From: a virus
Length of the DNA stretch: 64,000 bases
Virus record (IMG/VR): IMGVR_UViG_3300032562_000014
Coordinates: 1 to 64,000 of that record
Strand: one strand, 5' to 3'
In this document: positions 1 to 64,000 of the stretch, piece by piece
How the letters are laid out: every line of letters starts with the position of its first letter
How positions within the stretch are numbered: the stretch's first letter is position 1
Notes under the pieces: generated by a model
What the model saw: the letters and a program-made list of their open reading frames with translations, nothing else
What the model was told of the DNA's origin: nothing
Database searches by the model: none
Translations under genes and position numbers: made by a program

Positions 1-16
1 ATTCATAATTTTTATT

Positions 17-343
17 TTAACCCCATTGATCAGCCATCGCATGGGCTATACCAGGAAAGGTTTTACTGCGCTCGCGCGATCTGTCACCTAATTGCTTCCC
101 TTGTTTTGCCATCGCATACCATTTCGGCTGTCTTTTCATTTTACCAGTCTTAGAATCTATCCATTCAGCACTTTCTCCTTGATCCACATGCGTAACTACT
201 TTATTGAATAAATCAACCTTGTCGGCGTGAAATAATGGAGGCAAATTTTTTAACCATAAGCATGTTGTCTTTCTATGTTCATCTCCAAAATAATATGGCT
301 GAATAACTTGTGTAGGTTTAATTATTGAATTTATTGAACCCAC
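17..343 (-). CDS. C-terminal half of a cytosine-C5 methyltransferase-like protein (out of frame with its N-terminal half)
   Basis: Reads from a GTG at 343 to the stop at 17, but the open frame continues upstream through the repeat at 409-438 and encodes the expected family block ending ICLENPVG (the ENP matches the ENV-type motif VI of C5 methyltransferases). Downstream are QPYYFGDE, KTTCLWLKNLP and the terminal signature RSKTFPGIAHAMADQWG, all characteristic of a phage methyltransferase-like family. The 696-start half lies in a different frame. Removing one 5-bp unit, or adding two, would join the halves into one protein of roughly 225 residues. Taken alone this ORF is unlikely to start at 343. 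It is best read as the distal part of one switchable or broken gene. Confidence 0.72.
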   Translation of the reverse strand: MGSINSIIKPTQVIQPYYFGDEHRKTTCLWLKNLPPLFHADKVDLFNKVVTHVDQGESAEWIDSKTGKMKRQPKWYAMAKQGKQLGDRSRERSKTFPGIAHAMADQWG

Positions 344-366
344 AGGATTTTCAAGACATATCTTGT

Positions 367-696
367 TTATATTCTGATTAAGTAGCTTGATAAAAAATTT
401 CTCGGCATTTCTCTTCTCTTCTCTTCTCTTCTCTTCTCTCCGACCAGAGCGCCAGACTTTATCGGTGGTTGATCTTTAAGCCAACGGTTTGCTGTTACTG
501 TAAGGTAAGTACATGGTGGGTGACCTATCATCAAATCCCAACCCATATCTATGACCTCAAATACATCACGGCAATAATGCCACTCAGGATGTCCGCCACT
601 ACATTCCTGTAAATCGCATGAAAATGCTTCGTGCCCTTTCTTCCGAAAAGCAATAGTGACCGCCTGGCTTTCTTCACATGCTACTAATACTCTCAT
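367..696 (-). CDS. N-terminal half of a cytosine-C5 methyltransferase-like protein
   Basis: Begins MRVLVACEESQ, the SAM-binding start of this family, with the catalytic-type HPPCTYL motif at residues 59-65 (Pro-Cys as in C5-methyltransferase motif IV). It then enters an Arg/Glu/Lys stretch encoded by six GAGAA units and runs into an unrelated tail (PRNFLSSYLIRI) before stopping at 367. The tail does not look like the family; the correct continuation is in the next frame. It lies downstream of the helicase gene in the leftward replication block. It would modify phage or host DNA if restored. Function is inferred from motifs; the substrate base is not proven by sequence. Confidence 0.72.
   Translation of the reverse strand: MRVLVACEESQAVTIAFRKKGHEAFSCDLQECSGGHPEWHYCRDVFEVIDMGWDLMIGHPPCTYLTVTANRWLKDQPPIKSGALVGEKRREEKRREMPRNFLSSYLIRI
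409..438 (-). repeat. Pentanucleotide tandem repeat (GAGAA)6 inside the methyltransferase gene
   Basis: Six perfect copies of TTCTC on the plus strand (GAGAA on the coding strand) with an additional partial unit at the upstream edge. Start positions 696 and 343 differ by 353 bases, which is 2 modulo 3, so six units leave the two halves out of frame while five or eight units put them in frame. This is the geometry of a slipped-strand phase-variation tract. A fixed frameshift or an assembly error in the repeat is the alternative. Confidence 0.85.
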
Positions 697-750
697 CGTG
701 TGTTATTTTTTATCTTCTACTAAAGTCCTTACTACTCCTTCTATAGAAAC

Positions 751-2169
751 CTAAAATGGCAGGTCGTCTGCTTTTCTGTTTTCAAATCCGGCGTTTGGTT
801 TATCGTATCTTACCACTGGCGCAACATTCTGTGATTCAAAAGGGCTCGGCGCTTCTGAAAACTTCATTGTCGGACCATGGAACGCAAGTTTTATATCCAT
901 GGTAGCTCCATTTCTCCATTTACGGATTAGCAAATCCGCTTCATGTTCTGTAGAGTTTCCATCTTCATTTTCTTTTATTCCACTCACCCAGTCTCGGTGA
1001 AGGAACATTACTACGTCTGCATCCTGTTCAATACTACCGCTTTCTCGCAGGTGGTGGAGTTCTGGCTTTTTATTTCCTTTCTCCTCAGACTGCCGATTAA
1101 GCTGCGCGAGAATGATTACCGGTATTTTCATGTTCATGGCCAACAATTTTAGGCCCCGACATATTTTCGATACTTCCTGCTCCCGGTTGCGGTTGTTGAC
1201 ATTTTCCGGCTCAATAAGTTGCAGGTAGTCAATAATTAGCAGGTTAACACCATTTTTTATCCTCAAACGCTCTGCCTTGGCACGAATATCTGTAAGGCTC
1301 ACCTGAGCTGTATCAGAAAAGTATATTGGTAAGCCAGAAAGCATACCCATTGTATCGTAAACCCTATCTCGATCTGATTGCTCCTTATCCAGTAAATTAC
1401 GGTCTATACGGTAAAAGTCTATATTGCTTTCCGCTGCAACACTTCTCGCTAATATATCCTTATCCTCCATTTCAAGACTTATAATGCCTACAGTCTTCCC
1501 TTTAAAGGCAGCATGTGTGGCTATCCTACCCATAAAGGCCGACTTCCCCACAGAAGGACGAGCGCCGATAACAATTAAGTTAGTTTCTTTAAACCCGCCA
1601 TTCATATTATCAAGCGCACTTATTGATGTACTTACACCCATAATACCCTTTTCTTGCACTTCATCCATATGCTTACGAAGTTTCGTTGCAACTTTCGATA
1701 TATGAACCCAATCATCAGTAACCTTAACATCCATGATCTGCCGGAGTTGCTCTTCCATCTTCCCAGCCTCCTCAAAGGCATCACCGGTCAAATTACCTGA
1801 ATTTTTTAACTTAAACATGAGTCGATTTGCAGCCAACTCACGAAGGATCAGGCACCAGGTAACCAGATGAGCGGATGTAACCACACTGTTTTGAAGCATC
1901 ATCATCAGGTATTCAATTTTACTTTCCTCAATATGAGTAATGCCTTTGTCGAAAAAATGTCGCTGCACAACCAAGTAATCTATGCCGTAACCTTTTTCGT
2001 AAACCGCTTTGATCGCTTTGTAAACTTCCAGTGTCTTTGCCCCGTAAAAACACTCCTCTCTGAGTATGGAAATTACGAGCGAATACGAGGTCGGTTCCAT
2101 CAGGAAAACACCCAACACTTTTTCTTCTAATTCGATGTCGTAATCCACATTTGCTCTAAATATCGCCAT
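751..2169 (-). CDS. dnaB: Replicative DNA helicase, DnaB family
   Basis: 472 residues, the usual DnaB length. An N-terminal helical domain (about 10-150) is followed by a RecA-like ATPase: Walker A GARPSVGKS at 202-210, SLEME at 231-235, Walker B LLIIDYLQL at 310-318, the sensor-like LAQLNR at 354-359 and RESGSIEQDAD at 375-385. It unwinds the phage replication fork as a hexamer. It lies directly downstream of the initiator-like gene, which suggests that protein loads it. The protein ends in an acidic ADDLPF tail that looks like the C-terminal tip of SSB proteins, an unusual feature for a helicase. No phage primase is seen in this window. Confidence 0.95.
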   Translation of the reverse strand: MAIFRANVDYDIELEEKVLGVFLMEPTSYSLVISILREECFYGAKTLEVYKAIKAVYEKGYGIDYLVVQRHFFDKGITHIEESKIEYLMMMLQNSVVTSAHLVTWCLILRELAANRLMFKLKNSGNLTGDAFEEAGKMEEQLRQIMDVKVTDDWVHISKVATKLRKHMDEVQEKGIMGVSTSISALDNMNGGFKETNLIVIGARPSVGKSAFMGRIATHAAFKGKTVGIISLEMEDKDILARSVAAESNIDFYRIDRNLLDKEQSDRDRVYDTMGMLSGLPIYFSDTAQVSLTDIRAKAERLRIKNGVNLLIIDYLQLIEPENVNNRNREQEVSKICRGLKLLAMNMKIPVIILAQLNRQSEEKGNKKPELHHLRESGSIEQDADVVMFLHRDWVSGIKENEDGNSTEHEADLLIRKWRNGATMDIKLAFHGPTMKFSEAPSPFESQNVAPVVRYDKPNAGFENRKADDLPF

Positions 2170-2224
2170 GACGTTCTGTTTTTTTAGTTGATTTGCTTAA
2201 TTCCTGCGCCTATTCCTGCCATTT

Positions 2225-3340
2225 TTACCCCACCTGCGGTATCTTACCATTGCCAGCCTCTCTTTTTGCCAGTAATTCTTGTGCTGTTGGATACCCGGTT
2301 CCTGTTCCTTTTTTCTCTGGTTTTTTAGGATCATTCCCTTTGCTTTGGTAAAAATGCCTCCAACCTTTTGAAATTGAATTTTTAATAATTCCAATAGCTG
2401 CCGATTCTGAAAAATCTGAAAGTTTAACCAACTCCTCCAGTGACGCTTGCCGGGTAATCATCCCTTTGAATTTGAATTGATGTTGCTCAAATAAATATTT
2501 TTCCCAATTAATCCACACTGCATCAAATTCTGGAGTCCATTTCGGGATATATGTACTATTTTTTATAAAATTGGTAGTTTCTTGCTCGTTTGAGGTAGTT
2601 TCTTGCTCGTTTGAGGTAGTTTCTTGCTCGTTTGAGGTAGTTTCTTGCTCGTTTGAGGTAGTTTCTTGCTCGTTTGAGGTAGTTTCTTGCTCGTTTGAGG
2701 TAGTTTCTTGGGGAAGAAACCCGTTTTTATTTATATTATTAACACTATTTGTATTATTAGTATTACTCTTAGTATTACCCTTACTATTACTTAAACTATA
2801 TACTTTTTTATGTGTACTTTCTTGCTCGTTTGGCGTAGTTTCTTGCTCGTTTGGCGTAGTTTCTTGGGGAAGAAACCCCTGTTTCTTAGGAAGATTGCTT
2901 TTGCGAATGTGGATAACTTCGGAGTATAATTTTATATCATCTCTAATAATTGCCTTACTCCTATTAGAGTTTTTTTGAATAAAAAACCATCTTTCTTGTA
3001 TCCCGTGTGATGTTAAAACACCGCACTTATTAAATAATTCCATACTAAAGAAGCCTGATTGAAGTAAACAATCAACAATTTTCTTTAACACAATCATGGT
3101 TATGACACTTTCCATTTTAGCGGATTTTATCATAATTACTTTATCATTCCATTCAATAAAATAGCTTTCATTATAAATTTCTCTAAGCATTCTTATCGCG
3201 ATTGCCGGAACTGCAAATCGAAGCCACGGCTCTGTCCCCATAGGATCTATTAATTCCTGAGCAAGAATTATCTTATCGTCACCGTATATAGCAACATCAA
3301 CTTGGAAATAATCTAAATTCTCTTTTATTGGTCTGGCCAT
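2225..3340 (-). CDS. DnaD/DUF4373-like replication initiator with iteron-encoded linker
   Basis: 371 residues. The N-terminus (MARPIKENLDYFQVDV) matches the Lin1244/Lin1753 (DUF4373) type of winged-helix domain found in phage replication proteins, spanning about residues 1-130. A low-complexity linker (about 150-260) contains repeats of QETTPNE (two) and QETTSNE (six) separated by an Asn/Ser/Lys-rich stretch. A C-terminal domain (about 265-340, WTPEFDAVWINWEKYLF onward) resembles the helical DnaD/DnaC-binding region. It sits just upstream of dnaB in the same direction, which fits an initiator/loader role. The gene-internal repeats resemble the placement of the lambda origin in gene O. The role is inferred; the domain match is from sequence pattern. 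Confidence 0.72.
   Translation of the reverse strand: MARPIKENLDYFQVDVAIYGDDKIILAQELIDPMGTEPWLRFAVPAIAIRMLREIYNESYFIEWNDKVIMIKSAKMESVITMIVLKKIVDCLLQSGFFSMELFNKCGVLTSHGIQERWFFIQKNSNRSKAIIRDDIKLYSEVIHIRKSNLPKKQGFLPQETTPNEQETTPNEQESTHKKVYSLSNSKGNTKSNTNNTNSVNNINKNGFLPQETTSNEQETTSNEQETTSNEQETTSNEQETTSNEQETTSNEQETTNFIKNSTYIPKWTPEFDAVWINWEKYLFEQHQFKFKGMITRQASLEELVKLSDFSESAAIGIIKNSISKGWRHFYQSKGNDPKKPEKKGTGTGYPTAQELLAKREAGNGKIPQVG
2574..2710 (-). repeat. Tandem 21-bp repeats, six full copies plus a partial seventh
   Basis: Six identical 21-bp units (plus strand GTAGTTTCTTGCTCG followed by TTTGAG) run from 2574 to 2699, with an 11-bp partial copy at 2700-2710. They encode QETTSNE on the minus strand. 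The units are identical at the nucleotide level, including silent positions, so they are either recent duplications or conserved as DNA sites. Confidence 0.93.
2574..2876. other. Candidate replication origin: iterons, AT-rich tract and two hairpins
   Basis: From left to right: six 21-bp iterons (2574-2699); a hairpin with 7-bp arms GTTTCTT/AAGAAAC and a GGGG loop (2703-2720); an AT-rich stretch (2724-2813) dominated by TATTA runs; two more iterons differing in a few bases (2814-2834 and 2835-2855); and an identical hairpin (2859-2876). Iterons next to an easily melted tract inside an initiator gene is the layout of lambdoid origins. That this is the origin is an inference. Confidence 0.5.
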
Positions 3341-3342
3341 TA

Positions 3343-3807
3343 TTATTTAATTTTAGTAAAACCATGATCAATTAATGTAAATCCTCGAGAGCCTTTAAAC
3401 CAAATTCCATCGTATCTATAATCATATGTATAAAGATTTATTTCAGGAAAAATATCGGGCAAATAACCTATGCCAGTAGATGCATCAATATAAGATCCAA
3501 TCAGGGCTATGCTTACATTAATGACGTAGTTAGGTCGATATATAGATAGCCAATGTCTAATTCCCGCCATATACCTGGCTGCTTGCCAAAAAGCCAAAGG
3601 GTCTATTTTATCCTTTTTAAGTTCATAAACCCTAATATCGTAATATTCATGAGATATTTTACTTACCGTGACAATATCAAAACGCCCATAATTACCTAAT
3701 GTTATTTGTTTTATACGATGTCCAGTAATAAACAAACCTCTTTTCATTAACTCAGACATTGGGGTAGTCATAATAAGATGCTCTAAATCCTTCTCCAGTA
3801 GTTCCAT
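3343..3807 (-). CDS. PD-(D/E)XK-type nuclease-like protein
   Basis: 154 residues. The core GRFDIVTV at 41-48 (Asp44), followed by a strand carrying YELKKD at 61-66 (Glu62, Lys64), matches the D...ExK catalytic pattern of PD-(D/E)XK nucleases, and the helix DPLAFWQAARYMAGI is typical of the RecB/NucS-like branch. It is in the replication block, 2 bp upstream of the initiator gene. A structured hairpin lies 15 bases upstream of its ATG. Likely role is DNA processing during replication or recombination. An inactive restriction-like fold is possible. Family assignment is by motif only. Confidence 0.55.
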   Translation of the reverse strand: MELLEKDLEHLIMTTPMSELMKRGLFITGHRIKQITLGNYGRFDIVTVSKISHEYYDIRVYELKKDKIDPLAFWQAARYMAGIRHWLSIYRPNYVINVSIALIGSYIDASTGIGYLPDIFPEINLYTYDYRYDGIWFKGSRGFTLIDHGFTKIK

Positions 3808-3822
3808 AAAAAATTAAAGCAC

Positions 3823-3887
3823 CTTCCCTGCAGCCAGGCTTACCGAACAACCACCAGAGGTGAGAACTTCGCAAGCTGCAAGGGAAG
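3823..3887 (-). promoter_or_regulatory. Structured RNA leader upstream of the PD-(D/E)XK gene
   Basis: On the minus strand the transcript can fold into a long stacked hairpin. The outer stem is CTTCCCTTGCAGC against GCTGCAGGGAAG with one bulged base, the middle helices are CTT/AAG and CGAA/TTCG, and the apical hairpin is CACC-TCT-GGTG. A T-rich run follows and then the ATG at 3807. It lies in the 228-base gap (3808-4035) between the HNH gene and this gene and may act as a terminator, attenuator or protein-binding leader. The rest of the gap is AT-rich with nothing recognised. Confidence 0.5.
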
Positions 3888-4035
3888 ATGCGTATTTAAA
3901 AAGTGAATAGTAAAATTCCATAAAAGATAGTTGTTAGTAAGCATTTCAAAAGTAATAATCATTTTTGAATTGCCAATATTTTTGCTAAAATTTATTTATT
4001 AACACGTACTGGCACTTGTTTCAGCGCATTACAAC

Positions 4036-4554
4036 CTAAATTAACAACGCAATAGAAATAACGGCTGATTTTAACATAAATATATAAATTAATATAATTA
4101 ATTCGGTTAATTTTCCATTTCGTGGAATAGAAAGACCTAATTCTATCGCTTCTGCGCTGTTTTCTGTGACGTAATCGTGACAATTACGGCATATTGGCAG
4201 GAAAAATTCGGTCTGATTAAGTAATTTATTGGTTTTTCCCTTCTTGTGGTGTACTTCTGTAGCTTGTATTGTGCATCCCGGCAGGTTGGCTCCGCATTTT
4301 GGATGATCCAGCAGGTACTTTTTGCGCACAATGCTATAAATAGCCAGTTCTTTTCCTCTTTGTATGCTTACCTGGCTGATCTTTTTTTGTGGCTTCGGTG
4401 GATTTACTTTCTTTTTTATCGGTGTTGCTTTTTTGACCGGCGCGACTTTTGGTTTCGCCTGGGCCTTCTTTGCGCTGGCTGCACGAGCACACCAGTCACA
4501 ACCATCTTTATTGAATAGTTTACGATCAGGATGTTTAGGGCAGTAGCGGGGCAT
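4036..4554 (-). CDS. HNH endonuclease with N-terminal zinc-finger-like segment
   Basis: 172 residues from the ATG at 4554; a TTG 48 bases upstream is less likely because the promoter at 4573-4603 would start transcription downstream of it. Residues 1-25 contain a short Cys/His cluster (MPRYCPKHPD..CDWC), followed by a Lys/Pro-rich linker. The HNH core includes HPKCGANLPGC, TEVHHKKG and PICRNCHDYVTEN, with paired cysteines for zinc. The last 20 or so residues are strongly hydrophobic (LIILIYIFMLK), which is not usual for HNH proteins and could be a frameshifted or acquired tail. It is the first gene of the leftward operon and could be a homing-type or packaging-associated nicking nuclease. Confidence 0.8.
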   Translation of the reverse strand: MPRYCPKHPDRKLFNKDGCDWCARAASAKKAQAKPKVAPVKKATPIKKKVNPPKPQKKISQVSIQRGKELAIYSIVRKKYLLDHPKCGANLPGCTIQATEVHHKKGKTNKLLNQTEFFLPICRNCHDYVTENSAEAIELGLSIPRNGKLTELIILIYIFMLKSAVISIALLI

Positions 4555-4572
4555 TGTGTGCGTTTGAGGATG

Positions 4573-4603
4573 CAAAGTAAAAACTAATTCTCCAACAAAC
4601 AAA
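4573..4603 (-). promoter_or_regulatory. Leftward Bacteroidota-type promoter
   Basis: On the minus strand TTTG (4603-4600), 19 bases, then TTACTTTG (4580-4573), one mismatch from TAnnTTTG. The predicted start is about 12 bases before the HNH ATG at 4554. It is divergent from the promoter at 4629-4659. Confidence 0.65.
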
Positions 4604-4628
4604 ATATTTTTAAAAAATTTCTGAAATA

Positions 4629-4659
4629 TTTGTTTGGTAAATAAAAAGTGTTACCTTTG
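4629..4659 (+). promoter_or_regulatory. Rightward Bacteroidota-type promoter
   Basis: TTTG at 4629-4632, 19 bases, TACCTTTG at 4652-4659: a full match to the primary sigma factor pattern of Bacteroidota. The expected start near 4666 is about 12 bases before the ATG at 4678. It drives the rightward early block. Confidence 0.75.
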
Positions 4660-4677
4660 TGAAAAAATAAATAGCAA

Positions 4678-4878
4678 ATGGATCACGTAATTAATGTAAG
4701 TGCAGTAAGGGATAAAATGACCGACAGGCCAATAGGGCAGCGGCTTCACAACTTTTTCAATGGCGCGACAAAAATTCTTACCAGGGCGCAGATAGATGAA
4801 GTGGAGAAAGTTATCAAGGCGAGCCACGAAGAAGTGATGGGGCAAATAAGGGATGCAAAAAAAGTAGTAAAAAATTAA
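4678..4878 (+). CDS. Small hypothetical protein, first gene of the rightward block
   Basis: 66 residues, charged and largely helical by composition (MDHVINVSAVRDKM...), rich in Lys/Glu/Asp toward the C-terminus, no Cys and no membrane segment. It lies immediately behind a full-consensus promoter and 28 bp ahead of the ATPase gene, so it is probably a highly expressed early protein. No family recognised. Its small size, position and charge would suit an early regulator or host-takeover protein, but nothing in the sequence proves this. Confidence 0.6.
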   Translation: MDHVINVSAVRDKMTDRPIGQRLHNFFNGATKILTRAQIDEVEKVIKASHEEVMGQIRDAKKVVKN

Positions 4879-4906
4879 TTCACCAACATAAAAACAATCA
4901 TCCCTC

Positions 4907-6343
4907 ATGGACAACAACACAACACCGGAGATACAAGAAATAGTATCCCGCCCCAATGATCTCAAGCTGGTAAAAGTAGAGATAGACTCCTACGCCGGTA
5001 TTGATGCAACAGACAAAGCACTGGTGATCGTCTTCCCGGAGAACGAAAAAATAACAGAGCTCAGTGGCGACCAAGGCGTAGGTAAGACTTCGCTGATGAA
5101 CGGCCTCAAAGCGCTGCTGGGAGAGCCGGAGCCAGAAAATTCAATCAACCAGACGACAAAGAACAAATCAATGTCACTGGAGTTTGAGAAGGATGGCGAA
5201 CTATACAAGACACGCCTTACGAAGAGTGCATTCACGCTTACCAACATCAAAGAGAAAGATGGTAAGAAGATGACCTCCACTATCAACAAGCCAAAAGAAA
5301 TGCTTAGTTCATTGATAGGCCCGGTGGGAGTAAGCCCTTCCTTTGTGAAAGAAAAAAAATCAGGCGAGTCGCAACTGGAGTGGATAAAGTCCCTCGCGAA
5401 AAGTAACCCTGAATTATCCGCGCAGGAAAATGCGATCAAAGCTGCACACGCGCTGGACTATGCAAAACGCACTGATGTCAACCGCGATGTGAAAAACCTG
5501 AAACAGTCTATCCTCAACACAGGTTACTACTCATTCAGTGATGATGGAGAAACAGTACACACTCCCGCCGTAAATGAAGCACTGGTGAAGATAGCAGACG
5601 CGCCGGAGAACGAAGAAGTAATACAGGAAGAGTTTAAGGCCGCGCAGTTACAGTTTGCTGAAAAGAACAAAGCAATCTCCCGCCGCGAGCAGTTGGACTT
5701 TGAAATGAAGACTGCAAGAAATGAAGTGGAGCGCCTGAATAATGAGATCGCCAGGTTACAAGCACAGGTGCTATCGCAGAATAAAAAAATAGCCGATACA
5801 GATGATGCGATCATGCTGGCCGATGCGTACATCAAAGAGCGCGAGAATGCACCGCAAAGAATGGAGTCCGCGCAGCAAGCCTTCCAAAACTTCAACTCAG
5901 TAACACTACTTCGCAAAGGAGTATTTGATGCTGCAGAACTGGTGAAAACCTACAAGACAAAAGAAGAAGAGCAGAAAGCCCTCAATGCAAAACTTGATCA
6001 GTACGAAGCAGAACTTCGCGAGCTGGCCCAGCAGTTTACACCGGACATTGAAGGACTGGAAATAGAACTGGGCAACTCCATTGATAACAAGCGCCAGATG
6101 GGTGTGTACTACAAAGGAACCAACATAGCCTTCCTTTCAGAAAGTGAACTGTGGGACCTTTGCTTACAGGTGTGGAAGGTGTCCGGCATATTAGTAGTGT
6201 TCATTGAAAACTCTACCTCTCTGGGCAGTGATGCCATGGAAAGGATAAACTGGTTTGCAAAGAATGGAGGGACAGTGTTTCTCTCTACAGTACAACGTGG
6301 GTATAAAGAATTGAAGGTCACTTTCCTAAAAGAAAAACAGTAG
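4907..6343 (+). CDS. RecF/SMC-like ATPase with coiled coil
   Basis: 478 residues. Walker A GDQGVGKTS begins at residue 54 within a segment that resembles the RecF/Rad50-type ATP-binding head. A coiled coil covers about 238-312, with a second helical stretch at 345-380. A C-terminal head fragment contains a hydrophobic strand ILVVFIEN near 426-433 in the Walker B position (Glu-Asn rather than Asp-Glu) followed by GGTVFLSTV. Proteins of this plan act in DNA recombination or repair. The partner nuclease would be expected nearby and is not obvious here. It overlaps nothing and ends 1 bp before the methylase gene. Confidence 0.75.
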   Translation: MDNNTTPEIQEIVSRPNDLKLVKVEIDSYAGIDATDKALVIVFPENEKITELSGDQGVGKTSLMNGLKALLGEPEPENSINQTTKNKSMSLEFEKDGELYKTRLTKSAFTLTNIKEKDGKKMTSTINKPKEMLSSLIGPVGVSPSFVKEKKSGESQLEWIKSLAKSNPELSAQENAIKAAHALDYAKRTDVNRDVKNLKQSILNTGYYSFSDDGETVHTPAVNEALVKIADAPENEEVIQEEFKAAQLQFAEKNKAISRREQLDFEMKTARNEVERLNNEIARLQAQVLSQNKKIADTDDAIMLADAYIKERENAPQRMESAQQAFQNFNSVTLLRKGVFDAAELVKTYKTKEEEQKALNAKLDQYEAELRELAQQFTPDIEGLEIELGNSIDNKRQMGVYYKGTNIAFLSESELWDLCLQVWKVSGILVVFIENSTSLGSDAMERINWFAKNGGTVFLSTVQRGYKELKVTFLKEKQ

Positions 6344-6344
6344 T

Positions 6345-6929
6345 ATGAGTGCGTTATCTATAGTGGGCAGCAGTAGGTTAAATGGAGATAGGCAGAAGGA
6401 AGATTTTTATCCTACGCCTGGCTATGTCGTAGACGAATTGCTAAAGCGCGAAACTTTTACTGGACTTACACGCGAACCAGCTTGTGGAGATGGTGCCATA
6501 TCAAAAGTATTGCTTAGTCATGGCATGGAGGTAATTTCTACAGATATTGTAGATAGGGGATTTTCAGGTACTGGCATTATTGATTTCCTTTCTGAAAATA
6601 CTTTGTTTGAAAAAGCTAATGGTATGGTTTGCAATAACATTATTACAAACCCTCCATATTCTCTTGCTTTAGAATTTGTGCTGAAATCAAAAAAGGTAGC
6701 GCAAAAAAAGATAGCCATGTTTCTGAAAACGGTTTTTCTTGAAAGCGAAGGTCGCCGGGAAATGTTTGCAGATACTAAGTTCCCATTGAAAACTATATAC
6801 CAATTCAGCAAACGCGTTTCTTTATACAAAGATGGAGTGAAAATGAAAAACAGCGGCATGATTGCTTACGCATGGTTTGTGTGGGACAAAGAACACAAAG
6901 GCGAACCAACAATTAAATGGATACCATAA
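6345..6929 (+). CDS. N6-adenine DNA methyltransferase-like protein
   Basis: 194 residues. SAM-binding motif EPACGDGAISKVL starts at residue 44, an acidic STDIVD strand at 65-70, and the catalytic NPPY at 102-105, as in gamma-type amino methyltransferases. There is no separate target-recognition domain, so specificity is probably encoded in short loops. It lies 1 bp behind the ATPase gene and is co-transcribed with it. A non-specific or short-site phage methylase that protects DNA from host restriction is the likely role. It is the second methyltransferase in the window, and unlike the split one at the left end it is intact. Confidence 0.8.
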   Translation: MSALSIVGSSRLNGDRQKEDFYPTPGYVVDELLKRETFTGLTREPACGDGAISKVLLSHGMEVISTDIVDRGFSGTGIIDFLSENTLFEKANGMVCNNIITNPPYSLALEFVLKSKKVAQKKIAMFLKTVFLESEGRREMFADTKFPLKTIYQFSKRVSLYKDGVKMKNSGMIAYAWFVWDKEHKGEPTIKWIP

Positions 6930-6939
6930 AACAACAACT

Positions 6940-7227
6940 ATGCACACACTCTGCGCAATACTCTTCTGGTTACTCGGCTCCTTTGTGGCCGTTCGGTTTA
7001 TCTCCGTTGTCTATTTCATTGCCTTGTTTAAGGTAGTGGATGTAACATGGGCTGGGATACTGCATACGGTAATGCACGATTTGAAAATGCCCTTTGCGAA
7101 AAAAGAGGCCCGCGCGATTGTGTTGCTGTCACTGGGGCTATCCTGGCTGGGATTTCTGTTGGCTGTTATTGTATTGATCATCTTCAAAATGCTATCATGG
7201 CTAAACAGAAAAGGGCAACCGACATAG
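6940..7227 (+). CDS. Small membrane protein with two hydrophobic segments
   Basis: 95 residues from the ATG at 6940; the longer frame that begins inside the upstream gene is unlikely. Hydrophobic segments at about 2-27 and 62-88 flank a cytoplasmic- or periplasm-exposed loop (HDLKMPFAKKEAR). It overlaps the next gene by 31 bp in another frame, which suggests translational coupling. No family recognised. Early phage membrane proteins can act in superinfection exclusion, but no evidence favours a specific role. Confidence 0.6.
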   Translation: MHTLCAILFWLLGSFVAVRFISVVYFIALFKVVDVTWAGILHTVMHDLKMPFAKKEARAIVLLSLGLSWLGFLLAVIVLIIFKMLSWLNRKGQPT

Positions 7228-7472
7228 ACACACGTACACTGCGCTACTCCCCGCCGGATAAGACTTTGAAAGAAGGTGGCGCAGTGTACAATGTAACCAA
7301 AGACTTCCAACTACCACTATCAGGTAAGTATGGAGCGATGACAACAGGCTTCTCCTTCCGCGAGAGAAATGATGGGCTGTTTCATCTGTACAAAGGAGAT
7401 GAGCAATCGTTTCTTGCAATAGGTATATCAATGATAGAAAAACACAAAAATTCATTAACACTCAACAAATGA
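7197..7472 (+). CDS. Hypothetical protein
   Basis: 91 residues from the ATG at 7197 (MAKQKRATDIDTRTLRYSPP). Basic N-terminus, a central segment GGAVYNVTKDFQLPL and a C-terminus of mixed character. No membrane segment and no recognised motif. It overlaps the end of the upstream membrane protein and is followed 7 bp later by the next gene, so it belongs to the same early transcript. The overlapping longer ORF from 7047 is rejected as a start because it would lie wholly inside the upstream gene. Confidence 0.55.
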   Translation: MAKQKRATDIDTRTLRYSPPDKTLKEGGAVYNVTKDFQLPLSGKYGAMTTGFSFRERNDGLFHLYKGDEQSFLAIGISMIEKHKNSLTLNK

Positions 7473-7479
7473 CAACAAC

Positions 7480-8007
7480 ATGGCTATAAAAATGACAAAG
7501 GGCGACACACTATCGCTCACAGTAACAAACATAGAATACAATCACCATTCCTACAACGGGAAGTCCGGTACGAAGTATGTACACCTTATTCACCTGAAAG
7601 ATAAAAACGGTAATGAGGATGCAAAAGAATACATCACAGAAACCCCGGAGATGCCACAGGATGTATTTTATGTCGGTATCCCTCAACTGATCAGGTGCAA
7701 GTACAACAACGCCAAAAGCGATGAAATAATCCCATGGGACGAAGAGGTGCAGAAGATGCAAACAGCGCGCGACATTGCCGCCGGCAAGCCACAAGCGCCG
7801 GGCATTAACCAGGATAGGCCGCACACTTCCGGGGTAAAAATATCGGGAGAGTCTATTACCTTCTGCTTTGCCTATGCAAAGGATCTGAAAGTAGCAGAAA
7901 TATCCCGGCAACCGGAAGGCTATCGCATAACAGATGAAGACATAGAGTGGATCATAAAGACAGCAAATAAGCTGGATGGTGCAATCATCGAAAAAATAAC
8001 CTTCTAA
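7480..8007 (+). CDS. Hypothetical protein, possibly OB-fold ssDNA-binding type
   Basis: 175 residues. The N-terminal part (KGDTLSLTVTNIEY.., KYVHLIHLKD, VFYVGIPQLIRCKYN) has alternating beta-strand character that would fit an OB fold, and the C-terminal third is helical (DIEWIIKTANKLDGAIIEKI). It sits in the early DNA-metabolism block beside an ATPase and a methylase, so an ssDNA-binding protein is a reasonable guess, but there is no acidic SSB tip and no clear family signature. Treat the function as unknown. Confidence 0.6.
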   Translation: MAIKMTKGDTLSLTVTNIEYNHHSYNGKSGTKYVHLIHLKDKNGNEDAKEYITETPEMPQDVFYVGIPQLIRCKYNNAKSDEIIPWDEEVQKMQTARDIAAGKPQAPGINQDRPHTSGVKISGESITFCFAYAKDLKVAEISRQPEGYRITDEDIEWIIKTANKLDGAIIEKITF

Positions 8008-8017
8008 AAATATATAA

Positions 8018-8347
8018 ATGATTGGTGGAATTTTATTATTACTAACGCTTTTTGGAATTTTATTGTTAATAATATGGTTTCCGGATTCTGGTATAGCCAG
8101 AACAGGGTATAATCTATTTAAAGAAAAAGAAATTCCCGACATCGTCTACGATATAGACAATGAGAGTAAGGTAGTTAGAACGCAGGAAGGGTTTAGTGAT
8201 TTATTTCCGAAATGTACATTGTATAGAAAGATAAATGGCAAATGGTACAAACGCGCATGGACTTACGATTATTTACACCACAGCAAGGAATCTATTATTT
8301 TATATCTCCTATGGGATGAAAAAAATATATTCATTCCGAAAACATAA
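8018..8347 (+). CDS. Single-pass membrane protein, hypothetical
   Basis: 109 residues. The N-terminal hydrophobic segment (residues 2-20, GGILLLLTLFGILLLIIWF) would anchor a soluble domain containing YKRAWTYDYLHH and LYLLWDEKN. No lipobox. Base composition is more AT-rich than the gene before it. It is followed by a noncoding element at 8350-8424. No family recognised. Confidence 0.55.
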   Translation: MIGGILLLLTLFGILLLIIWFPDSGIARTGYNLFKEKEIPDIVYDIDNESKVVRTQEGFSDLFPKCTLYRKINGKWYKRAWTYDYLHHSKESIILYLLWDEKNIFIPKT

Positions 8348-8349
8348 GC

Positions 8350-8424
8350 AAAGCCCAATAGCAGCAAGCATTTGAACGGTGCCATCGCCACTAAAGTTTA
8401 ATAGCAGCAAAAATTTTGGACAAC
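8350..8424 (+). ncRNA. Dispersed noncoding element, copy A
   Basis: 75 bases between two genes sharing four blocks with copy B at 59745-59820: AAAGCCCAAT, TGAACGGTGCCATCG plus CAC, AATAG.AGCAA and TGGACAAC, at nearly constant spacing and with unrelated sequence between them. A small stem GGTG/CAC(T or C) around CCATCG is retained in both with a compensatory-type difference. It could be an RNA or a protein-binding site. It ends 11 bases before the next ATG. Confidence 0.5.
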
Positions 8425-8435
8425 AAAAATAACAC

Positions 8436-9281
8436 ATGGCCGCAAACAGAAAATATTTACTCCACTTTCCTGAACTATCCGAATATCTATACCGGTACTT
8501 CATGGTACTCCCTATGTCTGAAAAGATGGAGCTATCCTACGAAGAGCAAAAGCTGATAAAGGACGATAAGAGCATCCACCACTTCGTACTTAACGAACCG
8601 ATGGAGAAGCTACTATTCCTGTACGCAAAGACCGGTGGAGAGTTTACCCTTAACCTGGGCGCTCCGGCAGCAATAGAAGAGGCGATAGAGTCCACGCGCT
8701 ACCAGTATGACCATGACCAGAAAAGGCTGGACAGCATAGGCGTAATAACCCGCAGCAACGTATGCTCTGTAAGCTCGCGTGATGTGATGGCCACAGCTAT
8801 CATGTGCGCCCAAAACTGCACCACCGATGTGTACAAGATAAGCCTGTACACCGCCAAGATAGTATCAGAAAAGGAACGCCTGTACAAAAAGCCATACGAT
8901 GCAGTGATGGACGAAGCGCACGAAGGAGTAGCCATTGTCAACAAACTACTGCTGGAGCAACTAAACGCGCTGCCATGGGCCCAGGAAGTGCTGGGAATAG
9001 ACGATACTGACATCAGAATACTGGCAGCCCTATACAACAAAAAGAACGGCGCTATGGACCTGACACAACTATCAGAAATGGCCCGGTCGGAAACTAAAAG
9101 GAAGTACGTAGGCCGCTGGGTGGAGCAACTGGAGAAAAAGGGCTACGTGACCACCGACAGGCCCAAAGAGAAAAAAGTATTTGGCCGGAAGATAAGCTAC
9201 ATGATCAGCACAAAAGGCGTAGGTGTGTTGCTTCGGTATTTGTATTACGTATGGGAAGTTGCTTTTCACGAGAAATGCTAA
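8436..9281 (+). CDS. Hypothetical protein with C-terminal winged-helix-like domain
   Basis: 281 residues. The N-terminal two thirds are helical without a recognised fold. The C-terminal segment (about 195-270) reads as a winged helix: DIRILAALYNKKNGAMDLTQLSEMA, then VGRWVEQLEKKGYVTTDRP and a basic KEKKVFGRKISYMIS wing, as in MarR-like regulators. It lies directly behind noncoding element A at the boundary between the early and structural regions. It may be a regulator of the early-to-late switch. A small-terminase-like role is an alternative but less likely given the distance from the large subunit. Confidence 0.55.
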   Translation: MAANRKYLLHFPELSEYLYRYFMVLPMSEKMELSYEEQKLIKDDKSIHHFVLNEPMEKLLFLYAKTGGEFTLNLGAPAAIEEAIESTRYQYDHDQKRLDSIGVITRSNVCSVSSRDVMATAIMCAQNCTTDVYKISLYTAKIVSEKERLYKKPYDAVMDEAHEGVAIVNKLLLEQLNALPWAQEVLGIDDTDIRILAALYNKKNGAMDLTQLSEMARSETKRKYVGRWVEQLEKKGYVTTDRPKEKKVFGRKISYMISTKGVGVLLRYLYYVWEVAFHEKC

Positions 9282-9292
9282 AAATAGCAATC

Positions 9293-9400
9293 ATGGATTA
9301 CAGAACAGAAGATGGGGAATTATTCCAGCAGATGAAGGAGCGAGGCTTCACAAAAAGGAGCGAGAGGAAGATAATTCTACTACTGATTACACCCTGGTAG
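9293..9400 (+). CDS. Very small ORF, hypothetical
   Basis: 35 residues (MDYRTEDGELFQQMKERG...), charged, starting 12 bp behind the upstream gene and ending 36 bp before the structural gene at 9437. Evidence is position and an ATG start only, so it may not be translated. A TACATTTG box at 9421-9428 follows it and would serve as a -7 element for the next gene, but there is no TTTG at the expected distance. Confidence 0.3.
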   Translation: MDYRTEDGELFQQMKERGFTKRSERKIILLLITPW

Positions 9401-9436
9401 TAAAATATCCGAAATTTCGATACATTTGTCCTTGTT

Positions 9437-10651
9437 ATGCCAACTCCAATACCCGGCGGAGAGATAACCGCCTTTGAGAATGTAGTAAATTCAGCTCCTT
9501 ACCCTGGCGGCCCTTTCGGTGTGTATGTGCTACAATCATACTTTACAAACTTTGAAGACATACCACGAGCAATAGGAGATCAACTGGATCTGTTTGGCCC
9601 TAACAATACCTACTTAGTAGAGGCGATGAACTCTTTTAATCCCAGCTACTCTACATTAGCTTCGGTAGGCATACTGTTTAAAAATCCGGGCACGAATGCC
9701 ACCAACCCGGTATTGATCATCAACTCTAACTATACCGGCACTATAACGATAAACAGCGCTATTGCAGGGCTTACCATACTCGGCAACAGCGCCATTTCAA
9801 AGATAGTAGTGGCTGCAGGTATTTCGTTGCCAAACTTATACATAGGCCCCGGCGCGAGTGTTGATGTGCTTGATAGTAGCGCTACGGGAGCCTTCGTGAA
9901 CAACATATACCTGGCATACGCAAAGAACACCGCATCATCACTTAATTCAGTAATGGTAGGTAGCGGCATAGGTAATGTACGGGTAGATGATGGCAGTTAC
10001 TATGGAGGTGTAAGCCCTAATGATCCTGACCTGACCTGCGCGGCGGCAGTAACAGGACTTGCGGCGGGTGACATCACACATAACTCAGTAGTGCTGGCAT
10101 GGACACCATACGTGAATGGAGGTTACATCTTTACCAATGTTCTGTACAAGAAAAATGAAAGTGCTGTGTGGCTTCCGGTAGATGATACTGTGGGTGACTA
10201 CGTATACACTGCGGGAGTATTTACGGGCTTCGTTTTTCGTAACCTGGATGCAGATACCTACTACAACTTCAAAGTGACCGTAACGTGCAACAACGGGGGC
10301 GTAGCGAACACTTATATCAACGCACAGACCGTGTGCTGTGGTTCAAATAACAACCTTGTGCCGGCAACAAACTGTAAGATCGTAGTGCTGATAAAGACAT
10401 CGCCAAACCCGGCCAACACGATAACGCTGTGCAATGGTGTGGTGATACCGGCAGAATACCCTGTAGGTACTACACTGACCATACCGTACCTGGCGAATAA
10501 AAACATCACGGCTGACCTGGTAATTGACAATGCCATCTATCAGCTATTCCCGTATAATTCAGTAACAGGAACATGGGATGCTTCAACAACGCCTGTGCTG
10601 GAATTTATAAATGGTAACGTAGTAACTATTAGAGCACAACTTCCTATATAA
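9437..10651 (+). CDS. Virion-type protein with fibronectin type III domain
   Basis: 404 residues. An N-terminal beta-rich region (residues 1-190, Gly/Asn/Ser-rich, with repeating TITINSAIAGLTILGNSAISKIVV strands suggestive of a beta-helix) is followed by an FN3-like domain at about 197-295 (VTGLAAGDITHNSVVLAWTP, then FRNLDADTYYNFKVTV). A C-terminal beta domain follows. FN3 domains decorate phage capsids and tails and bind carbohydrate. It opens the plus-strand structural block. Low Lys/Arg and frequent Cys late in the chain are notable. Confidence 0.65.
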   Translation: MPTPIPGGEITAFENVVNSAPYPGGPFGVYVLQSYFTNFEDIPRAIGDQLDLFGPNNTYLVEAMNSFNPSYSTLASVGILFKNPGTNATNPVLIINSNYTGTITINSAIAGLTILGNSAISKIVVAAGISLPNLYIGPGASVDVLDSSATGAFVNNIYLAYAKNTASSLNSVMVGSGIGNVRVDDGSYYGGVSPNDPDLTCAAAVTGLAAGDITHNSVVLAWTPYVNGGYIFTNVLYKKNESAVWLPVDDTVGDYVYTAGVFTGFVFRNLDADTYYNFKVTVTCNNGGVANTYINAQTVCCGSNNNLVPATNCKIVVLIKTSPNPANTITLCNGVVIPAEYPVGTTLTIPYLANKNITADLVIDNAIYQLFPYNSVTGTWDASTTPVLEFINGNVVTIRAQLPI

Positions 10652-10662
10652 AAATTATAAAA

Positions 10663-10962
10663 ATGGAAAATCCAAAACTCGCAGCAGCTCTTGATGTTGT
10701 TGTAGACAATATTAAAAGCGACCAATTTTATTATGATTTGTGGAATAAAGGCATTTCTTTTATTTTTAGCGAAGAATTGAGAAATTCAATGCCAGACCAT
10801 AATCACGATTTTATTGCTGGAATTAGTACGCGAGATACTTCCGTAACGTACAACTACCCTGGCGTATCACAAGACAGTGCGCAATCAGCATGTTCAACCC
10901 TTAATGCTGCTTATCAGGCTTCTCTCGGGGCGGGATCAGCAGATTGCAGATTGGACTACTAA
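10663..10962 (+). CDS. Small hypothetical protein
   Basis: 99 residues, acidic, no membrane segment (MENPKLAAALDVVVDNIKSDQFYYDLWNKG). It lies 11 bp behind the FN3 protein and ahead of a short noncoding gap, so it is part of the same transcript. The C-terminal half is Ser/Ala-rich with two cysteines. No family recognised. AT-rich codon choice at the start differs from the gene upstream. Confidence 0.55.
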   Translation: MENPKLAAALDVVVDNIKSDQFYYDLWNKGISFIFSEELRNSMPDHNHDFIAGISTRDTSVTYNYPGVSQDSAQSACSTLNAAYQASLGAGSADCRLDY

Positions 10963-11008
10963 ATGGCCGGTGGCACGAAATTAAGGGCAGTAACATAAAC
11001 TACACGCT
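10963..11008 (+). other. Short intergenic segment with TAAATGGCCGGTGGC motif
   Basis: The stop codon at 10962 is followed at once by ATGGCCGGTGGC. A near-identical ATGGCCGGTGCC follows the stop at 18342. The core CGGTGCC also recurs in noncoding elements A and B. Whether this is a common RNA element or chance is unclear. Confidence 0.3.
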
Positions 11009-11197
11009 ATGTCACTTTTAACCGTAATACTCGTAATTGTCCTTGTCGGTGTCCTACTTTGGGCGATTAACCGCTTTATTCCCATGGATGCAACCATAAA
11101 GAATATTCTGTATTTTGTAGTCGTTCTTGCGCTGATCCTGTGGCTTCTGCAGTCTTTCGGATTGCTGGGTGCGCTGTCTTCTGCGAGAATAAGATAA
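11009..11197 (+). CDS. Two-span small membrane protein, holin-like
   Basis: 62 residues with two hydrophobic segments (about 2-20 and 31-53) separated by the polar loop NRFIPMDATIKN. It closely follows the pattern of the Thivi_2564-type small membrane proteins of bacteria and phages, which resemble holins in size and topology. It lies about 7 kb upstream of the endolysin gene. A holin role is inferred only from topology; two other candidates lie at 30382-30926. Confidence 0.6.
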   Translation: MSLLTVILVIVLVGVLLWAINRFIPMDATIKNILYFVVVLALILWLLQSFGLLGALSSARIR

Positions 11198-11204
11198 ACT
11201 GCCT

Positions 11205-11399
11205 ATGACCTACGCGCAAGCACAGGAATATGTTTTGTGGCACAAGAACTTCGGTGTTGTGGCGCGCCTCATTGATATGGAGCCGATGGACTTCAAGCAA
11301 CGCATATGGCGTGGCCGGGCACATTTTAGTGAACTGGAGAAAGCTGCTATTGCTTATGCTGTTACATGGTTTGTGAAACCGTTTAAGGTTTATGAGTGA
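11205..11399 (+). CDS. Small hypothetical protein
   Basis: 64 residues (MTYAQAQEYVLWHKNFGVVARLID...), aromatic-rich and soluble, lying 7 bp behind the holin-like gene. Its stop codon ends at 11399 and directly abuts the 3 prime end of the convergent PAPS-reductase-like gene at 11400. No family recognised. Confidence 0.5.
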   Translation: MTYAQAQEYVLWHKNFGVVARLIDMEPMDFKQRIWRGRAHFSELEKAAIAYAVTWFVKPFKVYE

Positions 11400-12206
11400 C
11401 TATTTTACTCCGCAAAATCCATTGCACTCCATGAGTGGTTCTGCCATGCGTCCTTTCATCATGGATATGTCTTTCATGTGCGGGTATTTTGGGTGCGGCA
11501 GCAGGAATACTAAACCTCCACCTTTTGACTGATCTTTACATATAGTGACCGGCTCGCCTTTCATGTCGGTGTACTTGTGTTCCCGCATGGCCATGGCGTA
11601 AAACCTATCCGGAAAGTCCATTCTGAACTTTTGCCAATAACCTATGCCTCCTTTAACGCAGCCTGTTTTTAGGCAGTTGTTATTGCTGTAGCCCATTTTG
11701 TAGGATACAGGTGGCTCTATGCCGTGCTTTTGTAGGATTTTGATTGCTTCACCCTTCCTGAGTAATTCATTGATCACTGGGAATATGGGTTTGGTGCTCG
11801 GGTAGTTCTTCTTCATTTGCTTTGCCCGGTCAATTTCCTCTGCATCAAATCCAAAGCCTTGATGAGAGAAATTATTACGCACCTGAAAGTCTTCGCGCAC
11901 TATACGTTTTAATTCGGTAGAACAAATGGCTCCTGTTGCTACATTTAGGCTCAGATAATGCTCCCAAACATCTTCAATGCTATCCCATTTGTTGCTGGAG
12001 ATCGTTTCTATGGTTACGCCCCACCATTTTTCACAGTCGGCCTTGAATCTGTAGGTATCATCATCTTCATTCTTTGTGTCTATGAATACTACTCTCACGC
12101 ATTCCTTGCCAAACCATTTAAGGCACAGCCAGCAGGTTATTGCCGAATCGGCGCCGCCTGACCACCAGGCTATTACAGGATTATCTTTACTGATGTTTTC
12201 AAACAT
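11400..12206 (-). CDS. PAPS reductase/DndC-family PP-loop ATP pyrophosphatase
   Basis: 268 residues from the ATG at 12206; the extension to 12395 would read through the structured leader and is rejected. The PP-loop SGGADSA is at 16-22. Downstream are Cys-containing segments (GAICSTELKR; CLKTGCVKGGIGYWQKF; a terminal CNGFCGVK) that could bind iron-sulfur or zinc, as in many DndC-like and phage-borne members. The family activates sulfate or thiolates substrates. Without dndD/E or cysDH neighbours it is not a classic sulfate-assimilation gene. It is a minus-strand island within a plus-strand structural block with its own promoter and leader, so it looks like a moron gene. Confidence 0.82.
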   Translation of the reverse strand: MFENISKDNPVIAWWSGGADSAITCWLCLKWFGKECVRVVFIDTKNEDDDTYRFKADCEKWWGVTIETISSNKWDSIEDVWEHYLSLNVATGAICSTELKRIVREDFQVRNNFSHQGFGFDAEEIDRAKQMKKNYPSTKPIFPVINELLRKGEAIKILQKHGIEPPVSYKMGYSNNNCLKTGCVKGGIGYWQKFRMDFPDRFYAMAMREHKYTDMKGEPVTICKDQSKGGGLVFLLPHPKYPHMKDISMMKGRMAEPLMECNGFCGVK

Positions 12207-12228
12207 AGATAATGATATAAAAAAACAA

Positions 12229-12272
12229 CCCCTTGTAGAGCTTCGGCCTGGCAGCCTCCACTCCGCAAGGGG
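12229..12272 (-). promoter_or_regulatory. Structured leader of the PAPS-reductase-like gene
   Basis: On the minus strand: CCCCTTG against CAAGGGG as the outer stem, an inner GGAG/CTC(T) and GGC/GCC helix separated by an internal loop (TGGA opposite GAAG), then a TTGTTTTTTT tract and the ATG 22 bases later. It has the shape of an intrinsic terminator placed in a leader of about 100 bases, hence a possible attenuator or riboswitch. The remaining bases up to 12398 are AT-rich and hold the two opposing promoter elements. Confidence 0.55.
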
Positions 12273-12315
12273 TAAAATATCGTTTATTAAGTCGTGGCAG
12301 CGACTGTTTGCATGC

Positions 12316-12323
12316 CAAAAGTA
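12316..12323 (-). promoter_or_regulatory. Probable -7 element for the PAPS-reductase-like gene
   Basis: TACTTTTG on the minus strand fully fits TAnnTTTG, but no TTTG is found 19-20 bases upstream, so the promoter is incomplete by consensus. A start near 12309 would give a leader of about 100 bases carrying the hairpin at 12229-12272. In the opposite direction TATCTTTA (12366-12373) may serve the gene at 12399, although its TTTG is only 16 bases upstream. Confidence 0.4.
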
Positions 12324-12398
12324 GTATATTTTTCTTGAAAAATAATTTGAAGTGCAAAAATATTCTATCTTTACGCACAATAATACCCAGCACACCTT

Positions 12399-15300
12399 AT
12401 GGCGGCGTTTAAATTCCGTAATGACCTTAGTAAAGGAATAAACTTAGACCTTGACGAAAGCAGGCTTCCGCCGGATACTGCTGTGTTCCTGAAAAACATC
12501 ACGCGGAATGTAAACACCAATGCTGCGGCAGCGGCGCTTGCTGGCTCTAACCAGGACGTATCCACACCAGTAGAAGGTTGCCAGGCGCTAACCATTAGCG
12601 GGATGCCCAGCGGGACCAATTACTGCATAGGGTACTATTCTTCGGAAAGCACTAATGAACTTTACTTCTTCGTCTACAACAGCGCTACCAACCACACTAT
12701 ATGGGTTATTAGCGGCGACACAGGCGTTATCCAAAAGGTATATCAGGGTGCGCTCCTTCAATTTCAGCTTAACCCAAAATATTTCATAGCACAGGGCCGC
12801 AGCACACTAGAGCTTCGCAGCCGGGTAGACCCTACAACAGGACTGCAAAGCAATTTCAAGTTTCTTATATTCACATTCAACTATACAAACCAGTTTTTAA
12901 TTGAAGTCAATTCATCAATCGCGACCAGTTCTTACTCTACATCGTTCTTTACTTCGAGTGCAGCATTTTATAACCCCCTGGAGCTTGTGCATCTTGGAGT
13001 GCCTACTCCGTTAGTAGCAATGGGTATAGACACACCCAACGCTTATACACCAACAACAGCAGATGCCCAGTTGCAGAACATGATCTCGCGCAATGGCTGG
13101 CAGTTCCGTATAAAGACAGTGGACTTCTATGGCCGCGAGTCGGAGCATGGCATTATCAGCGACACAGCAATAGTACTGATCGGTGGTGGCTGCATATCCC
13201 TGAGCAATGGACTTCCCCGGTGTTTCAACCTCAACTTTGATGCCGGTAACCCAATGGTGGACGTTATCCAGATAGAGTACAGGAAGTGGACCGGTGATGG
13301 CAGCGAGTCGGCGATACAAACAGACTGGCTTCTCTATGAGGCTATAAACAAATACGATAACAGCACAGGAGAGTGGTACACAAGGTCTATCAACCCATTG
13401 TTTACCACAGCAGGTAGCGGTATGACCTTCAATGCCGGTACCAACATGATCACCTATGCCTTCTGTGCGGATAAGAACAGCATACCGATAGATAGCGCTG
13501 AAACAAGCCGTACAGAGCCTGAATTGCCCCGTATATCCTCCAGTGTATTCTCCATTCAGGAAAGGATTGGCCTGGCTAATAACATACGGGACTTTGAGCC
13601 TATAGCACAGAGTACGATAGATAAAGTAACATTTGGAGTACAGCCCCCGGCAACAAGCACATGCGCTTCTCCTCCCACAAGGACTATTACTTTCTATGCG
13701 AATATTTATTCCCCGTACAACGACCAATCGCAAATGATAAGAACATCATTTGGGCAGGTTGTGTTTGGTGGTTCTGATAATGGCGGTGGATGTCCGGGCG
13801 GATCATCTAAAACAAGTAGTTTTAATGTAGGACAAGTATTTGGAGATCAAACCGCAGGGAATAGTGGGTTTATTGGCTATCTTGCTGGTACACCATACAA
13901 GTGCATATCTCAGCAGGGTAATTTTGATCTCGGTACCAATACATGGACCTATCAAGGATATGGAAGTGGAATTGCTTTCCCTGGGCAGATCATGCAAAGA
14001 TTTGTAATTACCGATGTACCAGCTGGGAAGTATGTAATAAGAATAGCAAGCCATCATGCAACTGTTAACGACGCTGACTATCAAAACACCTCCACGCAGG
14101 TAGCCGGAGTTGTCCCTATATTTGATCTTGCTATTGCAGGGAATAGGCGGATTAACATGGCGCAGTACCCATATAAAGAAATTGAAGTAGACTGCACAAG
14201 CCTTGATGTGAATTTACATAACTCCGGCGACCCAATGTTTCTTATTTTGGATATGGGTGACGGGAATTATAGCGGCGGCGTTGATGGTTATCTCTATGAA
14301 ACTCCCGGAGGTGCTCCAGTTGAAATGAATCCCATAGCATTTCATGGATATGCTTTTGGGAGCTATTTCACAGATCACAATGGGTATTATTTTGTTTCAT
14401 CAGCGAAACAAGGGGGTATGCCGGCAATTTCTATACTTACTGATTTTTGCGATGGCAATGGTGTTGTGTTAACGCAACGCATTATCCCCTCTCAATCAGG
14501 GATAATACACGGAGATGGGAGTAATACCCCTTCCGGTGCATGTGCGAATAACTTTGGCGCTTGGAAAAATCAGCTATATTTAGCGGGGGGAACTACGGGT
14601 CAAATTGGGCCATACACTTCTTATCCTGCTGCGGCTCGGAGAATAATTAAACAATATTTTGGTACATGCGCAAATCATAGCATAGGCGTTCCGGGAATAC
14701 CAACGGTAATGACTAAATCGCCATGCGCAGTAAGCGACAATTCGGGATATTCAACTATAATTGCACACAATAGATATAATTATTCTACGCTTCCTGTGTC
14801 TGGATTATTTCCTCTTAATTACGCACTCGTCCCTGATTTTTCAACATCTCCAAATAATCAGGATAAGCTGGTTTTTTCTCAAAAAGGAGGATGTCAATGG
14901 GTAGTTTGTGGTAGTTGCGTGACCTCAATGGCGGATGTGACAGTGACATATTTGGCTTGCGGAGCATCTTCTTCTGGGTGTACAGGGACTCCTGCGCCGA
15001 GAACTCTTTGCTTGTCGGCAATATACCTTAATGTTGCTGGGATAAATTTATACGGTGTACAGAGCGGTGGTAAATATCCTGTAGCTTTTTGGCTACATGA
15101 TGTGATTGGAAGACATACAGCCCCGCAGGTTCGGCAAGGCGATACGGCATTTGTAAACATACCAAACTTGAATGATGTAGGTCAGCAGATGTTTGGCCTA
15201 TCCAGTATTAATTTCACTATAGATTCATCATTCTCCGTAGATCCGATGTTCACTAAAATGACATTTTTGGTGGGAGGGAATGTATTGTTCACTGATTATT

Positions 15301-17318
15301 TTAGTTGGGCCGCAGATTGGGTACAGCCGGTGGACATTACAGGTAATACGAATAGCGTAAACCCGGTAGCTATCCGCATCTATTATGGCAGTCTGAATGA
15401 ATACAAAAAGGCAAATAATTTCAGCGTAAATTGTGACTGGCAGTTCATATCAGATCAGGGATTAAACACCGAAGGCGCGCCGATAGAGGGTGATGTTGCA
15501 CAATTTATTATGAATGGATTCGGTACAACCACAGTAGGCGGTACTGCATGGCTACCTTCTGTTATTTCAGCGCCGGTGACATATGATAGTAGCGGTGCAT
15601 TTTTTACAATACAATATTTACCGGAATTAGCGAGCCTTACTAATGAATGTTTGTTTCGCATCATACGGCCTTCACAAGATATGAGTGCGGAGTTTGTTTC
15701 TTTATTTGAGCAGTGCCTTACTATTGATCTTGTAGCTGGTGTGCCGCAAGTATTGTCTGGCATATTACCTTACGAGGATAGTTATTTACTTTCCCGACTA
15801 TTGCCGGTGCCAAGGTTAAAAGGGCAGGCGGGGCCAATATCTCCAAGCACCTACTCCGCAACACCTGTTCCAGCGCTTCAATACACCAGTACCAATTTAG
15901 ATACGGCACTTGTGGCGAGTGGTATTGCTACAAACAATGTGGACAACAATAATGGCGTAGTGATATTCGATACAGTAGATGATAGCGTATCGGTAGCCTT
16001 TTACTTTGAAAGCCCATCCCCATCAGACTTTTACGGTAGTCACCTCGCGAGCCGTGGCCGTGTAGGAGTAGCCAATCCTTACGAAAGACAACTACGTATA
16101 GGTACAGAGATAGCGCTATCGGACACATCCGATGACCGCAGCACACTAAACGGGCTCTCTTATTTTGAGAGCCAGAACGCGCAGACCTTCGACAGGAACA
16201 CATGGGGAGATATAACAGTAGTGCTCAATGAAACGAGCATGATCATGGCTATATGCACAGCAGACCATTTCGTGGCCCGGTACAACACCACACAACTTCG
16301 CGTGGATGGCAACGGCAACGTGCTGGCGCAAAACCCCAATGGTATCTTCACTCAGCCTGAAAGAAAGAACGGGCAGAACTTCGGCTGCATACAATCCAAC
16401 ATCAATACTGTAGTAAAATACGGAGGAACGGTAGTATGGCTGGATGCAAAAGGACATCTTGTATTCTCTAACTTTAGCGATACACTTCCCGTGGAACAAC
16501 AGGGCTACATGGGCTACCTGCTGAACAAGATAGCAAAAGTAAACCTGCTGAACATGAATCCCGGTACTAACGGATTATCCTACTTTCACGGCAGCATAGA
16601 TCCTAAGACCTTGGAGTACATGCTTACCATGTTCAACATACCAGCATCAGGTAGTCCTGCGTATCTCAATGCCAATAGCGTACCCACACTTACCAGCAAC
16701 GAAACACTGGTATTTGATGTAAGCACAGGGGGCATACTAAAATGCTTCCCGTCCTTCACGCCGGAGATGTACGCGCCATTCCCTGGCTACTACCTCCAGC
16801 GCAACTTCCTGTCATTCAAAAACGGTGTACCGTATATCCATCATAATACCTTCGCAAACACAGTAGCGCCCCCATCTTATGCTAACTTCTACGGTACACA
16901 GTGCGAATGTAGAATAACAGTTGTAGGTAATCCCGGCCCGGATAAGGTGAAGCGCTACTTCTATATTGAACTATATAGTAGACAGGCATTGTTCACAGGT
17001 ATAGCAGGTACGCCAATACAGCCGGTATTCTACGCAGATGTAATCACCACAGAAAAGAACCAGTTAAGCCGGATAAAACCGCTGCGCTGGGTGCAGAAAG
17101 ATGGTATATGGTGTTCCGAGTTTGTGAATGACCTAAATACGCCTCCCGACATTAACCTTGTTCCGCAGACGGGTGCAAACAAGCTACTGGACGGTAATCC
17201 TTTGCAGGGAAGATGGATAAAATGCTCACTTGTAACGCAAAGTTCATACGCGGGAACATATTTTGAAGTATCTTCGCTTGTAATATATGGCAACGGTGTT
17301 GAAAAAAGCATCGGATAA
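12399..17318 (+). CDS. Large virion protein, stabilization-protein-like
   Basis: 1639 residues. The opening (MAAFKFRNDLSKGINLDLDESRLPPDTAVFLKN) and the following beta-propeller-like repeats (residues 60-410, with VFSIQERIGLANNIRDFEPI near 385-405) resemble in layout the stabilization proteins of crAss-like phages. The middle (about 465-1185) is more AT-rich in its DNA and contains Cys-rich loops (GGCQWVVCGSC) and jelly-roll-like stretches. The C-terminal part returns to the composition of the start. It is probably exposed on the particle and may hold a receptor-binding insert. No enzymatic motif seen. The assignment is by architecture only. Confidence 0.5.
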   Translation: MAAFKFRNDLSKGINLDLDESRLPPDTAVFLKNITRNVNTNAAAAALAGSNQDVSTPVEGCQALTISGMPSGTNYCIGYYSSESTNELYFFVYNSATNHTIWVISGDTGVIQKVYQGALLQFQLNPKYFIAQGRSTLELRSRVDPTTGLQSNFKFLIFTFNYTNQFLIEVNSSIATSSYSTSFFTSSAAFYNPLELVHLGVPTPLVAMGIDTPNAYTPTTADAQLQNMISRNGWQFRIKTVDFYGRESEHGIISDTAIVLIGGGCISLSNGLPRCFNLNFDAGNPMVDVIQIEYRKWTGDGSESAIQTDWLLYEAINKYDNSTGEWYTRSINPLFTTAGSGMTFNAGTNMITYAFCADKNSIPIDSAETSRTEPELPRISSSVFSIQERIGLANNIRDFEPIAQSTIDKVTFGVQPPATSTCASPPTRTITFYANIYSPYNDQSQMIRTSFGQVVFGGSDNGGGCPGGSSKTSSFNVGQVFGDQTAGNSGFIGYLAGTPYKCISQQGNFDLGTNTWTYQGYGSGIAFPGQIMQRFVITDVPAGKYVIRIASHHATVNDADYQNTSTQVAGVVPIFDLAIAGNRRINMAQYPYKEIEVDCTSLDVNLHNSGDPMFLILDMGDGNYSGGVDGYLYETPGGAPVEMNPIAFHGYAFGSYFTDHNGYYFVSSAKQGGMPAISILTDFCDGNGVVLTQRIIPSQSGIIHGDGSNTPSGACANNFGAWKNQLYLAGGTTGQIGPYTSYPAAARRIIKQYFGTCANHSIGVPGIPTVMTKSPCAVSDNSGYSTIIAHNRYNYSTLPVSGLFPLNYALVPDFSTSPNNQDKLVFSQKGGCQWVVCGSCVTSMADVTVTYLACGASSSGCTGTPAPRTLCLSAIYLNVAGINLYGVQSGGKYPVAFWLHDVIGRHTAPQVRQGDTAFVNIPNLNDVGQQMFGLSSINFTIDSSFSVDPMFTKMTFLVGGNVLFTDYFSWAADWVQPVDITGNTNSVNPVAIRIYYGSLNEYKKANNFSVNCDWQFISDQGLNTEGAPIEGDVAQFIMNGFGTTTVGGTAWLPSVISAPVTYDSSGAFFTIQYLPELASLTNECLFRIIRPSQDMSAEFVSLFEQCLTIDLVAGVPQVLSGILPYEDSYLLSRLLPVPRLKGQAGPISPSTYSATPVPALQYTSTNLDTALVASGIATNNVDNNNGVVIFDTVDDSVSVAFYFESPSPSDFYGSHLASRGRVGVANPYERQLRIGTEIALSDTSDDRSTLNGLSYFESQNAQTFDRNTWGDITVVLNETSMIMAICTADHFVARYNTTQLRVDGNGNVLAQNPNGIFTQPERKNGQNFGCIQSNINTVVKYGGTVVWLDAKGHLVFSNFSDTLPVEQQGYMGYLLNKIAKVNLLNMNPGTNGLSYFHGSIDPKTLEYMLTMFNIPASGSPAYLNANSVPTLTSNETLVFDVSTGGILKCFPSFTPEMYAPFPGYYLQRNFLSFKNGVPYIHHNTFANTVAPPSYANFYGTQCECRITVVGNPGPDKVKRYFYIELYSRQALFTGIAGTPIQPVFYADVITTEKNQLSRIKPLRWVQKDGIWCSEFVNDLNTPPDINLVPQTGANKLLDGNPLQGRWIKCSLVTQSSYAGTYFEVSSLVIYGNGVEKSIG

Positions 17319-17330
17319 TCACACACAACT

Positions 17331-17636
17331 ATGTACACTAAAGACGAACTATCTCTCTTCACAGAAGAGCAACTACGAGAAAAGTTGCAACTTGCCTCAC
17401 AGGAAGTAGATGTGCTGCGCAAAGAAGTGGATGAACTTATTCCAAAGGTATTCACCTCGCATCCGGCACTCACGCCAGCACAAAATGCAGATGTAAACCT
17501 GCTAATGAATAGCAAGTTTATCTTCAATGAAGAGCATCGTGATGCGTTTATAGGAACCTATGTGGAAGGCCGAAAAAGCCGCGACAAAGAAGTAGCTGAT
17601 CTTATGAGCAAACTTAAATCTGGTGGACATGTTTAA
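17331..17636 (+). CDS. Small helical hypothetical protein
   Basis: 101 residues; residues 8-40 form an amphipathic coiled-coil-like helix (FTEEQLREKLQLASQEVDVLRKEVDELI) and the C-terminal part is charged. It lies 12 bp behind the large virion protein and overlaps the next gene by 8 bp. It could be a chaperone or trimerisation factor for the neighbouring large protein, which is an inference from position only. Confidence 0.55.
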   Translation: MYTKDELSLFTEEQLREKLQLASQEVDVLRKEVDELIPKVFTSHPALTPAQNADVNLLMNSKFIFNEEHRDAFIGTYVEGRKSRDKEVADLMSKLKSGGHV

Positions 17637-18342
17637 ATGGCCTTGGGTTAAAACACCGAGAATAGTAATACCGGCATTGACGCGAGAAGCTGCGCCTGTT
17701 AAGGTTGAATTACCTTTTATCGCAGCAGAGGCGGTGAAGCCAGATGTAGATGCACCGCACGATGATCAAATGACTAAAATGTGGCCAATAAATCACGAAT
17801 TGGATGAAATGATTAATTCGTTGAAACCTATAAAATTTATTACTGACCCAGATTTTAATATAGATGAAGTTAGGGGACAAAAACACACATTTATATTGGG
17901 CTCTCCAATACCTTTATCACAACTAACAGCCACGCAACCACAGCTAAACAAAAACAGCATAACTATGTCACAAACATTCCTACAAAGGATAGAAACAGGA
18001 GTACAGAACTTCCTGAACAACGTAGAAAAGAAACTGCCAACGGTACTCGAAGAAGGTGCCGAATTTGGCTTGAAGTACACAGCGCTATTCCAGTCATGGA
18101 TAGACAGCGGCGCAGTAACAGACATCACTACCCTGGTGCCAGCCACAGAGCCATTAAAGGTAGAGATAGACGCTATTCTTGCGCAACTGAAAACAGCCTT
18201 CACGGCAATAGACAGCGCCTTCGCAAAAGGTACGTTGTTCATTGCAGCAGGTAAGATCGGCCAGCTACAAACAGGCGTTGATGTGCCATTGAGCCACGTA
18301 TTGCTTGCCGTACAGGCGAAGTACGACACAAAGACTGCGTAA
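17629..18342 (+). CDS. Hypothetical protein with helical C-terminal domain
   Basis: 237 residues from the ATG at 17629, overlapping the upstream stop. Residues 1-110 are Pro-rich and extended. Residues 113-237 are helical (TFLQRIETGVQNFLNNVEKKLPTVLEEG, then GAVTDITTLVPATEP) and begin at an internal ATG (17965) preceded by an A-rich stretch typical of starts in this phage. A shorter 126-residue product from that ATG is therefore plausible, either instead of or in addition to the long form. It precedes the endolysin gene. Function unknown. Confidence 0.55.
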   Translation: MFKWPWVKTPRIVIPALTREAAPVKVELPFIAAEAVKPDVDAPHDDQMTKMWPINHELDEMINSLKPIKFITDPDFNIDEVRGQKHTFILGSPIPLSQLTATQPQLNKNSITMSQTFLQRIETGVQNFLNNVEKKLPTVLEEGAEFGLKYTALFQSWIDSGAVTDITTLVPATEPLKVEIDAILAQLKTAFTAIDSAFAKGTLFIAAGKIGQLQTGVDVPLSHVLLAVQAKYDTKTA

Positions 18343-18469
18343 TGGCCGGTGCCGCATAAGAAAGTAGCCATGCGCACGGATCGAAGACAGCCTTTAAAGG
18401 TAGGCTCTAAACCGTAATGTTAGCACAGTAGCAGTCTGGGGGTAATCTAAAACTGCAAAAAAATCAAAA
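18343..18469 (+). other. 127-base noncoding gap with structured segments
   Basis: Begins with ATGGCCGGTGCC directly behind the stop (compare 10963). Further on, ACGG pairs with CCGT around an inner AGCCT/AGGCT hairpin (about 18376-18415), and GCAGT can pair with ACTGC at 18430-18455. AGTAGCAGTCTGG partly matches the end of element B. It may be an RNA element ahead of the endolysin gene. No promoter consensus was found in it. Confidence 0.35.
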
Positions 18470-18940
18470 ATGGATAACACACTTACTTTCTCCCAGAACT
18501 GCGCCAATCTGGTAATGGATTCAGAAGGCTTTGTGCCTCACCCATATGTTGACCCGGCATCAGGTGGCGAGCCGATAACTATAGCATTTGGCAGCACTCA
18601 TTATTGTGATGGTACCAAAGTAACCATGTCGGACAGCCTGGTATCGCAAGAAGATGGCGAGGCTATGTTGCTATGCACACTGAATACCCATGTTTTGCCT
18701 TCTATCCAACAGGTAGTAACATCGGACATCAATCAAAACCAACTGGATGCGCTGGGAGATTTTGTGTATAACCTGGGCATCGGTAATTTCAAAAGCAGCA
18801 CACTTTTGAAAAAGGTTAACACTGATTCATCAGACGCAACTATTGCAGATGAATTTGCGAAGTGGAACAAAGCTGGCGGAAAGGTAATGAATGGCCTTAC
18901 CATCAGGCGGCAAAAAGAGTCTGATTTGTACTTTTCGTAA
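18470..18940 (+). CDS. Endolysin, GH24 (T4-lysozyme-like) muramidase
   Basis: 156 residues. The catalytic glutamate is in SEGF at residue 19 with Asp28 and Thr37 following in PYVDPASGGEPITIAFG, equivalent to the Glu-Asp-Thr triad of T4-type lysozymes. Downstream are NQNQLDALGDFVYNLGIGNFKSSTLLKKV and the C-terminal GLTIRRQKESDLYF, all standard for the family. There is no signal peptide, so a holin is needed for access to the wall. It cleaves the glycan strands of host peptidoglycan at lysis. The promoter of the next gene overlaps its last codons. Confidence 0.92.
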   Translation: MDNTLTFSQNCANLVMDSEGFVPHPYVDPASGGEPITIAFGSTHYCDGTKVTMSDSLVSQEDGEAMLLCTLNTHVLPSIQQVVTSDINQNQLDALGDFVYNLGIGNFKSSTLLKKVNTDSSDATIADEFAKWNKAGGKVMNGLTIRRQKESDLYFS

Positions 18941-18955
18941 GTTTATATATCTTTA
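18925..18955 (+). promoter_or_regulatory. Promoter of the signal-peptide/fibre module
   Basis: TTTG at 18925-18928, 19 bases, TATCTTTA at 18948-18955 (one mismatch from TAnnTTTG). Transcription would begin near 18962, 15 bases before the ATG at 18977. It overlaps the end of the endolysin gene. Confidence 0.65.
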
Positions 18956-18976
18956 CAAAAATATACCCCCACTACA

Positions 18977-21900
18977 ATGCGTTTTTTGAGAAGGCTTTTT
19001 CTGTTCATTTTTGCCTTGATTCTGATAGGCATTTGCTCCCGGTCTTTCGGACAGCAGGTATTTCCAATAGGTAATCCAACAGCCATAAACAGGGCACTCG
19101 GAGAGTATGCTGCGGATAGCGCACTGAAAGCGCCAAAGGTAAAAAAAGTGTTTCCTAACTTTGATAGTACGGGGAATATTGCTGTAGTAGGAGGTATTTT
19201 GTATTACCATGACGGCAACCACTGGGCGGCAGTAGATACAGGTGCAGGAACTGGTGTAACTTTAGTGCAACTTAATGACAGCCTCGCGAACTACCTGAAA
19301 TTGAAGGATAGCACTACTAAGTGGGTCACGATAACACAACTCAATGACAGTTTTGGCACACACCATAGCGCCGACAGCACGGTGTTCTCCACTATTTACC
19401 GCAACGACACAGGAAACAAGGCAATACGCGCCATTGTCATTGATCTCATTCAAAGCTACGGTATAGCCATTACAGGAGCGGCAGGGCAGACTGTAGGCTC
19501 TTCCCCTGGCTGGGTAATATCAACAGATACTACGAAGATACCTCCCTTTACTGATACGTTGCCCGGCAACAGGAAGCTGGTTACGCCTACTTATCTTGCG
19601 GCACAGGGATATGGCACCGGTACGGTAACATCAGTAACAGCCAACCCATTATCTCCTCTGTTTACGACATCAGTAGCTACGGCAACAACTACTCCGGCAA
19701 TATCCTTCACGCTTAATACTCAATCTGCAAACCTTGTATTTGCTGGGCCATCTTCCGGTGGTGCTGCGGCCCCGACATTTCGATCATTGGTGTCACCTGA
19801 TATTCCTTCACTCACTGGTGGGCAAGTAGGCATATCGGGTTTATCTGCGACAGGCACTCCTTCGTCTACTACATTTCTTCGTGGGGATAATACATGGTCT
19901 GCTGCCGGTACAGGCACGGTGACCTCTGTGGGCTTATCCACGCCATCCATATTTTCAGTTACGCCCACTCCGATAACTACGGCTGGTACATTTTCTGTTA
20001 CGGCGGTACCTGAAACGGCTAATACCTTTTGGGGTGCGCCAAATGGCAGTACTGGTCAGCCAACATTTCGCACATTGGTATCTGCCGATCTTCCCGGAGG
20101 TACGGGTACGGTAACATCAATAGCCACAACAAGCCCTTTGACCGGCGGGACAATTACTACTACAGGAACTTTGGGAATCACCCAGGCCAGCACAATAAAC
20201 AGTGGGTATCTTTCTTCTGTAGACTGGAATACTTTCAATGGGAAACTTTCATCGGCAGTTACCAGCGTGGGGTTGTCTACTCCTTCTATATTCTCTGTTT
20301 CGCCAACATCTATTACTTCAACTGGTGTGTTTACGGTTACTGCTGTGTCGGAAACGGCGAACACCGTATGGGCGGCTCCTAATGGTAGTTCAGGCCAGCC
20401 AACATTCAGGGCATTAGTTGCGGCGGATCTTCCGGCAGGAACCGGTACTGTTACATCAGTATCAAATAGTGATGGAACCTTAACCGTTACCCCTACAACA
20501 GGTGCTGTAGTTGCTTCAATAAACCTTACCAATGCTAATACATGGGGAGGTTTACAAACATTTCATGGTATAAAGTTAACTGACGGAAGTAATATAGATT
20601 GTGGCTCTACAACAGGCACTATTATAGCTACCGACCCTACACATAAACTTGGGTTTTATAACACCACTCCGGTGGTGCAGCAAACGGGGGATATTAGAAC
20701 GGGATTAAGTAATCTTGGTTTAATAACATTGGGTACTTTGAGTGCATCCAGCATTACAGGCACGTTAGGCACAGGTAACGGCGGTACAGGAGCGACTACG
20801 CAAACGAGTGTAAATACTATTTCTATAACTTACGGGGCAAATAATACAATTACAGCAGCCCCATCAGGCTCCGCAGGTGGCGACCTCACAGGAACATACC
20901 CAAATCCTACACTTGCAGCGGCGGGAACGGCGGGAACTTACGGGAGTGCCACACAAACACCTGTTTTTACTACAGATAGTAAAGGAAGGGTAACAGCGGT
21001 AACTAATACGACCATTACGCCTGCTTATGCGAATGTGACGGGAACGCCTGTTATTTCACTTACGGTAAATGGCGTTACGGGCAATAACAATACAGCAATA
21101 ACGGTGAACCCTATACCTACAGGAGTATCAGCGGGGACTTGTACTTATTGCACTATTACACACAATATATATGGCGAGGCTACGGCTTATAGTAACGGCA
21201 CAAACCCTGTTACCTCCATAGTGGCAGGCACGAATGTAACCACATCAGGCACTACGGTAGTAACCGTAAATGTACCATCTATACCTTATTCAAGTGTAAC
21301 AGGTACTCCTGTAATAAGTGCAACTGTTAATGGTGTGACTGTGAATAACAATACAGCAGTAACAGTAAATGCTACACCGTCTGGCAATGCAGGCGGCAGC
21401 TTAACTGGAACGTACCCTAATCCAACTATTGCGGCAAGCGGGGTGACAGCTGCGGCTTATGGAGGAGCAAATTCAATACCAATAGTTACAGTAGGAACAG
21501 ACGGAAGAGTAACTTCAGTAACTACTGTAAACCCATATTCTACAGGAGGAACTGTAACAAGTGTAGGTTTGACAACTCCTTCTATATTTTCTGTGACGCC
21601 TACTCCTATAACCACTTCTGGGACGTTTAGTGTAACCGCTGTGCCTGAATCAGCAAACACTTTTTGGGCTGCGCCAAACGGCAGCAGTGGTCAGCCAACA
21701 TTTAGAACAATAGGAACAGCAGATGTACCAACGCTGAATCAGTCAACAACTGGATCAGCTGGAAGTCTTTCTCCTGGTGCAAATATAAATGGGGTGTCTT
21801 TTACAGGCTCATCAAATATAACAGTTACAGCCGCAGCAAATACGCTAACAACAGCAACATTAAACCCTACAGTTGTTACATCTTCGTTAACTTCAGTAGG

Positions 21901-24900
21901 AACAATAACAAGCGGTATTTGGAATGGTACAACAATTGCTCAATCAAGCGGAGGAACAGGGGCGACAACTCAAACTTCTGTTAATACAACTCCAATAACA
22001 TATGGGGCGAATAATACAATAACAGCTGTGCCTTCTGGTAATGCTGGTGGAGACTTGACTGGGACATACCCTAATCCCACATTAGCAGCAACAGGAACAT
22101 CTGGAACATATGGAGGGAGCAACGCTATACCAATCGTTACGACGGATTCAAAGGGAAGAATAACTTCAATCACAACAGTCAACCCAGTTTCTGCGCCAGT
22201 TTCTTCAGTTTCAAATTCAGATGGAACATTGACTATATCACCCACAACAGGATCAGTAGTTGGATCGTTGAATTTAGCTAACGCAGACACATGGACAGCA
22301 TTACAGACTTTCAACAAAGGCATTGTTTTTCCTTCTTTAAATGTAACACCAGCAACTCCAACAACAGGAAATACCGTATTTACAAATAGTGTAAATGTTT
22401 TGACCTCGTTAAACAACAACGGCTTTCAAACAGGATTAGACTTTACGGGCAATACAGCCAATAGAATATATACAGGAGCAAATCATAATTTCACATTTGA
22501 TAATTTAAGCACAAGCACAACTACAACAAATGGCTATTTTAAAGGTTCTGGCGGTTTAGGAACATTTGTAACTTCAATACCAAATGGCGATTTAGCAAAC
22601 AGTTCAATAACAATAAACGGAACATCAACTTCTTTGGGCGGAAGCGTTTTGACAGGAACGGTCAATGCGGTTTCAATCGCATCAGCAAACGGCTTTGGAG
22701 GCACTTCTTCAGGTGGTGCAACACCTGCTTTAACGATAACAACTTCTATTAATGGATTGATGGAAGGAAATGGAACAGCAGCAGTCATAGCAACAAGCAC
22801 AAACGTTTTGTCTGCTTTAGGAACACAACCGAATCATACATTCTTAGGCAACAATACAGGTTCAGCAGCTTCAGTGGGATTTTACCAGCCAGCTTATACA
22901 GACATATCTGGAACACCAACAATTCAAACAACAATAAATGGGACAATTGTAGCAAATGCAACACCCGTTACAGTTAACCCAATACCAGCAGGAACAGCAG
23001 GAACGTATGGCTCTGCCACACAAACCCCTGTATTCACCACTAATAGTTACGGGGAAGTTACTGGCGTTACTAATACTACGATCACCCCTGCTTACGCCAA
23101 CGTGACAGGAACGCCGGTTATTCAGACTACCATCAATGGTACCGTAGTCGCTAATGGTGTACCTGTTACGGTGAATCCTGTACCCACTGCTGTTACTCCT
23201 GGAACTTATACGAATACAAACCTTACAGTAAATGCGGCGGGCCAGATCACAGCAGCAAGTAACGGAGCCGCAGGCGGGGTTACATCAGTGATCGCCGGTA
23301 CGAACGTGAGCGTGACCGGAACGAGCACGCCGACCGTAAGTGTTACCAACTATCCTTATAGCGGGTTGTCTGGCGCTCCGGTGATCCAGGTTACTATTAA
23401 TGGCACTACGGTAGCTAATGGCACCGTAGTAACAGTTAACCCCAATCCCACAGCCGTAACTGCAGGCAGTTATACATATTCCAACATAACTGTTGGTGCA
23501 GACGGCAGGCTTACGGCTGCAAGTAATGGTACAGCTCCAACGACTTATACAGCAGGTACAGGATTGAGCGGCACAACATCCTTCAGCATCACGCCTGTGA
23601 CAACTTCTGGTACTTACACAAACGCTACAGTAACAGTAAACGCGCTGGGACAAATTATCGGGGCGGCCAGCGGGTCAGCTCCGATAACTTATACAGGCGG
23701 CCAGAATATCTCTATTACTTCCGGCACCGTAAACCTATCAGGCACAATACCTGTTTCTAACGGTGGGACCGGGGTGACCACCACAACGAGTGTTAACGGT
23801 ACTCCAATATCCTACGGAGTTGGGAATACGCTGCCTATTGGAGTTACTTCTATTGTGGCCGGGACGAATGTAACGACCACAGGTACAACAACTGTAACTG
23901 TAAATGTACCGTCTATACCATATGGCAGCGTAACCGGTACACCTGTAATATCTGCTACCGTGAATGGTGTTACTGTAAATAACAATACGGGTGTAACCAT
24001 TACAGCGGCTCCTACAGGCTCCGCAGGTGGTGATCTTGCAGGCACATATCCTAACCCAACTGTAGCTACTGCCGCTATTACAGGAACTAAGATAGCGAGT
24101 GCGACCGTCACCAATGGTAACCTTGTGAACAATACTGTATCAGTCAACGGAACGCCCGTTGCCTTAGGCGCGGGGATTACTATAACTGCAGCGCCGAGTG
24201 GGAGTGCGGGAGGCGACCTCACAGGAACATATCCTAACCCTACATTAGCAGCAACAGCGGTAACAGCGGCAAGCTACGGCAGCAGTACGGCTATTCCGTC
24301 ATTCACGGTAGATGCTAAGGGTAGATTGACAGCAGCCAGTACTAATGCGGTCATTGCACCTGCGGGTACTTTATCGGGTACTACACTTAACAGCGGCGTG
24401 GTGTCAAGTTCTTTGACAAGTGTAGGAACTATAACAGCGGGTACGTGGAATGGAACGGCTATTGCTAATGCTTATCTCGCCAATAGCACCGTAAGTGTAA
24501 ACGGCACACCTGTAGCACTCGGAGCGGGAATAACAGTTACAGCGGCTCCGAGCGGCGCAGCAGGCGGCGACCTTACCGGTACATACCCTAACCCGACCAT
24601 CGGCGCAGGTAAAGTAACCAATACCGACCTTGCAGGTAGCATAGCTGCCAGCAAATTGATAGGTACAGACATTGCAACTGTAGGTACAATAACCACAGGT
24701 ACATGGAACGGAACGGCTATTGCTAATGCGAACCTTGCTAATAGTAGCTTGACGGTTAACGGCAGCAGCGTTTCTTTGGGTGGGAGCGTAACGGTGAGCG
24801 CAGCCCCGAATGGTAGTGCGGGTGGTAGCCTTACAGGTACTTATCCTAACCCGACCATAGCGAGTAGCGTTTCTTTGCCCGGCAGCCCGACCACTACAAC

Positions 24901-25255
24901 GCAGGCTATAGACGACAACAGCACCAATATTGCCACGACTGCTTATGTGCAACTTTACATACCCGCAGATACAAGCATATCGGCATCCTACACACTTACA
25001 TCAAGGGACAGATACAGGACATTGCACAGCACCGCATCGAGCGGAATTACTTTGACTATACCAACCTCATTAGGTACGAAATTCACATGCACAGTTATTG
25101 AAGAGGCGGCGGGTAATGTAACCTTTTCAGCAAGTTCTACAACACTAACATTTATACCCACATCAACGACTAAGACAAAGCAAAGCGGCTCTATTGCCAC
25201 GGTGCGGAGTTGGGCTACAGCAAACAGTTTCACAGTTCAAGGGGATTTACAATAA
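18977..25255 (+). CDS. Giant repetitive fibre-like protein with N-terminal signal peptide
   Basis: 2092 residues. Residues 1-27 look like a Sec signal peptide: MRFLRR, a hydrophobic core LFLFIFALILIGI and a cleavage-like SFGQQ. The rest is Gly/Thr/Ser-rich repeats with two main modules: GGDLTGTYPNPT, seven times with variants, and VTSVGLSTPSIFSVTPTPIT followed by GQPTFRTL. These are patterns of tail-fibre shafts in Bacteroidota phages and prophages. The C-terminus (about 1985-2092, from AIDDNSTNIATTAYVQ on) is a compact beta domain. A Sec signal on a fibre-like protein is unexpected because tails assemble in the cytoplasm. It is the first gene of a three-gene secreted module. Confidence 0.7.
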   Translation: MRFLRRLFLFIFALILIGICSRSFGQQVFPIGNPTAINRALGEYAADSALKAPKVKKVFPNFDSTGNIAVVGGILYYHDGNHWAAVDTGAGTGVTLVQLNDSLANYLKLKDSTTKWVTITQLNDSFGTHHSADSTVFSTIYRNDTGNKAIRAIVIDLIQSYGIAITGAAGQTVGSSPGWVISTDTTKIPPFTDTLPGNRKLVTPTYLAAQGYGTGTVTSVTANPLSPLFTTSVATATTTPAISFTLNTQSANLVFAGPSSGGAAAPTFRSLVSPDIPSLTGGQVGISGLSATGTPSSTTFLRGDNTWSAAGTGTVTSVGLSTPSIFSVTPTPITTAGTFSVTAVPETANTFWGAPNGSTGQPTFRTLVSADLPGGTGTVTSIATTSPLTGGTITTTGTLGITQASTINSGYLSSVDWNTFNGKLSSAVTSVGLSTPSIFSVSPTSITSTGVFTVTAVSETANTVWAAPNGSSGQPTFRALVAADLPAGTGTVTSVSNSDGTLTVTPTTGAVVASINLTNANTWGGLQTFHGIKLTDGSNIDCGSTTGTIIATDPTHKLGFYNTTPVVQQTGDIRTGLSNLGLITLGTLSASSITGTLGTGNGGTGATTQTSVNTISITYGANNTITAAPSGSAGGDLTGTYPNPTLAAAGTAGTYGSATQTPVFTTDSKGRVTAVTNTTITPAYANVTGTPVISLTVNGVTGNNNTAITVNPIPTGVSAGTCTYCTITHNIYGEATAYSNGTNPVTSIVAGTNVTTSGTTVVTVNVPSIPYSSVTGTPVISATVNGVTVNNNTAVTVNATPSGNAGGSLTGTYPNPTIAASGVTAAAYGGANSIPIVTVGTDGRVTSVTTVNPYSTGGTVTSVGLTTPSIFSVTPTPITTSGTFSVTAVPESANTFWAAPNGSSGQPTFRTIGTADVPTLNQSTTGSAGSLSPGANINGVSFTGSSNITVTAAANTLTTATLNPTVVTSSLTSVGTITSGIWNGTTIAQSSGGTGATTQTSVNTTPITYGANNTITAVPSGNAGGDLTGTYPNPTLAATGTSGTYGGSNAIPIVTTDSKGRITSITTVNPVSAPVSSVSNSDGTLTISPTTGSVVGSLNLANADTWTALQTFNKGIVFPSLNVTPATPTTGNTVFTNSVNVLTSLNNNGFQTGLDFTGNTANRIYTGANHNFTFDNLSTSTTTTNGYFKGSGGLGTFVTSIPNGDLANSSITINGTSTSLGGSVLTGTVNAVSIASANGFGGTSSGGATPALTITTSINGLMEGNGTAAVIATSTNVLSALGTQPNHTFLGNNTGSAASVGFYQPAYTDISGTPTIQTTINGTIVANATPVTVNPIPAGTAGTYGSATQTPVFTTNSYGEVTGVTNTTITPAYANVTGTPVIQTTINGTVVANGVPVTVNPVPTAVTPGTYTNTNLTVNAAGQITAASNGAAGGVTSVIAGTNVSVTGTSTPTVSVTNYPYSGLSGAPVIQVTINGTTVANGTVVTVNPNPTAVTAGSYTYSNITVGADGRLTAASNGTAPTTYTAGTGLSGTTSFSITPVTTSGTYTNATVTVNALGQIIGAASGSAPITYTGGQNISITSGTVNLSGTIPVSNGGTGVTTTTSVNGTPISYGVGNTLPIGVTSIVAGTNVTTTGTTTVTVNVPSIPYGSVTGTPVISATVNGVTVNNNTGVTITAAPTGSAGGDLAGTYPNPTVATAAITGTKIASATVTNGNLVNNTVSVNGTPVALGAGITITAAPSGSAGGDLTGTYPNPTLAATAVTAASYGSSTAIPSFTVDAKGRLTAASTNAVIAPAGTLSGTTLNSGVVSSSLTSVGTITAGTWNGTAIANAYLANSTVSVNGTPVALGAGITVTAAPSGAAGGDLTGTYPNPTIGAGKVTNTDLAGSIAASKLIGTDIATVGTITTGTWNGTAIANANLANSSLTVNGSSVSLGGSVTVSAAPNGSAGGSLTGTYPNPTIASSVSLPGSPTTTTQAIDDNSTNIATTAYVQLYIPADTSISASYTLTSRDRYRTLHSTASSGITLTIPTSLGTKFTCTVIEEAAGNVTFSASSTTLTFIPTSTTKTKQSGSIATVRSWATANSFTVQGDLQ
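20860..24870 (+). repeat. Degenerate protein-level repeats in the fibre-like gene
   Basis: Seven copies of the GGDLTGTYPNPT-type module occur near 20875, 21385, 22040, 24020, 24205, 24560 and 24815, each followed by a variable beta segment. Codons differ strongly between copies while the peptide is kept, so this is not a recent DNA duplication. The stretch from about 22200 to 22980 is visibly more AT-rich than the flanks. Confidence 0.75.
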
Positions 25256-25896
25256 TGAAAAGGTTATTATTTATACTATGCTTTATACCTGTTATGTGCA
25301 ATGCGCAGTTGGGCGGATTGAGTGGTGGCGTGACATTGCCATCTGTTGTGTCTGTTGCTACCACGACCTACGACCCATCCAACAAAGGCAGTAATATCAC
25401 TTTGTCATCTGGTAACCTTACTTACTCGATAAGCCCTGCTACTTCATCGTTTGTAAGGGGTACAGTGGGCTACGCAGTAGGTGGTACAGGGATACACCAA
25501 GTGGAGATAACGCAAATAACGGGAGGCGGTAATGGTGAACCATGCGGCATTGTGAATAGTGCCGTAACTAATTACAACCAAGAACCGGCAGCTGGTTTAG
25601 GAGCAGGAATGAACTATGTATATTATAATGGAGGGAATATTTATAGCAACAACAGTGCTGTTCAAACAGTAGCTTCTTATGTGGCATTGGATAAGGTTGG
25701 TTATACATTCAATGCGGTGAGTGGTGCATTACGATTTTATAAGAATGGCGTGCAGGTGGGAACACCAATAACGGTATCCAGTTCGGGTACGTGGTATCCT
25801 ATGAGTGGTGGATATAGTGGTGGCACATGTTCGGGCAGTGTAGTGTTTATATATGCTTCTATGACTTATCCTATATCCGGGGCAACAAACTGGTAA
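25255..25896 (+). CDS. Secreted SPRY/ConA-lectin-like protein
   Basis: 213 residues from the ATG at 25255, overlapping the upstream stop (TAATG). The signal peptide MKRLLFILCFIPVMCNAQ is typical of Bacteroidota. The mature part (about 45-213) has SPRY/B30.2-like beta-sandwich features, notably TVGYAVGG and VGYTFNAVSGALRFYKNG, the hallmark of SPRY strands. It would bind a protein or glycan outside the cytoplasm. Because it is translated with the 2092-residue protein it may be its partner on the cell surface or on the particle. Confidence 0.65.
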   Translation: MKRLLFILCFIPVMCNAQLGGLSGGVTLPSVVSVATTTYDPSNKGSNITLSSGNLTYSISPATSSFVRGTVGYAVGGTGIHQVEITQITGGGNGEPCGIVNSAVTNYNQEPAAGLGAGMNYVYYNGGNIYSNNSAVQTVASYVALDKVGYTFNAVSGALRFYKNGVQVGTPITVSSSGTWYPMSGGYSGGTCSGSVVFIYASMTYPISGATNW

Positions 25897-25898
25897 TT

Positions 25899-26264
25899 AT
25901 GAAAAGAATATTATTTATAGCTTCTTTTTTGGCAAGTGCAATATGCAATGCACAGATACACTATGACAGCACATGGAATATGCAATATGTAAATGTTGTA
26001 CCGTATGTATGTGATAATAAAGGACATACCGCAAACAGGATTTACGTAAACGTCATCAATGGTCAAATAACGGCGGAGTATCATGGCCCTGTTTATCTTG
26101 ATAGTACAGGAAATATATCTGAGAGCGGCAGATTGTGGCAGCAGCCCTGGGGTTATTTTGAATACATGTTCGGGAAGGATTACACAGATAGAGATACAAC
26201 AATGCCGCACATTTTCTTATGGCTTGCAGACCCATCGAAACTTAATTTAACGATAACCGAATAA
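25899..26264 (+). CDS. Small secreted protein
   Basis: 121 residues from the ATG at 25899, 2 bp behind the upstream stop. The signal peptide is MKRILFIASFLASAICNAQ. The mature part is beta-rich (NVVPYVCDNKGHTANRIYVNVINGQITAEYHGPVY) with aromatic residues near the C-terminus and no recognised family. It is the third consecutive gene with an export signal, so the module as a whole looks designed for the periplasm or cell surface. Confidence 0.65.
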   Translation: MKRILFIASFLASAICNAQIHYDSTWNMQYVNVVPYVCDNKGHTANRIYVNVINGQITAEYHGPVYLDSTGNISESGRLWQQPWGYFEYMFGKDYTDRDTTMPHIFLWLADPSKLNLTITE

Positions 26265-26275
26265 CAAAACGGGAA

Positions 26276-26479
26276 ATGAGTACCGAAAATATACAGCAGA
26301 TAGTAGATATAGCTATGAAGCCAAACGGGCAGACAGCAAACAAGCACATACTTGTCGTTGTGATCGTGTGCATGATACCTACTATCTTATTCGGCATAGA
26401 TAACGGCATTGCCTATAGTGCCATAAAAAAGCCACCCATATACAGGTGGCTTTTCTCATTCAGTGTATTCCGTAATTAG
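26276..26479 (+). CDS. Small single-pass membrane protein, hypothetical
   Basis: 67 residues, with one hydrophobic segment at about 24-42 (HILVVVIVCMIPTILFGID). The last 20 codons run through the terminator hairpin at 26424-26454 and the frame ends 4 bases inside the 3 prime end of the convergent groEL gene. This is possible but odd and lowers confidence. It is co-directional with the secreted module. Confidence 0.4.
   Translation: MSTENIQQIVDIAMKPNGQTANKHILVVVIVCMIPTILFGIDNGIAYSAIKKPPIYRWLFSFSVFRN
26424..26454. terminator. Bidirectional terminator between the secreted module and groEL
   Basis: GCCACC (26431-26436), loop CATATACA, GGTGGC (26445-26450), with an A-run before and TTTT after, so U-tracts follow the hairpin on both strands. 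It separates convergent transcription from 18977 onward and from the chaperonin operon. Confidence 0.85.
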
Positions 26480-28065
26480 CTTTCTGATACCACACATTCT
26501 GTGTTCAATAAAAGCTGCGCTATAGAGGCTGCATTCTCCAGCGCTATCCTGGTTACCTTTACCGGGTCTATAACGCCTGTTTCAAAGAAGTGTTCATACT
26601 CCCTTGTTTTGGAATTGTAGCCATAGTCGCCACCGGTCTTTTTTACTTCATCAATGATAGCGTCTATGTCTTTTACCCCTGCATTTTGTAGTATAAGGCG
26701 AGCCGGTTCGCTTATGGCTTCTTCAACGATAAGTACACCTGTTGCTTCATCTTTATTGGCTACCTCTATCAGTTGGATAGCCTGTATAGCATTCAGGTAA
26801 GCTACACCACCACCGGGCAGCACACCTTCGTCTATGGCCGCGAGTACAGCACACAGGGCATCTTCAATACGATCTCTTTTTTCTTTCACTTCCGGTTCGG
26901 TAACGCCACCTACATAGATAACGCCTATGCCGGATGTGAGTTTTGCAAGCCGGCCAGCCAGTGCCTTCTTTTCGTAGGGTTGCTTGCTTTCGGCCACCAG
27001 TCCTTCGATCATCTTTGCGCGGGCTGCAATGTCAAATTCTTTTCCGCGAGCGCCGGTGATCAGTGTAGATTCCCGGTCAATAACCACCTTATCTGCATAT
27101 CCGAGATAGGATGAAGGTGCATTGACTAAATTGTGGCCCTTGTCGCGGCTGATTAGTGTGCCGTTGGTAATGATGGCAATATCTTCCATGATGTCCTTCG
27201 TGATCAGGCCGTCTTTAGGCATCTTTATCACGCATATAGGGCGCTTCATCTGGGCCACAGTAGCGTTGATGTTTTGCAGGGCTTCTCCGTCCATCTCTTC
27301 GCAGATAATAAGGATAGCCTTTTTGTCATTGAGCGAATACTTGATCAGCGGCTCTACTTCATTCCACTGGCTTATCTTGTTGTCGCACATCAGTATGTTC
27401 ACGTTCTCCAGCACTACTACATCGCTGGTATCGGACTGGCGCATGTACGGGGATATGTAGCCACGATCTATCTTCACGCCTTCTACCTTTTTTACGTAGG
27501 TTTCCCCGGTGAGTGAATCTTCAATGCTCACAAGGCCATGCTCTCCTACCTGGCACACGATGTCGCTCACCAGTTTACCTATTTCGGTATTGTTATTGGC
27601 TGATATGGAAGCGATGTTGATCAACTGCTCCGGGTCGCGGCCTATTATTTTGGCAGCCTTACCCAGTTGTTCTACTACGCATTTAGTGCCCTTTTTTATA
27701 CCTTCTGTGAGATCGGCTGCACTGGCACCTTCATTCAGTTCTTTGATGCCTTTATTGATTAACTGCTGCACAAGGACTATAGACGTTGTGGTGCCATCAC
27801 CTGCGGCCTCTGCGGTATTGGTGGCCACCTCTTTCACAAGCTGTGCGCCCATGTTCTCCAAAGTATCCGGCAACTGGCGTATGCTGCGCGCTACGGTCAC
27901 TCCGTCCTTTGTGAGATACGGCACAGGTCTGTTCGGGTTAAGGCTCTGTATCATCACGGTATTGCCGGATGGCCCCAGTGTGGACTTCACGGCATCTGCC
28001 AGGATGTTGATGCCATTGCTAAGTTTGGTTCTCGCTTCTTTGTCAAAATCTACTCTTGTACTCAT
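26476..28065 (-). CDS. groL: GroEL-type chaperonin (HSP60)
   Basis: 529 residues, full length. The ATP-binding motif GDGTTTS is at 89-95, TKDGVTVAR at 52-60, ENMGAQLVKEVA at 70-81 and PGGGVAYL near 410, with the usual equatorial C-terminal GVIDPVKVTRIALENAASIA. The bacterial Gly-Gly-Met tail is absent (ends CVVSES). It should form a double ring that folds phage proteins. Phage-borne GroEL is rare but known in a few large phages. It is 32 bp downstream of the multi-domain GroES-like gene in one operon on the minus strand, opposite to the surrounding structural genes, and is controlled by the operator-bearing promoter at 29798-29844. Confidence 0.96.
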   Translation of the reverse strand: MSTRVDFDKEARTKLSNGINILADAVKSTLGPSGNTVMIQSLNPNRPVPYLTKDGVTVARSIRQLPDTLENMGAQLVKEVATNTAEAAGDGTTTSIVLVQQLINKGIKELNEGASAADLTEGIKKGTKCVVEQLGKAAKIIGRDPEQLINIASISANNNTEIGKLVSDIVCQVGEHGLVSIEDSLTGETYVKKVEGVKIDRGYISPYMRQSDTSDVVVLENVNILMCDNKISQWNEVEPLIKYSLNDKKAILIICEEMDGEALQNINATVAQMKRPICVIKMPKDGLITKDIMEDIAIITNGTLISRDKGHNLVNAPSSYLGYADKVVIDRESTLITGARGKEFDIAARAKMIEGLVAESKQPYEKKALAGRLAKLTSGIGVIYVGGVTEPEVKEKRDRIEDALCAVLAAIDEGVLPGGGVAYLNAIQAIQLIEVANKDEATGVLIVEEAISEPARLILQNAGVKDIDAIIDEVKKTGGDYGYNSKTREYEHFFETGVIDPVKVTRIALENAASIAQLLLNTECVVSES

Positions 28066-28097
28066 AATTATGTATGGTTGGTTGATGAAAAAATGGG

Positions 28098-29768
28098 TTA
28101 CGCAATAGTGGTTTCTGCGGGTATGGTGGCATACAGGTCGCCCCGGCGCATAAACAGGTATTCTTCACCTTCTATCTTTATAGAGGTGCCGGCCAGTTTC
28201 TTGTACAGTACGGTATCTCCTTCATTGATGTCGGTGACAAGTTCTCCTTTGGAGATAATGGTTCCCTTCTGTGGCTTTTCTTCGCCCTGTATTTTGATGA
28301 ACATATCATCTGCCTGTTCCGGTATTGGTTTTACAAAAACAAGGTTGCCCAGTGGTTTTACTTGGTTCATTTCGTTTATTTTAGCTGTGATAAAATCTGA
28401 GTGAGCGATAAGGTATTTCTTACCGAAAAGGTTGATGGGGTATAGTTCTTTGTAGGACGCGAGGCATATATTCGGTAACTGCTTTGGGAACTCTATCTTG
28501 CAGCGCATCAGGTGGTTGCGGTTTAGCCCGGCACTCTCGGCAATGGCATCTGCTTTCAGGCGCTCCATCTTATTTTCAAAGTCCTGTACTTTGAGTGCAA
28601 ATTCAGGGTCGCTTTTGTCTATGCGCTCCACATCGGCGCGGTAGCCTTCGTACTTAGCCTGAAACTTCTGCACCCGGTCCTTCTTTTTGTGATCAAGTGT
28701 TATGGTGAATGAGCTCAGGTCGCGGCATTTGGATAAGTCGCTGTCAAGGCCGGGAGATAGCAATTCATCATTCTGTCGGTTGCTATGCTCAAAGATGTCA
28801 AATTCAAAATTGAGGAACACGCTTTTATTGAACGGGATTATTTTCATATCCGGTATCTTCCCGTACAATTTACGGTTCTCTATTTTGCCGAATATCTCGC
28901 GGGCATTAGGGTCAAGGCAGTTGATGATGCGGTGTTCTTCTATGTAGTTATCAAAGCTACCCTCAAACCTGCGGAGTATGCGGTATGGCTGTGACTCTAT
29001 GGAGTGGTGAAGGATGGCCATGTCGCCCACATTCAGCAATGGATACATCTTCTGCGCCTCACTACCAATATCCACCACCTCGCCATACTGCAGGTTGCGC
29101 AACATGTGAATATATAAAGGTGACTGCACAAAACCGCTGTCTGTAGTTTCGCGCTTGATCTTCTGTGCGGCCAGGTCTATAGATACAATGATACGATGTG
29201 GTGATACTAAGCCATTGACTGTAAATACGTCCTTCTCGTAGAGTATGTGGTACGTCTTATCTCCTTCGCGAAATGAAGGGTATATGGCCACCTTTACTTC
29301 TTTGCGAAATTCAATGATGGCGCCCGATTTGAAATAAGACCCTGCCGGGGCCTTGTATATGATTGCTTTGCGCGGAGTGCCTTCGGTATCATCAGCGATT
29401 ACCAACCCATCTTTGGTTACATGGCTCTGGGTGACAATTTCTACAAACAGGCGGTTGTATGGTTCTCCATTGACGCGCCATACTTCATCTTCAAACACTA
29501 CCGGATGCTCCACGCCGTATATCTCTATAGACCTGTATGATCCTGTATCTTGCTGGGTGCGCTTGTATAAGATGTTGTCCCCTTTTTTAAAAGAAGACCC
29601 TTCACAAGTGTATAAAACCACACCACGCGCGCATAGGTTGTTGATGTCGTCCGGCGCTATAAGCCCATCACCCAGGTCTTCGGCGGATGTGTTTGGCTCA
29701 ACGATCAGTGTCTTGTAAATAGTCCCTGTGCTATGCACATAGGGGAGTGGCTGGTAGGTGGCGCTCAT
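28098..29768 (-). CDS. Giant multi-domain GroES-like co-chaperonin
   Basis: 556 residues, about six times the size of GroES. The C-terminal domain (467-550) is a clear GroES fold: MNQVKPLGNLVFVKPI, EKPQKGTIISKGEL, INEGDTVLYKKLAGTSIKI. Related, more diverged domains lie at about 17-100 (ARGVVLYTCEGSSFKKGDNILYK), 103-198 (PRKAIIYKAPAGSYFKSGAIIEF) and 218-285 (YGEVVDIG, LLNVGDMAILHH). A fifth, less certain one (308-330 plus 418-465) appears interrupted by a charged coiled coil at 358-412. It presumably caps the GroEL encoded immediately downstream. A seven-domain ring could be formed by fewer chains. Domain number above three is an inference. Confidence 0.8.
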   Translation of the reverse strand: MSATYQPLPYVHSTGTIYKTLIVEPNTSAEDLGDGLIAPDDINNLCARGVVLYTCEGSSFKKGDNILYKRTQQDTGSYRSIEIYGVEHPVVFEDEVWRVNGEPYNRLFVEIVTQSHVTKDGLVIADDTEGTPRKAIIYKAPAGSYFKSGAIIEFRKEVKVAIYPSFREGDKTYHILYEKDVFTVNGLVSPHRIIVSIDLAAQKIKRETTDSGFVQSPLYIHMLRNLQYGEVVDIGSEAQKMYPLLNVGDMAILHHSIESQPYRILRRFEGSFDNYIEEHRIINCLDPNAREIFGKIENRKLYGKIPDMKIIPFNKSVFLNFEFDIFEHSNRQNDELLSPGLDSDLSKCRDLSSFTITLDHKKKDRVQKFQAKYEGYRADVERIDKSDPEFALKVQDFENKMERLKADAIAESAGLNRNHLMRCKIEFPKQLPNICLASYKELYPINLFGKKYLIAHSDFITAKINEMNQVKPLGNLVFVKPIPEQADDMFIKIQGEEKPQKGTIISKGELVTDINEGDTVLYKKLAGTSIKIEGEEYLFMRRGDLYATIPAETTIA

Positions 29769-29797
29769 TAAAATATGGTTGTGCGAAAAAAGAAAAT

Positions 29798-29844
29798 TAC
29801 CTGTGTACAGGTATAAAAGTACGTCTTCTTATGACATTAGCAAA
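29798..29844 (-). promoter_or_regulatory. Chaperonin operon promoter with palindromic operator
   Basis: On the minus strand TTTG (29844-29841), 19 bases, TACTTTTA (29821-29814), then directly the palindrome TACCTGT-AC-ACAGGTA (29813-29798) covering the expected start site. The same block of about 33 bases recurs at 34613-34645. The remaining gap up to 29892 is AT-rich and holds no clear rightward promoter for the gene at 29893. Confidence 0.75.
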
Positions 29845-29892
29845 CTTATCAGGTTATTTTTGAACTTGAATAGGAAAAATAATCTACTTTAT

Positions 29893-30378
29893 ATGGATAT
29901 TGTAACCGTTGTTGCCCTTTATGATGAGAACTTGAACTACCATCCGGGAGGGCAAACCTACGCCATACCTGTAGATTCACTGATACAGGGGACAAAGACA
30001 CTTCCTACAGCCCAGTATATAGCAGGTACAGTAGGCATACAGGCCACGGCAGATATGTTGAAAGTAAAGACAGCCAATTATGGTGTTATCTATCTGAACA
30101 TGACGCTGGCCCAATACAATGCTGCAATACAGGCCGCATCACTCACTCCGCCAATAGAGCAAGTGCTTACGCTGACAGTGCCGACAAATACCCCGGCGGG
30201 AACCACAGTTACCAATTCGGCCCTGTTTAACGCTGTGCTGATCAATGTAAGTAAGAATGGCGCGAACCTTGACCTGCGTACCATATCCATGGTAAATTCA
30301 GGCACAAATGGAGTAGTGACATTGCCATCTGCGCTTGTAAATACTGACGTTATTGCATTCACCTTTTATACTAAATAA
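29893..30378 (+). CDS. Hypothetical structural-type protein
   Basis: 161 residues from the ATG at 29893; the frame upstream crosses the chaperonin promoter and is rejected. It is beta-rich with Thr/Ala/Asn-rich strands (VLTLTVPTNTPAGTTVTNSALFNAVLINVSKNGANLDLRTISMV) reminiscent of phage fibre tips or decoration domains. No Cys. It starts the plus-strand transcript that follows the chaperonin island. Function unknown. Confidence 0.6.
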   Translation: MDIVTVVALYDENLNYHPGGQTYAIPVDSLIQGTKTLPTAQYIAGTVGIQATADMLKVKTANYGVIYLNMTLAQYNAAIQAASLTPPIEQVLTLTVPTNTPAGTTVTNSALFNAVLINVSKNGANLDLRTISMVNSGTNGVVTLPSALVNTDVIAFTFYTK

Positions 30379-30381
30379 AAA

Positions 30382-30711
30382 ATGAATACAGGACTTCGCG
30401 ACTTTGTAAAATCATGGGGACCAACTATAACCTTAGTTATATTCTGTTTTGGCTTCTTTTTTGAGCTATCCGCAAAACTGGCTGAATGGGGTAATAGCTA
30501 TATTGTTGAACTGCATACCACTAAAAATATGGCAGATCAAACTGCTAAAGATTTAGCTAATTATAAAGAAGATGCCAGGGTGAGGCGTGACAAACGTGAC
30601 GAGTGGGACAAGGCGCAAGACAAAGAAATAGGCAAACTGCAATACGATGTTACCAGGCTAATGACGATCAATAGGATCACGTATACACCACCAATAAAAA
30701 AAGAAGAATGA
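30382..30711 (+). CDS. Membrane-anchored coiled-coil protein, spanin- or holin-like
   Basis: 109 residues, with one N-terminal membrane segment (about 15-33, ITLVIFCFGFFFELSA) followed by a charged coiled coil (45-95, KNMADQTAKDLANYKEDARVRRDKRDEWDK). This is the topology of an inner-membrane spanin. It overlaps the next gene (holin-like) by 4 bp (ATGA). No adjacent outer-membrane spanin lipoprotein is seen. A role in lysis is inferred from topology and the neighbour. Confidence 0.5.
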   Translation: MNTGLRDFVKSWGPTITLVIFCFGFFFELSAKLAEWGNSYIVELHTTKNMADQTAKDLANYKEDARVRRDKRDEWDKAQDKEIGKLQYDVTRLMTINRITYTPPIKKEE

Positions 30712-30926
30712 AAAACTGGCGGACATTTTTAGTAGGGTTGGCAGGTGCGATATTTTTCAGCATATTGCCCATATTGCAGAGAGGGACCTTCAATATACAT
30801 AAGGACTGGCCAAATCTTGTTGGAGCTGCCGGGAGTGCGTTATTTGGTTTTGTGAGCAAGGACGCAGCCGTTACCGGGCTCCCTAACGATAAAAATGCGA
30901 CAGATCAATCAAAAACAGGACAATAG
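30708..30926 (+). CDS. Holin-like small membrane protein
   Basis: 72 residues with two hydrophobic stretches (6-24, TFLVGLAGAIFFSILPIL, and 36-50, PNLVGAAGSALFGFV) and a polar, charged C-terminus. The pattern LVGLAGAI..ILPILQ.GTF...KDWP is recurrent in Bacteroidota phages next to lysis genes. It overlaps the coiled-coil membrane protein. It probably controls release of the endolysin encoded at 18470, although that gene is 12 kb away. Confidence 0.6.
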   Translation: MKNWRTFLVGLAGAIFFSILPILQRGTFNIHKDWPNLVGAAGSALFGFVSKDAAVTGLPNDKNATDQSKTGQ

Positions 30927-30956
30927 TTGCGATTTGCAATTATTTTTATACTTTTA
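30926..30956 (+). promoter_or_regulatory. Promoter upstream of the FN3 protein
   Basis: GTTG (30926-30929, one mismatch from TTTG), 19 bases, TACTTTTA (30949-30956), the same -7 variant as the chaperonin promoter. Expected start near 30963, just before the ATG at 30969. Confidence 0.5.
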
Positions 30957-30968
30957 AAAGAAATTATT

Positions 30969-31616
30969 ATGAAAAATAACCGCATTTTTTGCCTCGTATA
31001 TAAAGATGATGCAGCCCTTTACCTTCCTGCCGGCGCGAACAAGCAGATCAGTTGCTCGCACCTCAACCTCGACATATGGGGTGTAAACATGCAAGGAGAA
31101 GAAGTCCCTGTGCCGTTCACCACTATACCACCACTATCAGCTTCGCCCGGCAATTCGGAGCAAAGTGCAAATGCGCTGGTTTGGGTAGGTGGCGTATGGG
31201 TGAACTCAAAATACTTCGGCGATCCTAATTTCAAAGTGTGCGTGAAAGTAAAAGACTACACCACAAGGAATACGCTGTACGTAGACGCGGCCAGCTACAA
31301 CGCCAACATTGCATTATGTAACTTTGTGCCGGAGCCACAGTCCTGTACGGTAGTGACCAACCTGGTAAACACTGCGAAGACAGCCACTACTGCTAACTTC
31401 TCATTTGTACTTCCGGCTGGCGCTGTAGGGGTTGAATACATCAACAACACTACATTTACTGCACCTACAGGCGATGGTACTTACCAGGATGGCGGTACAA
31501 CGACAATAGCGATCACCGGGCTTACTACGGCCACAACATATTACCTCCATGTGAGGACAATATGCGGCCTGGGCAGTTCAAGCGCATGGACAGTAGTTAC
31601 CTACACCACATCATAG
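30969..31616 (+). CDS. Virion-type protein with C-terminal FN3 domain
   Basis: 215 residues from the ATG at 30969; the upstream TTG would precede the promoter. An N-terminal domain (1-120, MKNNRIFCLVYKDDAALYLPAGANKQISCSHL) resembles small head-decoration folds, and the C-terminal part (about 122-215) is FN3-like (VEYINNTTFTAPTGDGTYQ, ITGLTTATTYYLHVRTICG). It lies behind its own promoter and ahead of a strong terminator, so it is expressed as a single-gene unit, as befits an abundant decoration protein. It is related in plan to the 404-residue protein at 9437. Confidence 0.6.
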   Translation: MKNNRIFCLVYKDDAALYLPAGANKQISCSHLNLDIWGVNMQGEEVPVPFTTIPPLSASPGNSEQSANALVWVGGVWVNSKYFGDPNFKVCVKVKDYTTRNTLYVDAASYNANIALCNFVPEPQSCTVVTNLVNTAKTATTANFSFVLPAGAVGVEYINNTTFTAPTGDGTYQDGGTTTIAITGLTTATTYYLHVRTICGLGSSSAWTVVTYTTS

Positions 31617-31639
31617 TAGGCGCACACATTAATAATCGG

Positions 31640-31671
31640 AAGGGCGGTAGTACACAACTGCCGCCCTTTTT
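31640..31671 (+). terminator. Intrinsic terminator before the portal gene
   Basis: AAGGGCGGTAGT (31640-31651) pairs with ACTGCCGCCCTT (31657-31668) with one G-T pair, followed by a T-run to 31671. It ends the FN3 gene transcript. Confidence 0.88.
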
Positions 31672-31686
31672 AAATAACACACATAC

Positions 31687-34326
31687 ATGTTACAGATCAG
31701 AGAATGGTTCGATGTAGAACGGAAAGACAAAGATGGCGAATGGGCTAATAAGATCATTCGGTTCATCCGTATGCAGATGCAGCCATTGGTGGATATAAAA
31801 AGCGCAACACGAGGCATGGCGTACATGCTGGGCAAGCAGGATATGTCCCCTATCAGAAATCTGTTTCAAAACTCAGCAGAATTAAACCTCAATAACAGGC
31901 CGTTATACAACCAATACAACAACCGGCTGCTACGTGCGGAAAATGACAGCGATGTAAGCCTCTTACACGAGATGGCCAATGTTGACTTTATGTCACTACC
32001 CATCATGGAGAAGTTGAAAAACGTCTTCATTGCAGAGATGAAAAAAATGGGTGTTATCGCGGTGGTGAAATCTACAGACCCTACCAGCGGCGTAGCCAAA
32101 AAGAACGATGAAGCATTTATAGTGAATAAGGACCGCATGGAGAAATTCATCAGCGGCATGTTCACCCAGATGGGACAGCCTCCATTCAAGATGCAGCAGG
32201 CTAAAGACCGCATTGGTAAAAAGATGGACAGTGGCAACACGCAGGACTTTGATAAGATGTCGCTGGACCGTAATGACCCTGCGGATGTAGCCACCTTTAT
32301 GAAGTATTTTCACAAGCTCGACTGGGAGATAGAAATGCAGAAGCTGGTGGATGCAATATTAAAGTTCAATCAGTTAGAGTCTTTCATATCCAACATGACG
32401 GTAGACATCATTGCCAAAAAAGCAGTGGCCTACCAAAGCTATGTGAGCAAGGTCAATGGGGCGGTAATGGCACAGTACCTCACGCCGGAAACAGTATACA
32501 TATTCGGAGGCGGCAGAAGGGAGGACTACAATGATGCCAGCGCCAAGGCATACCAGCAGAGCGTGACGATAAAAGAATTGCTGGACAGGTTCGGCGATTC
32601 ATTCGACATAGAGAAGTACATGGATAAGCTGATCATAGCGGTGTTTACAGCCTCATCAGGCGCTATAGACATCACGGCGATACATCCAAGTGGCAGGTAC
32701 TATTGCCAGGGTCGCGACACAGGTACAAACGGGCAGAACATCAACTACACCTACAACCAGTTCCTCAACTTCAAAGTGACCATAGGTTACATGGAGTGGA
32801 TCAGCCAGAACATGACCGAGTATGGTGAGGAGATAAACAGGGTAAACCTGAAAGACCTGAACAACTCCGCCAAGGTAAAGCAATTTGAGGGCACATTCTA
32901 CGAAGACAACCAGCCGCCGAACGGCAAAAGGTACCAGACCAAGGCGCGCTATGAAACAGGCACTTATTGTTCTTACTACCTTGTATTGACAATGGTAGAC
33001 CATCTTATGTTCGACTTTGGAGAAGTGACCTACAAAGACATAGAAGGCTACCAGGACTTCAATACCAACTTCACCATCATCACTCAAAAAGTGATTGGCG
33101 AGCCAATAGCTATTACCTGCGCTCCGTTCATAGACCTCATCAATGAATTGTGGTACAAGTTCAAGTATGAAGTGCGCCGGTCAAAGCCTCGCGGGACCGA
33201 CTACAACTACGATAGTTTGCTGGCTATGGCCATGGATATATTCCCGGACAACACGCTGAATAAATCCGAGAAGATAGCTAAGATGGTAGCATGGCTTGAT
33301 GGCAGCGCTAACAGCATGTACACCTTCCCTGTGATCGAAGGAAAGGTAGTGCCGATGACCAGCAACCAAGTTAACATTGACAGGCCCAATGGTTTGTCAC
33401 CTAACTCAAAAATATATTGGGAGAGTCTTATAGAGATATGGGCAAAGATGCTGGACACGGTGGGTATTGCGCCGCTACGTGAAGGCGATCCCGGCAATCC
33501 ACGCGACTCCATGAACAACCAGTTCAAGGCGCTGGAGTATAGCCTTGCATCTACGTACTACATACCCGATATGATCACCGCTGTATGCGAAGACATAGCC
33601 ACACGGTCCTTGTTCTTTGTGCAGGACATCATACAGTTCAAAGACATAGACACGCTGGCATACAGGTTCCTTGTCAATCTTGTAGGAGAAGAAACACTAC
33701 AGGCCATAGAAGGCATGGGTAAAGTAGGTATGCACCGGTACAGCGTTTATGTAGAGGCGATGAACCAATCATCATTACTACAGAAAATAGACACCAGCAT
33801 ACAGCTTGCTGTGCAGAACGGTAAAGTAAGTGTGGCCCAGCAGCTCATGCTCGAAGACATCAAAAGCCCACGGCAGAAAGGCATTGTACTGGCCTACTTT
33901 GAGGAGAAGGCAAACAAGGATGCGCAACAGGCTGCACAGCAGCAGCAGCAGGCGCAGCAGCAGCACGAAATGCAGATGAAGCAGATGGACATGCAGATAG
34001 AGAAAATGAAGGGCGACCAGATGCTGCAGGGCAAGACCATAGATGCTAACGCAACCATGCAAGCACACCTCATTAACCAGAAGGGTGGCATAGATAAGAC
34101 GAAGATGAAATTGAGTGGTGACGTTGACCAGATATATCATCAAGCTAATGCTGATCTATTAACAGAGCAGCAGAGTCTGAATAACACCGGTAAGACTACG
34201 CCACCACCACCCGCGCCACCTGTACAACCACAGCAGCAAGCGCCACTACCCGTACAGCGCGCACCAAGCGCATTACAGTTGGAGCATAATGCGGCAGAAC
34301 CAATGCCTACTACGGCTAATGTTTAA
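31687..34326 (+). CDS. Portal protein
   Basis: 879 residues. The body (residues about 50-720) has the layout of Bacteroidota podovirus and crAss-type portals: an N-terminal helical wing, a central clip-like region (VMAQYLTPETVYIFGGGR..), a stem and crown with conserved SLIEIWAKMLDTVGIAPLREGDPGNPRDSM. The C-terminus (735-800) is a Gln-rich coiled coil, then a Pro/Gln-rich tail. It would form the dodecameric DNA gate at the capsid vertex. It is the first gene after a terminator and is followed by scaffold-like and capsid genes, the standard head order. Its 3 prime end overlaps the convergent regulator gene by 11 bases. Confidence 0.8.
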   Translation: MLQIREWFDVERKDKDGEWANKIIRFIRMQMQPLVDIKSATRGMAYMLGKQDMSPIRNLFQNSAELNLNNRPLYNQYNNRLLRAENDSDVSLLHEMANVDFMSLPIMEKLKNVFIAEMKKMGVIAVVKSTDPTSGVAKKNDEAFIVNKDRMEKFISGMFTQMGQPPFKMQQAKDRIGKKMDSGNTQDFDKMSLDRNDPADVATFMKYFHKLDWEIEMQKLVDAILKFNQLESFISNMTVDIIAKKAVAYQSYVSKVNGAVMAQYLTPETVYIFGGGRREDYNDASAKAYQQSVTIKELLDRFGDSFDIEKYMDKLIIAVFTASSGAIDITAIHPSGRYYCQGRDTGTNGQNINYTYNQFLNFKVTIGYMEWISQNMTEYGEEINRVNLKDLNNSAKVKQFEGTFYEDNQPPNGKRYQTKARYETGTYCSYYLVLTMVDHLMFDFGEVTYKDIEGYQDFNTNFTIITQKVIGEPIAITCAPFIDLINELWYKFKYEVRRSKPRGTDYNYDSLLAMAMDIFPDNTLNKSEKIAKMVAWLDGSANSMYTFPVIEGKVVPMTSNQVNIDRPNGLSPNSKIYWESLIEIWAKMLDTVGIAPLREGDPGNPRDSMNNQFKALEYSLASTYYIPDMITAVCEDIATRSLFFVQDIIQFKDIDTLAYRFLVNLVGEETLQAIEGMGKVGMHRYSVYVEAMNQSSLLQKIDTSIQLAVQNGKVSVAQQLMLEDIKSPRQKGIVLAYFEEKANKDAQQAAQQQQQAQQQHEMQMKQMDMQIEKMKGDQMLQGKTIDANATMQAHLINQKGGIDKTKMKLSGDVDQIYHQANADLLTEQQSLNNTGKTTPPPPAPPVQPQQQAPLPVQRAPSALQLEHNAAEPMPTTANV

Positions 34327-34609
34327 GTATTGGATCTATAATGGTTCGTGAAATAAAAGTAGAAACCTTGATGCCGGCGCGTGAAGACTCGCATAGTATC
34401 AGGCTTTCTACTTCTTTTGGTAGGTGGATGTTGAACTCCTTAATGATCAAAGGCTCCTTATCCATTTTCTTACCAGCGCAGGGTATCTCTGTAGGCTTGC
34501 CAAACTTCTTCATTATTTCGGCATAGACAAAGTGAGGCAATTTCTTGTTGCCCATGACATTCTTTAATTGCTCGTATTCTTTGTGTGTTCTGAAAATTCG
34601 TATTCTCAC
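34316..34609 (-). CDS. Ribbon-helix-helix-like regulator (candidate repressor of the chaperonin operon)
   Basis: 97 residues from a GTG at 34609; the frame further upstream crosses the promoter and operator. The C-terminal half has an RHH pattern: strand LIIKEFNIHLP, helix KEVESLILCESSRAG, turn and helix KVSTFISRTIIDPIL. The N-terminal half (RIRIFRTHKEYEQLKNVMGNKK) is basic. It is a lone minus-strand gene between portal and scaffold genes and is preceded by the same promoter and palindrome as the chaperonin operon. Autoregulation plus control of the chaperonins is therefore the simplest reading. The start codon is uncertain. Confidence 0.6.
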   Translation of the reverse strand: MRIRIFRTHKEYEQLKNVMGNKKLPHFVYAEIMKKFGKPTEIPCAGKKMDKEPLIIKEFNIHLPKEVESLILCESSRAGIKVSTFISRTIIDPILKH

Positions 34610-34621
34610 GAAAAAGAAAAT

Positions 34622-34669
34622 TACCTGTGTACAGGTATAAAAGTAGTACACGTTATTCTTATTTCCAAA
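34622..34669 (-). promoter_or_regulatory. Regulator promoter with the same palindromic operator
   Basis: On the minus strand TTTG (34669-34666), 20 bases, TACTTTTA (34645-34638) and the palindrome TACCTGT-AC-ACAGGTA (34637-34622). Identical to the chaperonin promoter from the -7 box through the palindrome and into the A/T-rich leader. Confidence 0.75.
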
Positions 34670-34678
34670 TCCCCTATA

Positions 34679-34686
34679 TACTTTTG
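34679..34686 (+). promoter_or_regulatory. Probable -7 element for the scaffold/capsid operon
   Basis: TACTTTTG fits TAnnTTTG, 39 bases before the ATG at 34725, divergent from the regulator promoter. No TTTG at the expected -33 distance, so it is either a weak or an activator-dependent promoter. Confidence 0.4.
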
Positions 34687-34724
34687 ATACAGAATATCCT
34701 CACACAACAAAACAAAACTATTTT

Positions 34725-35837
34725 ATGGCAGAAAATGTAATCACGCCGGAGCAGTCAAAATTGAATACCGAGAAGGCATTCGGGTTAAACACCGCGCCTA
34801 AACTCACAATGCCTGCACCAGCCGACACTACACCACCTGCACCAGCCGCCGCACCAACCGCTACACCACCTGCCCCGGCAGATGTTACGCCACCGGCAGA
34901 AGCGCCCAAAAATAGCTATGAGGATATATCTGACGAAGAACTTGAAAAGTTACTCGCAAAGAGGACCGGTGGTAAAGTAAAATCACTGGCCGACCTGCAG
35001 GAACCGGCACCGAAGCCTACTGCTGCCGAACTGGAAGAACTGGAGAAGAAAGAAAAGCAGGAAGCTATAGAATGGGCCCTCGGCAACGAGAGGATTTCCC
35101 GCGAAGAGTATGAAACAGCGATTGCCGAGAAGGCTAAATCAAACAGGGACATCGCCCTTTCATTGTTGACACAGGAATTGAGAGAAAGCGACCCGAAGAT
35201 CACAGCGGAAGAAGTAGAGGAGATATTCAGGGACATTTACCATGAAGACAAAGACGAAGACTCTTCTATCCGCAAGACCAGCCAGAAGCAAATAGACAAG
35301 ATCGCCGCAGACTACCGCAAGGAAAAGTTCGGCAAGGTGGACAGCATAGATGGTGACTTTAAATCCTATAAGGAAGATACGAACCGTCACAAGTCCTACA
35401 CAAAACAAGCAAAAGCAGCCCTTGAAGCATTGCCAAAGGACTATACCATAAAAGTACCCATCACCAGCGAAGATGGCAAAACGGCAGAACTGGAATTGTC
35501 GTACAAATACGATGAAGCCGACCTGAAAGCCGCAGAGAAGTTCGCTGTAGATTACCAAGCATACAGGGCCATAGGCGCAGACAAAGCAGATGTGAAAGAT
35601 AAGGCAATAGCCAACCTGTATACGGATCACCTGACACGCATAACTGCTGAAAAAAGGACAGCATACCTTCTGCAGGAAAGTGTAAAGCAAGCGATACACC
35701 AGACGAAGGCAGCGTTCAAAAACATACCGGCTACCCAGACGCAGTTTGGCGCTCCGGCAGCAACAGGGGCCACGAAAGCGCCACCAAGCCATGCAGCAGC
35801 AATGGCGGCATTCGACAGGGCCGCAAGAGGAAATTAA
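34725..35837 (+). CDS. Scaffolding-like protein
   Basis: 370 residues. A Pro/Ala-rich low-complexity N-terminus (residues 25-70), a long charged helical body rich in Glu/Lys (80-330), and a Thr/Ala-rich C-terminus. No enzymatic motif. This composition and the position between portal and major capsid genes are the usual signs of a scaffolding protein, which directs capsid assembly and leaves the head. Assignment rests on synteny and composition. Confidence 0.7.
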   Translation: MAENVITPEQSKLNTEKAFGLNTAPKLTMPAPADTTPPAPAAAPTATPPAPADVTPPAEAPKNSYEDISDEELEKLLAKRTGGKVKSLADLQEPAPKPTAAELEELEKKEKQEAIEWALGNERISREEYETAIAEKAKSNRDIALSLLTQELRESDPKITAEEVEEIFRDIYHEDKDEDSSIRKTSQKQIDKIAADYRKEKFGKVDSIDGDFKSYKEDTNRHKSYTKQAKAALEALPKDYTIKVPITSEDGKTAELELSYKYDEADLKAAEKFAVDYQAYRAIGADKADVKDKAIANLYTDHLTRITAEKRTAYLLQESVKQAIHQTKAAFKNIPATQTQFGAPAATGATKAPPSHAAAMAAFDRAARGN

Positions 35838-35883
35838 GATAAATACACTTTAAGTAAAATATAACCACCTAAAAAGAAAAAAA

Positions 35884-37455
35884 ATGGCAATAGCGTACAA
35901 CAGGACCCCGCAGTATCCTCAGCGTATTCAGACATCTGTGCAGAGCGCCACATCGCAGCTTCCTGCCTTCATTCAAATGTATCGCCCGCTGCGCGACTTT
36001 ATTGACAACGGCGGCCTGGCATCCCTCGGCTATGCCGAAGAGGATATAGCGCGCTGGAACTCAGACTTCCGACCAGGTGTGATCAATATCGGTGGCCGTC
36101 CTATAGAGATAGACTTCTTCAAAGACCTGATGGGTGGCGAAGAGAAAGAAGTAGACGCTTCTGACTACTACATAGAGTATAACTCTTATGTAGACCTGAA
36201 CATATACGCTGAAAATGCCGTGACCGGTACTTACCAGACCGTAACAGGTTGCTCTTTCGGCAGCACTGTGAATGGTTCATATACCGGTAATGCCGCGACC
36301 TTCAATATCGCAGCATCACAGTATGCCAACAACGGCCTCAACTCAAACATCAACGTAGGTGACGAGATACTCATCTACCAGGATAACAAATGGGTGCAGG
36401 TGATCAAGAAGGACACAACCGTTCCTTATGCCCACGCTATCACCGTGGCCCCTAAAGACCCGGCCTACATCATCAACATCCCTGCAAAACTGAAGATGTT
36501 CCCTGTACACGCCCAGCACACATCCGGCTACAGCGACAGGACAACGATCAGCCTGCATACAGAATGGGAAACTCCCGGCTATGTAAAGCGCATACAGCCC
36601 GCTTCGTATCGTATAGACTACGAAACGCCGCGTAACCTGGACCGCGCATGGCAGGATCTCGTGACCTTCCCTATCATATTCGATATGGCGACAGGCGCGC
36701 TGATAGACAGCTTTGACCTGAAAGCATCACAGGCAGCCCGCGAAGCAATGGTGATAGGTGTGAACCTCGCCTTCTTCACAGGTGAAAAACTGAAAAACAC
36801 CGGCCTTACCGGAGCTAACTTCACCCAGCAGTACAACGGGTTTGATGGCTTCCTGACTACCTTATTCTATGGTGGTGGCAACATATGGGAGTATGACAAC
36901 AGCTATGGCTTCGACCTGGATGCTGACTACAACCAGATCACCCTGCAGAACGATGCGCTGAAACTGGCCACCGAATACCTGATGCTCGTTTCCAAAGCAT
37001 TCAAACGCCAGATGGAAAACAGGGCGCAGGATATGTTCAAGGGCAACTCCGGCCAGTGTACTTTTGAAACCTTCACAAGGGGAGAAGCAGACCGCGATAC
37101 CAATACCTTTGTAACACGCCAGGGCATCAAGTCCTACGCATGGGGCGGTGATACCCTCCATATAAAAGAAGTAGGCGCATGGTCTGATACCCGCAGCGTA
37201 GGTAACGGCTACTACAAAAACATGGGCATCCTACTCCCCGGCACAGGTATGACAGACAGCAACGGTAACTCCGTAGCGCCTGTAGAATACTACCGTCCGA
37301 AGGGCCGCACCATATCTTCCATGTGGACAGAAACATTCCGCGATGAAATGCAGCTCTCCGGCGCTGACAAGTTCACCGGCACTATCGAAAACACCATCAT
37401 GGCCGCAGTGAACTGCGTAGAAAACATGTATGCAATCATGCCTAAATACTTCTAA
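35884..37455 (+). CDS. Major capsid protein
   Basis: 523 residues. It follows the scaffold-like gene and precedes neck and tail genes. The sequence has HK97-type features: a helical N-arm (about 1-60), an inserted beta domain with Thr/Gly-rich strands (about 105-195), and a C-terminal core with the segment TETFRDEMQLSG and a final NTIMAAVNCVENMYAIMPKYF. Its codons are strongly biased toward abundant choices (AAC, GGT, CTG), as expected for the most abundant virion protein. A strong terminator overlaps its stop codon. Confidence 0.75.
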   Translation: MAIAYNRTPQYPQRIQTSVQSATSQLPAFIQMYRPLRDFIDNGGLASLGYAEEDIARWNSDFRPGVINIGGRPIEIDFFKDLMGGEEKEVDASDYYIEYNSYVDLNIYAENAVTGTYQTVTGCSFGSTVNGSYTGNAATFNIAASQYANNGLNSNINVGDEILIYQDNKWVQVIKKDTTVPYAHAITVAPKDPAYIINIPAKLKMFPVHAQHTSGYSDRTTISLHTEWETPGYVKRIQPASYRIDYETPRNLDRAWQDLVTFPIIFDMATGALIDSFDLKASQAAREAMVIGVNLAFFTGEKLKNTGLTGANFTQQYNGFDGFLTTLFYGGGNIWEYDNSYGFDLDADYNQITLQNDALKLATEYLMLVSKAFKRQMENRAQDMFKGNSGQCTFETFTRGEADRDTNTFVTRQGIKSYAWGGDTLHIKEVGAWSDTRSVGNGYYKNMGILLPGTGMTDSNGNSVAPVEYYRPKGRTISSMWTETFRDEMQLSGADKFTGTIENTIMAAVNCVENMYAIMPKYF

Positions 37456-37479
37456 TCGAAGTATTTAGGTTTTGCTTTT
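37441..37479 (+). terminator. Intrinsic terminator overlapping the capsid gene stop codon
   Basis: A perfect 12-bp stem, CCTAAATACTTC (37441-37452) and GAAGTATTTAGG (37458-37469), with the TAATC loop holding the TAA stop, then TTTTGCTTTTAT. The last codons of the capsid gene are one arm of the stem. Confidence 0.88.
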
Positions 37480-37515
37480 ATCTAATAAAATATCTCACAC
37501 AACAAATCAAACAAT

Positions 37516-38535
37516 ATGTTAGCAATTGACAAAAATATTGAAAAGTGCAAGTCCATGCTCTATGAGATTTCTAATCGCACAGACAGCGACTGGGTACTGC
37601 AAGGCACAGAAAGGGACAAAAACCCTGTGAAGATGAATACGGCCAAGACCCACGCTTTACCGCTCAGGTCCCGCGTATTCCTCGGAAAAGGAAAGGGTTA
37701 TGCGGAAACGCAGTTTGTTTCCGGTGCGCCTACAATATTTGTTAATGACGTATACATTGATAAACAAGGTGGGATACATTCTATCGGAGAAGAGAAGCAG
37801 GATGGCTGGGATTTGCATAAAGGGCTGAAAAGCCTGGGTTACGACCTGAATGTAGAATACAAAAGGGCGCTGTCATTGCAGATTTCATTTGAATCCGGTG
37901 TGCTGGACCTGAATAAATACGGACAGGACCCTACGCTTCACAGCTTCGTTGCTCATCACGAGAACAACAACAAAGCGCCCAATGCGGATGAGGCCCCATC
38001 AGGCAACAAGAGCAAAATGTTCAACTTCGACCCGATACAGAAGAGCGTGAAATCAGAAGTGAAACTGACGGCATCGCTTGATGTGACCTACGAAGCGCTG
38101 ACACTGGTGTACAACCTGCGCAAGCAACTGGCATCCGGCAGCTATGACTACAACACCGCTAAGATAGATGCGCTGATCAACCTGTTTGGCCTGAACAACG
38201 GCGCGCAGGACCTGGAAACAACACCGCAGAAAGTAGAAGTGCTGGTTGCGATGGCCCAGGGTAACCCAAAACAGTTTTTGGACACCATCAAGGAAACATA
38301 CGATCAGTACAAGATGATCGTACTGACTGCCCAGGAATTGAAGGTGATCAACTTCGTAAAGAAAGAAGTTACCTTCCACAAGGACAAGACATCGCGCATT
38401 ATGTTCAATACAGAGGCGACAAAGCTGGAAGATCAGATAGAGGAGTTCTCTACCTTCCTGCTGGACCCGAAGAATGAAAAAGATTACGCGGCCTTAACCA
38501 TAGCGGTTGAAGAAGCGAAGAAGAAATCACTTTAA
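37516..38535 (+). CDS. Hypothetical head-neck region protein
   Basis: 339 residues. N-terminal mixed domain (residues 1-150) with VSGAPTIFVNDVYIDKQGGIHSIGEEKQ; C-terminal helical half (about 175-339) ending in acidic and Lys-rich helices. No membrane segment and no motif of known enzymes. It is directly behind the capsid terminator, so its transcription depends on read-through or an unseen promoter. A capsid-associated or cargo role is plausible. No family recognised. Confidence 0.6.
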   Translation: MLAIDKNIEKCKSMLYEISNRTDSDWVLQGTERDKNPVKMNTAKTHALPLRSRVFLGKGKGYAETQFVSGAPTIFVNDVYIDKQGGIHSIGEEKQDGWDLHKGLKSLGYDLNVEYKRALSLQISFESGVLDLNKYGQDPTLHSFVAHHENNNKAPNADEAPSGNKSKMFNFDPIQKSVKSEVKLTASLDVTYEALTLVYNLRKQLASGSYDYNTAKIDALINLFGLNNGAQDLETTPQKVEVLVAMAQGNPKQFLDTIKETYDQYKMIVLTAQELKVINFVKKEVTFHKDKTSRIMFNTEATKLEDQIEEFSTFLLDPKNEKDYAALTIAVEEAKKKSL

Positions 38536-38558
38536 AACACCTTTAAAAAATATAACCA

Positions 38559-39794
38559 ATGGCAGTTACTTTTGTACAGAGTACCCAGGTGCTCGATGAA
38601 AATGGTCAGAACCTCCTTACCTATAACTATACTACAGGTGTAGCTACTGGTGTAACAAGGGACATCAACACCATAAATTGTGAGATCATTGGTGCGCAAT
38701 GGCGACTGCCGGTGGTGACTCAGCAAGGACTTCCTTTGCGCGTCAACTGGGCCGTAGCTGTAGATGCTGTCCGCCCACAGCCCGATGCACAGAAAGTGCT
38801 GGTGGTAAAAGAAGTAGGCCCCGGCGCGCTGAACACCTACAAGATAGCCATTGCCGATACGGATTATGTTGGTACTACCAATGTGTTCGGTACGCTGGCA
38901 GACGGCCTCGGCGGTACGCTCGCTACAATGCCGGTGGTAACCATATCATTCCCTATCGTGCAGAACGCGCCTACCTCTAATACAGGTGGTACCAATACAT
39001 TCCTGTTCCCATTCCCTGCAAACCCTAATGGTTTACTGTATTCTATACCGTTCCCATGGTTCAATGGCGTTGCGCCAACCCCGGCATATGCCCCTACAGG
39101 CATTACTACCCCGGCAGGGTTTGTAACATGGGCCAACACCAACTGGGGCACTTATGGCACATGGACATCTTCCGGTAATATCGTGACATTGTCCAGCCCT
39201 TCATCCGCAGGTACACCTGTCACAAAGGCAGGGTTCTACGTGAATGTTACTCCGGCTGCATGGTGTATTGATGCTACTACGCTGTATGCGCCAGGCCAGA
39301 TTGCAACTACATCACTTAACGCAGGTGGTACAGGGTATGTAGTGAATGATACCTTCACGATCACAGGCGGTACCCAACTGGCTACAGGCCACGTAACAGC
39401 AGTGAGCGGCGGTGTAGTAACTACTTACACTATAGATACGCAGGGCGTAGGATATGCCGTAGCGACAGGTGCGGCCACAGTGGCGACCTCCGGCTCGGGT
39501 ACAGGCTTGAAGATCAACATCCTCACGCTCCAGACAGCAGCTCCGGCAACAGTCAATGGCATAGGCTTCGGCACAGGAACACCGGCGACATTCGGCGCGT
39601 TCACGCTGAATGACTCTACACCAGCATTGCAGCAGCTGATCACAGCGATGACTCCGTTCTTTGAGAACGGCGCGACATTCGCAATAGGCGGCGCAGATGG
39701 CGACAAGATTACCATCAACACCGTACAGGCAACACCGAAGATATACAATGGGGCATCTGTGATACTCACAGCTACTTCCGGCGCATGTTCTTAA
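38559..39794 (+). CDS. Beta-rich structural protein
   Basis: 411 residues, Gly/Thr/Ala-rich, few charged residues. Around residues 250-325 it carries a repeating pattern LNAGGTGYVVNDTFTITGG / TIDTQGVGYAVATGAA that recurs in phage fibre and head-decoration proteins. Residues 1-105 look like a separate compact domain, and the tail ends ILTATSGACS. It lies between head and tail genes and is followed by a terminator. It is probably a virion surface or head-fibre protein. Confidence 0.6.
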   Translation: MAVTFVQSTQVLDENGQNLLTYNYTTGVATGVTRDINTINCEIIGAQWRLPVVTQQGLPLRVNWAVAVDAVRPQPDAQKVLVVKEVGPGALNTYKIAIADTDYVGTTNVFGTLADGLGGTLATMPVVTISFPIVQNAPTSNTGGTNTFLFPFPANPNGLLYSIPFPWFNGVAPTPAYAPTGITTPAGFVTWANTNWGTYGTWTSSGNIVTLSSPSSAGTPVTKAGFYVNVTPAAWCIDATTLYAPGQIATTSLNAGGTGYVVNDTFTITGGTQLATGHVTAVSGGVVTTYTIDTQGVGYAVATGAATVATSGSGTGLKINILTLQTAAPATVNGIGFGTGTPATFGAFTLNDSTPALQQLITAMTPFFENGATFAIGGADGDKITINTVQATPKIYNGASVILTATSGACS

Positions 39795-39821
39795 TAAATT
39801 GACATCTTATTAAAAATACCC

Positions 39822-39847
39822 GAAGGCTGGTCATGTGGCCAGCCTTC
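39822..39847 (+). terminator. Hairpin terminator between two structural genes
   Basis: GAAGGCTGG (39822-39830) pairs with CCAGCCTTC (39839-39847), followed by a short AT-rich TTAATATTC. The U-tract is weak, so termination may be partial. It contains the GTG that would be an alternative start of the next gene, which argues for the ATG at 39862. Confidence 0.6.
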
Positions 39848-39861
39848 TTAATATTCAAAAC

Positions 39862-42687
39862 ATGGGCCTTCCAATATCTTCACCTGATATTACCAACTTA
39901 GACTTCCTCATCACCTATGACTTGTCCGGCGCTACGCCTGCTATCACGCTGACTAACAACAGCACGGTGGTGCATCCGTTATTGCTGTCATGGTGGTATG
40001 TGATTACTACGCCAAGTGGTATGATCATTCACCAGGGTAGCTCAACAACACCCGATGTGAATAATGTTGCGTGGACTACGTTGTCTATTACCCCAAACTC
40101 ATGGCCTACACCTTTTGGTAGCGGCATATGTGCCCAGGTGGAGTTTTCCTGCGCTGCGCCCTATGTATGTACGCTGTATGTAAAAGACAGCACAAATACT
40201 ACCTATCAACTGGCAAAACAGGTGGTGATATGCCGCCCGGCTGGTAATACAGTCAATGGATGCGGTAACTTTGGTGTGGCTAACCTCAGCGTGGCAGTAC
40301 AATGCTCCAATGCGCGCCTCTTGTGCAGCGACTCTACCAACTATTCTTACGGCGGTAATATCCAGCCAACAGGCACACCAGTAAACACATGGACGCTGGT
40401 ATATCCGCAGTCACCTGCCGGCGGCCTACAGCCCGCAAACGGTACAGCAAGTAACTCGGCCTACGTTTGGTTCCCATTGGCTTATAGCGCCACAGGATTT
40501 AACCTGTACCTGAACAACTATGCTACCTACAACATGGGTAACGGGCAAACTATCATCCTACAGTACAAAGCACAGTCTACTTTCAATGTATACTGTAATG
40601 TGGATGTATGCCAGTTATTGTGTGAAATGGCGAAATTTCAGGCTATGGCAACTGCTAAATGTGGCGACTTGATAGATCCCGATCTGAACAACAAAATGAC
40701 GATGTTGAATTGGATGATCTCGCAGGTAGCGCTGGGTATCATGCAGCCATCATGCAATATAGATGTACCGGGCCTGATACAGCAGATAGAAACCATGTTC
40801 GGATTTGAAAGCTGTGCGTGTGGCAGCTCTCTGGGTATCAACCAGACATCAGCAGCATCCGGCAATAGCGGCCTCACTACGACATCCAATGTGATCAACA
40901 TAGCTACTGGCCTTGCGCCGGCCACATGCCCCAATTCTTTCTTCCCGGCACAGATATACGATCCAACGGGCCTTATCATCATAGGCGTGGCCTCCAGCGC
41001 GGACGACATGGTATCTATACTCAATGCTAATGCGGCATGGCAGGCATATGGTACAGCCTTGAATACAGGTAACTGTACGGTAGAATGGATAACAACAGTC
41101 CTCGGCGAGACAGTACCGGTGATCAAAGTGGCCATCAACGGCACCACAACCACTTGTACTAATGGCACACAAAGCTACCTCGCGAAGATGGTAGACCTTT
41201 GCGCATCGAGCACTACAATAACGGCATCCAGCTATCCGCTCAACCTATACGTTGATTTCGGCCTCGGCGCGGGACCGGTATTTGCAGGTAATGTGGCTAC
41301 CCAGGCTGCGGCAGTTATCGCGCTCAATGCAGTAGCTAGCAAGCCGGTCAGTGTGACCTTCTCGGCGGGCGGTACGGTAGCGACATTCAATGTAGCCAAT
41401 AGCAACTGTACAGCATACTCGGCAACCATAAATATCACTTGCGATGCCGGTTCGGCAAACTTCCTGTTATATGGCGGCTCAAGTGTTTTATCCATAAATT
41501 CAGATGCGCCTATATTTGCGGGCGAGTCGGGTTATGGATTACGCACGGACTTGAAAATAGGTGCAATACCCGGCGAGTCGGCGGCGACAGCATTGTGGCA
41601 CACTATACTAATCGGCACTACGCTGATTAACGCAGAAGGTAACACCGGCAAGGTAAACTTCTGGGATGTATCCACGCCTTTGCAGCCCAAACTGATAAGG
41701 ACCATACAGCTTACGGCTCCATCCGGTGCTTCGGGTAACTTCACCGGCAGCCCATTGAGTGCATCTTTGTCCACAGGCGCTACCGGGAATGTAGGTACTT
41801 CATGGTATTCTTTATACTTCCCATCGGAGTATAGTAATATGACACTATCTGCAGTCTATATATTTGAAGCCATCACCGGATCAGCCTGGCAGTTGAATAT
41901 GTTTGACTACAGCAGCACCAATGGCATAACAGCATCATTCTATGATCAGCGCCTGAAAGGTAAATGCCCCCGCATCATGCAGAAAGGGACGATATACTTT
42001 ACCCAGGATGGCGATTTGGAAACATCTTCCGGTATATCATCCGGCATTGCAGTGGGTAGTACGATTGCGTTATCACTCGGCACTTTCTCCAGCGGCGGCA
42101 TATCTACTATCGCCTCGGTGATTTCTGGCGGTACTGAGTATGTATGGACGGCATCTTTTGATGGAGTGAATACCATATGGTTTGGCGGCAATCTGGGTAC
42201 AATAGTGCAATTCTCTATATCCAGCAATTCTGTAACGAATACCTATCCTTTTGGTATGGGGTCAAACGGTAGCACTCATCGTACGCTAAGAAGGCGCGGC
42301 AATTCCATATTCTACCTGGGCAACCTGATAGTGACTAACCTGGGCAACTTCCTGATAGGCGTAGACATCCCTGCCATATCCATAAACGTAGCATCGCTGG
42401 CAACAACGCCTGTGGTAATACCGTTCCAGGGTTCGCCTACAGGTACGTATACGCTGGGCTTCTCGGGAATGCCTACGGCGCTGGGTAACTGCCTTTTGCT
42501 CATACCGTCAATAGGCGGCACAACAGAAACGACTGGCGGCCTTCCTGCGGCGATAGGTGTATACAACCTTTCCGGTACGCTATTGCAGCATATACCAATC
42601 ACGGCAGATGGTATACATACCCCAAGTGTGTATAACGTAGTGGCTATACCTAACATTTCAACATATACCCCAACCACCTTAGTATAA
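39862..42687 (+). CDS. Large beta-rich tail or adhesion-type protein
   Basis: 941 residues from the ATG at 39862. Mostly Ser/Thr/Gly/Asn-rich beta structure with scattered cysteines. A helical stretch near 260-320 (VDVCQLLCEMAKFQAMATAKCGDLIDPDLNN) may be an oligomerisation core, and the C-terminal third (from about 545) reads like a beta-propeller (repeated strands with TALWHTILIGTTLINAEGNTGKVNFWD, VWTASFDGVNTIWFGGNLGTIVQFS). No catalytic motif. Its position beside the connector genes suggests a tail appendage or adhesin. Confidence 0.55.
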   Translation: MGLPISSPDITNLDFLITYDLSGATPAITLTNNSTVVHPLLLSWWYVITTPSGMIIHQGSSTTPDVNNVAWTTLSITPNSWPTPFGSGICAQVEFSCAAPYVCTLYVKDSTNTTYQLAKQVVICRPAGNTVNGCGNFGVANLSVAVQCSNARLLCSDSTNYSYGGNIQPTGTPVNTWTLVYPQSPAGGLQPANGTASNSAYVWFPLAYSATGFNLYLNNYATYNMGNGQTIILQYKAQSTFNVYCNVDVCQLLCEMAKFQAMATAKCGDLIDPDLNNKMTMLNWMISQVALGIMQPSCNIDVPGLIQQIETMFGFESCACGSSLGINQTSAASGNSGLTTTSNVINIATGLAPATCPNSFFPAQIYDPTGLIIIGVASSADDMVSILNANAAWQAYGTALNTGNCTVEWITTVLGETVPVIKVAINGTTTTCTNGTQSYLAKMVDLCASSTTITASSYPLNLYVDFGLGAGPVFAGNVATQAAAVIALNAVASKPVSVTFSAGGTVATFNVANSNCTAYSATINITCDAGSANFLLYGGSSVLSINSDAPIFAGESGYGLRTDLKIGAIPGESAATALWHTILIGTTLINAEGNTGKVNFWDVSTPLQPKLIRTIQLTAPSGASGNFTGSPLSASLSTGATGNVGTSWYSLYFPSEYSNMTLSAVYIFEAITGSAWQLNMFDYSSTNGITASFYDQRLKGKCPRIMQKGTIYFTQDGDLETSSGISSGIAVGSTIALSLGTFSSGGISTIASVISGGTEYVWTASFDGVNTIWFGGNLGTIVQFSISSNSVTNTYPFGMGSNGSTHRTLRRRGNSIFYLGNLIVTNLGNFLIGVDIPAISINVASLATTPVVIPFQGSPTGTYTLGFSGMPTALGNCLLLIPSIGGTTETTGGLPAAIGVYNLSGTLLQHIPITADGIHTPSVYNVVAIPNISTYTPTTLV

Positions 42688-43466
42688 TGACAACCCTCGA
42701 TCTCTTCGATGTATGGCAGAGTTTGCTCACACTGGCGAATGTATCCCAGAATGGGCAAATTCCGCCCACGACCTTCGCCAACTGGATGAATGCGATCAAT
42801 GTAGAGTTGTTCCGGGATAAGTTCTCCGACTATGAATTGATGCAGCAGTGTTCCGATGAGGTGAAGCTGCCATTTTTGGTAACAGCGTCTATCGTTGTGA
42901 CATCTGCGGGTGGCGCTTCTTATGGTGTGGCTCCGTACCCTGCTAACTACGAGTATTTCAGCAGCGCAAAGGTATTGCGCCAGCGGGATGAAAAGGCGGC
43001 CAAGAACAACGAGCCGCTGCCCGATATTGACGGGGATGGACAGTGCCACAAGTATACCGATCCTGACTACGCGGCGCTGGCCATAAAGTATGCCGGCGAC
43101 CACCTGATCACGAAGACCGTTAACCTGGTAGACAACCAGCGCTGGGAAGACTGCCTCGACCATGATACAAAGGGCCCGACATACGACAATCCGAAGATGA
43201 CGCAGTTCTCGGGTGGATTCAAGATAGCCCCGGCAGGTGTGCAGTTACTTCTTATAGATTATCTGAAAACACCACAGCCATGCGTATTTGCCTATACTAT
43301 CAGCAGTGATGATATACTCATTTACAATGCCGGCGGCAGCACTCAGTTACAGTGGAGCAACATAATGAAGGAAGAGTTTTTGTCGCGCCTGTTGAAGAAA
43401 TACGCGATACTCATAGGGGATGAGAATATGTTCCAGATGGGCGAAAATGAAAGAAAAACCGCATAA
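42687..43466 (+). CDS. Head-tail connector/ring-like protein
   Basis: 259 residues, starting in a TAATG overlap with the upstream gene. An N-terminal helix (LFDVWQSLLTLANVSQNGQIPPTTFANWMNAINVELF) is a pattern seen in connector proteins of Bacteroidota podoviruses. Middle beta strands and a C-terminal helix (EEFLSRLLKKYAILIGDENMF) follow. The three genes 42687-45504 are closely packed, as for T7-like tail tube and adaptor proteins. Assignment from layout and pattern. Confidence 0.5.
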   Translation: MTTLDLFDVWQSLLTLANVSQNGQIPPTTFANWMNAINVELFRDKFSDYELMQQCSDEVKLPFLVTASIVVTSAGGASYGVAPYPANYEYFSSAKVLRQRDEKAAKNNEPLPDIDGDGQCHKYTDPDYAALAIKYAGDHLITKTVNLVDNQRWEDCLDHDTKGPTYDNPKMTQFSGGFKIAPAGVQLLLIDYLKTPQPCVFAYTISSDDILIYNAGGSTQLQWSNIMKEEFLSRLLKKYAILIGDENMFQMGENERKTA

Positions 43467-43478
43467 AAAATACTATAG

Positions 43479-44171
43479 ATGGCCGTATCGCTGAAAACAC
43501 TCGCCGCAAGGGCAAAGGATCTTTACTTCCAGGACTACGCGCCAAGGGATGCGTTCTTTGATGTAGGGGACTTTATGTTCCATGCTGCCGCCTATTACAG
43601 TGATGTCCTGAACAAGATGTATCAGATCATGCGCAAGGATGGTATTGCGGAGATGGGTTTTTCAAATACCCCCATATCCGCTGCATGGCTCATGGAAGAG
43701 GTTTTGCCGGTAACACCATGCGCTACGTCCAACTTTTTCTTTGCGCAGCCATCGTCCAATATTTTCTCCTTTGACTTTGATGCGGCTGCCAATGCTATAA
43801 ATGGCGTAAGCACCACTGGTAAGTGCTGTGGTGGCAAAAAATTTGATGTCATAAAAATTCAAAATAATGAAATAAGATTTTTATCTTTATCCCCGGTAAC
43901 AAGCAATGTATACTATTGGCTGGCCCCAAATAACAGGATTGAATTTTCGGACAATGTGACAGAGGTGCGGGTATGGTATATCCCGGAGGTATTGGGCAAT
44001 AATGATAACAGCCTGCTGAGTGATAATATAGCGGCAGATGTGATCAAAAATACCTTACAGTTGATGTTCGGTGCGAAACAAGGTAATGTTATACAGGAGG
44101 CCAACGATGGCAACAAGAATTTGGTACTGCCACAGCAGGTCAATCCTAACCTCGGTAAACAAGGGAACTAA
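43479..44171 (+). CDS. Tail/neck structural protein
   Basis: 230 residues, soluble. The N-terminal helix (SLKTLAARAKDLYFQDYAPRDAF) is followed by a beta-rich centre (residues 95-165) and a C-terminal helix with KNTLQLMFGAKQGNVIQEANDG. It ends in a 1-base overlap with the next ATG (TAATG). It belongs to the connector operon. No specific family recognised. Confidence 0.5.
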   Translation: MAVSLKTLAARAKDLYFQDYAPRDAFFDVGDFMFHAAAYYSDVLNKMYQIMRKDGIAEMGFSNTPISAAWLMEEVLPVTPCATSNFFFAQPSSNIFSFDFDAAANAINGVSTTGKCCGGKKFDVIKIQNNEIRFLSLSPVTSNVYYWLAPNNRIEFSDNVTEVRVWYIPEVLGNNDNSLLSDNIAADVIKNTLQLMFGAKQGNVIQEANDGNKNLVLPQQVNPNLGKQGN

Positions 44172-44428
44172 TGGACACACAACTCATTACCTACAAAGAA
44201 GCAATACTCCATGCGTTAGGAGATAAAAAATTACGCAGGGCTGCATGGAATGAATGCCGCTATATCAGGAAATTCTGCGAGGCAGATGCCGATATGCTGA
44301 GTCTTCAAAATGCAAGTGATGATTTTATAGTAGAGGACTGCAAAGAAAGGGTGTGTGATTGCAGCGTAGGCCCTTACCGGCCAACGAGTGAAGACAAGGA
44401 AGCGAATGACTGGATAATAATAGCATAA
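44171..44428 (+). CDS. Small Tad2/DUF2829-like protein
   Basis: 85 residues. YKEAILHALGDKKLRRAAWN (residues 8-27) matches the N-terminal signature of DUF2829 (E-A-L...GKKVRRAGWN), and the C-terminal YRPTSEDKEANDWIII matches its D-L-x-A-x-D-W-x-V-x ending. The middle is replaced by a Cys-rich stretch (residues 31-66). Tad2 proteins sequester Thoeris cyclic ADP-ribose signals. Here the gene is inside a structural operon, with TAATG overlaps at both ends, so a structural role is also possible. Similarity is by eye. Confidence 0.45.
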   Translation: MDTQLITYKEAILHALGDKKLRRAAWNECRYIRKFCEADADMLSLQNASDDFIVEDCKERVCDCSVGPYRPTSEDKEANDWIIIA

Positions 44429-45504
44429 TGAGCGATCAGAATTTAAGGCAATTTGGTGAAGCTGTGATACCGCTGGGAAAGGCGGTGCGGAGCTTTTCTT
44501 TGGAACAAGGCAACCTAAAGGAAGTCATGTTCCTTAAAAACCTGCAACATGCTATATGGGTATATAAAGACATATTCCGCACTACCATGTGGGCAATAAA
44601 GACAGTCGCCGTAGAATGCCTTGATCATCACACACTACGCCTCCCCCGTGACTGCGAACGGCTGGTGAATATATCAGTAGTGGACCATCGCGGCAAGCAA
44701 CACCCGCTGACCTGCGACCCTGACCTCAATACGGCAAAGTTCAACTGCAACCATAAGTGTTCCTGCAAAAAATGCAACGGTCAAAATACGCTGTGCGCCA
44801 TGCTTGATGATGTGACCACTACCTACACACCTGTAGTGATACAAGGCGTTACCTACCAGCAGACAACATCTATACGCGCCGATAGCGCCGGCAACATACA
44901 GCAGTGGACAAACACACCTGTATTGCAAGCAGGGACAACATCCGTACAGTACATACAGGAAACAACGACCATCTGCAATGTAGAGGTAGATGATAAAGGC
45001 TGTATCATGGCTACGGCCCCTAATATGGAGGCGCTCATGGGTTATTTCGGACTGGGCCTGTATGACCCTGGATGCGAAAGCTACGGCTGGCTGGACAACT
45101 CGGCATATCGTGAATTGATACCTGCTAATTACAACTTCTGGGGTTATTATAACCGCAACGCTGCCGACCCGGACATCATACATATCTTCCGCAACGACTA
45201 CAAGCCACATCATCATCAGGAAGGTGGTTTTTGGGAGAAAGAAGAACGTATAGGCACAGTGCTGGTAACCTATCAAACCAACGGAGAAACGCCGGGAGAG
45301 GAAGTGCTGGTACCGGAATATGCGTATGACTGCCTTATATCAGGTATCATATACAGGCAACACAAACTTAACCCTCGCGATGGCGACAGGGGCAATGAAT
45401 TTTACCGGATGTACCGGGCTGAAAAGATGGCCATGATGCGCCACCAAAACCCGGTGAGGATGGACGACTTAGAAAAATTACAAACACGCCTGAGAAGGTG
45501 GTAA
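44428..45504 (+). CDS. Tail tube/gp11-like structural protein
   Basis: 358 residues. Residues 65-100 (CLDHHTLRLPRDCERLVNISVVDHRGKQHPLTCDPDLNTAKF) follow the pattern of podovirus tail-tube A and related ring proteins (LPxDYxRLxxLxVVDxxGxxxPL). A cysteine cluster CNHKCSCKKCNG at about 109-120 could bind a metal. The C-terminal part (300-358) is helical (FYRMYRAEKMAMMRHQNPVRMDDL). It starts in a TAATG overlap. The role is inferred. Confidence 0.5.
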   Translation: MSDQNLRQFGEAVIPLGKAVRSFSLEQGNLKEVMFLKNLQHAIWVYKDIFRTTMWAIKTVAVECLDHHTLRLPRDCERLVNISVVDHRGKQHPLTCDPDLNTAKFNCNHKCSCKKCNGQNTLCAMLDDVTTTYTPVVIQGVTYQQTTSIRADSAGNIQQWTNTPVLQAGTTSVQYIQETTTICNVEVDDKGCIMATAPNMEALMGYFGLGLYDPGCESYGWLDNSAYRELIPANYNFWGYYNRNAADPDIIHIFRNDYKPHHHQEGGFWEKEERIGTVLVTYQTNGETPGEEVLVPEYAYDCLISGIIYRQHKLNPRDGDRGNEFYRMYRAEKMAMMRHQNPVRMDDLEKLQTRLRRW

Positions 45505-45516
45505 AACATACAGACC

Positions 45517-45780
45517 ATGTACGAAATGTATTCAGTAAGATCAGCAGCAAGGGGCAGTTTGGAAGGCAAGCTGGAATCTGACCATACGGAGAAGGTGAAC
45601 AACTTCATTAAGTTTGGCCGTGCACTCACCAATGACGGCATAGGTAAACTTGCTCAACCCGCAGAGCCATTAGACCGTAGCGGCTGGAAGATACACCAAA
45701 GCACCACATCAACAGTGCAGGATATGTTGGTATCACTCACCACCTGGTTATTCTGCCATTCAGAAGATACAAGCGCATGA
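45517..45780 (+). CDS. Small hypothetical protein in the tail operon
   Basis: 87 residues (MYEMYSVRSAARGSLEGKLE...), mixed helical, soluble, no recognised motif. It lies 12 bp behind the gp11-like gene and overlaps the GNAT-like gene by 4 bp (ATGA). Tight packing supports translation. Confidence 0.5.
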   Translation: MYEMYSVRSAARGSLEGKLESDHTEKVNNFIKFGRALTNDGIGKLAQPAEPLDRSGWKIHQSTTSTVQDMLVSLTTWLFCHSEDTSA

Positions 45781-46295
45781 TAGAACTAAAGCTCATACCG
45801 GTAACCATAGAGGAACTGCGCCCGCTGATCCACTTCTCCCTACAGGGGGATACGGACGTTATTGACAAATACCAGCGCTTCAACTATCCATTTGAAGAGT
45901 GCGTGGACTATGTGTACAATGAGATAGCTCGGTTCATCAACGACCCTGTATTCGCCGGTGACATGCAGCCATACCGTATCATGCTACAGAGTGGCGATGA
46001 AATGGACGATATAGGCTACTGCGTTACCGTAACCAACGGAGAAGCGCCCAACGAACTATACTCCTATGCTATTAACATAGCCTTCCGCAAGAAGGTATTT
46101 CTCGTGGAGTGGCTGCGTAAAGTAGAAGAAATCATCGGCGCGGCCTACTTCACTGCACTGTGGAATAAAAACAGCAGGGCTATACAATTCTTCAACCGTA
46201 ACGGGTTTGAGGAAGTGCCCACAAAAGATGGTACATTTGTCTTGCTGATAAAAAATAAAGATCTGTTACTCAAAAGAAATATCCCATGCCAGTAG
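45777..46295 (+). CDS. GNAT-like protein of the ejection cluster
   Basis: 172 residues. The C-terminal half has a GNAT-type ending: helix VEWLRKVEEIIGAAYFTALW, then NKNSRAIQFFNRNGFEEV and a closing strand FVLLIKNKD. The usual acetyl-CoA P-loop (Q/R-x-x-G-x-G/A) is not clearly present, so it may be a non-catalytic GNAT fold. Its position before three to four internal-virion-type genes corresponds to gene 13 in T7-like order. Function inferred. Confidence 0.5.
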   Translation: MIELKLIPVTIEELRPLIHFSLQGDTDVIDKYQRFNYPFEECVDYVYNEIARFINDPVFAGDMQPYRIMLQSGDEMDDIGYCVTVTNGEAPNELYSYAINIAFRKKVFLVEWLRKVEEIIGAAYFTALWNKNSRAIQFFNRNGFEEVPTKDGTFVLLIKNKDLLLKRNIPCQ

Positions 46296-47017
46296 ATGCA
46301 GTATTCGCCGCGGTTGCCATAGCAACAGCAGTATATGGCGCAGTAAAAGAGAACAAAGCGGACAAAGCGGCAGCAGCGAACGTGCGCCCTACCTATACTA
46401 CTCCACAGACAGAGTATGACAACCAGCGCATAGCAGAATCGCAGGCAGGGCAAGGTATGAGCGCCGCATCCAAACAGGACTACCTGAATAATGCCGGGCA
46501 GGGACTTGCAGCCACCAATGATGCGATACTGCGTGGCGGAGGCGATGCGAACAGCCTTGCAGCCACCTACGATAAATACAACCAAGGTATTTCCAACCTA
46601 TCCATATATGATGATCAGGCGCGACAAGGACACCTTAATAACCTGATAGCGCAGAACCAGAGAATGTCGGCAGGTACAGACAAAAACTGGCAACTAAATC
46701 AGTATGCGCCGTGGGCAGACCGCGCTAAGTTATATGCAACGCAACAGCAGGAGGGGCAACAACTTATCGGACAGGGCATAGGGATGCTGGGGAAAGCGGC
46801 AACCGGTGCGGCAGGTGGTATCGGTGGCGGCGGGGATGATACATCTTCGGGTAGCGCAGCTCCGCAGGCTGGAGTAGCCCCATCTTCTAACATGGGATCT
46901 TACTACGGCACACCAGACTACCAGCCACAAGCGCCATACTATTCTCCTAATACGCCATCATCAGGTGATGGTAGTGGCACTTATGGGTGGAATGGGTATA
47001 TGCCGTATCAACAATAA
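46286..47017 (+). CDS. Internal virion protein B-like (T7 gp14-type)
   Basis: 243 residues. N-terminal hydrophobic Ala-rich helix (residues 1-20, DAVFAAVAIATAVYGAVKE), a polar middle (25-150) and a Gly/Ser/Tyr-rich low-complexity tail (165-243). Phage ejection proteins of the T7 gp14 kind have this plan: a membrane-seeking helix, helices and a disordered C-terminus. It overlaps the GNAT-like gene by 10 bp. It could form the outer-membrane part of an ejection channel. Confidence 0.55.
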   Translation: MPVDAVFAAVAIATAVYGAVKENKADKAAAANVRPTYTTPQTEYDNQRIAESQAGQGMSAASKQDYLNNAGQGLAATNDAILRGGGDANSLAATYDKYNQGISNLSIYDDQARQGHLNNLIAQNQRMSAGTDKNWQLNQYAPWADRAKLYATQQQEGQQLIGQGIGMLGKAATGAAGGIGGGGDDTSSGSAAPQAGVAPSSNMGSYYGTPDYQPQAPYYSPNTPSSGDGSGTYGWNGYMPYQQ

Positions 47018-47029
47018 TCTGTAAGTTTG
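46999..47029 (+). promoter_or_regulatory. Candidate promoter of the large ejection-protein genes
   Basis: TATG (46999-47002, one mismatch from TTTG), 19 bases, TAAGTTTG (47022-47029, full TAnnTTTG match). Expected start about 10 bases before the ATG at 47046. It overlaps the end of the upstream gene. Confidence 0.45.
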
Positions 47030-47045
47030 CTTCATAATACCAGTC

Positions 47046-48917
47046 ATGCAAGATACCCCAATCACCTCAGCATCGGACATACTCAGTTACCACGGAGATG
47101 CAGGACTTGCATCAGGTAGCGGCGCAGGTACATTACCTGTAATGCCGGATTATCAGCCTATGCTGTCAACTGTAGATAAGCTACAGGACGAGCAAGTTCA
47201 GAAAAGGAGAGAGGCGCGCTTACAGGCACAGAAAGACCTGCAGGACAGGGCGCAATTCATATCTCAGCTTACCAATAATGGTGGCAGTATCTTCAACATG
47301 AAGGGCAAGGATGGTTCCAATCAAAGCTATTCCATGCTCCCCGATGATCAGGAGGCACTTAACCAAAGCACACTCAGCAGGATACAGGCCGTAAATGCCA
47401 ACCCGGCAGGATACGCATTTGACCCGGCGATAGCTAAAATGACCATGGATCATAACAGGCTCATGGCCAATGCGCAGATGAGGGCCAGCTACGAAACACA
47501 GGCAAGGACAGCGGCGGCCAATACCATGGACCCGGAAGAGAAGGCAGGCTACCTGCAGAGCATAGACGACAATATCAACAAATACAAAGTAGGAGATTTT
47601 CACCAGATACAGCCCTATGTGCCGCCAATAAAGTACAGCGATGCTGACAGGTTGGACCTTGATGCGGTAAAAGACCCGAAGAACCTGGAAACAAAGCTCG
47701 ATGATGGCCACTTTGAAACGAAGATACCAAATGAAGGAGTAGTGGGCAATACCCTCAATCTTGTTCCCGGAGATAAAGCCTATCTCCCCAACATGGATAT
47801 GGCTGCTAAATTCCTGCGAAGCCCGCTTGCCCACAGTCAACCAGACCTGCTAAGGATGAAACAAGCGCAGGACACTTATAACGCCCTCAATCAATACCAG
47901 CCGGGCGACCCTAAGTATCGCGATGTAGTTGTCGTAGATCCAAATACGGGACAGGCCACGCTGAACATTACTGGCGATCCAAAAGTGGATGGCTTGAAGG
48001 TGGCAGATATGCTGAACATCGAAAAGTATGCACAGCCAAGGAAGGTAGCCAAGAAGTTTGAGGAAATTGAAAAACTGAAACAGGATGCCATAAAAAATCA
48101 GCGCGATCAGAATAAAGATGCAGAAGATAAAAGGGAGTTTGATATAAGTGAAGCGGATAAAAGAAATCCACCACCAAAGCCCCCTACTAAAGAAGAGTTG
48201 GTGGAAAACATGGATAAAAAAGCTGCTCAAAATGCTTATGACAAAGTGAAGAGTATCTTTAGCAGAGGTGTGAAAGAAGGGGTAAATTCGGATATACCTG
48301 ATGAAGTAAATGCAGGTGTAAGGTTCCCTGCATGGTGGAAGAATAATGGGTTAGATCCCAAAGAATACAACATACTACCTTACGATAATAAAGGCGCTGA
48401 AACACTTATAGGTAAAGAGGCTGATATTGAAGGGACAAAGGACGCAAATGGAAATACCTCTAAAACGCCAACTGGACAATCTGTAGTGCCATACAAGACG
48501 TACATGGTGCAAAATAAAAAAACAAAGCAAAAAGAACTTGTTTATGTCGATGCGCCTGTAGCGGATAAGAATAATGGGGAAAAAGATGAATTGGGTAGTG
48601 TAATTGCGCGCGTTAATGAAAAAGATGCCGTTGTTAATGAATTAAAGCACAATGCAGCCTATAAGCCTGAAATATATAACAGACAATCTACGTGGGCTGA
48701 ACTTTATGGCAATAACGGAGGTAAGTACCCGGATGCGGCGCCAGTGGCAAGTACACCCGCACCAACCACAACTGTAGCCCCTGAGAAAGCACCATCAATA
48801 CCTGCTGGATATACTGAGAAAACGAGCAAATCAGGTACTGTATATTACAGAACTCCGCAAGGTCAAAATATGGTATGGTCACATGGAGAATGGGTAGAAA
48901 TACCCGGTAAAAAATAA
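47046..48917 (+). CDS. Ejection-type virion protein (T7 gp15-like position)
   Basis: 623 residues, predominantly helical and charged. Residues 35-80 form a coiled coil (DKLQDEQVQKRREARLQAQKDLQDRAQF), the centre is polar with DPAIAKMTMDHNRLMANAQMRASYE, residues 330-420 are a long Lys/Glu/Asp helix, and the C-terminus carries a small domain GYTEKTSKSGTVYYRTPQG followed by VWSHGEWVEI. No enzyme motif. Position between the gp14-like and the hydrolase-bearing giant protein fits an internal virion protein that enters the host with DNA. Confidence 0.55.
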   Translation: MQDTPITSASDILSYHGDAGLASGSGAGTLPVMPDYQPMLSTVDKLQDEQVQKRREARLQAQKDLQDRAQFISQLTNNGGSIFNMKGKDGSNQSYSMLPDDQEALNQSTLSRIQAVNANPAGYAFDPAIAKMTMDHNRLMANAQMRASYETQARTAAANTMDPEEKAGYLQSIDDNINKYKVGDFHQIQPYVPPIKYSDADRLDLDAVKDPKNLETKLDDGHFETKIPNEGVVGNTLNLVPGDKAYLPNMDMAAKFLRSPLAHSQPDLLRMKQAQDTYNALNQYQPGDPKYRDVVVVDPNTGQATLNITGDPKVDGLKVADMLNIEKYAQPRKVAKKFEEIEKLKQDAIKNQRDQNKDAEDKREFDISEADKRNPPPKPPTKEELVENMDKKAAQNAYDKVKSIFSRGVKEGVNSDIPDEVNAGVRFPAWWKNNGLDPKEYNILPYDNKGAETLIGKEADIEGTKDANGNTSKTPTGQSVVPYKTYMVQNKKTKQKELVYVDAPVADKNNGEKDELGSVIARVNEKDAVVNELKHNAAYKPEIYNRQSTWAELYGNNGGKYPDAAPVASTPAPTTTVAPEKAPSIPAGYTEKTSKSGTVYYRTPQGQNMVWSHGEWVEIPGKK

Positions 48918-48924
48918 TAACTTT

Positions 48925-49071
48925 ATGCACAAACAGCAACAATACATTCCGCAGGAATTAATTGATGATCTTTGGGATGACAATAATAAAGAACCTACAT
49001 TCATAAAAAGGATACTTAAAAAAGTAAAGGAATGCCTGATAAGAAAAAGGAAATATCCCTCCAAGACATAG
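48925..49071 (+). CDS. Small ORF overlapping the start of the 2316-residue gene
   Basis: 48 residues (MHKQQQYIPQELIDDLWDDNN...IRKRKYPSKT), acidic start and basic end. It starts 8 bases behind the upstream stop and runs 40 bases into the giant gene in another frame. It would fill the otherwise empty 114-base gap and could couple translation of the giant gene. Evidence is position only. Confidence 0.4.
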   Translation: MHKQQQYIPQELIDDLWDDNNKEPTFIKRILKKVKECLIRKRKYPSKT

Positions 49072-52000
49072 CGGCAGATATTAATGATAGCGATACCACA
49101 TCTGCTTCTGATGTGGAGAGCGCTTTAGGCAAGTATGTATCTGGTAATGCTAAATCATACGCAGTATCGCAATTAATACATGAAACAGGGAACCCGGAAT
49201 TAGACAGTGAGGTTTCAAGAAATAACAATAACTACAGCGGGATTACATGGAATAAAAACTTCCCAGATGAATGGAAGGGTACTCCAAGGCCGGATTCGGA
49301 AGGCGGTAATTACGTTAAATTCCCTACAGTAGACGACTGGGCAAGAGAGCACGCGAAATTATTAAAAAAAGATAAAGGCGCTGGTGCTCCAGCCGATGCG
49401 ACCTCAATAGAAGATTACGCTCATAGGTTGAAGGTTAATGGGTATTACAAGGACCCAGAGTCGGTATATGCTAAAAGCCTGAAAAGAATACAGGCACAAA
49501 GAGGAGAAAAAAACATAGCTGATGTAGCGGCGGACATCAATGATGATAGCGCTCCCGATGCCACACAACCAGCGCCGGCGGCTCCCGTTGCGCAGCAGAC
49601 CCCTCAACAAATAACCAATAGCGTATTTGGGACTCAGCTTGACGGCTCACCAATAGCAGGTGCAACACAAGTACCAGTCGCACCTACCGTTCCTGCACAG
49701 CCTGCCGCGCCGGCCAATAGCTGGGAAAACACAACAGGGCTAATATCAGATACTCCCGCGCCAGCAGGTGTATCTCAAGGAGTAAACGGTAATGCTAATA
49801 ACAGCAATCCAGCACCTGTTGCACCTCAATTATCACAGCAGGAAATACTCAATAAGACATTAGGTACGCAACTAAACGGTGTGCCAATAGCTACTGCGCC
49901 AGTAGAGAAAACTGCGCCAGAAAAGACGCAGGATGCGGTAGATTTCTTAGCCAAGGATGCCCTCCAATCAGGTGCAGTGCAACCCACAACAGATGCAGCC
50001 CACCCGGACAACGAATTAAACCAGTTAACCAATCCGCATGGCGACCCTGCTTACATAGCTAACTACAAGAATAACAGAATGAAGGCTATTAATACGGAAT
50101 ATCAGCAGCAGCTTTATGAACTACAGACAGACCCTGCAAGAAGTACAGATTTCAAGGAAAAGCAGGCTTTGGATGCGCAATTTGCCCAGAAGAAAAAAGA
50201 TTTGGAAGAAAATGCCGGGCATATAATAGGGCTGCAATTATTCAACCAGGAGTACGGCCAAAATAAGCCCATGGGGGCTACTGCCAATACAGCTACCGAT
50301 GCCATCCGTGGACGATATGAAAAAGATGCTAAGGGTATAGATAATCAGATAGCTGCAACCTATAAATCAGAGGCCCCTAACGGATCAGAGGCGGTTGAAT
50401 TGAGGAAGCAGTTGAATACTCAAAAGTTGGCCCTTACCACGCAGTATGATGCGGATATATCAAGAACAAAAGCTGGTGTAAAATATAATCCTATACAGTT
50501 GGGCGCAAAATACGCCGCTGCCATGGGTGATGAAACAGCAAAGGAAGACTTGAATAAATTGGAGCATGGACAGCCTATTGCTCCATCCAATCAGTATAAA
50601 TACAACCTGAGAGGTAACAGGATAATACAGGACGGTACCGACAATGCAGTTAACGAAAAAGCAAAGGAAGAAGGTGAGGCACATGCAGACCGTAGCGGCG
50701 ATCAGTTGTTTGAAAATAACAAGCCCTTCATTGTAAAAAATGCAGCAGATGTTGTGGCCAACGCAAAAGAGCAAGACCGCAACCCTATATCGAGTTTTCT
50801 TAGTTTCGTTACTCCGTCAAAAGTGATGCCCAACATCACGCGAGAGGAAATAGATAAGTATGGCCAGCAGGAAGGCATACCCGAAAATGCGCTGAATGAA
50901 CTTCGGCAAAACCCAAATTTAATCCCTAAGCCGGCCAGCGGGTTAGAATACCTCGCAAAGGGCGCATTGAATACCGCTGCCCCGATATTCCAGCGCTTAG
51001 TGTATCCGGCAATACAGGGTGTTGTAGGCGGCGAAGACCCTAACCAGCGCTTCCATTCAGGATGGGAGAATGAAAGTGGCCTCGGCGCCGCTATAGTAGG
51101 CAATACGCCAAGTTCGCAGAACTCATGGAGTAATATCCGTGGCGTAGGCAATCAGATGATGGAAACCATCGGTAACCTGGGGGTATTCGGCGGAGAAGTC
51201 GGCGGATTGGCAAAAGGCGGCGAGGCTTTAGGATTAGGTGAAAAGGCTTCTGAGAAACTTGCCAACTTCGGTGTTATGGCCTTCGATGGGTACAATGATG
51301 CGTACAATAAATCACTCGACATATTTGGCGACAAGCCAGAGGATGAAGGCAAGCGAAAACTGTATTCCACCGTTAACGGACTGATCACCGGCGCATTATT
51401 TTCTATCAGCCCTAAAGCGCAGATTGTAAAAAATGCGCTGGGCATGGAAAGCAAGAGTGCGGAAAGCCTGATAAAAGAAATACAGGCAAACAATGGCATG
51501 GAATTTCTGCAGACAAAGACCGGTAAAGAAGCGCTTGCATCAACGGTGCAGGAATTTGGTAAAGAGTACGGTGCGCAAATAAGTTTAGCCACCGCACAGA
51601 AAATATCAGAGGGCATAGTAGATGGTATTGCCGCGCCAGAAAGAAAGCAAAACATGCCGGGGGATGTGATGGATGCGGCTGGCGGTACGGCTATATCTAT
51701 GCTCCTGCCGTCTATTCTCGGTTCTTTGGGTCATACAACCCACGAGGCATCCTTAAATGCGGGGGCTATGTTTGAAATGGGTACTCATCCAGATCAATAT
51801 ATCTCTACTATAAGCAAGCAGTTACAAGATGGCAAGATAAGCCCGCAACAGGCCCAGGCTTCACATGATGCAATCCTTACCATGAAAAATGTGGTAAGCA
51901 ATACGCCTACAGAAAATAGCATAGGTGAGCAGCTTACACCCAACCAGGTTAAAGATTATTCTTACAGCCTGTTTCAGGAAAACATGCTCCAGAAGAAAAT

Positions 52001-55000
52001 CAAATCATTGGAAGATGGTGCAAAGATGGCAGGATTAGAAGTTGACCAGGCGCAACTTGCCCCGCTTAAAAAGAGAATATCGGAAGTGCAGAAAACGCGC
52101 GTAGATATTCTGTCTAAACCTGTGCCGAAGCCTGTAATTGTTCCGGACAAAGCCACAGAAGAAAAGCCCAATAGCGAACCGAACCCTGAACGGAGCGTCG
52201 CCAACCAAGCTGACCAGAGCGATGCGGCTGGCAACCAAGAAAAAAATAATGCCGAAAATGTAAATATTTCAGAAGAACCCATACCTTTATCTCCTGATAA
52301 TGCTATAGATAATAGTTTAACCCCAAAAACAACCAAAAATGAAAAAGACAGCAATGGGCCCGAAATCGGCCATGGGCAAGAAAGCGCTTCCATCGGGCGG
52401 AATGAAGGCGAAGGCCAAAGTGAAGACAATGCCAACAGTGAAGGGCGGAATGAAGCCGGGCGGCAAGATCGGGAACTAACCGAAACACCACCTACAGGAC
52501 AGGACGAGAGCGCTCAGGAACAGCCCGTTGTAAAACAGTCTGAAAGCGCCTCCTCCGGTTCTGAAACACCAGCAAAAAAGCCCCGGCAGAAGAAAGTATA
52601 TAAAGGGGATGCCGATACAATACCCGTAGTAGTAAATCCCGGTGTCGGTACGCAGGATCTCGGCCAAGCCAAAGGCAAGCCCGAAGAACACACCGCAGAA
52701 GCCATAAAGGAAGCTACCATAGAGCATCCCGATAAACCGGCAGATGTACTCGTTGCAGACCACCCGGAAGGAGAAAGTTTCAACGAAGCGAAAGACCGTT
52801 TCCATTCAGCAGTAGAAAGTATAGCCAAAGATGCGCCCGACAATTCAGTTGTGGTGACACACTCATGGGGCTTAAAACTGCTGGAAGCTGCACATAAAGT
52901 AGGGTGGGATCATCCAAACATAGCCGAAGAACACCAGAACGGTAGCACCGAGCCTGGCGACCTTGTTCCTTACAAAACAGAGGACGGGAAAATTATATGG
53001 TTTGCACGTCACGGAGAAACGGCAGACAACGAAAAAGACCTGCAGCGCACCAATGATACCAAGCTAACCGATAAGGGCCGCGAACAGGCTGCAAACATCG
53101 CAGCAGAGTTAAAAAAAAATGGCGTTACCCCTTCTCAAATAATTAGCAGTGACCTGCCGCGCGCAAAAGAAACAGCGGATATTATCTCCAAAGAATTTCC
53201 GAAAGAAAAACCTACCGAAGATGCCACTAAAATCAACGAGCAGCCACAGCAAGAAAGCGATAAACAAAGTGGTGAGCCAGAACATGCACGAATTGAGCCA
53301 AAAAGGGAGCAAGCCCCGCAGCCAGAAGCAAAAAATAGCGATAGCAATCAGCGCAGCCAAGCGCCGCAAGTAAAACCAAAACGTAAGGGTAGAAAAGGAT
53401 GGAGTCTTTCTGCGCAACTTAAAAGGCGCAGCGATGTATTATCTAATGAACCAAGGACTATAGAAGAGCACATCCTTCATACCATGCTTGCCATGGACGA
53501 TAAACATCCAGAAGATAAGTGGCGCTTCAAAGACGTTGAAAGGGACTTACCTAAAAATGCAAGAAACAGGGATGGAGCCAGTGCAGAAACAAAACGCATA
53601 GCCAAGCAATTTACCAGTGTTGATTCTAACATGGGTATTGATGAGTGGGCAGATGCCTTACATCGCGAAATAGAAGATGGTCACCATCCATTCGGGCTGA
53701 ATGGAATGGACAGTAAGGATATTGGGGATATGGTTAAAAGCCTTGTATCTCAATTCCCATCAAAAACCAATCTGTTGGAACATCTTGAAAACCTACATAA
53801 AGATGTAGAACCGGAAGACTTGTCTGACGAAGAGAAAGAATATAATGCCTCACATCAATTAGCCGAAGCAACACCGGAAAGAATAGAGGCATTAGGTAAG
53901 TCAAAATCAGAACTGGAGGAGCATTTGCATAATGAAATAGCCGATAAAAAAATAAGCGAATCGGATATATCTGCAATGGATAATTACCTATCTCACCTCC
54001 CTGTAGATGAATCTGGCATAACTAATCTTTCAAGCGTAGACCCTTTTTCAGATGAATACCAGAATATGATGAAAAACCTATCTCACGATGGGCAAGTATT
54101 TGTAAATAGGCTATTATTTGAAAGCGTTGCCGAGGATAAGGATGTTCCCAAAATAATAAAAGAAAAAGCACAACAAAATATAGAAAAAAATGAAAAACAA
54201 TCAGAACAACAACCTGTCGCATCTGCCGAAGGACATTCAGGAGATGAGCCCGAAAAGCCGGGTGAAAACGATGTTACACGCGCTGGTGACAGCGCGTATG
54301 GTGAACGGCCAGGTGTCGGAGAACGAGAAGAAGCAGCGCCAAAAGTTGCAGAACCAATCAAGCGAACCCCTGAGTTAGCCCTTAAAAGACATCAAGCACA
54401 CGAAAAGGCTGTAGGTGAACTTAATGATCTGCGTGATGAAAGATCAGAGATAGAGCAGCATTTATCAACAGAAGAAGCGAAGTCGCGCCCCAATATGGAT
54501 AAGCGAGCTGAACTGGAGCGGCAGCTTGATGCCAAAGACAAAGAGATTGCCGATAAGGTAAAAGAAGTAGACCGCAGAAAGCGTGAATTGGATATACAAC
54601 TTTCACATGAAAAAGGGGCTAAGAAAATTACCGATTTTATAGAAAAACAGCGCAAGGCAAATAAAGGTATGATGCTATCCTCTCCCGTACCCGGGGAAGT
54701 ATTTTACTCTATAATGGGTCATTTTGCCAAACTGTACAAAGAACTGGGCAATGTGAGGATAGCTGCGCTGCGTGCTGTAGAATGGGCAAAGGACCACTTC
54801 AAAAACGAAGAAGGCATAGAGAAATTGAACGCCAGGCATATTGAAGATGCCAGTAAGCATATTGCTACCCCGCTGGAGCATGAACCACTGATAAGAGATA
54901 AAGACGATTTAGAGTCTATAAGGGCTACTGTGCGCGAGATACAGGAAGGGGATGTTACAAAAGAAGAAGCTCATCAGGAAATAGATGAATCCCCGATAAG

Positions 55001-55982
55001 TGATAAAGCAAAAGCCAACCTTCATAATTACATAGACTGGCATACCGGAGGCGATACCGAAACGCAGGAGGAAGAACGCAGGGAAAGTAACAACAACACC
55101 CTCAATGATAAGAACTGGATAGACGAACACCAGTTAAGTCACTCTGGTGGTATCACCGAGTATATTTCTCATAAAACAGAGAAGGACATATACGGCGATG
55201 AAGCAGTAAAGTCAGCGCAAAAAGAATACGAGGCTACTAAGATATTTGAGGACCTGTCGCGCACCGGCCATGACTTGTTCAACCAGGCGCAAAAGAAATA
55301 TGCACCCAATGGTGAGCCGTTATCAGAGTGGGGAGGTAAATTCCTTGCAGACCTGAATAATGCAGACCTGCGCGGTAAAGATGCAGGAGCAAAGAAAGTG
55401 GTTGGCCTGGCTACGATGGCTGGTGAATTGCAGGGGGAAAGTAAAAGGCTGGAAATGGAGATGGCCGCAGAAAAAGATGTTGCTAAGAGAAACGACCTGT
55501 CTAACCAGAAGGCAAAGACCGATGAATTGCTGGGTAAAGTACAGAAATCACAAACGGACCTACTGCATGAAGCATCGCTTACGCTTAATGCCCGTAGAAT
55601 ATCCCGCATATTCAGGAACACACACCTGTACGAACTATATGAGAAAGCAATCCTGTCGGACAAGCAGCGCAAGGCAAAGGATAACATCAATGAAGCGCTG
55701 GACACAGGTAAAGTAGCCGACAAGGATATAGCGCCCGGCATAGCCCCTGCTGCAAAGCCCGAGAAGGAAGCACTGAAAGAAGAGGCGAAGGCATCAGAGG
55801 CGCGTAAAGCAAAAGAAAGTGATCAGCCTAAGAAAAAAGGCATCATCAAGCGCATAAAAGAGGCTGCAACCAAAGGTAAGAAAGCCAGTAAGGAAGAGAT
55901 AAGAAAAAACATCTTATCCAAAGAAGAAAAGGCTGCGCTGTTGAATGATATTCTCAAAGAGCAAAAGAAGACAAAATGCTAA
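49032..55982 (+). CDS. Giant ejection/polyvalent virion protein with GH73 and histidine-phosphatase-like domains
   Basis: 2316 residues. Residues 35-155 are a glucosaminidase (GH73)-like domain: SQLIHETGNPEL with Glu51, then NNNNYSGITW (64-73), EGGNYVKFPTVDDWAREHA and a closing GYYKDPESVYAKSL. Two repeats of GTQL(D/N)G.PIA follow at about 205 and 285. After a low-complexity linker, residues 1205-1395 carry the parts of a histidine phosphatase in swapped order: LGQAKGKP, HPEGESF (1244-1250), VVTHSWG (His1277) and then FARHGETADNE (Arg1326-His1327-Gly1328), LTDKGREQAANIA, SSDLPRAKETADII. The rest is charged helix. T7 gp16 similarly has a wall-degrading N-terminus. It probably enters the host. 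Confidence 0.7.
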   Translation: MPDKKKEISLQDIAADINDSDTTSASDVESALGKYVSGNAKSYAVSQLIHETGNPELDSEVSRNNNNYSGITWNKNFPDEWKGTPRPDSEGGNYVKFPTVDDWAREHAKLLKKDKGAGAPADATSIEDYAHRLKVNGYYKDPESVYAKSLKRIQAQRGEKNIADVAADINDDSAPDATQPAPAAPVAQQTPQQITNSVFGTQLDGSPIAGATQVPVAPTVPAQPAAPANSWENTTGLISDTPAPAGVSQGVNGNANNSNPAPVAPQLSQQEILNKTLGTQLNGVPIATAPVEKTAPEKTQDAVDFLAKDALQSGAVQPTTDAAHPDNELNQLTNPHGDPAYIANYKNNRMKAINTEYQQQLYELQTDPARSTDFKEKQALDAQFAQKKKDLEENAGHIIGLQLFNQEYGQNKPMGATANTATDAIRGRYEKDAKGIDNQIAATYKSEAPNGSEAVELRKQLNTQKLALTTQYDADISRTKAGVKYNPIQLGAKYAAAMGDETAKEDLNKLEHGQPIAPSNQYKYNLRGNRIIQDGTDNAVNEKAKEEGEAHADRSGDQLFENNKPFIVKNAADVVANAKEQDRNPISSFLSFVTPSKVMPNITREEIDKYGQQEGIPENALNELRQNPNLIPKPASGLEYLAKGALNTAAPIFQRLVYPAIQGVVGGEDPNQRFHSGWENESGLGAAIVGNTPSSQNSWSNIRGVGNQMMETIGNLGVFGGEVGGLAKGGEALGLGEKASEKLANFGVMAFDGYNDAYNKSLDIFGDKPEDEGKRKLYSTVNGLITGALFSISPKAQIVKNALGMESKSAESLIKEIQANNGMEFLQTKTGKEALASTVQEFGKEYGAQISLATAQKISEGIVDGIAAPERKQNMPGDVMDAAGGTAISMLLPSILGSLGHTTHEASLNAGAMFEMGTHPDQYISTISKQLQDGKISPQQAQASHDAILTMKNVVSNTPTENSIGEQLTPNQVKDYSYSLFQENMLQKKIKSLEDGAKMAGLEVDQAQLAPLKKRISEVQKTRVDILSKPVPKPVIVPDKATEEKPNSEPNPERSVANQADQSDAAGNQEKNNAENVNISEEPIPLSPDNAIDNSLTPKTTKNEKDSNGPEIGHGQESASIGRNEGEGQSEDNANSEGRNEAGRQDRELTETPPTGQDESAQEQPVVKQSESASSGSETPAKKPRQKKVYKGDADTIPVVVNPGVGTQDLGQAKGKPEEHTAEAIKEATIEHPDKPADVLVADHPEGESFNEAKDRFHSAVESIAKDAPDNSVVVTHSWGLKLLEAAHKVGWDHPNIAEEHQNGSTEPGDLVPYKTEDGKIIWFARHGETADNEKDLQRTNDTKLTDKGREQAANIAAELKKNGVTPSQIISSDLPRAKETADIISKEFPKEKPTEDATKINEQPQQESDKQSGEPEHARIEPKREQAPQPEAKNSDSNQRSQAPQVKPKRKGRKGWSLSAQLKRRSDVLSNEPRTIEEHILHTMLAMDDKHPEDKWRFKDVERDLPKNARNRDGASAETKRIAKQFTSVDSNMGIDEWADALHREIEDGHHPFGLNGMDSKDIGDMVKSLVSQFPSKTNLLEHLENLHKDVEPEDLSDEEKEYNASHQLAEATPERIEALGKSKSELEEHLHNEIADKKISESDISAMDNYLSHLPVDESGITNLSSVDPFSDEYQNMMKNLSHDGQVFVNRLLFESVAEDKDVPKIIKEKAQQNIEKNEKQSEQQPVASAEGHSGDEPEKPGENDVTRAGDSAYGERPGVGEREEAAPKVAEPIKRTPELALKRHQAHEKAVGELNDLRDERSEIEQHLSTEEAKSRPNMDKRAELERQLDAKDKEIADKVKEVDRRKRELDIQLSHEKGAKKITDFIEKQRKANKGMMLSSPVPGEVFYSIMGHFAKLYKELGNVRIAALRAVEWAKDHFKNEEGIEKLNARHIEDASKHIATPLEHEPLIRDKDDLESIRATVREIQEGDVTKEEAHQEIDESPISDKAKANLHNYIDWHTGGDTETQEEERRESNNNTLNDKNWIDEHQLSHSGGITEYISHKTEKDIYGDEAVKSAQKEYEATKIFEDLSRTGHDLFNQAQKKYAPNGEPLSEWGGKFLADLNNADLRGKDAGAKKVVGLATMAGELQGESKRLEMEMAAEKDVAKRNDLSNQKAKTDELLGKVQKSQTDLLHEASLTLNARRISRIFRNTHLYELYEKAILSDKQRKAKDNINEALDTGKVADKDIAPGIAPAAKPEKEALKEEAKASEARKAKESDQPKKKGIIKRIKEAATKGKKASKEEIRKNILSKEEKAALLNDILKEQKKTKC

Positions 55983-58900
55983 AGATAGACTGTTTATTCC
56001 TGAATACTTCGCTTGTAGAAAAGCTGAAAAAGTATGTTCGCTCCGAAGGCTACGAACGCCTGGCTGACAACAAAGGCATGTCCTTTCAGTCTATGTATGA
56101 CCATGTAAAAAACGAACTGGGCGTAGAGATAGATAAAGAGAGCTTCGGGTATATTTATGAGAATGAACTGCAGCACTCCAAGGATGAGCGATTTACGCAC
56201 AGCGATGATATTTCGGAGAGCGTAGGCGCGCCAATGACGCAAACACTCCGAAACCTCATGGTGCATTCAGATAAGACCGGTGAGCAAAAAATAGGTGATC
56301 TATCCCCTGGCAACGCAGTGGCAAAAAGCATCACCGATACCTTCTCCAATAAAATAATAAAAGACGAGCGCACAAAGAGCAACCTGAAAAAAATGGAGGG
56401 CTTCGTAAAGGAGGCTATGGACCGAGTGGCCGGAGAACTGCCAGAAGATGTGAATAAAAAAGAGGATAAACGCACCATGGAGCAAGTAGTTGCGGATGCG
56501 ATAGATAAAGAGTCGCTGGGACACAAAGATGCACTCACCGGAGCTACTATAGGAATAGACAAAGTATTTGACCATGTGCAAAAAGTGATTAGCGAACATG
56601 CCAAAGCAATAGGCGATCCTGAATTACAGCAACAGTATGAGAAATACACAGAGGATATGCGCAAGAACGCATACACCATAGCATTGTCGTCCGGTGAAGC
56701 AAAGAAAGTAGTGGAAGGCTCACTCCGCGATGCCGGCTTTATGAAAACAGATGCCGAAGGCCGGGAATTAGTGGACTGGGACAAGCTGAAAGGAAGCATC
56801 AACAGCCCGCGCCAGTTGTATGACAATACGGTGAAGGCGCTTACTAAATCAGGCATAGACCAAAACACCGCAGAGCGTGTGGCATTGGCAGTAAACAGGG
56901 AGCATACGGAACTGGTTAAAAAGGTGGCTTTAAAGGCAGATGCGGAGCAAGCGAAACTACTGTCCTCATGGGATGCTAATAAAAACAAGAAAATATCTGC
57001 AAAAGCCGAAATAGATGATCAGGTTCAAAAGTGGGATAACTATAAAGGATTTGAAGGCAAAGCAGATGCGCCACTGATAGTAAGTAAAAGCACTGCTAAA
57101 GAAGCGCTGAAACATGTGCTTACAAGAGTGGGGTTAATAGATAAAAATGGCAACCTGAGCCTTGATAAAATATCGAAGCAGATAACCAAACCTGCCGACA
57201 TAAAATACATCGCGCAGGAATATTTCAAAGCCCAAAAGAACGAAGACGGTACACCCAAATACGATACAGAAACCGCCGGCCACATAGCCAATGCAATAGA
57301 CGGCATGTACCAGGAACTATTCTCTAAAGTGCGCGAGCATGTGGAAGGCAAGCAAAAGGCAGTAGAAGCCACATGGGAGCCTAAAACAGGCGAAGCAAAG
57401 CAGCAGACCACTGCAGATGAATTGATAGACAACAGGCTAAAAGAAAGCAGCCAGTACCGCAAGATCACAGGCAAAGCAAATGCGCCACTGAAATTCAAAT
57501 TACAGGAAGCGCAGAAGATAGCCGGAGAAGCCATTGCTGCCAGCAAGGAATATGGTAAAAATGGCAAAATAGACTGGCAAGCAATGGCAGAAAACAGGCC
57601 CAGCGGGATAAAGATGGAGGCGATGTTGCGCAATCATCTGTTGGAGAAGTATGGGTATAGCAAAAGCGATGCGGCAGAAGTAGCGGCATCCATAACGAGG
57701 GATTACATAGAAAAGCTGCACGAAGATATAGACAGACATGCCAGCGGCATATTAGATGCAAGACAGGCTGCATTAGGCCGTGAAGCGCCGGAAAGAAAAA
57801 CAGCAATAGAAAGGCTGGCCCAGGCGCATACACTGGGTATATTTGATGAATCAAGGGAGGCGCTACTCCATCATATGCTGGGGATAGACAAGATAGATGC
57901 AGATGACCTGCAATCGCTTAAAAGCCTATCAGATACAATTGGTAATTTGCGAAATGAAGTTGCCGGCCCAAACTACTTGAATAGTTTTGCATATCAAAGT
58001 GCTAATCGCGTAGTAGCTCACCTGCTGGACAAAAATAAGGAAGATCACAGCCGGGCTATAAAGATAGCTAATGCAGTCAATCATGCCTTTGGCTTGATGA
58101 ATATGAGCCTTATAGCCAACCCGTATAATCTGATAGAAAATAACTGGTCGGGGGCTCAGGCATTATTGGGCGCTCAGGGAGAACTTGTGAAGCAAATGGG
58201 TGCTAAAAATGCAGCTATGTTCAATGATCACAAACTATGGGCTAATGTATGGAAGGATGTAGGTATTGGCGGCACGGAATATGGAGATGGTGCCGGTGAA
58301 AAGTGGGCGCACATCGGAGGTTATGTAGATAAGCTGAATACCCTTGATTTTAAAAATAATCCCGGCAGGGCTATACTTACTTCTGTTATTACTCCATTCA
58401 GGACCCTGCTAAACGGATCGGATGCGGCTAACAAAGCGGTCCTCCATCAAAAGGGATTTGTATTAATGCTACACAAAGCCCTTACCTCGCAAGGAATGGA
58501 TAACGATGCTGCCGCGCATTTTATTCACGAAGCATTGTACGGAGAGAATTTTGATAAAGCAAGAGAAAGAGCAAGGGGATTGATAGAAAAGTACGGTGAC
58601 CAGTTGGGTATTGGTGCAACCCGTCAGGCAAGAAAGAGGGCGGAAATAAGGTGGGCTAACGACCTTGTAAAAGCAAACCTTAATCTCAGCGGGGAAACGA
58701 GTATGCTGGGCGGTGATATGCCTATAAAGGACGAAGAAATCATTGAAGCTGCATTATCAAGTAGTTTTCATGCGGCATCATTGTCTTTAGGCCACGAAGC
58801 AAATAATATGGCTTCTCGCGGATTGAAGGCCGGGAAAAAGGCTGCAGCACAGCATGAAAAAGAACTTATAGAAAAGGGGGAATATCAAAAAGCGGCATTA

Positions 58901-59737
58901 GCCAGATTTGGTAATAACCTTTATTACAATGGAGTTAAGAGAATGATCAGTGGTTCCCTCAACTGGGCCATGCTTCGCGCGGAAAGTGCCGGCATAGGAT
59001 TAGGATTGTCCCCTACAGTATTGGGGGACAGAAAGACAAGCCTCGACTTTACCAGTAAGGATAAGCTGGAAGAAAGTATGCGCCAAAGGATCGTTGCATC
59101 GCGAAAGATAACCAGGGCGATAACGGGAGCAACTATGTCTGCATTAACGATAGCCGGGCTGGCTACATATGGCGCGCTCAAAAAGAAAGACGAAGATGCA
59201 GATGCGCCGGAGATGACAGACACAGAAAAGGGCATGAAGTCTGTAAAAGATACATGGGCCGCAGATAAGATAATGGGTAAAGCCGGCCCCGATCTTGCGT
59301 ATCTATACTATTTGTCTAAAATGAATGAAGGGCAAGGAGGTGCAGCCGCAGCATACGGGTCTATAAAATACGTCAACAACCTACTTAACAATAACCCCAC
59401 CTACACAACAGCAGGTGATATGTATGGTATTGAAGAGGCGCTACGCCAAGGGCATATGAATGAAAAAAGCCAAAATAAAGCCGCCGGTAAATTCGGACAG
59501 CTTATTGGACAATTTTTGAATGTACCCCTGTACGTACCCTTTCATCAGATATACGATATGATAGATGGCAATCCGCATAAAAGAGAGTTTACCAAACCAG
59601 AATCGGTGATACAGGGCGCTTTAATGGGTGGCTTCATACAGGATGGAATAAATTGGCTGCCAGACGACATCATAGAAAATCATCAGATGCAAAACTGGAA
59701 ATACAAGCCTGCGTACAATCCAAATGCAGGGCAATAA
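55976..59737 (+). CDS. Giant ejection-type virion protein
   Basis: 1253 residues, overlapping the previous gene by 7 bp. It is almost entirely helical and charged. Hydrophobic, Gly/Ala-rich segments occur near 705-760 (AFGLMNMSLIANPYNLIENNWSGAQALLGAQG) and 1043-1062 (AITGATMSALTIAGLATYGAL), the latter able to span a membrane. The C-terminus has FGQLIGQFLNVPLYVPFHQIYDMID. The plan resembles the distal parts of phage ejected polyvalent proteins. No catalytic motif recognised. Confidence 0.55.
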   Translation: MLKIDCLFLNTSLVEKLKKYVRSEGYERLADNKGMSFQSMYDHVKNELGVEIDKESFGYIYENELQHSKDERFTHSDDISESVGAPMTQTLRNLMVHSDKTGEQKIGDLSPGNAVAKSITDTFSNKIIKDERTKSNLKKMEGFVKEAMDRVAGELPEDVNKKEDKRTMEQVVADAIDKESLGHKDALTGATIGIDKVFDHVQKVISEHAKAIGDPELQQQYEKYTEDMRKNAYTIALSSGEAKKVVEGSLRDAGFMKTDAEGRELVDWDKLKGSINSPRQLYDNTVKALTKSGIDQNTAERVALAVNREHTELVKKVALKADAEQAKLLSSWDANKNKKISAKAEIDDQVQKWDNYKGFEGKADAPLIVSKSTAKEALKHVLTRVGLIDKNGNLSLDKISKQITKPADIKYIAQEYFKAQKNEDGTPKYDTETAGHIANAIDGMYQELFSKVREHVEGKQKAVEATWEPKTGEAKQQTTADELIDNRLKESSQYRKITGKANAPLKFKLQEAQKIAGEAIAASKEYGKNGKIDWQAMAENRPSGIKMEAMLRNHLLEKYGYSKSDAAEVAASITRDYIEKLHEDIDRHASGILDARQAALGREAPERKTAIERLAQAHTLGIFDESREALLHHMLGIDKIDADDLQSLKSLSDTIGNLRNEVAGPNYLNSFAYQSANRVVAHLLDKNKEDHSRAIKIANAVNHAFGLMNMSLIANPYNLIENNWSGAQALLGAQGELVKQMGAKNAAMFNDHKLWANVWKDVGIGGTEYGDGAGEKWAHIGGYVDKLNTLDFKNNPGRAILTSVITPFRTLLNGSDAANKAVLHQKGFVLMLHKALTSQGMDNDAAAHFIHEALYGENFDKARERARGLIEKYGDQLGIGATRQARKRAEIRWANDLVKANLNLSGETSMLGGDMPIKDEEIIEAALSSSFHAASLSLGHEANNMASRGLKAGKKAAAQHEKELIEKGEYQKAALARFGNNLYYNGVKRMISGSLNWAMLRAESAGIGLGLSPTVLGDRKTSLDFTSKDKLEESMRQRIVASRKITRAITGATMSALTIAGLATYGALKKKDEDADAPEMTDTEKGMKSVKDTWAADKIMGKAGPDLAYLYYLSKMNEGQGGAAAAYGSIKYVNNLLNNNPTYTTAGDMYGIEEALRQGHMNEKSQNKAAGKFGQLIGQFLNVPLYVPFHQIYDMIDGNPHKREFTKPESVIQGALMGGFIQDGINWLPDDIIENHQMQNWKYKPAYNPNAGQ

Positions 59738-59744
59738 CACGGGA

Positions 59745-59820
59745 AAAGCCCAATCGATCGTTGAACCCTGAACGGTGCCATCGACACCTCAGCTCAATAG
59801 TAGCAACCAGTCTGGACAAC
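59745..59820 (+). ncRNA. Dispersed noncoding element, copy B
   Basis: 76 bases downstream of the 1253-residue gene, homologous to copy A at 8350-8424 through four blocks including the 15-base TGAACGGTGCCATCG. The small stem is GGTG/CACC here. The surrounding noncoding region runs from 59738 to 60022 and also contains the hairpin at 59836 and the promoter at 59970. Confidence 0.5.
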
Positions 59821-59824
59821 AACT

Positions 59825-59855
59825 AAAAAAAGGAAGGCCTCCGAGAACGGAGGCC
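59825..59855 (-). terminator. Terminator-like hairpin, minus-strand orientation
   Basis: GGCCTCCG (59836-59843), loop AGAA, CGGAGGCC (59848-59855). A run of seven A precedes it on the plus strand, so the U-tract follows the hairpin only on the minus strand. No minus-strand gene is seen upstream of it, so it either blocks antisense transcription or is a plus-strand RNA structure next to element B. Confidence 0.5.
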
Positions 59856-59969
59856 ACAAGTAAGGCTACGACAACAAATCGTGGCCATCCCTCATTAATC
59901 ACACAACAACGTGGTGTAAAAATGACAACGGGACAAAAGTAGTGTTTCTAAAAAATATTTCAACAAATA

Positions 59970-60000
59970 TTTGGTGGTGTGAAATAGTTGTGTAATTTTG
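59970..60000 (+). promoter_or_regulatory. Promoter of the packaging operon
   Basis: TTTG (59970-59973), 19 bases, TAATTTTG (59993-60000): full consensus for a Bacteroidota promoter. Expected start near 60007, 16 bases before the ATG at 60023. Confidence 0.75.
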
Positions 60001-60022
60001 TGGAAACAAGTGGAATAATACA

Positions 60023-60202
60023 ATGGGCCGACCACGAGAAGAAGATTCTGAATTATTTGATGTACGTATTAAAGTTATGGGAGAAGACGCTCTTACCATA
60101 AGGAAGTACGTAGAGGATAAGAAGAAGAAGGATCGCCGCAAAACGATTATCAATACTGTAGAGGCAATACTGCTGGAAGCAGCCGAACAGCACAAAAAAT
60201 AA
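60023..60202 (+). CDS. Small RHH/Arc-like DNA-binding protein
   Basis: 59 residues (MGRPREEDSELFDVRIKVMGEDALTIRKYVEDKK...). A beta-strand candidate (LFDVRIKV), then two helices (ALTIRKYVEDKKKKDR and KTIINTVEAILLEAAEQ) fit a ribbon-helix-helix protein, with many Lys/Arg. It sits right behind a full-consensus promoter and ahead of the terminase cluster, so it may regulate that operon. The antisense ORF over it is a shadow. Confidence 0.5.
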   Translation: MGRPREEDSELFDVRIKVMGEDALTIRKYVEDKKKKDRRKTIINTVEAILLEAAEQHKK

Positions 60203-60218
60203 TAGAAAACAGGAAAGC

Positions 60219-60881
60219 ATGACCACATCCCTACTTAACGACTGCCTCCTGCTCCGCGCCGGGACCGAAGAGAAACTACGGGAATACCTTCATTCGGTAA
60301 ACCTGCTGGTGTTTGACCCGTTGTTTGATAGGCTACACAGAACTGATGCTGGGTTAACTGTACCGCAAATCGTACTGTACATACTATGCGCCTACAGTGA
60401 GGACAGTCCTATGATAATACTCCGGCAGGATGTGTTGACAGAGCAGAACAACATCTGTGAGTTCCTGCAAATACCAGAGATATTCAGGCCAGACCTTATC
60501 AACCTGAAAGACTCGCAGATAAAGAGAGTAGCAGTGGATTACGTCAACCAATTCGCCAGCCCGGTGTTTCGCTCCATGATGTTCACGAGAATACAGATAC
60601 GTGACTTTGAAATTGCAATGACCGTAAGGGATTTCAGTGTACTAAAGCCCGGTGACGACAAAGAATATTACTATGATAGCAAAGAGCATGGTAAAATCAC
60701 ATCTGAACACATGAGGCTTTGCAAGCAATTAGCTGACATGGAAAAACAGGTGAAGCAGGACATGAAGAGAATAGAAGGGATGAATGAATTGCTGGACTTT
60801 ATGGATGAGGCGAAGGGAACAAAGAAAGGGAAGGCGGCAAAGAAGCGCGCCACAGGGCACATCGAAAATCAAATAGAATAA
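60219..60881 (+). CDS. Hypothetical protein, candidate small terminase subunit
   Basis: 220 residues. N-terminal helical part (1-110: KLREYLHSVNLLVFDPLFDRLHRTDAGLTVPQIVLYILCAYSED), a middle segment and a Lys/Glu-rich coiled-coil C-terminus (165-215). It begins 16 bp behind the RHH gene in the operon that ends in the large terminase. The helix-rich plan with a coiled coil would suit a small terminase, but no helix-turn-helix signature is clear. Confidence 0.45.
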   Translation: MTTSLLNDCLLLRAGTEEKLREYLHSVNLLVFDPLFDRLHRTDAGLTVPQIVLYILCAYSEDSPMIILRQDVLTEQNNICEFLQIPEIFRPDLINLKDSQIKRVAVDYVNQFASPVFRSMMFTRIQIRDFEIAMTVRDFSVLKPGDDKEYYYDSKEHGKITSEHMRLCKQLADMEKQVKQDMKRIEGMNELLDFMDEAKGTKKGKAAKKRATGHIENQIE

Positions 60882-60913
60882 TTATTTTTTCACACAATAA
60901 AACGACAACAATC

Positions 60914-61720
60914 ATGGATCTTAAAAAAGAATTGCAGCAAATCAAGACAAATAATATTAAGCATCATAATGATGTAGTATCAGAAGTAAAGCTATTATTG
61001 GCTGGGGATGCCAGTGAAGATTTAGCTATAATGCGGCACCTTGCCAGTAACAGCAAGATAGTTAGAGCCGAAGAGGCGCTGGGGCGTAAAATAGAATTGG
61101 AGAAATTGGAGAATGACTACGGGGAAGTATATACAATAGATCAAATAGAAAAACTGTGCATCAAGTATAAACTTAGATTTCTCCCTTCAAGACTATTCAA
61201 GGGGGATTTGCCAGTCACTACCATTCATAAGATAAAGCAGTTTGCTAAAGAAACTACTACATCTATTGATCCTCATTCTCTTAATACAAAATTCTTTATC
61301 ATTGCCCCTGCGGAGTCTTTTGAATTAAATTATGTTTCCGAAAGGGCGGAGCGTGAACGTATCATGAGAGAGAAAGACCCAGTTCTTTTTTATCAGATAG
61401 ATAGCGAGCATTACCGGATGATACACAAATGGGGAAATGACTTCACTATATTCAGAAGGGTAATAGGTTTTATCTGGGAGAATAAAGCACAACATAATTA
61501 CACAATAAAAATATCTTATGTTGCAATCATGAGTGTTATTATCTATTTGCTTGCCTCTACAATCCCTGATGGAGATCATCTTATTGCGTTTACAATCCAC
61601 TTTGCTGGGAGCCTATTGGGAGTCATTTCAATTTTGGTACTTCTTATTGCATATGAGAGAGAGGACAAAGAATGGTGGTCAAAAAATAACTGGAATAACA
61701 CAAGTAAAATGGTGCGATAA
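60914..61720 (+). CDS. Hypothetical protein with two C-terminal membrane segments
   Basis: 268 residues. A soluble N-terminal domain (1-190) with YTIDQIEKLCIKYKLRFLPSRLFKGDLP, then two hydrophobic segments at about 197-215 (ISYVAIMSVIIYLLAS) and 223-245 (IAFTIHFAGSLLGVISILVLLIAY). The last part is charged. It is preceded by a GTG-free ATG start 32 bp behind the previous gene and overlaps the next by 1 base (TAATG). The placement of membrane proteins between packaging genes is a recurrent arrangement in Bacteroidota phages. Function unknown. Confidence 0.6.
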   Translation: MDLKKELQQIKTNNIKHHNDVVSEVKLLLAGDASEDLAIMRHLASNSKIVRAEEALGRKIELEKLENDYGEVYTIDQIEKLCIKYKLRFLPSRLFKGDLPVTTIHKIKQFAKETTTSIDPHSLNTKFFIIAPAESFELNYVSERAERERIMREKDPVLFYQIDSEHYRMIHKWGNDFTIFRRVIGFIWENKAQHNYTIKISYVAIMSVIIYLLASTIPDGDHLIAFTIHFAGSLLGVISILVLLIAYEREDKEWWSKNNWNNTSKMVR

Positions 61721-62127
61721 TGGCTACACTATCAAAAAAATCATGGCACTCATGGCTATTCAGGAGCACCTATGGTGTTCCATTGCCTCAAAATTTGTGT
61801 ACTTACTTTTGGGGCGTTGTATTAGCAGTGATTCTTGCGGTACCATTTGCGATAACGCATATAGTGCATATCTTCACAAAGAAAAGACACTTCACGCATC
61901 TGTGGTTCTCGATCATTCCATATTGGGTATTCAACTTATCAATGAACTGGCGCTATGTATTTGTGTTGTTGGGTATTGTTGTTTTATCGGGATTAGGTTT
62001 TGCGCTATCTTTATTGATGCCTTCACTAAAATCGGAGAATGACAATTTATTCATAGAGCGGTTCAAGGCGTTTAAGGGTAAGTATTGCCCTAAGATAAAT
62101 TGGAGAGAAGAGCCCAATAGCAGCTAA
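61720..62127 (+). CDS. Two-span membrane protein, hypothetical
   Basis: 135 residues. Hydrophobic segments at about 28-52 (TYFWGVVLAVILAVPFAITHIVHIF) and 77-100 (RYVFVLLGIVVLSGLGFALSLLM). It overlaps the upstream gene by 1 base and is probably a functional partner of that membrane protein. The end of the gene and the gap after it contain GCCCAATAGCAGC, shared with element A. No family recognised. Confidence 0.55.
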   Translation: MATLSKKSWHSWLFRSTYGVPLPQNLCTYFWGVVLAVILAVPFAITHIVHIFTKKRHFTHLWFSIIPYWVFNLSMNWRYVFVLLGIVVLSGLGFALSLLMPSLKSENDNLFIERFKAFKGKYCPKINWREEPNSS

Positions 62128-62186
62128 AAGGGGAGGTCGGCGAAGAATCTGAAAACAGGTCACGTAGAGGGTGTAATTGAATAACT

Positions 62187-62672
62187 ATGGAATATAGGGA
62201 ATATCCAGATCAGCAGTTCGCATATATTCTACATCATACCGAAGGCGGCAACGATCCTATGTCTGGAGAAGCGCCGCGAAAAATAGGCGAGATAGTTGGC
62301 GCATCGGACGATGAGGAAGAAATGGTTGCACTTGGTAAGAAGTTGTACCCAAGGCCGACTACATGGGAATGGGATGGTTGGACTATAAATGTGAATACCA
62401 GCACTGATATTGGCAAGGCTAAGTATGCAGCATGGGCAGAAGATAGCAGGAAACGATTTGCATATATTGAAGCACACTCAGAAGAGTATGATTTTATTAA
62501 CTATGGGGAGAATAAAATTTACTTTAAAAAGAACGGATTGCTCGATGATTTAATAAACACTTCTGGGAATGATAAGTCAATGTACGGGACTATGTCCTTT
62601 TTAATTCCGAGTAGCGGTTTGATTGGGCCTGTAGCCCCAATAGAAATTTATACACCAAAGAATAAAGAATGA
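62187..62672 (+). CDS. Hypothetical protein upstream of terminase
   Basis: 161 residues, acidic N-terminus (QFAYILHHTEGGNDPMSGEAPRKIGEIV), a segment with TTWEWDGWTINVNTSTDIGKAKYAAWAEDSRKRFAYIEAHSEEYDFI, and a less ordered C-terminus. No motif recognised. It overlaps the terminase gene by 4 bases (ATGA), so the two are translationally coupled and may be functionally linked. Confidence 0.55.
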   Translation: MEYREYPDQQFAYILHHTEGGNDPMSGEAPRKIGEIVGASDDEEEMVALGKKLYPRPTTWEWDGWTINVNTSTDIGKAKYAAWAEDSRKRFAYIEAHSEEYDFINYGENKIYFKKNGLLDDLINTSGNDKSMYGTMSFLIPSSGLIGPVAPIEIYTPKNKE

Positions 62673-64000
62673 CCTACAACGAAGGGGATATAATAGAGAT
62701 ACCAATCGGGGAGCACATCTTTCGCACCCCACCCGTTCCGCCAAAGCGGGACATCCTCTTCCATGACAAAAAGAAAGCCGACCAATACTGGACGCGCCAG
62801 ACAGACCTGCCAAAAATATTTTACGACTGGCACAATGAAACACATTCCTTCGGAGTAGGCGTAGAACTGGATGCAAAGAAGACAGAGTATCACCCGGACA
62901 GCCCTTCACTGCTTATATCCCTGAGTAAAGAAGACACAGCGCTACTATTCGGCAAGGCAGAAGATGGGAAGGAAGGCTACCAGGTAAGAGAATACAGGCG
63001 AAGGAAAGAAGGAGTATGGTTCTACAACAACGGAGAGCCTACCTACCTTACGGGAGATCACTATGCCGCCTTACAGTGGCTACCCATGCTTGCTTGTGAC
63101 AATGAAGTAGAGCCCGGTAGTGTATATGGGCAATATCTTGAATTTCAGCGCGACTTCTGCTATTTCTTTTTATTGGCAGAAACCACAAAATTTGGCTATG
63201 GTGGGTTAATAGTAAAGCCAAAGAAGACCGGTCTTACGCAGTTGATGTGCTGTATCTGCCTGAACCGAGCAATGATCATGCGCCTGAAGACAATACGCAT
63301 GATGTCCATAACGGAGGCTATCTGCAAAGAAACCAATTTCAAGCTGATAGCCTATGCCATGGAAGGTGTGCCAGCCATCTTAATGCCCACGAAGACAAAG
63401 CAAAATGAGTCAGAGGTTATCTTTGGGCCACCGGCATCATCAAAGCGCAGCGTGAGGAAAACAAAGGAGCAAAACCTTGATTACTTGCACAACTGGCTAT
63501 GCACCGTACCGACCACACGTACTGCCTTTGACTCTATAACCAACTACATAGCATTCATAGATGAGTTTCCAAAGATAAAAGACAGCACCTACCCGAAAGA
63601 ACTGTTTGAAGCCACACTGGTAGCGGTACGTGAAGGCTCCAAAAGGAAAGGCACAGTGTTTGGACTCTCTTACGTACCGGAAATATCCAACAGGTCCTTC
63701 CGCGAGGCAAAGGAGTTATTCATCAATAGCAAGCTAAAGACGGTCAAAAAGAACGAAGAGGGAGAATATGTTGGCCACACCAAAAGCGAGCTCATTTGCT
63801 ATACCCTGTTAGTGCAGCAGGGCATATTCGGATGCTGTGACAAGTACGGCAAGCCGATAGAAGCTAAAGTATGGGGCTTCATCAACAACGAGAAAGAAAA
63901 GGCGAAGGACGACCCGGACAAGCTGCAAGCCATAAAGCGCCAGTACCCATCATCGGAGAACGACCCATGGCAACATGCGATCAGTGACGACTCCCTGTAC
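62669..64000 (+). CDS. terL: Terminase large subunit (truncated by the window end)
   Basis: 444 residues visible; no stop before the window ends. An N-terminal region (1-170) with YWTRQTDLPKIFYDWHNE and GDHYAALQWLPML is typical of podovirus and Bacteroidota terminases. Walker A is degenerate, KPKKTGLTQL at 183-192, instead of the classic GxxxxGK(T/S). Walker B is YIAFIDEFPKI (Asp298-Glu299). The motor segment TRTAFDSITNYIAF is just before it. It packages DNA into the prohead through the portal encoded at 31687. The nuclease domain should lie beyond 64000. Confidence 0.85.
   Translation, partial: MTYNEGDIIEIPIGEHIFRTPPVPPKRDILFHDKKKADQYWTRQTDLPKIFYDWHNETHSFGVGVELDAKKTEYHPDSPSLLISLSKEDTALLFGKAEDGKEGYQVREYRRRKEGVWFYNNGEPTYLTGDHYAALQWLPMLACDNEVEPGSVYGQYLEFQRDFCYFFLLAETTKFGYGGLIVKPKKTGLTQLMCCICLNRAMIMRLKTIRMMSITEAICKETNFKLIAYAMEGVPAILMPTKTKQNESEVIFGPPASSKRSVRKTKEQNLDYLHNWLCTVPTTRTAFDSITNYIAFIDEFPKIKDSTYPKELFEATLVAVREGSKRKGTVFGLSYVPEISNRSFREAKELFINSKLKTVKKNEEGEYVGHTKSELICYTLLVQQGIFGCCDKYGKPIEAKVWGFINNEKEKAKDDPDKLQAIKRQYPSSENDPWQHAISDDSLY

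What the first reader, a model, noticed from the sequence alone, without database searches (positions are those of the whole stretch)
26476..28065. Phage-borne full-length GroEL in a self-contained chaperonin operon
A complete GroEL with intact ATPase residues is encoded just downstream of its own co-chaperonin, on the strand opposite to the structural genes, with its own promoter and a bidirectional terminator. The tail ends CVVSES, not GGM-like. Most GroEL-dependent phages recruit host GroEL and at most encode a gp31-like GroES. Encoding both subunits, with an extra-large cap, points to a client that the host chamber cannot fold.
Basis: partly seen in the sequence, partly recalled or inferred. 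Interest (0 to 1): 0.78.

Follow-up and report, generated by a model that had tools for sequence, protein, structure and literature searches.

The report
Phage chaperonin with multi-domain lid
This phage carries its own protein-folding chamber, which many phages of related hosts also do, but its lid appears to be one long protein holding at least three and perhaps five copies of the usual single lid unit, which is unusual and can be tested.

Summary
The GroEL gene is real: 26476-28065 (-), 529 aa, full length, ATPase residues kept. Phage GroEL is not new: 264 of 50,697 phage records hold a match, including Bacteroides, Flavobacterium and Cellulophaga phages. It is not a recent host capture: best identity is 46%, on a long branch.

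The unusual part is the gene just upstream, 28098-29768 (-), 556 aa: a chain of GroES-like modules. Three are supported (residues ~15-101, ~102-187, 467-549), one is suggestive (~188-302), and one is weak and split by a partly helical insert (~303-465). In 141 distinct viral GroEL loci outside the window, the longest GroES-like frame is 206 aa.

Phages near it by terminase (phi38:1, elemo, Panino) carry GroEL, a single GroES, and a separate ~190-aa two-module GroES upstream of the terminase; 64 of 80 viral terminase relatives hold that gene. The window's record has no other GroES-like frame, so its co-chaperonins may have merged.

Best reading: a phage-specific GroEL closed by a covalently linked, Cpn20-like lid, probably two chains per ring. 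Stoichiometry, and a 'client the host cannot fold', are inferences. New variant of a known kind.

The parts
26476..28065 (-). groEL gene, 529 aa
28098..29768 (-). multi-module co-chaperonin gene, 556 aa, upstream of groEL; coding-like throughout (in-frame score positive in 14 of 14 windows, best of the frames compared in 13)
29466..29726 (-). module D1 (residues ~15-101), GroES-like; self-repeat with D2
   Evidence: self-BLAST E 1.6e-7; hhalign 79.7%, score 31.4 vs best of 60 shuffles 19.1; no Pfam hit on its own
29208..29465 (-). module D2 (residues ~102-187), GroES-like
   Evidence: PF00166 4.6e-4 in own record, below Pfam cut-off; hhalign 91.3%; fold resemblance to GroES in a low-confidence model
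28863..29207 (-). module D3 (residues ~188-302), suggestive GroES-like, with the GD..HH signature of the tandem phage GroES N-domain
   Evidence: hhalign 40%, score 25.8 vs best of 60 shuffles 17.7; tandem N model 5.1 bits vs best of 1000 shuffles 4.3; against: 1 of 40 shuffles as high with the tandem N alignment, 2.9 bits vs best of 500 shuffles 7.4 with the single-GroES model
28374..28862 (-). D4 (residues ~303-465), tentative split GroES-like module
   Evidence: only 21 C-terminal columns match, score 18.6 vs best of 60 shuffles 16.3; -0.2 bits
28461..28733 (-). insert within D4 (residues ~346-436), partly helical
   Evidence: approximate; helix 390-412 in a very low-confidence single-sequence model and reading of the alignments
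28119..28370 (-). module D5 (residues ~467-550), clear GroES domain
   Evidence: PF00166 alone 45.1 bits vs cut-off 21.1; hhalign 99.4%
26425..26456 (-). hairpin with U tract, probable terminator of the operon

Best explanation
The operon makes a phage-specific group I chaperonin. The GroEL chain (529 aa) forms the ATP-driven ring. The 556-aa protein is its lid: several GroES-like modules joined head to tail in one polypeptide, at least three and probably four or five. The modules present hydrophobic loops (GLIA in D1, GLVI in D2, GFVQ in D3, MFI in D5, read from sequence) to the GroEL apical domains. Because GroEL rings are seven-fold and the lid comes in blocks, I expect two chains per ring with some sites or modules unpaired, as proposed for plant Cpn20 and engineered GroES concatamers. 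The lid most likely arose by duplication and fusion of the two kinds of GroES that related phages keep apart: the short one near groEL and the two-module one upstream of the terminase. Shown: gene structure, the D1/D2 repeat, D5 and D2 homology to GroES, no other GroES-like frame in the record. Inferred: that the lid works on this GroEL, the stoichiometry, the fusion origin, and service to phage structural proteins.
For: GroEL keeps its ATP site. In its own record PF00166 hits only the cap, twice (D5 1.2e-12, D2 4.6e-4), and of 566 open frames of 50 aa or more (60001-64000 counted twice) only the cap matches GroES or tandem-GroES models. D1 and D2 are repeats. Against a GroES alignment with no window sequence, each of D1-D5 scores above all 60 of its shuffles, D4 barely. 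A model matches GroES with its D2 part in Foldseek rows 1-13 and VIA rows 1-13, Z 5.5-4.2. Panino, phi38:1 and elemo have GroEL plus separate single and tandem GroES; 64 of 80 viral terminase relatives hold the tandem gene, the window's record does not. Precedents: Cpn20 has two tandem domains, and six- to eight-domain concatamers work with GroEL (review PMC5780408, passages).
Against: No full-length relative of the cap was found, so nothing shows conservation of the multi-module form. D2 on its own is below Pfam's cut-off (18.9 vs 21.1 bits) and D1 has no Pfam hit; with a single-GroES HMM D1 and D2 reach 9.3 bits each against a best of 7.4 in 500 shuffles, while D3 (2.9) and D4 (-0.2) do not exceed shuffles, and over 566 frames the D1 and D2 domain E-values are 0.034. 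The D1-D2 model has mean pLDDT 42.9, D1 about 31, and its alignment was made of GroES-like proteins, which biases it; no Foldseek match reached E 0.001, and VIA Z under 8 may mean only a common arrangement. The GroEL groove that would hold the lid loops has changed: E. coli YYFLLLVV is YYMEILNA here, which could weaken classical lid binding; for the window alone this is not clearly more than its general divergence (p 0.078).
Confidence: 0.53

Rival explanations
1. Only D5 works as a GroES and forms an ordinary seven-fold ring of seven chains; the N-terminal modules hang outward as old duplicates now used as an adaptor that captures or positions a phage protein, for example capsid, portal or terminase.
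For: D5 is by far the best preserved module (99.4% against 91.3% down to 3.5%); D4 carries a long insert; tandem GroES genes lie upstream of the terminase in 64 of 80 viral relatives, hinting at a link to head assembly.
Against: D1-D3 keep G-hydrophobic loop motifs at the GroES mobile-loop position (read); seven chains of 556 aa would crowd the dome (inference).
Confidence: 0.26
2. The GroEL no longer uses an encapsulating lid in the classical way, like Pseudomonas phage EL chaperonin, and the cap acts separately, for instance on host GroEL.
For: Groove changes L234E, V263N, V264A, F204M; pooled over four clade GroELs, groove hydrophobic losses 10 of 32 vs 86 of 524 elsewhere (gaps counted as losses), p 0.034; phage EL chaperonin does not bind E. 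coli GroES (PMC7185714, abstract and passages); of 36 terminase-relative records searched, 30 have a PF00166 match at E<=1 (13 over cut-off) but 2 have GroEL; records may be fragments.
Against: Cap and GroEL genes lie 32 bases apart on one strand; p 0.078 for the window alone; Panino, elemo and phi38:1, with changed grooves, still keep a single-module GroES gene.
Confidence: 0.12
3. Recent, unselected capture of a host groESL operon.
For: GroEL falls among Bacteroidota GroELs in the tree, without strong support.
Against: Best identity 46%, while 29 hosts average 75.8% to the Chitinophaga GroEL; end branch 2.44; GC3 within the range of the window's other genes; remodelled cap.
Confidence: 0.02
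4. The 556-aa frame is an assembly or frameshift artefact joining separate genes.
For: No second copy of the full gene is available.
Against: One open frame; in-frame coding score positive in 14 of 14 windows, best of the frames compared in 13.
Confidence: 0.03

Closest known systems
Tandem GroES upstream of the terminase (phrog_13932; Cellulophaga phi38:1 gp089, phi19:3 gp101, Maribacter Panino, Flavobacterium elemo)
   Same: GroES-like modules joined in one chain, in phages of the same terminase group; its C-terminal module matches D5 and its N-terminal GD..HH motif resembles D3
   Different: 180-200 aa, two modules, upstream of TerL (adjacent, or one gene away in phi19:3); here 556 aa, three to five modules, upstream of groEL
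Chloroplast/apicoplast Cpn20
   Same: Head-to-tail GroES modules acting on a seven-fold chaperonin
   Different: Two modules, eukaryotic plastid; here at least three (PMC5780408, passages)
Engineered GroES concatamers of six to eight domains
   Same: Covalently linked GroES domains capping a heptamer
   Different: Laboratory constructs; this would be a natural one (described in PMC5780408, passages; the original paper was not seen)
T4 gp31
   Same: Phage-encoded GroES counterpart, for capsid protein folding
   Different: Single module, heptamer, works with host GroEL (PMC6318259, passages)
Phage EL chaperonin gp146 and Bacteroidota phage GroELs (SJC03, immuto, phi40:1)
   Same: Phage-encoded GroEL
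   Different: EL does not bind E. coli GroES; SJC03, immuto and phi40:1 have a single 87-101 aa GroES near groEL; phi40:1 also has the tandem gene

Membership tests
Group I chaperonin (GroEL, PF00118) | Full-length family match over curated cut-off | tested here: met
   193.2 bits vs 34.3, residues 22-528
Group I chaperonin (GroEL, PF00118) | ATP/Mg residues incl. D87, D398 | tested here: met
   15 positions listed, 14 identical, I493V
Group I chaperonin (GroEL, PF00118) | Hydrophobic apical groove for substrate and GroES loop (8 positions, recalled) | tested here: inconclusive
   5 of 8 large hydrophobics kept; L234E, V263N, V264A; 74 of 87 GroELs keep 8
Group I chaperonin (GroEL, PF00118) | Heptameric (double-)ring assembly | not testable with these tools
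   needs protein
GroES/Cpn10 (PF00166) | Domain match over curated cut-off | tested here: met
   63.3 bits whole protein; D5 alone 45.1 vs 21.1
GroES/Cpn10 (PF00166) | Single ~10-kDa module per chain | tested here: not met
   556 aa, more than one module
Cpn20-type co-chaperonin | Exactly two tandem GroES modules | tested here: not met
   D1, D2 and D5 supported, D3 suggestive
phrog_13932 tandem GroES | Two modules, ~190 aa, upstream of TerL | tested here: not met
   556 aa at 28-30 kb; TerL starts at 62669, its 161-aa upstream neighbour has no PHROG match and no frame there matches tandem or single GroES models
phrog_13932 tandem GroES | Sequence homology | tested here: met
   E 1.3e-13 with a model of 27 tandem proteins, almost all of it from D5; phrog_13932 4e-4

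The most novel reading that the evidence does not exclude
A natural GroES concatamer: one phage polypeptide supplies three to five non-identical lid modules, so the seven-fold chaperonin is closed by a lid whose modules are fixed in order. This breaks the ring's symmetry and could let single modules (such as D4 with its helical insert) specialise in holding or shaping a phage client, on a GroEL whose groove has changed alongside.
Probability: 0.4. Interest if true: 0.75.

Novelty: new variant of a known kind. Interest (0 to 1): 0.5.

Why it matters
How a lid with the wrong number of modules fits a seven-fold chaperonin is a question raised by plant Cpn20 and studied with engineered concatamers (PMC5780408, passages). 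A phage protein with three to five linked, diverged modules beside its own GroEL would be a natural test case, and would suggest phages merging co-chaperonins that relatives keep as separate genes.

Tried and rejected
Recent host capture: rejected (46% best identity). Chance repeat: rejected for D1/D2.

Whole-cap AlphaFold from one sequence failed (mean pLDDT 31.9). The D1-D2 model gave moderate confidence only in parts of D2. hhalign rows against a failed file (n2.a2m) are void and were redone; the valid rows include results against D3 (1 of 40 shuffles as high with the tandem N alignment) and D4 (3 of 40 with the tandem C alignment).

Search for full-length cap relatives, all negative: viral contigs peptide scans, genome contigs, phages (12 records, all within residues 456-549), plasmids (147 records, the 15 listed all C-terminal), 395 and 294 Bacteroidota genomes (2 and 1 chance-like hits with stops), 19 records, 36 terminase relatives (5 hits, residues 462-549 only). 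Close TerL relatives by single-protein scan: none. The peptide scans need exact 8-mers, and records very near the window may be left out by the tools.

Groove change as proof of co-evolution: not accepted, p 0.078 for the window alone.

The two sets give 159 loci, 18 of them the same stretch twice, so 141 distinct. Tree and residue tables used 47 of the 80 loci and 30 of the 80.

After this check I lowered the best-explanation confidence from 0.55 to 0.53 and raised the D5-only rival from 0.25 to 0.26.

Full report
The finding concerns a GroEL gene at 26476-28065 on the minus strand of a 72,644-base virus record. The gene is there: 529 codons, PF00118 E 9.6e-57 and PHROG GroEL E 1.6e-135. ATP-site residues are kept, including D87 and D398 (roles recalled). 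A 13-bp hairpin with a U run follows it. A dedicated promoter is not shown.

Phage GroEL is ordinary. A tblastn search found matches in 264 of 50,697 phage records, 208 of them over at least 80% of the query. They include Bacteroides SJC03, Flavobacterium immuto and elemo, and Cellulophaga phi40:1. Some records in that collection are bacterial contigs, such as two from Salmonella. Soil and marine viral chaperonins are in print (PMC8390657, passages; it cites a marine study, PMC5649160, which is not held). In elemo the GroEL/GroES pair also stands on the strand opposite its neighbours in the 5-kb flanks shown. A missing GGM tail is shared with phi40:1, elemo and a terminase relative.

It is not a recent capture. 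The nearest of the sequences compared reach 46.2% (viral L010) and 45.6% (Bacteroidota host), while 29 hosts average 75.8% to the Chitinophaga GroEL. In a quick tree of 87 rows it sits on an end branch of 2.44, and no starred set of up to half the rows holds it. GC3 is 0.52 for GroEL and 0.55 for the cap, within the 0.30-0.62 of 14 other genes of the window.

The surprising part is the upstream gene, 28098-29768, 556 aa. Pfam finds GroES at 470-549. BLAST of its pieces against the protein finds that 15-101 repeats at 101-186, E 1.6e-7. Searched in its own record, PF00166 hits this gene twice and nothing else (1.2e-12 and 4.6e-4; the second is below the curated cut-off). Against a GroES alignment without window sequences, hhalign gives D1 (10-105) 79.7%, D2 (100-190) 91.3%, D3 (186-302) 40.2%, D4 (300-466) 3.5%, D5 (466-556) 99.4%; each scores above the best of 60 shuffles of itself, though D4 only barely and over 21 columns. 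With a single-GroES HMM, D1 and D2 reach 9.3 bits each, above the best of 500 shuffles (7.4), but D3 (2.9) and D4 (-0.2) do not. A model of the N half of tandem GroES gives D3 5.1 bits against a best of 4.3 in 1000 shuffles, while hhalign with that half alignment is reached by 1 of 40 shuffles. So three modules are supported, a fourth is suggestive, a fifth is tentative. The whole frame looks coding (14 of 14 windows).

A model of residues 1-190 built on 29 tandem GroES rows has mean pLDDT 42.9, with 72-76 only over residues 131-150. Its matches are GroES/Cpn10 in Foldseek rows 1-13 (best E 0.016, none below 0.001) and in VIA rows 1-13, which include T4 gp31 (Z 5.5-4.2, mostly residues 103-186); row 14 (Z 4.1) is a chain of entry 7ekq, whose chain R is Cpn20, and the next rows are oxidoreductases, Z 3.9. 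The tool warns that Z under 8 may mean only a common arrangement. The alignment rows were GroES-like themselves, so this supports D2 but is not independent, and it says nothing on D1.

Context. The large terminase is nearest to Cellulophaga, Flavobacterium elemo and Maribacter Panino phages, at 24.7-29.2% over 49-74% of the query in the rows listed. Upstream of the terminase in phi38:1, elemo and Panino (adjacent) and phi19:3 (one gene away) stands a 180-200-aa protein annotated as GroES. It has two GroES-like halves: in a single-GroES search of 27 distinct tandem proteins, 18 hits fell in N halves and 28 in C halves, and in four near-identical terminase relatives PF00166 hits the same 202-aa frame twice, weakly. 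Of the 80 viral terminase loci, 64 hold this tandem gene and 16 do not; with the four named phages that is 68 of 84. It is adjacent to the terminase in 7 of the 64, 262-499 bases away in 47 and 1.0-1.3 kb in 10. Panino, phi38:1 and elemo also have GroEL and a separate 84-93-aa GroES frame; phi19:3 has both GroES kinds but no GroEL match; a paper names GroEL and GroES homologs in Panino (PMC11590407, one passage). The window's phage has none of these separately: of 566 open frames only the cap matches single or tandem GroES models, and the 161-aa neighbour of its terminase has no PHROG match. The simplest account is that duplication and fusion put the lid modules into one chain.

In 141 distinct viral GroEL loci outside the window, 87 hold a GroES-like frame in the flank held; of 88 frames the longest is 206 aa (L345, two modules). 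The listed GroES frames of Bacteroidota genomes are 95-155 aa (293 of 296 genomes match; the list was cut). Papers: no natural chain of more than two GroES modules appeared in the listings of the searches, nor in the passages read; these cover open-licence papers only.

The GroEL groove. At eight positions that bind substrate and the GroES loop in E. coli (recalled), the window reads YYMEILNA where E. coli and Chitinophaga read YYFLLLVV; phi40:1 YRFALLVE, elemo YGFLVMYA, Panino YIFEVLAM, sharing L234E with the window. In 47 other viral GroELs only 7 of 376 such cells lose a large hydrophobic, but these were picked for similarity. For the window alone the loss is 3 of 8 against 16 of 131 other hydrophobic sites (p 0.078); pooled over window, phi40:1, elemo and Panino it is 10 of 32 against 86 of 524, gaps counted as losses (p 0.034). 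It is suggestive of a phage-specific interface, no more.

Mechanism. I take the cap as the lid of this GroEL: modules linked in one chain, loops GLIA, GLVI, GFVQ and MFI offered to the apical domains, and probably two chains per seven-fold ring with some sites or modules left over. Cpn20 (two modules) and engineered six- to eight-domain concatamers show that such mismatch is tolerated (PMC5780408, passages). The main rival is that only D5 caps and the rest is an adaptor.

Noticed in passing
window 49032-55982 (+): A 2316-aa protein, perhaps a tape-measure or injected virion protein (guess), has a histidine-phosphatase domain (PF00300, E 1.7e-22, best stretch from residue 1322) and weak lysis-type PHROG matches near its N-terminus.
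   Followed up: no
L009 6493-9478 (record 66493-69478, beyond the window): Near the record's end a transposase-like gene is followed by what reads by eye as a C5 cytosine methyltransferase and a phospholipase-D-type nuclease, perhaps a mobile restriction-modification unit; no family search was run.
   Followed up: no
window 18977-25255 (+): A 2092-aa protein with a signal-like N-terminus is built of many Thr/Ser/Gly-rich repeats.
   Followed up: no
window 29798-29813: An inverted repeat TACCTGT-AC-ACAGGTA lies about 30 bases upstream of the cap start; it could be an operator.
   Followed up: no
window 26276-26479 (+): A 67-aa frame on the + strand runs through the operon's terminator hairpin and ends inside the groEL stop region.
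   Followed up: no
loci L174-L257: A tandem two-module GroES gene upstream of the large terminase occurs in 64 of 80 viral terminase relatives and 4 named phages; of 36 such records searched, 2 held a GroEL. Its role near the terminase is unexplained.
   Followed up: partly
L345 8609-9226: A 206-aa two-module GroES-like frame in a viral GroEL locus, the longest of 88 GroES-like frames in 141 distinct loci outside the window.
   Followed up: no

Follow-up and report, generated by a model that had tools for sequence, protein, structure and literature searches.

A phage genome fragment encodes a co-chaperonin in which several GroES-like domains follow one another on a single polypeptide chain. 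The window analysed here comprises 64,000 nucleotides of an IMG/VR virus record that is 72,644 bases long and has no end repeats. Within it, an open reading frame encoding 556 amino acids lies on the minus strand at 28098-29768, with an ATG start at 29768; the plus-strand reading of the same interval is full of stops. A sequence-only reading had placed a co-chaperonin with four or five GroES domains at exactly this location, giving no strand, and profile comparisons now indicate that the chain is made of at least four GroES-like units, and probably of five, beside a GroEL of its own. We lean towards viewing it as a natural concatenated five-unit GroES that acts as a lid for the adjoining gene's GroEL.

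That partner GroEL (529 amino acids, 26476-28065, minus strand) starts 32 nt downstream of the multi-domain GroES gene and matches both Pfam Cpn60 (E 9.6e-57) and PHROG GroEL (1.6e-135). It is the only Cpn60 gene of the record. The multi-domain gene directly precedes groEL, an order that is identical in a second phage (see below), and a search of both phage records found no Cpn10 gene besides the multi-domain one in either. The record is that of a phage rather than of a plastid or apicoplast, as seen from its matches to a DnaB-like phage helicase and to phage virion proteins. Among the genome-contig matches listed, the closest GroELs are from Bacteroidota (43-45%), which is a weak hint that the host may belong to this group.

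For the comparison with GroES, the protein and its homologue from the second phage were each cut into five units, and the resulting two-sequence profiles were compared by hhalign with two reference profiles, one of 65 single-domain GroES, almost all taken from beside viral GroEL genes, and one of 143 GroES sequences. As decoys we used 29 windows cut from portal and GroEL alignments, none of which exceeded a probability of 0.54% against the 65-sequence profile. Against the same profile, unit 1 (residues 12-100; 29469..29735, minus strand) reached 97.5% over 79 columns, unit 2 (residues 103-186; 29211..29462, minus strand) 97.5%, and unit 5 (residues 469-549; 28122..28364, minus strand) 99.4%, the hhalign values spanning 97.5-97.9% for unit 2 and 99.4-99.6% for unit 5, and units 1 and 2 matched each other at 97.7%. 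Pfam Cpn10 (PF00166) scores the whole protein at 63.3 bits (E 2e-17), against a curated cut-off of 21.1, and recognises two stretches in it and three in the homologue. The stretch at residues 470-549 falls in the canonical unit 5, which scores 45.1 bits alone; unit 2, which also has a sequence match to human Cpn10, has an E-value of 0.0013 alone and of 2.4e-6 in the homologue, where this unit alone is likewise above the cut-off (27.9 bits). On these profiles we regard it as nearly certain that residues 12-100, 103-186 and 469-549 are GroES units.

Unit 3 (residues 189-299; 28872..29204, minus strand) is, by the same kind of comparison, a diverged GroES. It matched the 143-sequence profile at 71% over 69 columns, a result that none of 300 column shuffles equalled, and in a multiple alignment with 34 GroES all of its GroES strands are in order, with an insertion of about 22 residues before the last one. 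The earlier proposal that the C-terminal 84 residues form a GroES, with at least three GroES-like repeats upstream of it, is thus borne out by units 1, 2, 3 and 5, and since units 1-3 also match GroES profiles, the opposite case, in which the C-terminal domain alone is GroES, clearly fails. Chance repetition of a motif is excluded as well, given the scores of units against each other and against GroES, the low decoy scores and the shuffles.

Unit 4 (residues 306-463; 28380..28853, minus strand) as a whole scores just 3-8% against the GroES profiles, and its first strand alone gave no significant match to GroES. In contrast, the 47 residues at its C-terminus align with the final GroES strands in the correct register, with none of 250 shuffles performing as well. 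Of the checks proposed from the sequence, profile-profile comparison was positive for the upstream units, but structure prediction of the whole chain was not: the AlphaFold2 model from the two-sequence alignment had a mean pLDDT of 38 and was unusable for the barrels, so that its helices alone, at about 351-382 and 390-418, were used. A separate AlphaFold2 model of unit 4, built with 28 aligned GroES rows, has a helix at 390-414 and GroES-like strands at 316-321, 420-425, 433-438, 442-447, 450-456 and 460-464, and follows the GroES strand order. Its top 31 matches among PDB structures are all of the Cpn10/GroES or Cpn20 type, the best having an E-value of 0.027 and none passing 0.001; since GroES rows were included in the alignment and bias this result, the structural resemblance is supportive rather than independent.

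Because GroES-like strands are found on both sides of the helices, the helical hairpin or coiled-coil insert (residues 351-418; 28515..28718, minus strand) would interrupt unit 4 near the place of the GroES mobile loop. This differs from the sequence-only reading, where the coiled coil was put between the fourth and last units; it lies between the first and the C-terminal strands of unit 4 and, given these flanking strands, cannot be the connection from unit 4 to unit 5. There is thus moderate support, from sequence and model, for unit 4 being a degenerate fifth GroES composed of a GroES-like first strand, a helical insert of about 80 residues and the GroES C-terminal strands. One may also consider that GroES identity is limited to three or four of the units and that the fourth, or with lower probability the third, is a module of unrelated kind, in which case the chain would be an adaptor with a GroES tag that delivers a client or a virion protein to GroEL. 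The low score of unit 4, the insignificant match of its N-terminal strand and its poorly conserved helical insert all fit such a scenario, yet the in-register C-terminus and the modelled strand order of this unit, together with the score and shuffles obtained for unit 3, make it improbable.

The homologue, a protein of 561 amino acids, is encoded by IMGVR_UViG_3300022751_000017 (91 kb) and was located by a peptide scan with the 879-residue presumed portal (31687-34326). Residues 7-546 could be aligned at 35-37% identity, and the homologue also directly precedes a GroEL, in a gene order common to both phages. Conservation varies along the chain: identity is 35% for unit 1, 39% for unit 2, 49% for unit 3 (the most conserved part) and 33% for unit 5, while in unit 4 the two ends show 35% and 43% and the coil, the least conserved part, 22%. 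A full-length homologue in the same gene order in a second phage means that the architecture is neither an assembly nor a frame artefact. A metagenomic record without end repeats could, in principle, contain repeated groES copies fused by a sequencing or assembly error, but the independent record with the same five-unit layout refutes this, and the units differ too much among themselves to have arisen as assembly copies; we consider the probability of such an artefact negligible.

Two natural members of the five-unit architecture are now known. Searches of viral contigs with peptides of the protein itself, of the alignment, of the portal and of the homologue, and with a DNA pattern for GSEAxKMYP, yielded IMGVR_UViG_3300022751_000017 alone as a further relative with this architecture. 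In tblastn against 50,697 phage records, unit 5 alone was matched and units 1-4 of the homologue matched nothing, and 395 Bacteroidota genomes gave no full-length match; run without a positive control for the full architecture, these searches carry little weight. When units 1-4 were used as query, the same Bacteroidota genomes gave one ordinary GroES frame of 95 amino acids, matching unit 2.

Ordinary GroES genes look quite different. All 62 recognisable GroES near 80 other viral GroEL loci are single-domain (84-133 amino acids), as are about 78 host GroES frames beside 80 bacterial GroEL genes, none of them longer than 157 amino acids, and GroES is also single-domain, where visible, in Bacteroides SJC03, Flavobacterium immuto and elemo, Cellulophaga Calle_3 and crAss-like cr111. 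To our knowledge, GroES chains longer than two units exist only as laboratory constructs, and the searchable open literature, with subscription journals largely outside it, yielded no natural GroES chain of more than two units. A review (PMC5780408) gives one unit per chain for GroES and two for chloroplast Cpn20, in agreement with what the sequence-only reading had stated of GroES and plant Cpn20. The present protein, with 556 amino acids and at least four units, is neither a single domain of about 10 kDa nor, with four to five units, a Cpn20 with exactly two tandem Cpn10 domains. PHROG 13932 (200 amino acids, named GroES) matches residues 454-547 / unit 5 (28284-28406) through its C-terminal half alone, and may be a tandem, two-unit phage GroES. 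Roughly 18 of the 80 viral GroEL loci had no recognisable GroES in the fetched flanks (e.g. L013, L014, L018, L020, L064 and L073), and some of them may use the host GroES or an unrecognised lid.

Alignment places a hydrophobic, mobile-loop-like segment in units 1, 2, 3 and 5; it is absent from unit 4. On the minus strand these are DGLIAPDD in unit 1 (residues 34-41; 29646..29669; HGIEIPKD in the homologue), DGLVIADD in unit 2 (residues 120-127; 29388..29411; GGIIIPDE), SGFVQSPL in unit 3 (residues 211-218; 29115..29138; SGLIRPEA) and DMFIKIQG in unit 5 (residues 488-495; 28284..28307; SHLILPED). The hydrophobic cores are therefore LIA, LVI, FVQ and FIK in this protein, and IEI, III, LIR and LIL in the homologue.

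The partner GroEL has diverged as well, in a region that binds both lid and substrate. Its apical helix I reads ALQNINATVAQMK, versus the usual ALATLVVNKLRG, and the VVN core, which we assign to this helix, is near-invariant in 79 bacterial and 80 viral GroELs and replaced by N-A-T here and by S-I-N in the second phage. Helices H and I of GroEL are those that bind GroES (PMC5780408). Helix I is diverged too in crAss-like phage GroELs, where no such lid is known. At the inter-ring pair corresponding to R452/E461 in E. coli GroEL numbering, 79 bacterial GroELs have an invariant R, and E/D; the pair is lost both here (R/K) and in the second phage (I/T). Since many viral GroELs with an ordinary GroES have also lost it, this loss is not specific to the multi-unit lid. 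The partner GroEL has no GGM tail and may, from its sequence, be a single-ring chaperonin.

Most likely, the multi-unit lid would bind its own co-diverged GroEL. Alternatively, the chain might be an inhibitor that caps the rings of the host GroEL unproductively and so frees resources for the phage. Several of its mobile-loop-like segments depart from the usual GI[IV][LI]P pattern, and tight binding would be conceivable for a large multivalent lid; nevertheless, each of the two phages encodes a GroEL alongside the chain, and the mobile loops have diverged in parallel with this GroEL, which suggests service to that partner and makes inhibition of the host very improbable.

If the protein is a linked five-unit lid of the adjoining gene's GroEL, its four units with a mobile-loop-like segment would contact GroEL, while the fourth unit would present its helical hairpin instead of a loop. 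In a GroES ring, neighbouring subunits pack together through the first strand of one and the last strand of the next. The linkers between consecutive units are, by inspection, short (about 4-11 residues) and fit such neighbour placement, and adjacent units would be arranged side by side as the subunits of a GroES ring are. Given that four units have a hydrophobic loop segment, no more than four or five of the seven GroEL subunits would be contacted by one chain, and as five units fall short of a seven-fold ring, about two GroEL apical domains would face no lid loop; the unit-4 hairpin might screen them. The resulting lid would be asymmetric and more weakly bound, and it could be released even if no second GroEL ring pushed it off; its client would presumably be the phage's own late proteins. 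The sequence-only reading had conjectured that a chain of this kind might cover most of the ring by itself, and might seal the cavity asymmetrically or enlarge it for a client such as the capsid or the giant fibre.

Engineered proteins provide a precedent for several of these steps. A seven-copy linked GroES works, and variants of it with two disabled units, and hence five active ones, let single-ring E. coli GroEL fold proteins (PMC5575113), so that a lid that makes fewer contacts, on rings that pair weakly, would be a workable design. Linking six or eight units likewise gives chains that function with GroEL, as cited in PMC5780408 from Guo et al. 2015. A stricter version, in which the permanently linked lid is asymmetric by design, with each position specialised (four different loops and one hairpin) and two GroEL subunits unlidded, giving either a chamber with a defined side opening or a weak lid that would cycle on one GroEL ring, is possible but doubtful.

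The number of units can also be read in another way, since one five-unit phage chain and two host GroES would add up to a seven-unit ring (5 + 2 = 7), forming a hybrid lid re-targeted to the phage GroEL. In chloroplasts, co-chaperonin chains of one unit and of two are indeed combined to give a total of seven (PMC5780408), and no separate single GroES was seen in either phage record. However, phage lid and phage GroEL have both diverged from the host types, which argues against routine mixing, and we therefore think a hybrid lid unlikely.

The proposed five-unit lid shares with GroES/Cpn10 (PF00166, including the phage GroES of PHROG 3188) the barrel sequence pattern and the groEL-adjacent gene and has, in four units, hydrophobic segments that align with the mobile loop, but those proteins have one unit per chain, as opposed to what are probably five here, one of them with a helical insert that replaces the mobile loop. 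Like T4 gp31-type lids it is a phage-encoded co-chaperonin, those lids being made of single-domain subunits. Chloroplast and apicoplast Cpn20 also has Cpn10 units head-to-tail on one chain, in a number mismatched to the seven-fold ring; it has two units and belongs to eukaryotic organelles, whereas the phage chain would have five, all strongly diverged. As single-chain lids, the closest counterparts are engineered GroES7 (PMC5575113) and the GroES/Cpn20 concatamers of 6-8 units (Guo et al. 2015, as reported in PMC5780408), and a predicted count of five units is near that of the active units in those GroES7 variants in which two were disabled and which restore single-ring GroEL to function (PMC5575113). 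In contrast to these man-made chains of six to eight units, the present one is natural, with probably five units, each of them diverged.

Nature is otherwise known to use single or double units, longer chains being artificial fusions, and here a phage lid apparently joins four or five GroES copies. The engineered long chains have been used to probe the number of GroES units that GroEL requires. With a natural, diverged chain and a GroEL whose lid-binding helix is altered, stoichiometry, asymmetry and single-ring cycling become testable on an evolved system, and a ready single-chain lid opens each position to study on its own.

Some observations concern the phage itself. The presumed portal (879 amino acids, 31687-34326) and the major capsid candidate (35884-37455), labels that derive from size and gene order and from no family match, are 50-55% identical to their counterparts in IMGVR_UViG_3300022751_000017, and have neither a Pfam or PHROG match nor a tblastn match in the 50,697 phage records. 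Judging by such comparisons, the phage belongs to a lineage that it has in common with IMGVR_UViG_3300022751_000017 and that is far from the described ones. A protein of 2092 amino acids (18977-25255) is probably a repetitive fibre; several of its stretches of 60-85 residues all match one 1.7-kb gene of the relative phage. Lastly, a phosphoadenosine phosphosulfate reductase-like gene is present at 11400-12395 on the minus strand (PHROG 424, 1.8e-45).
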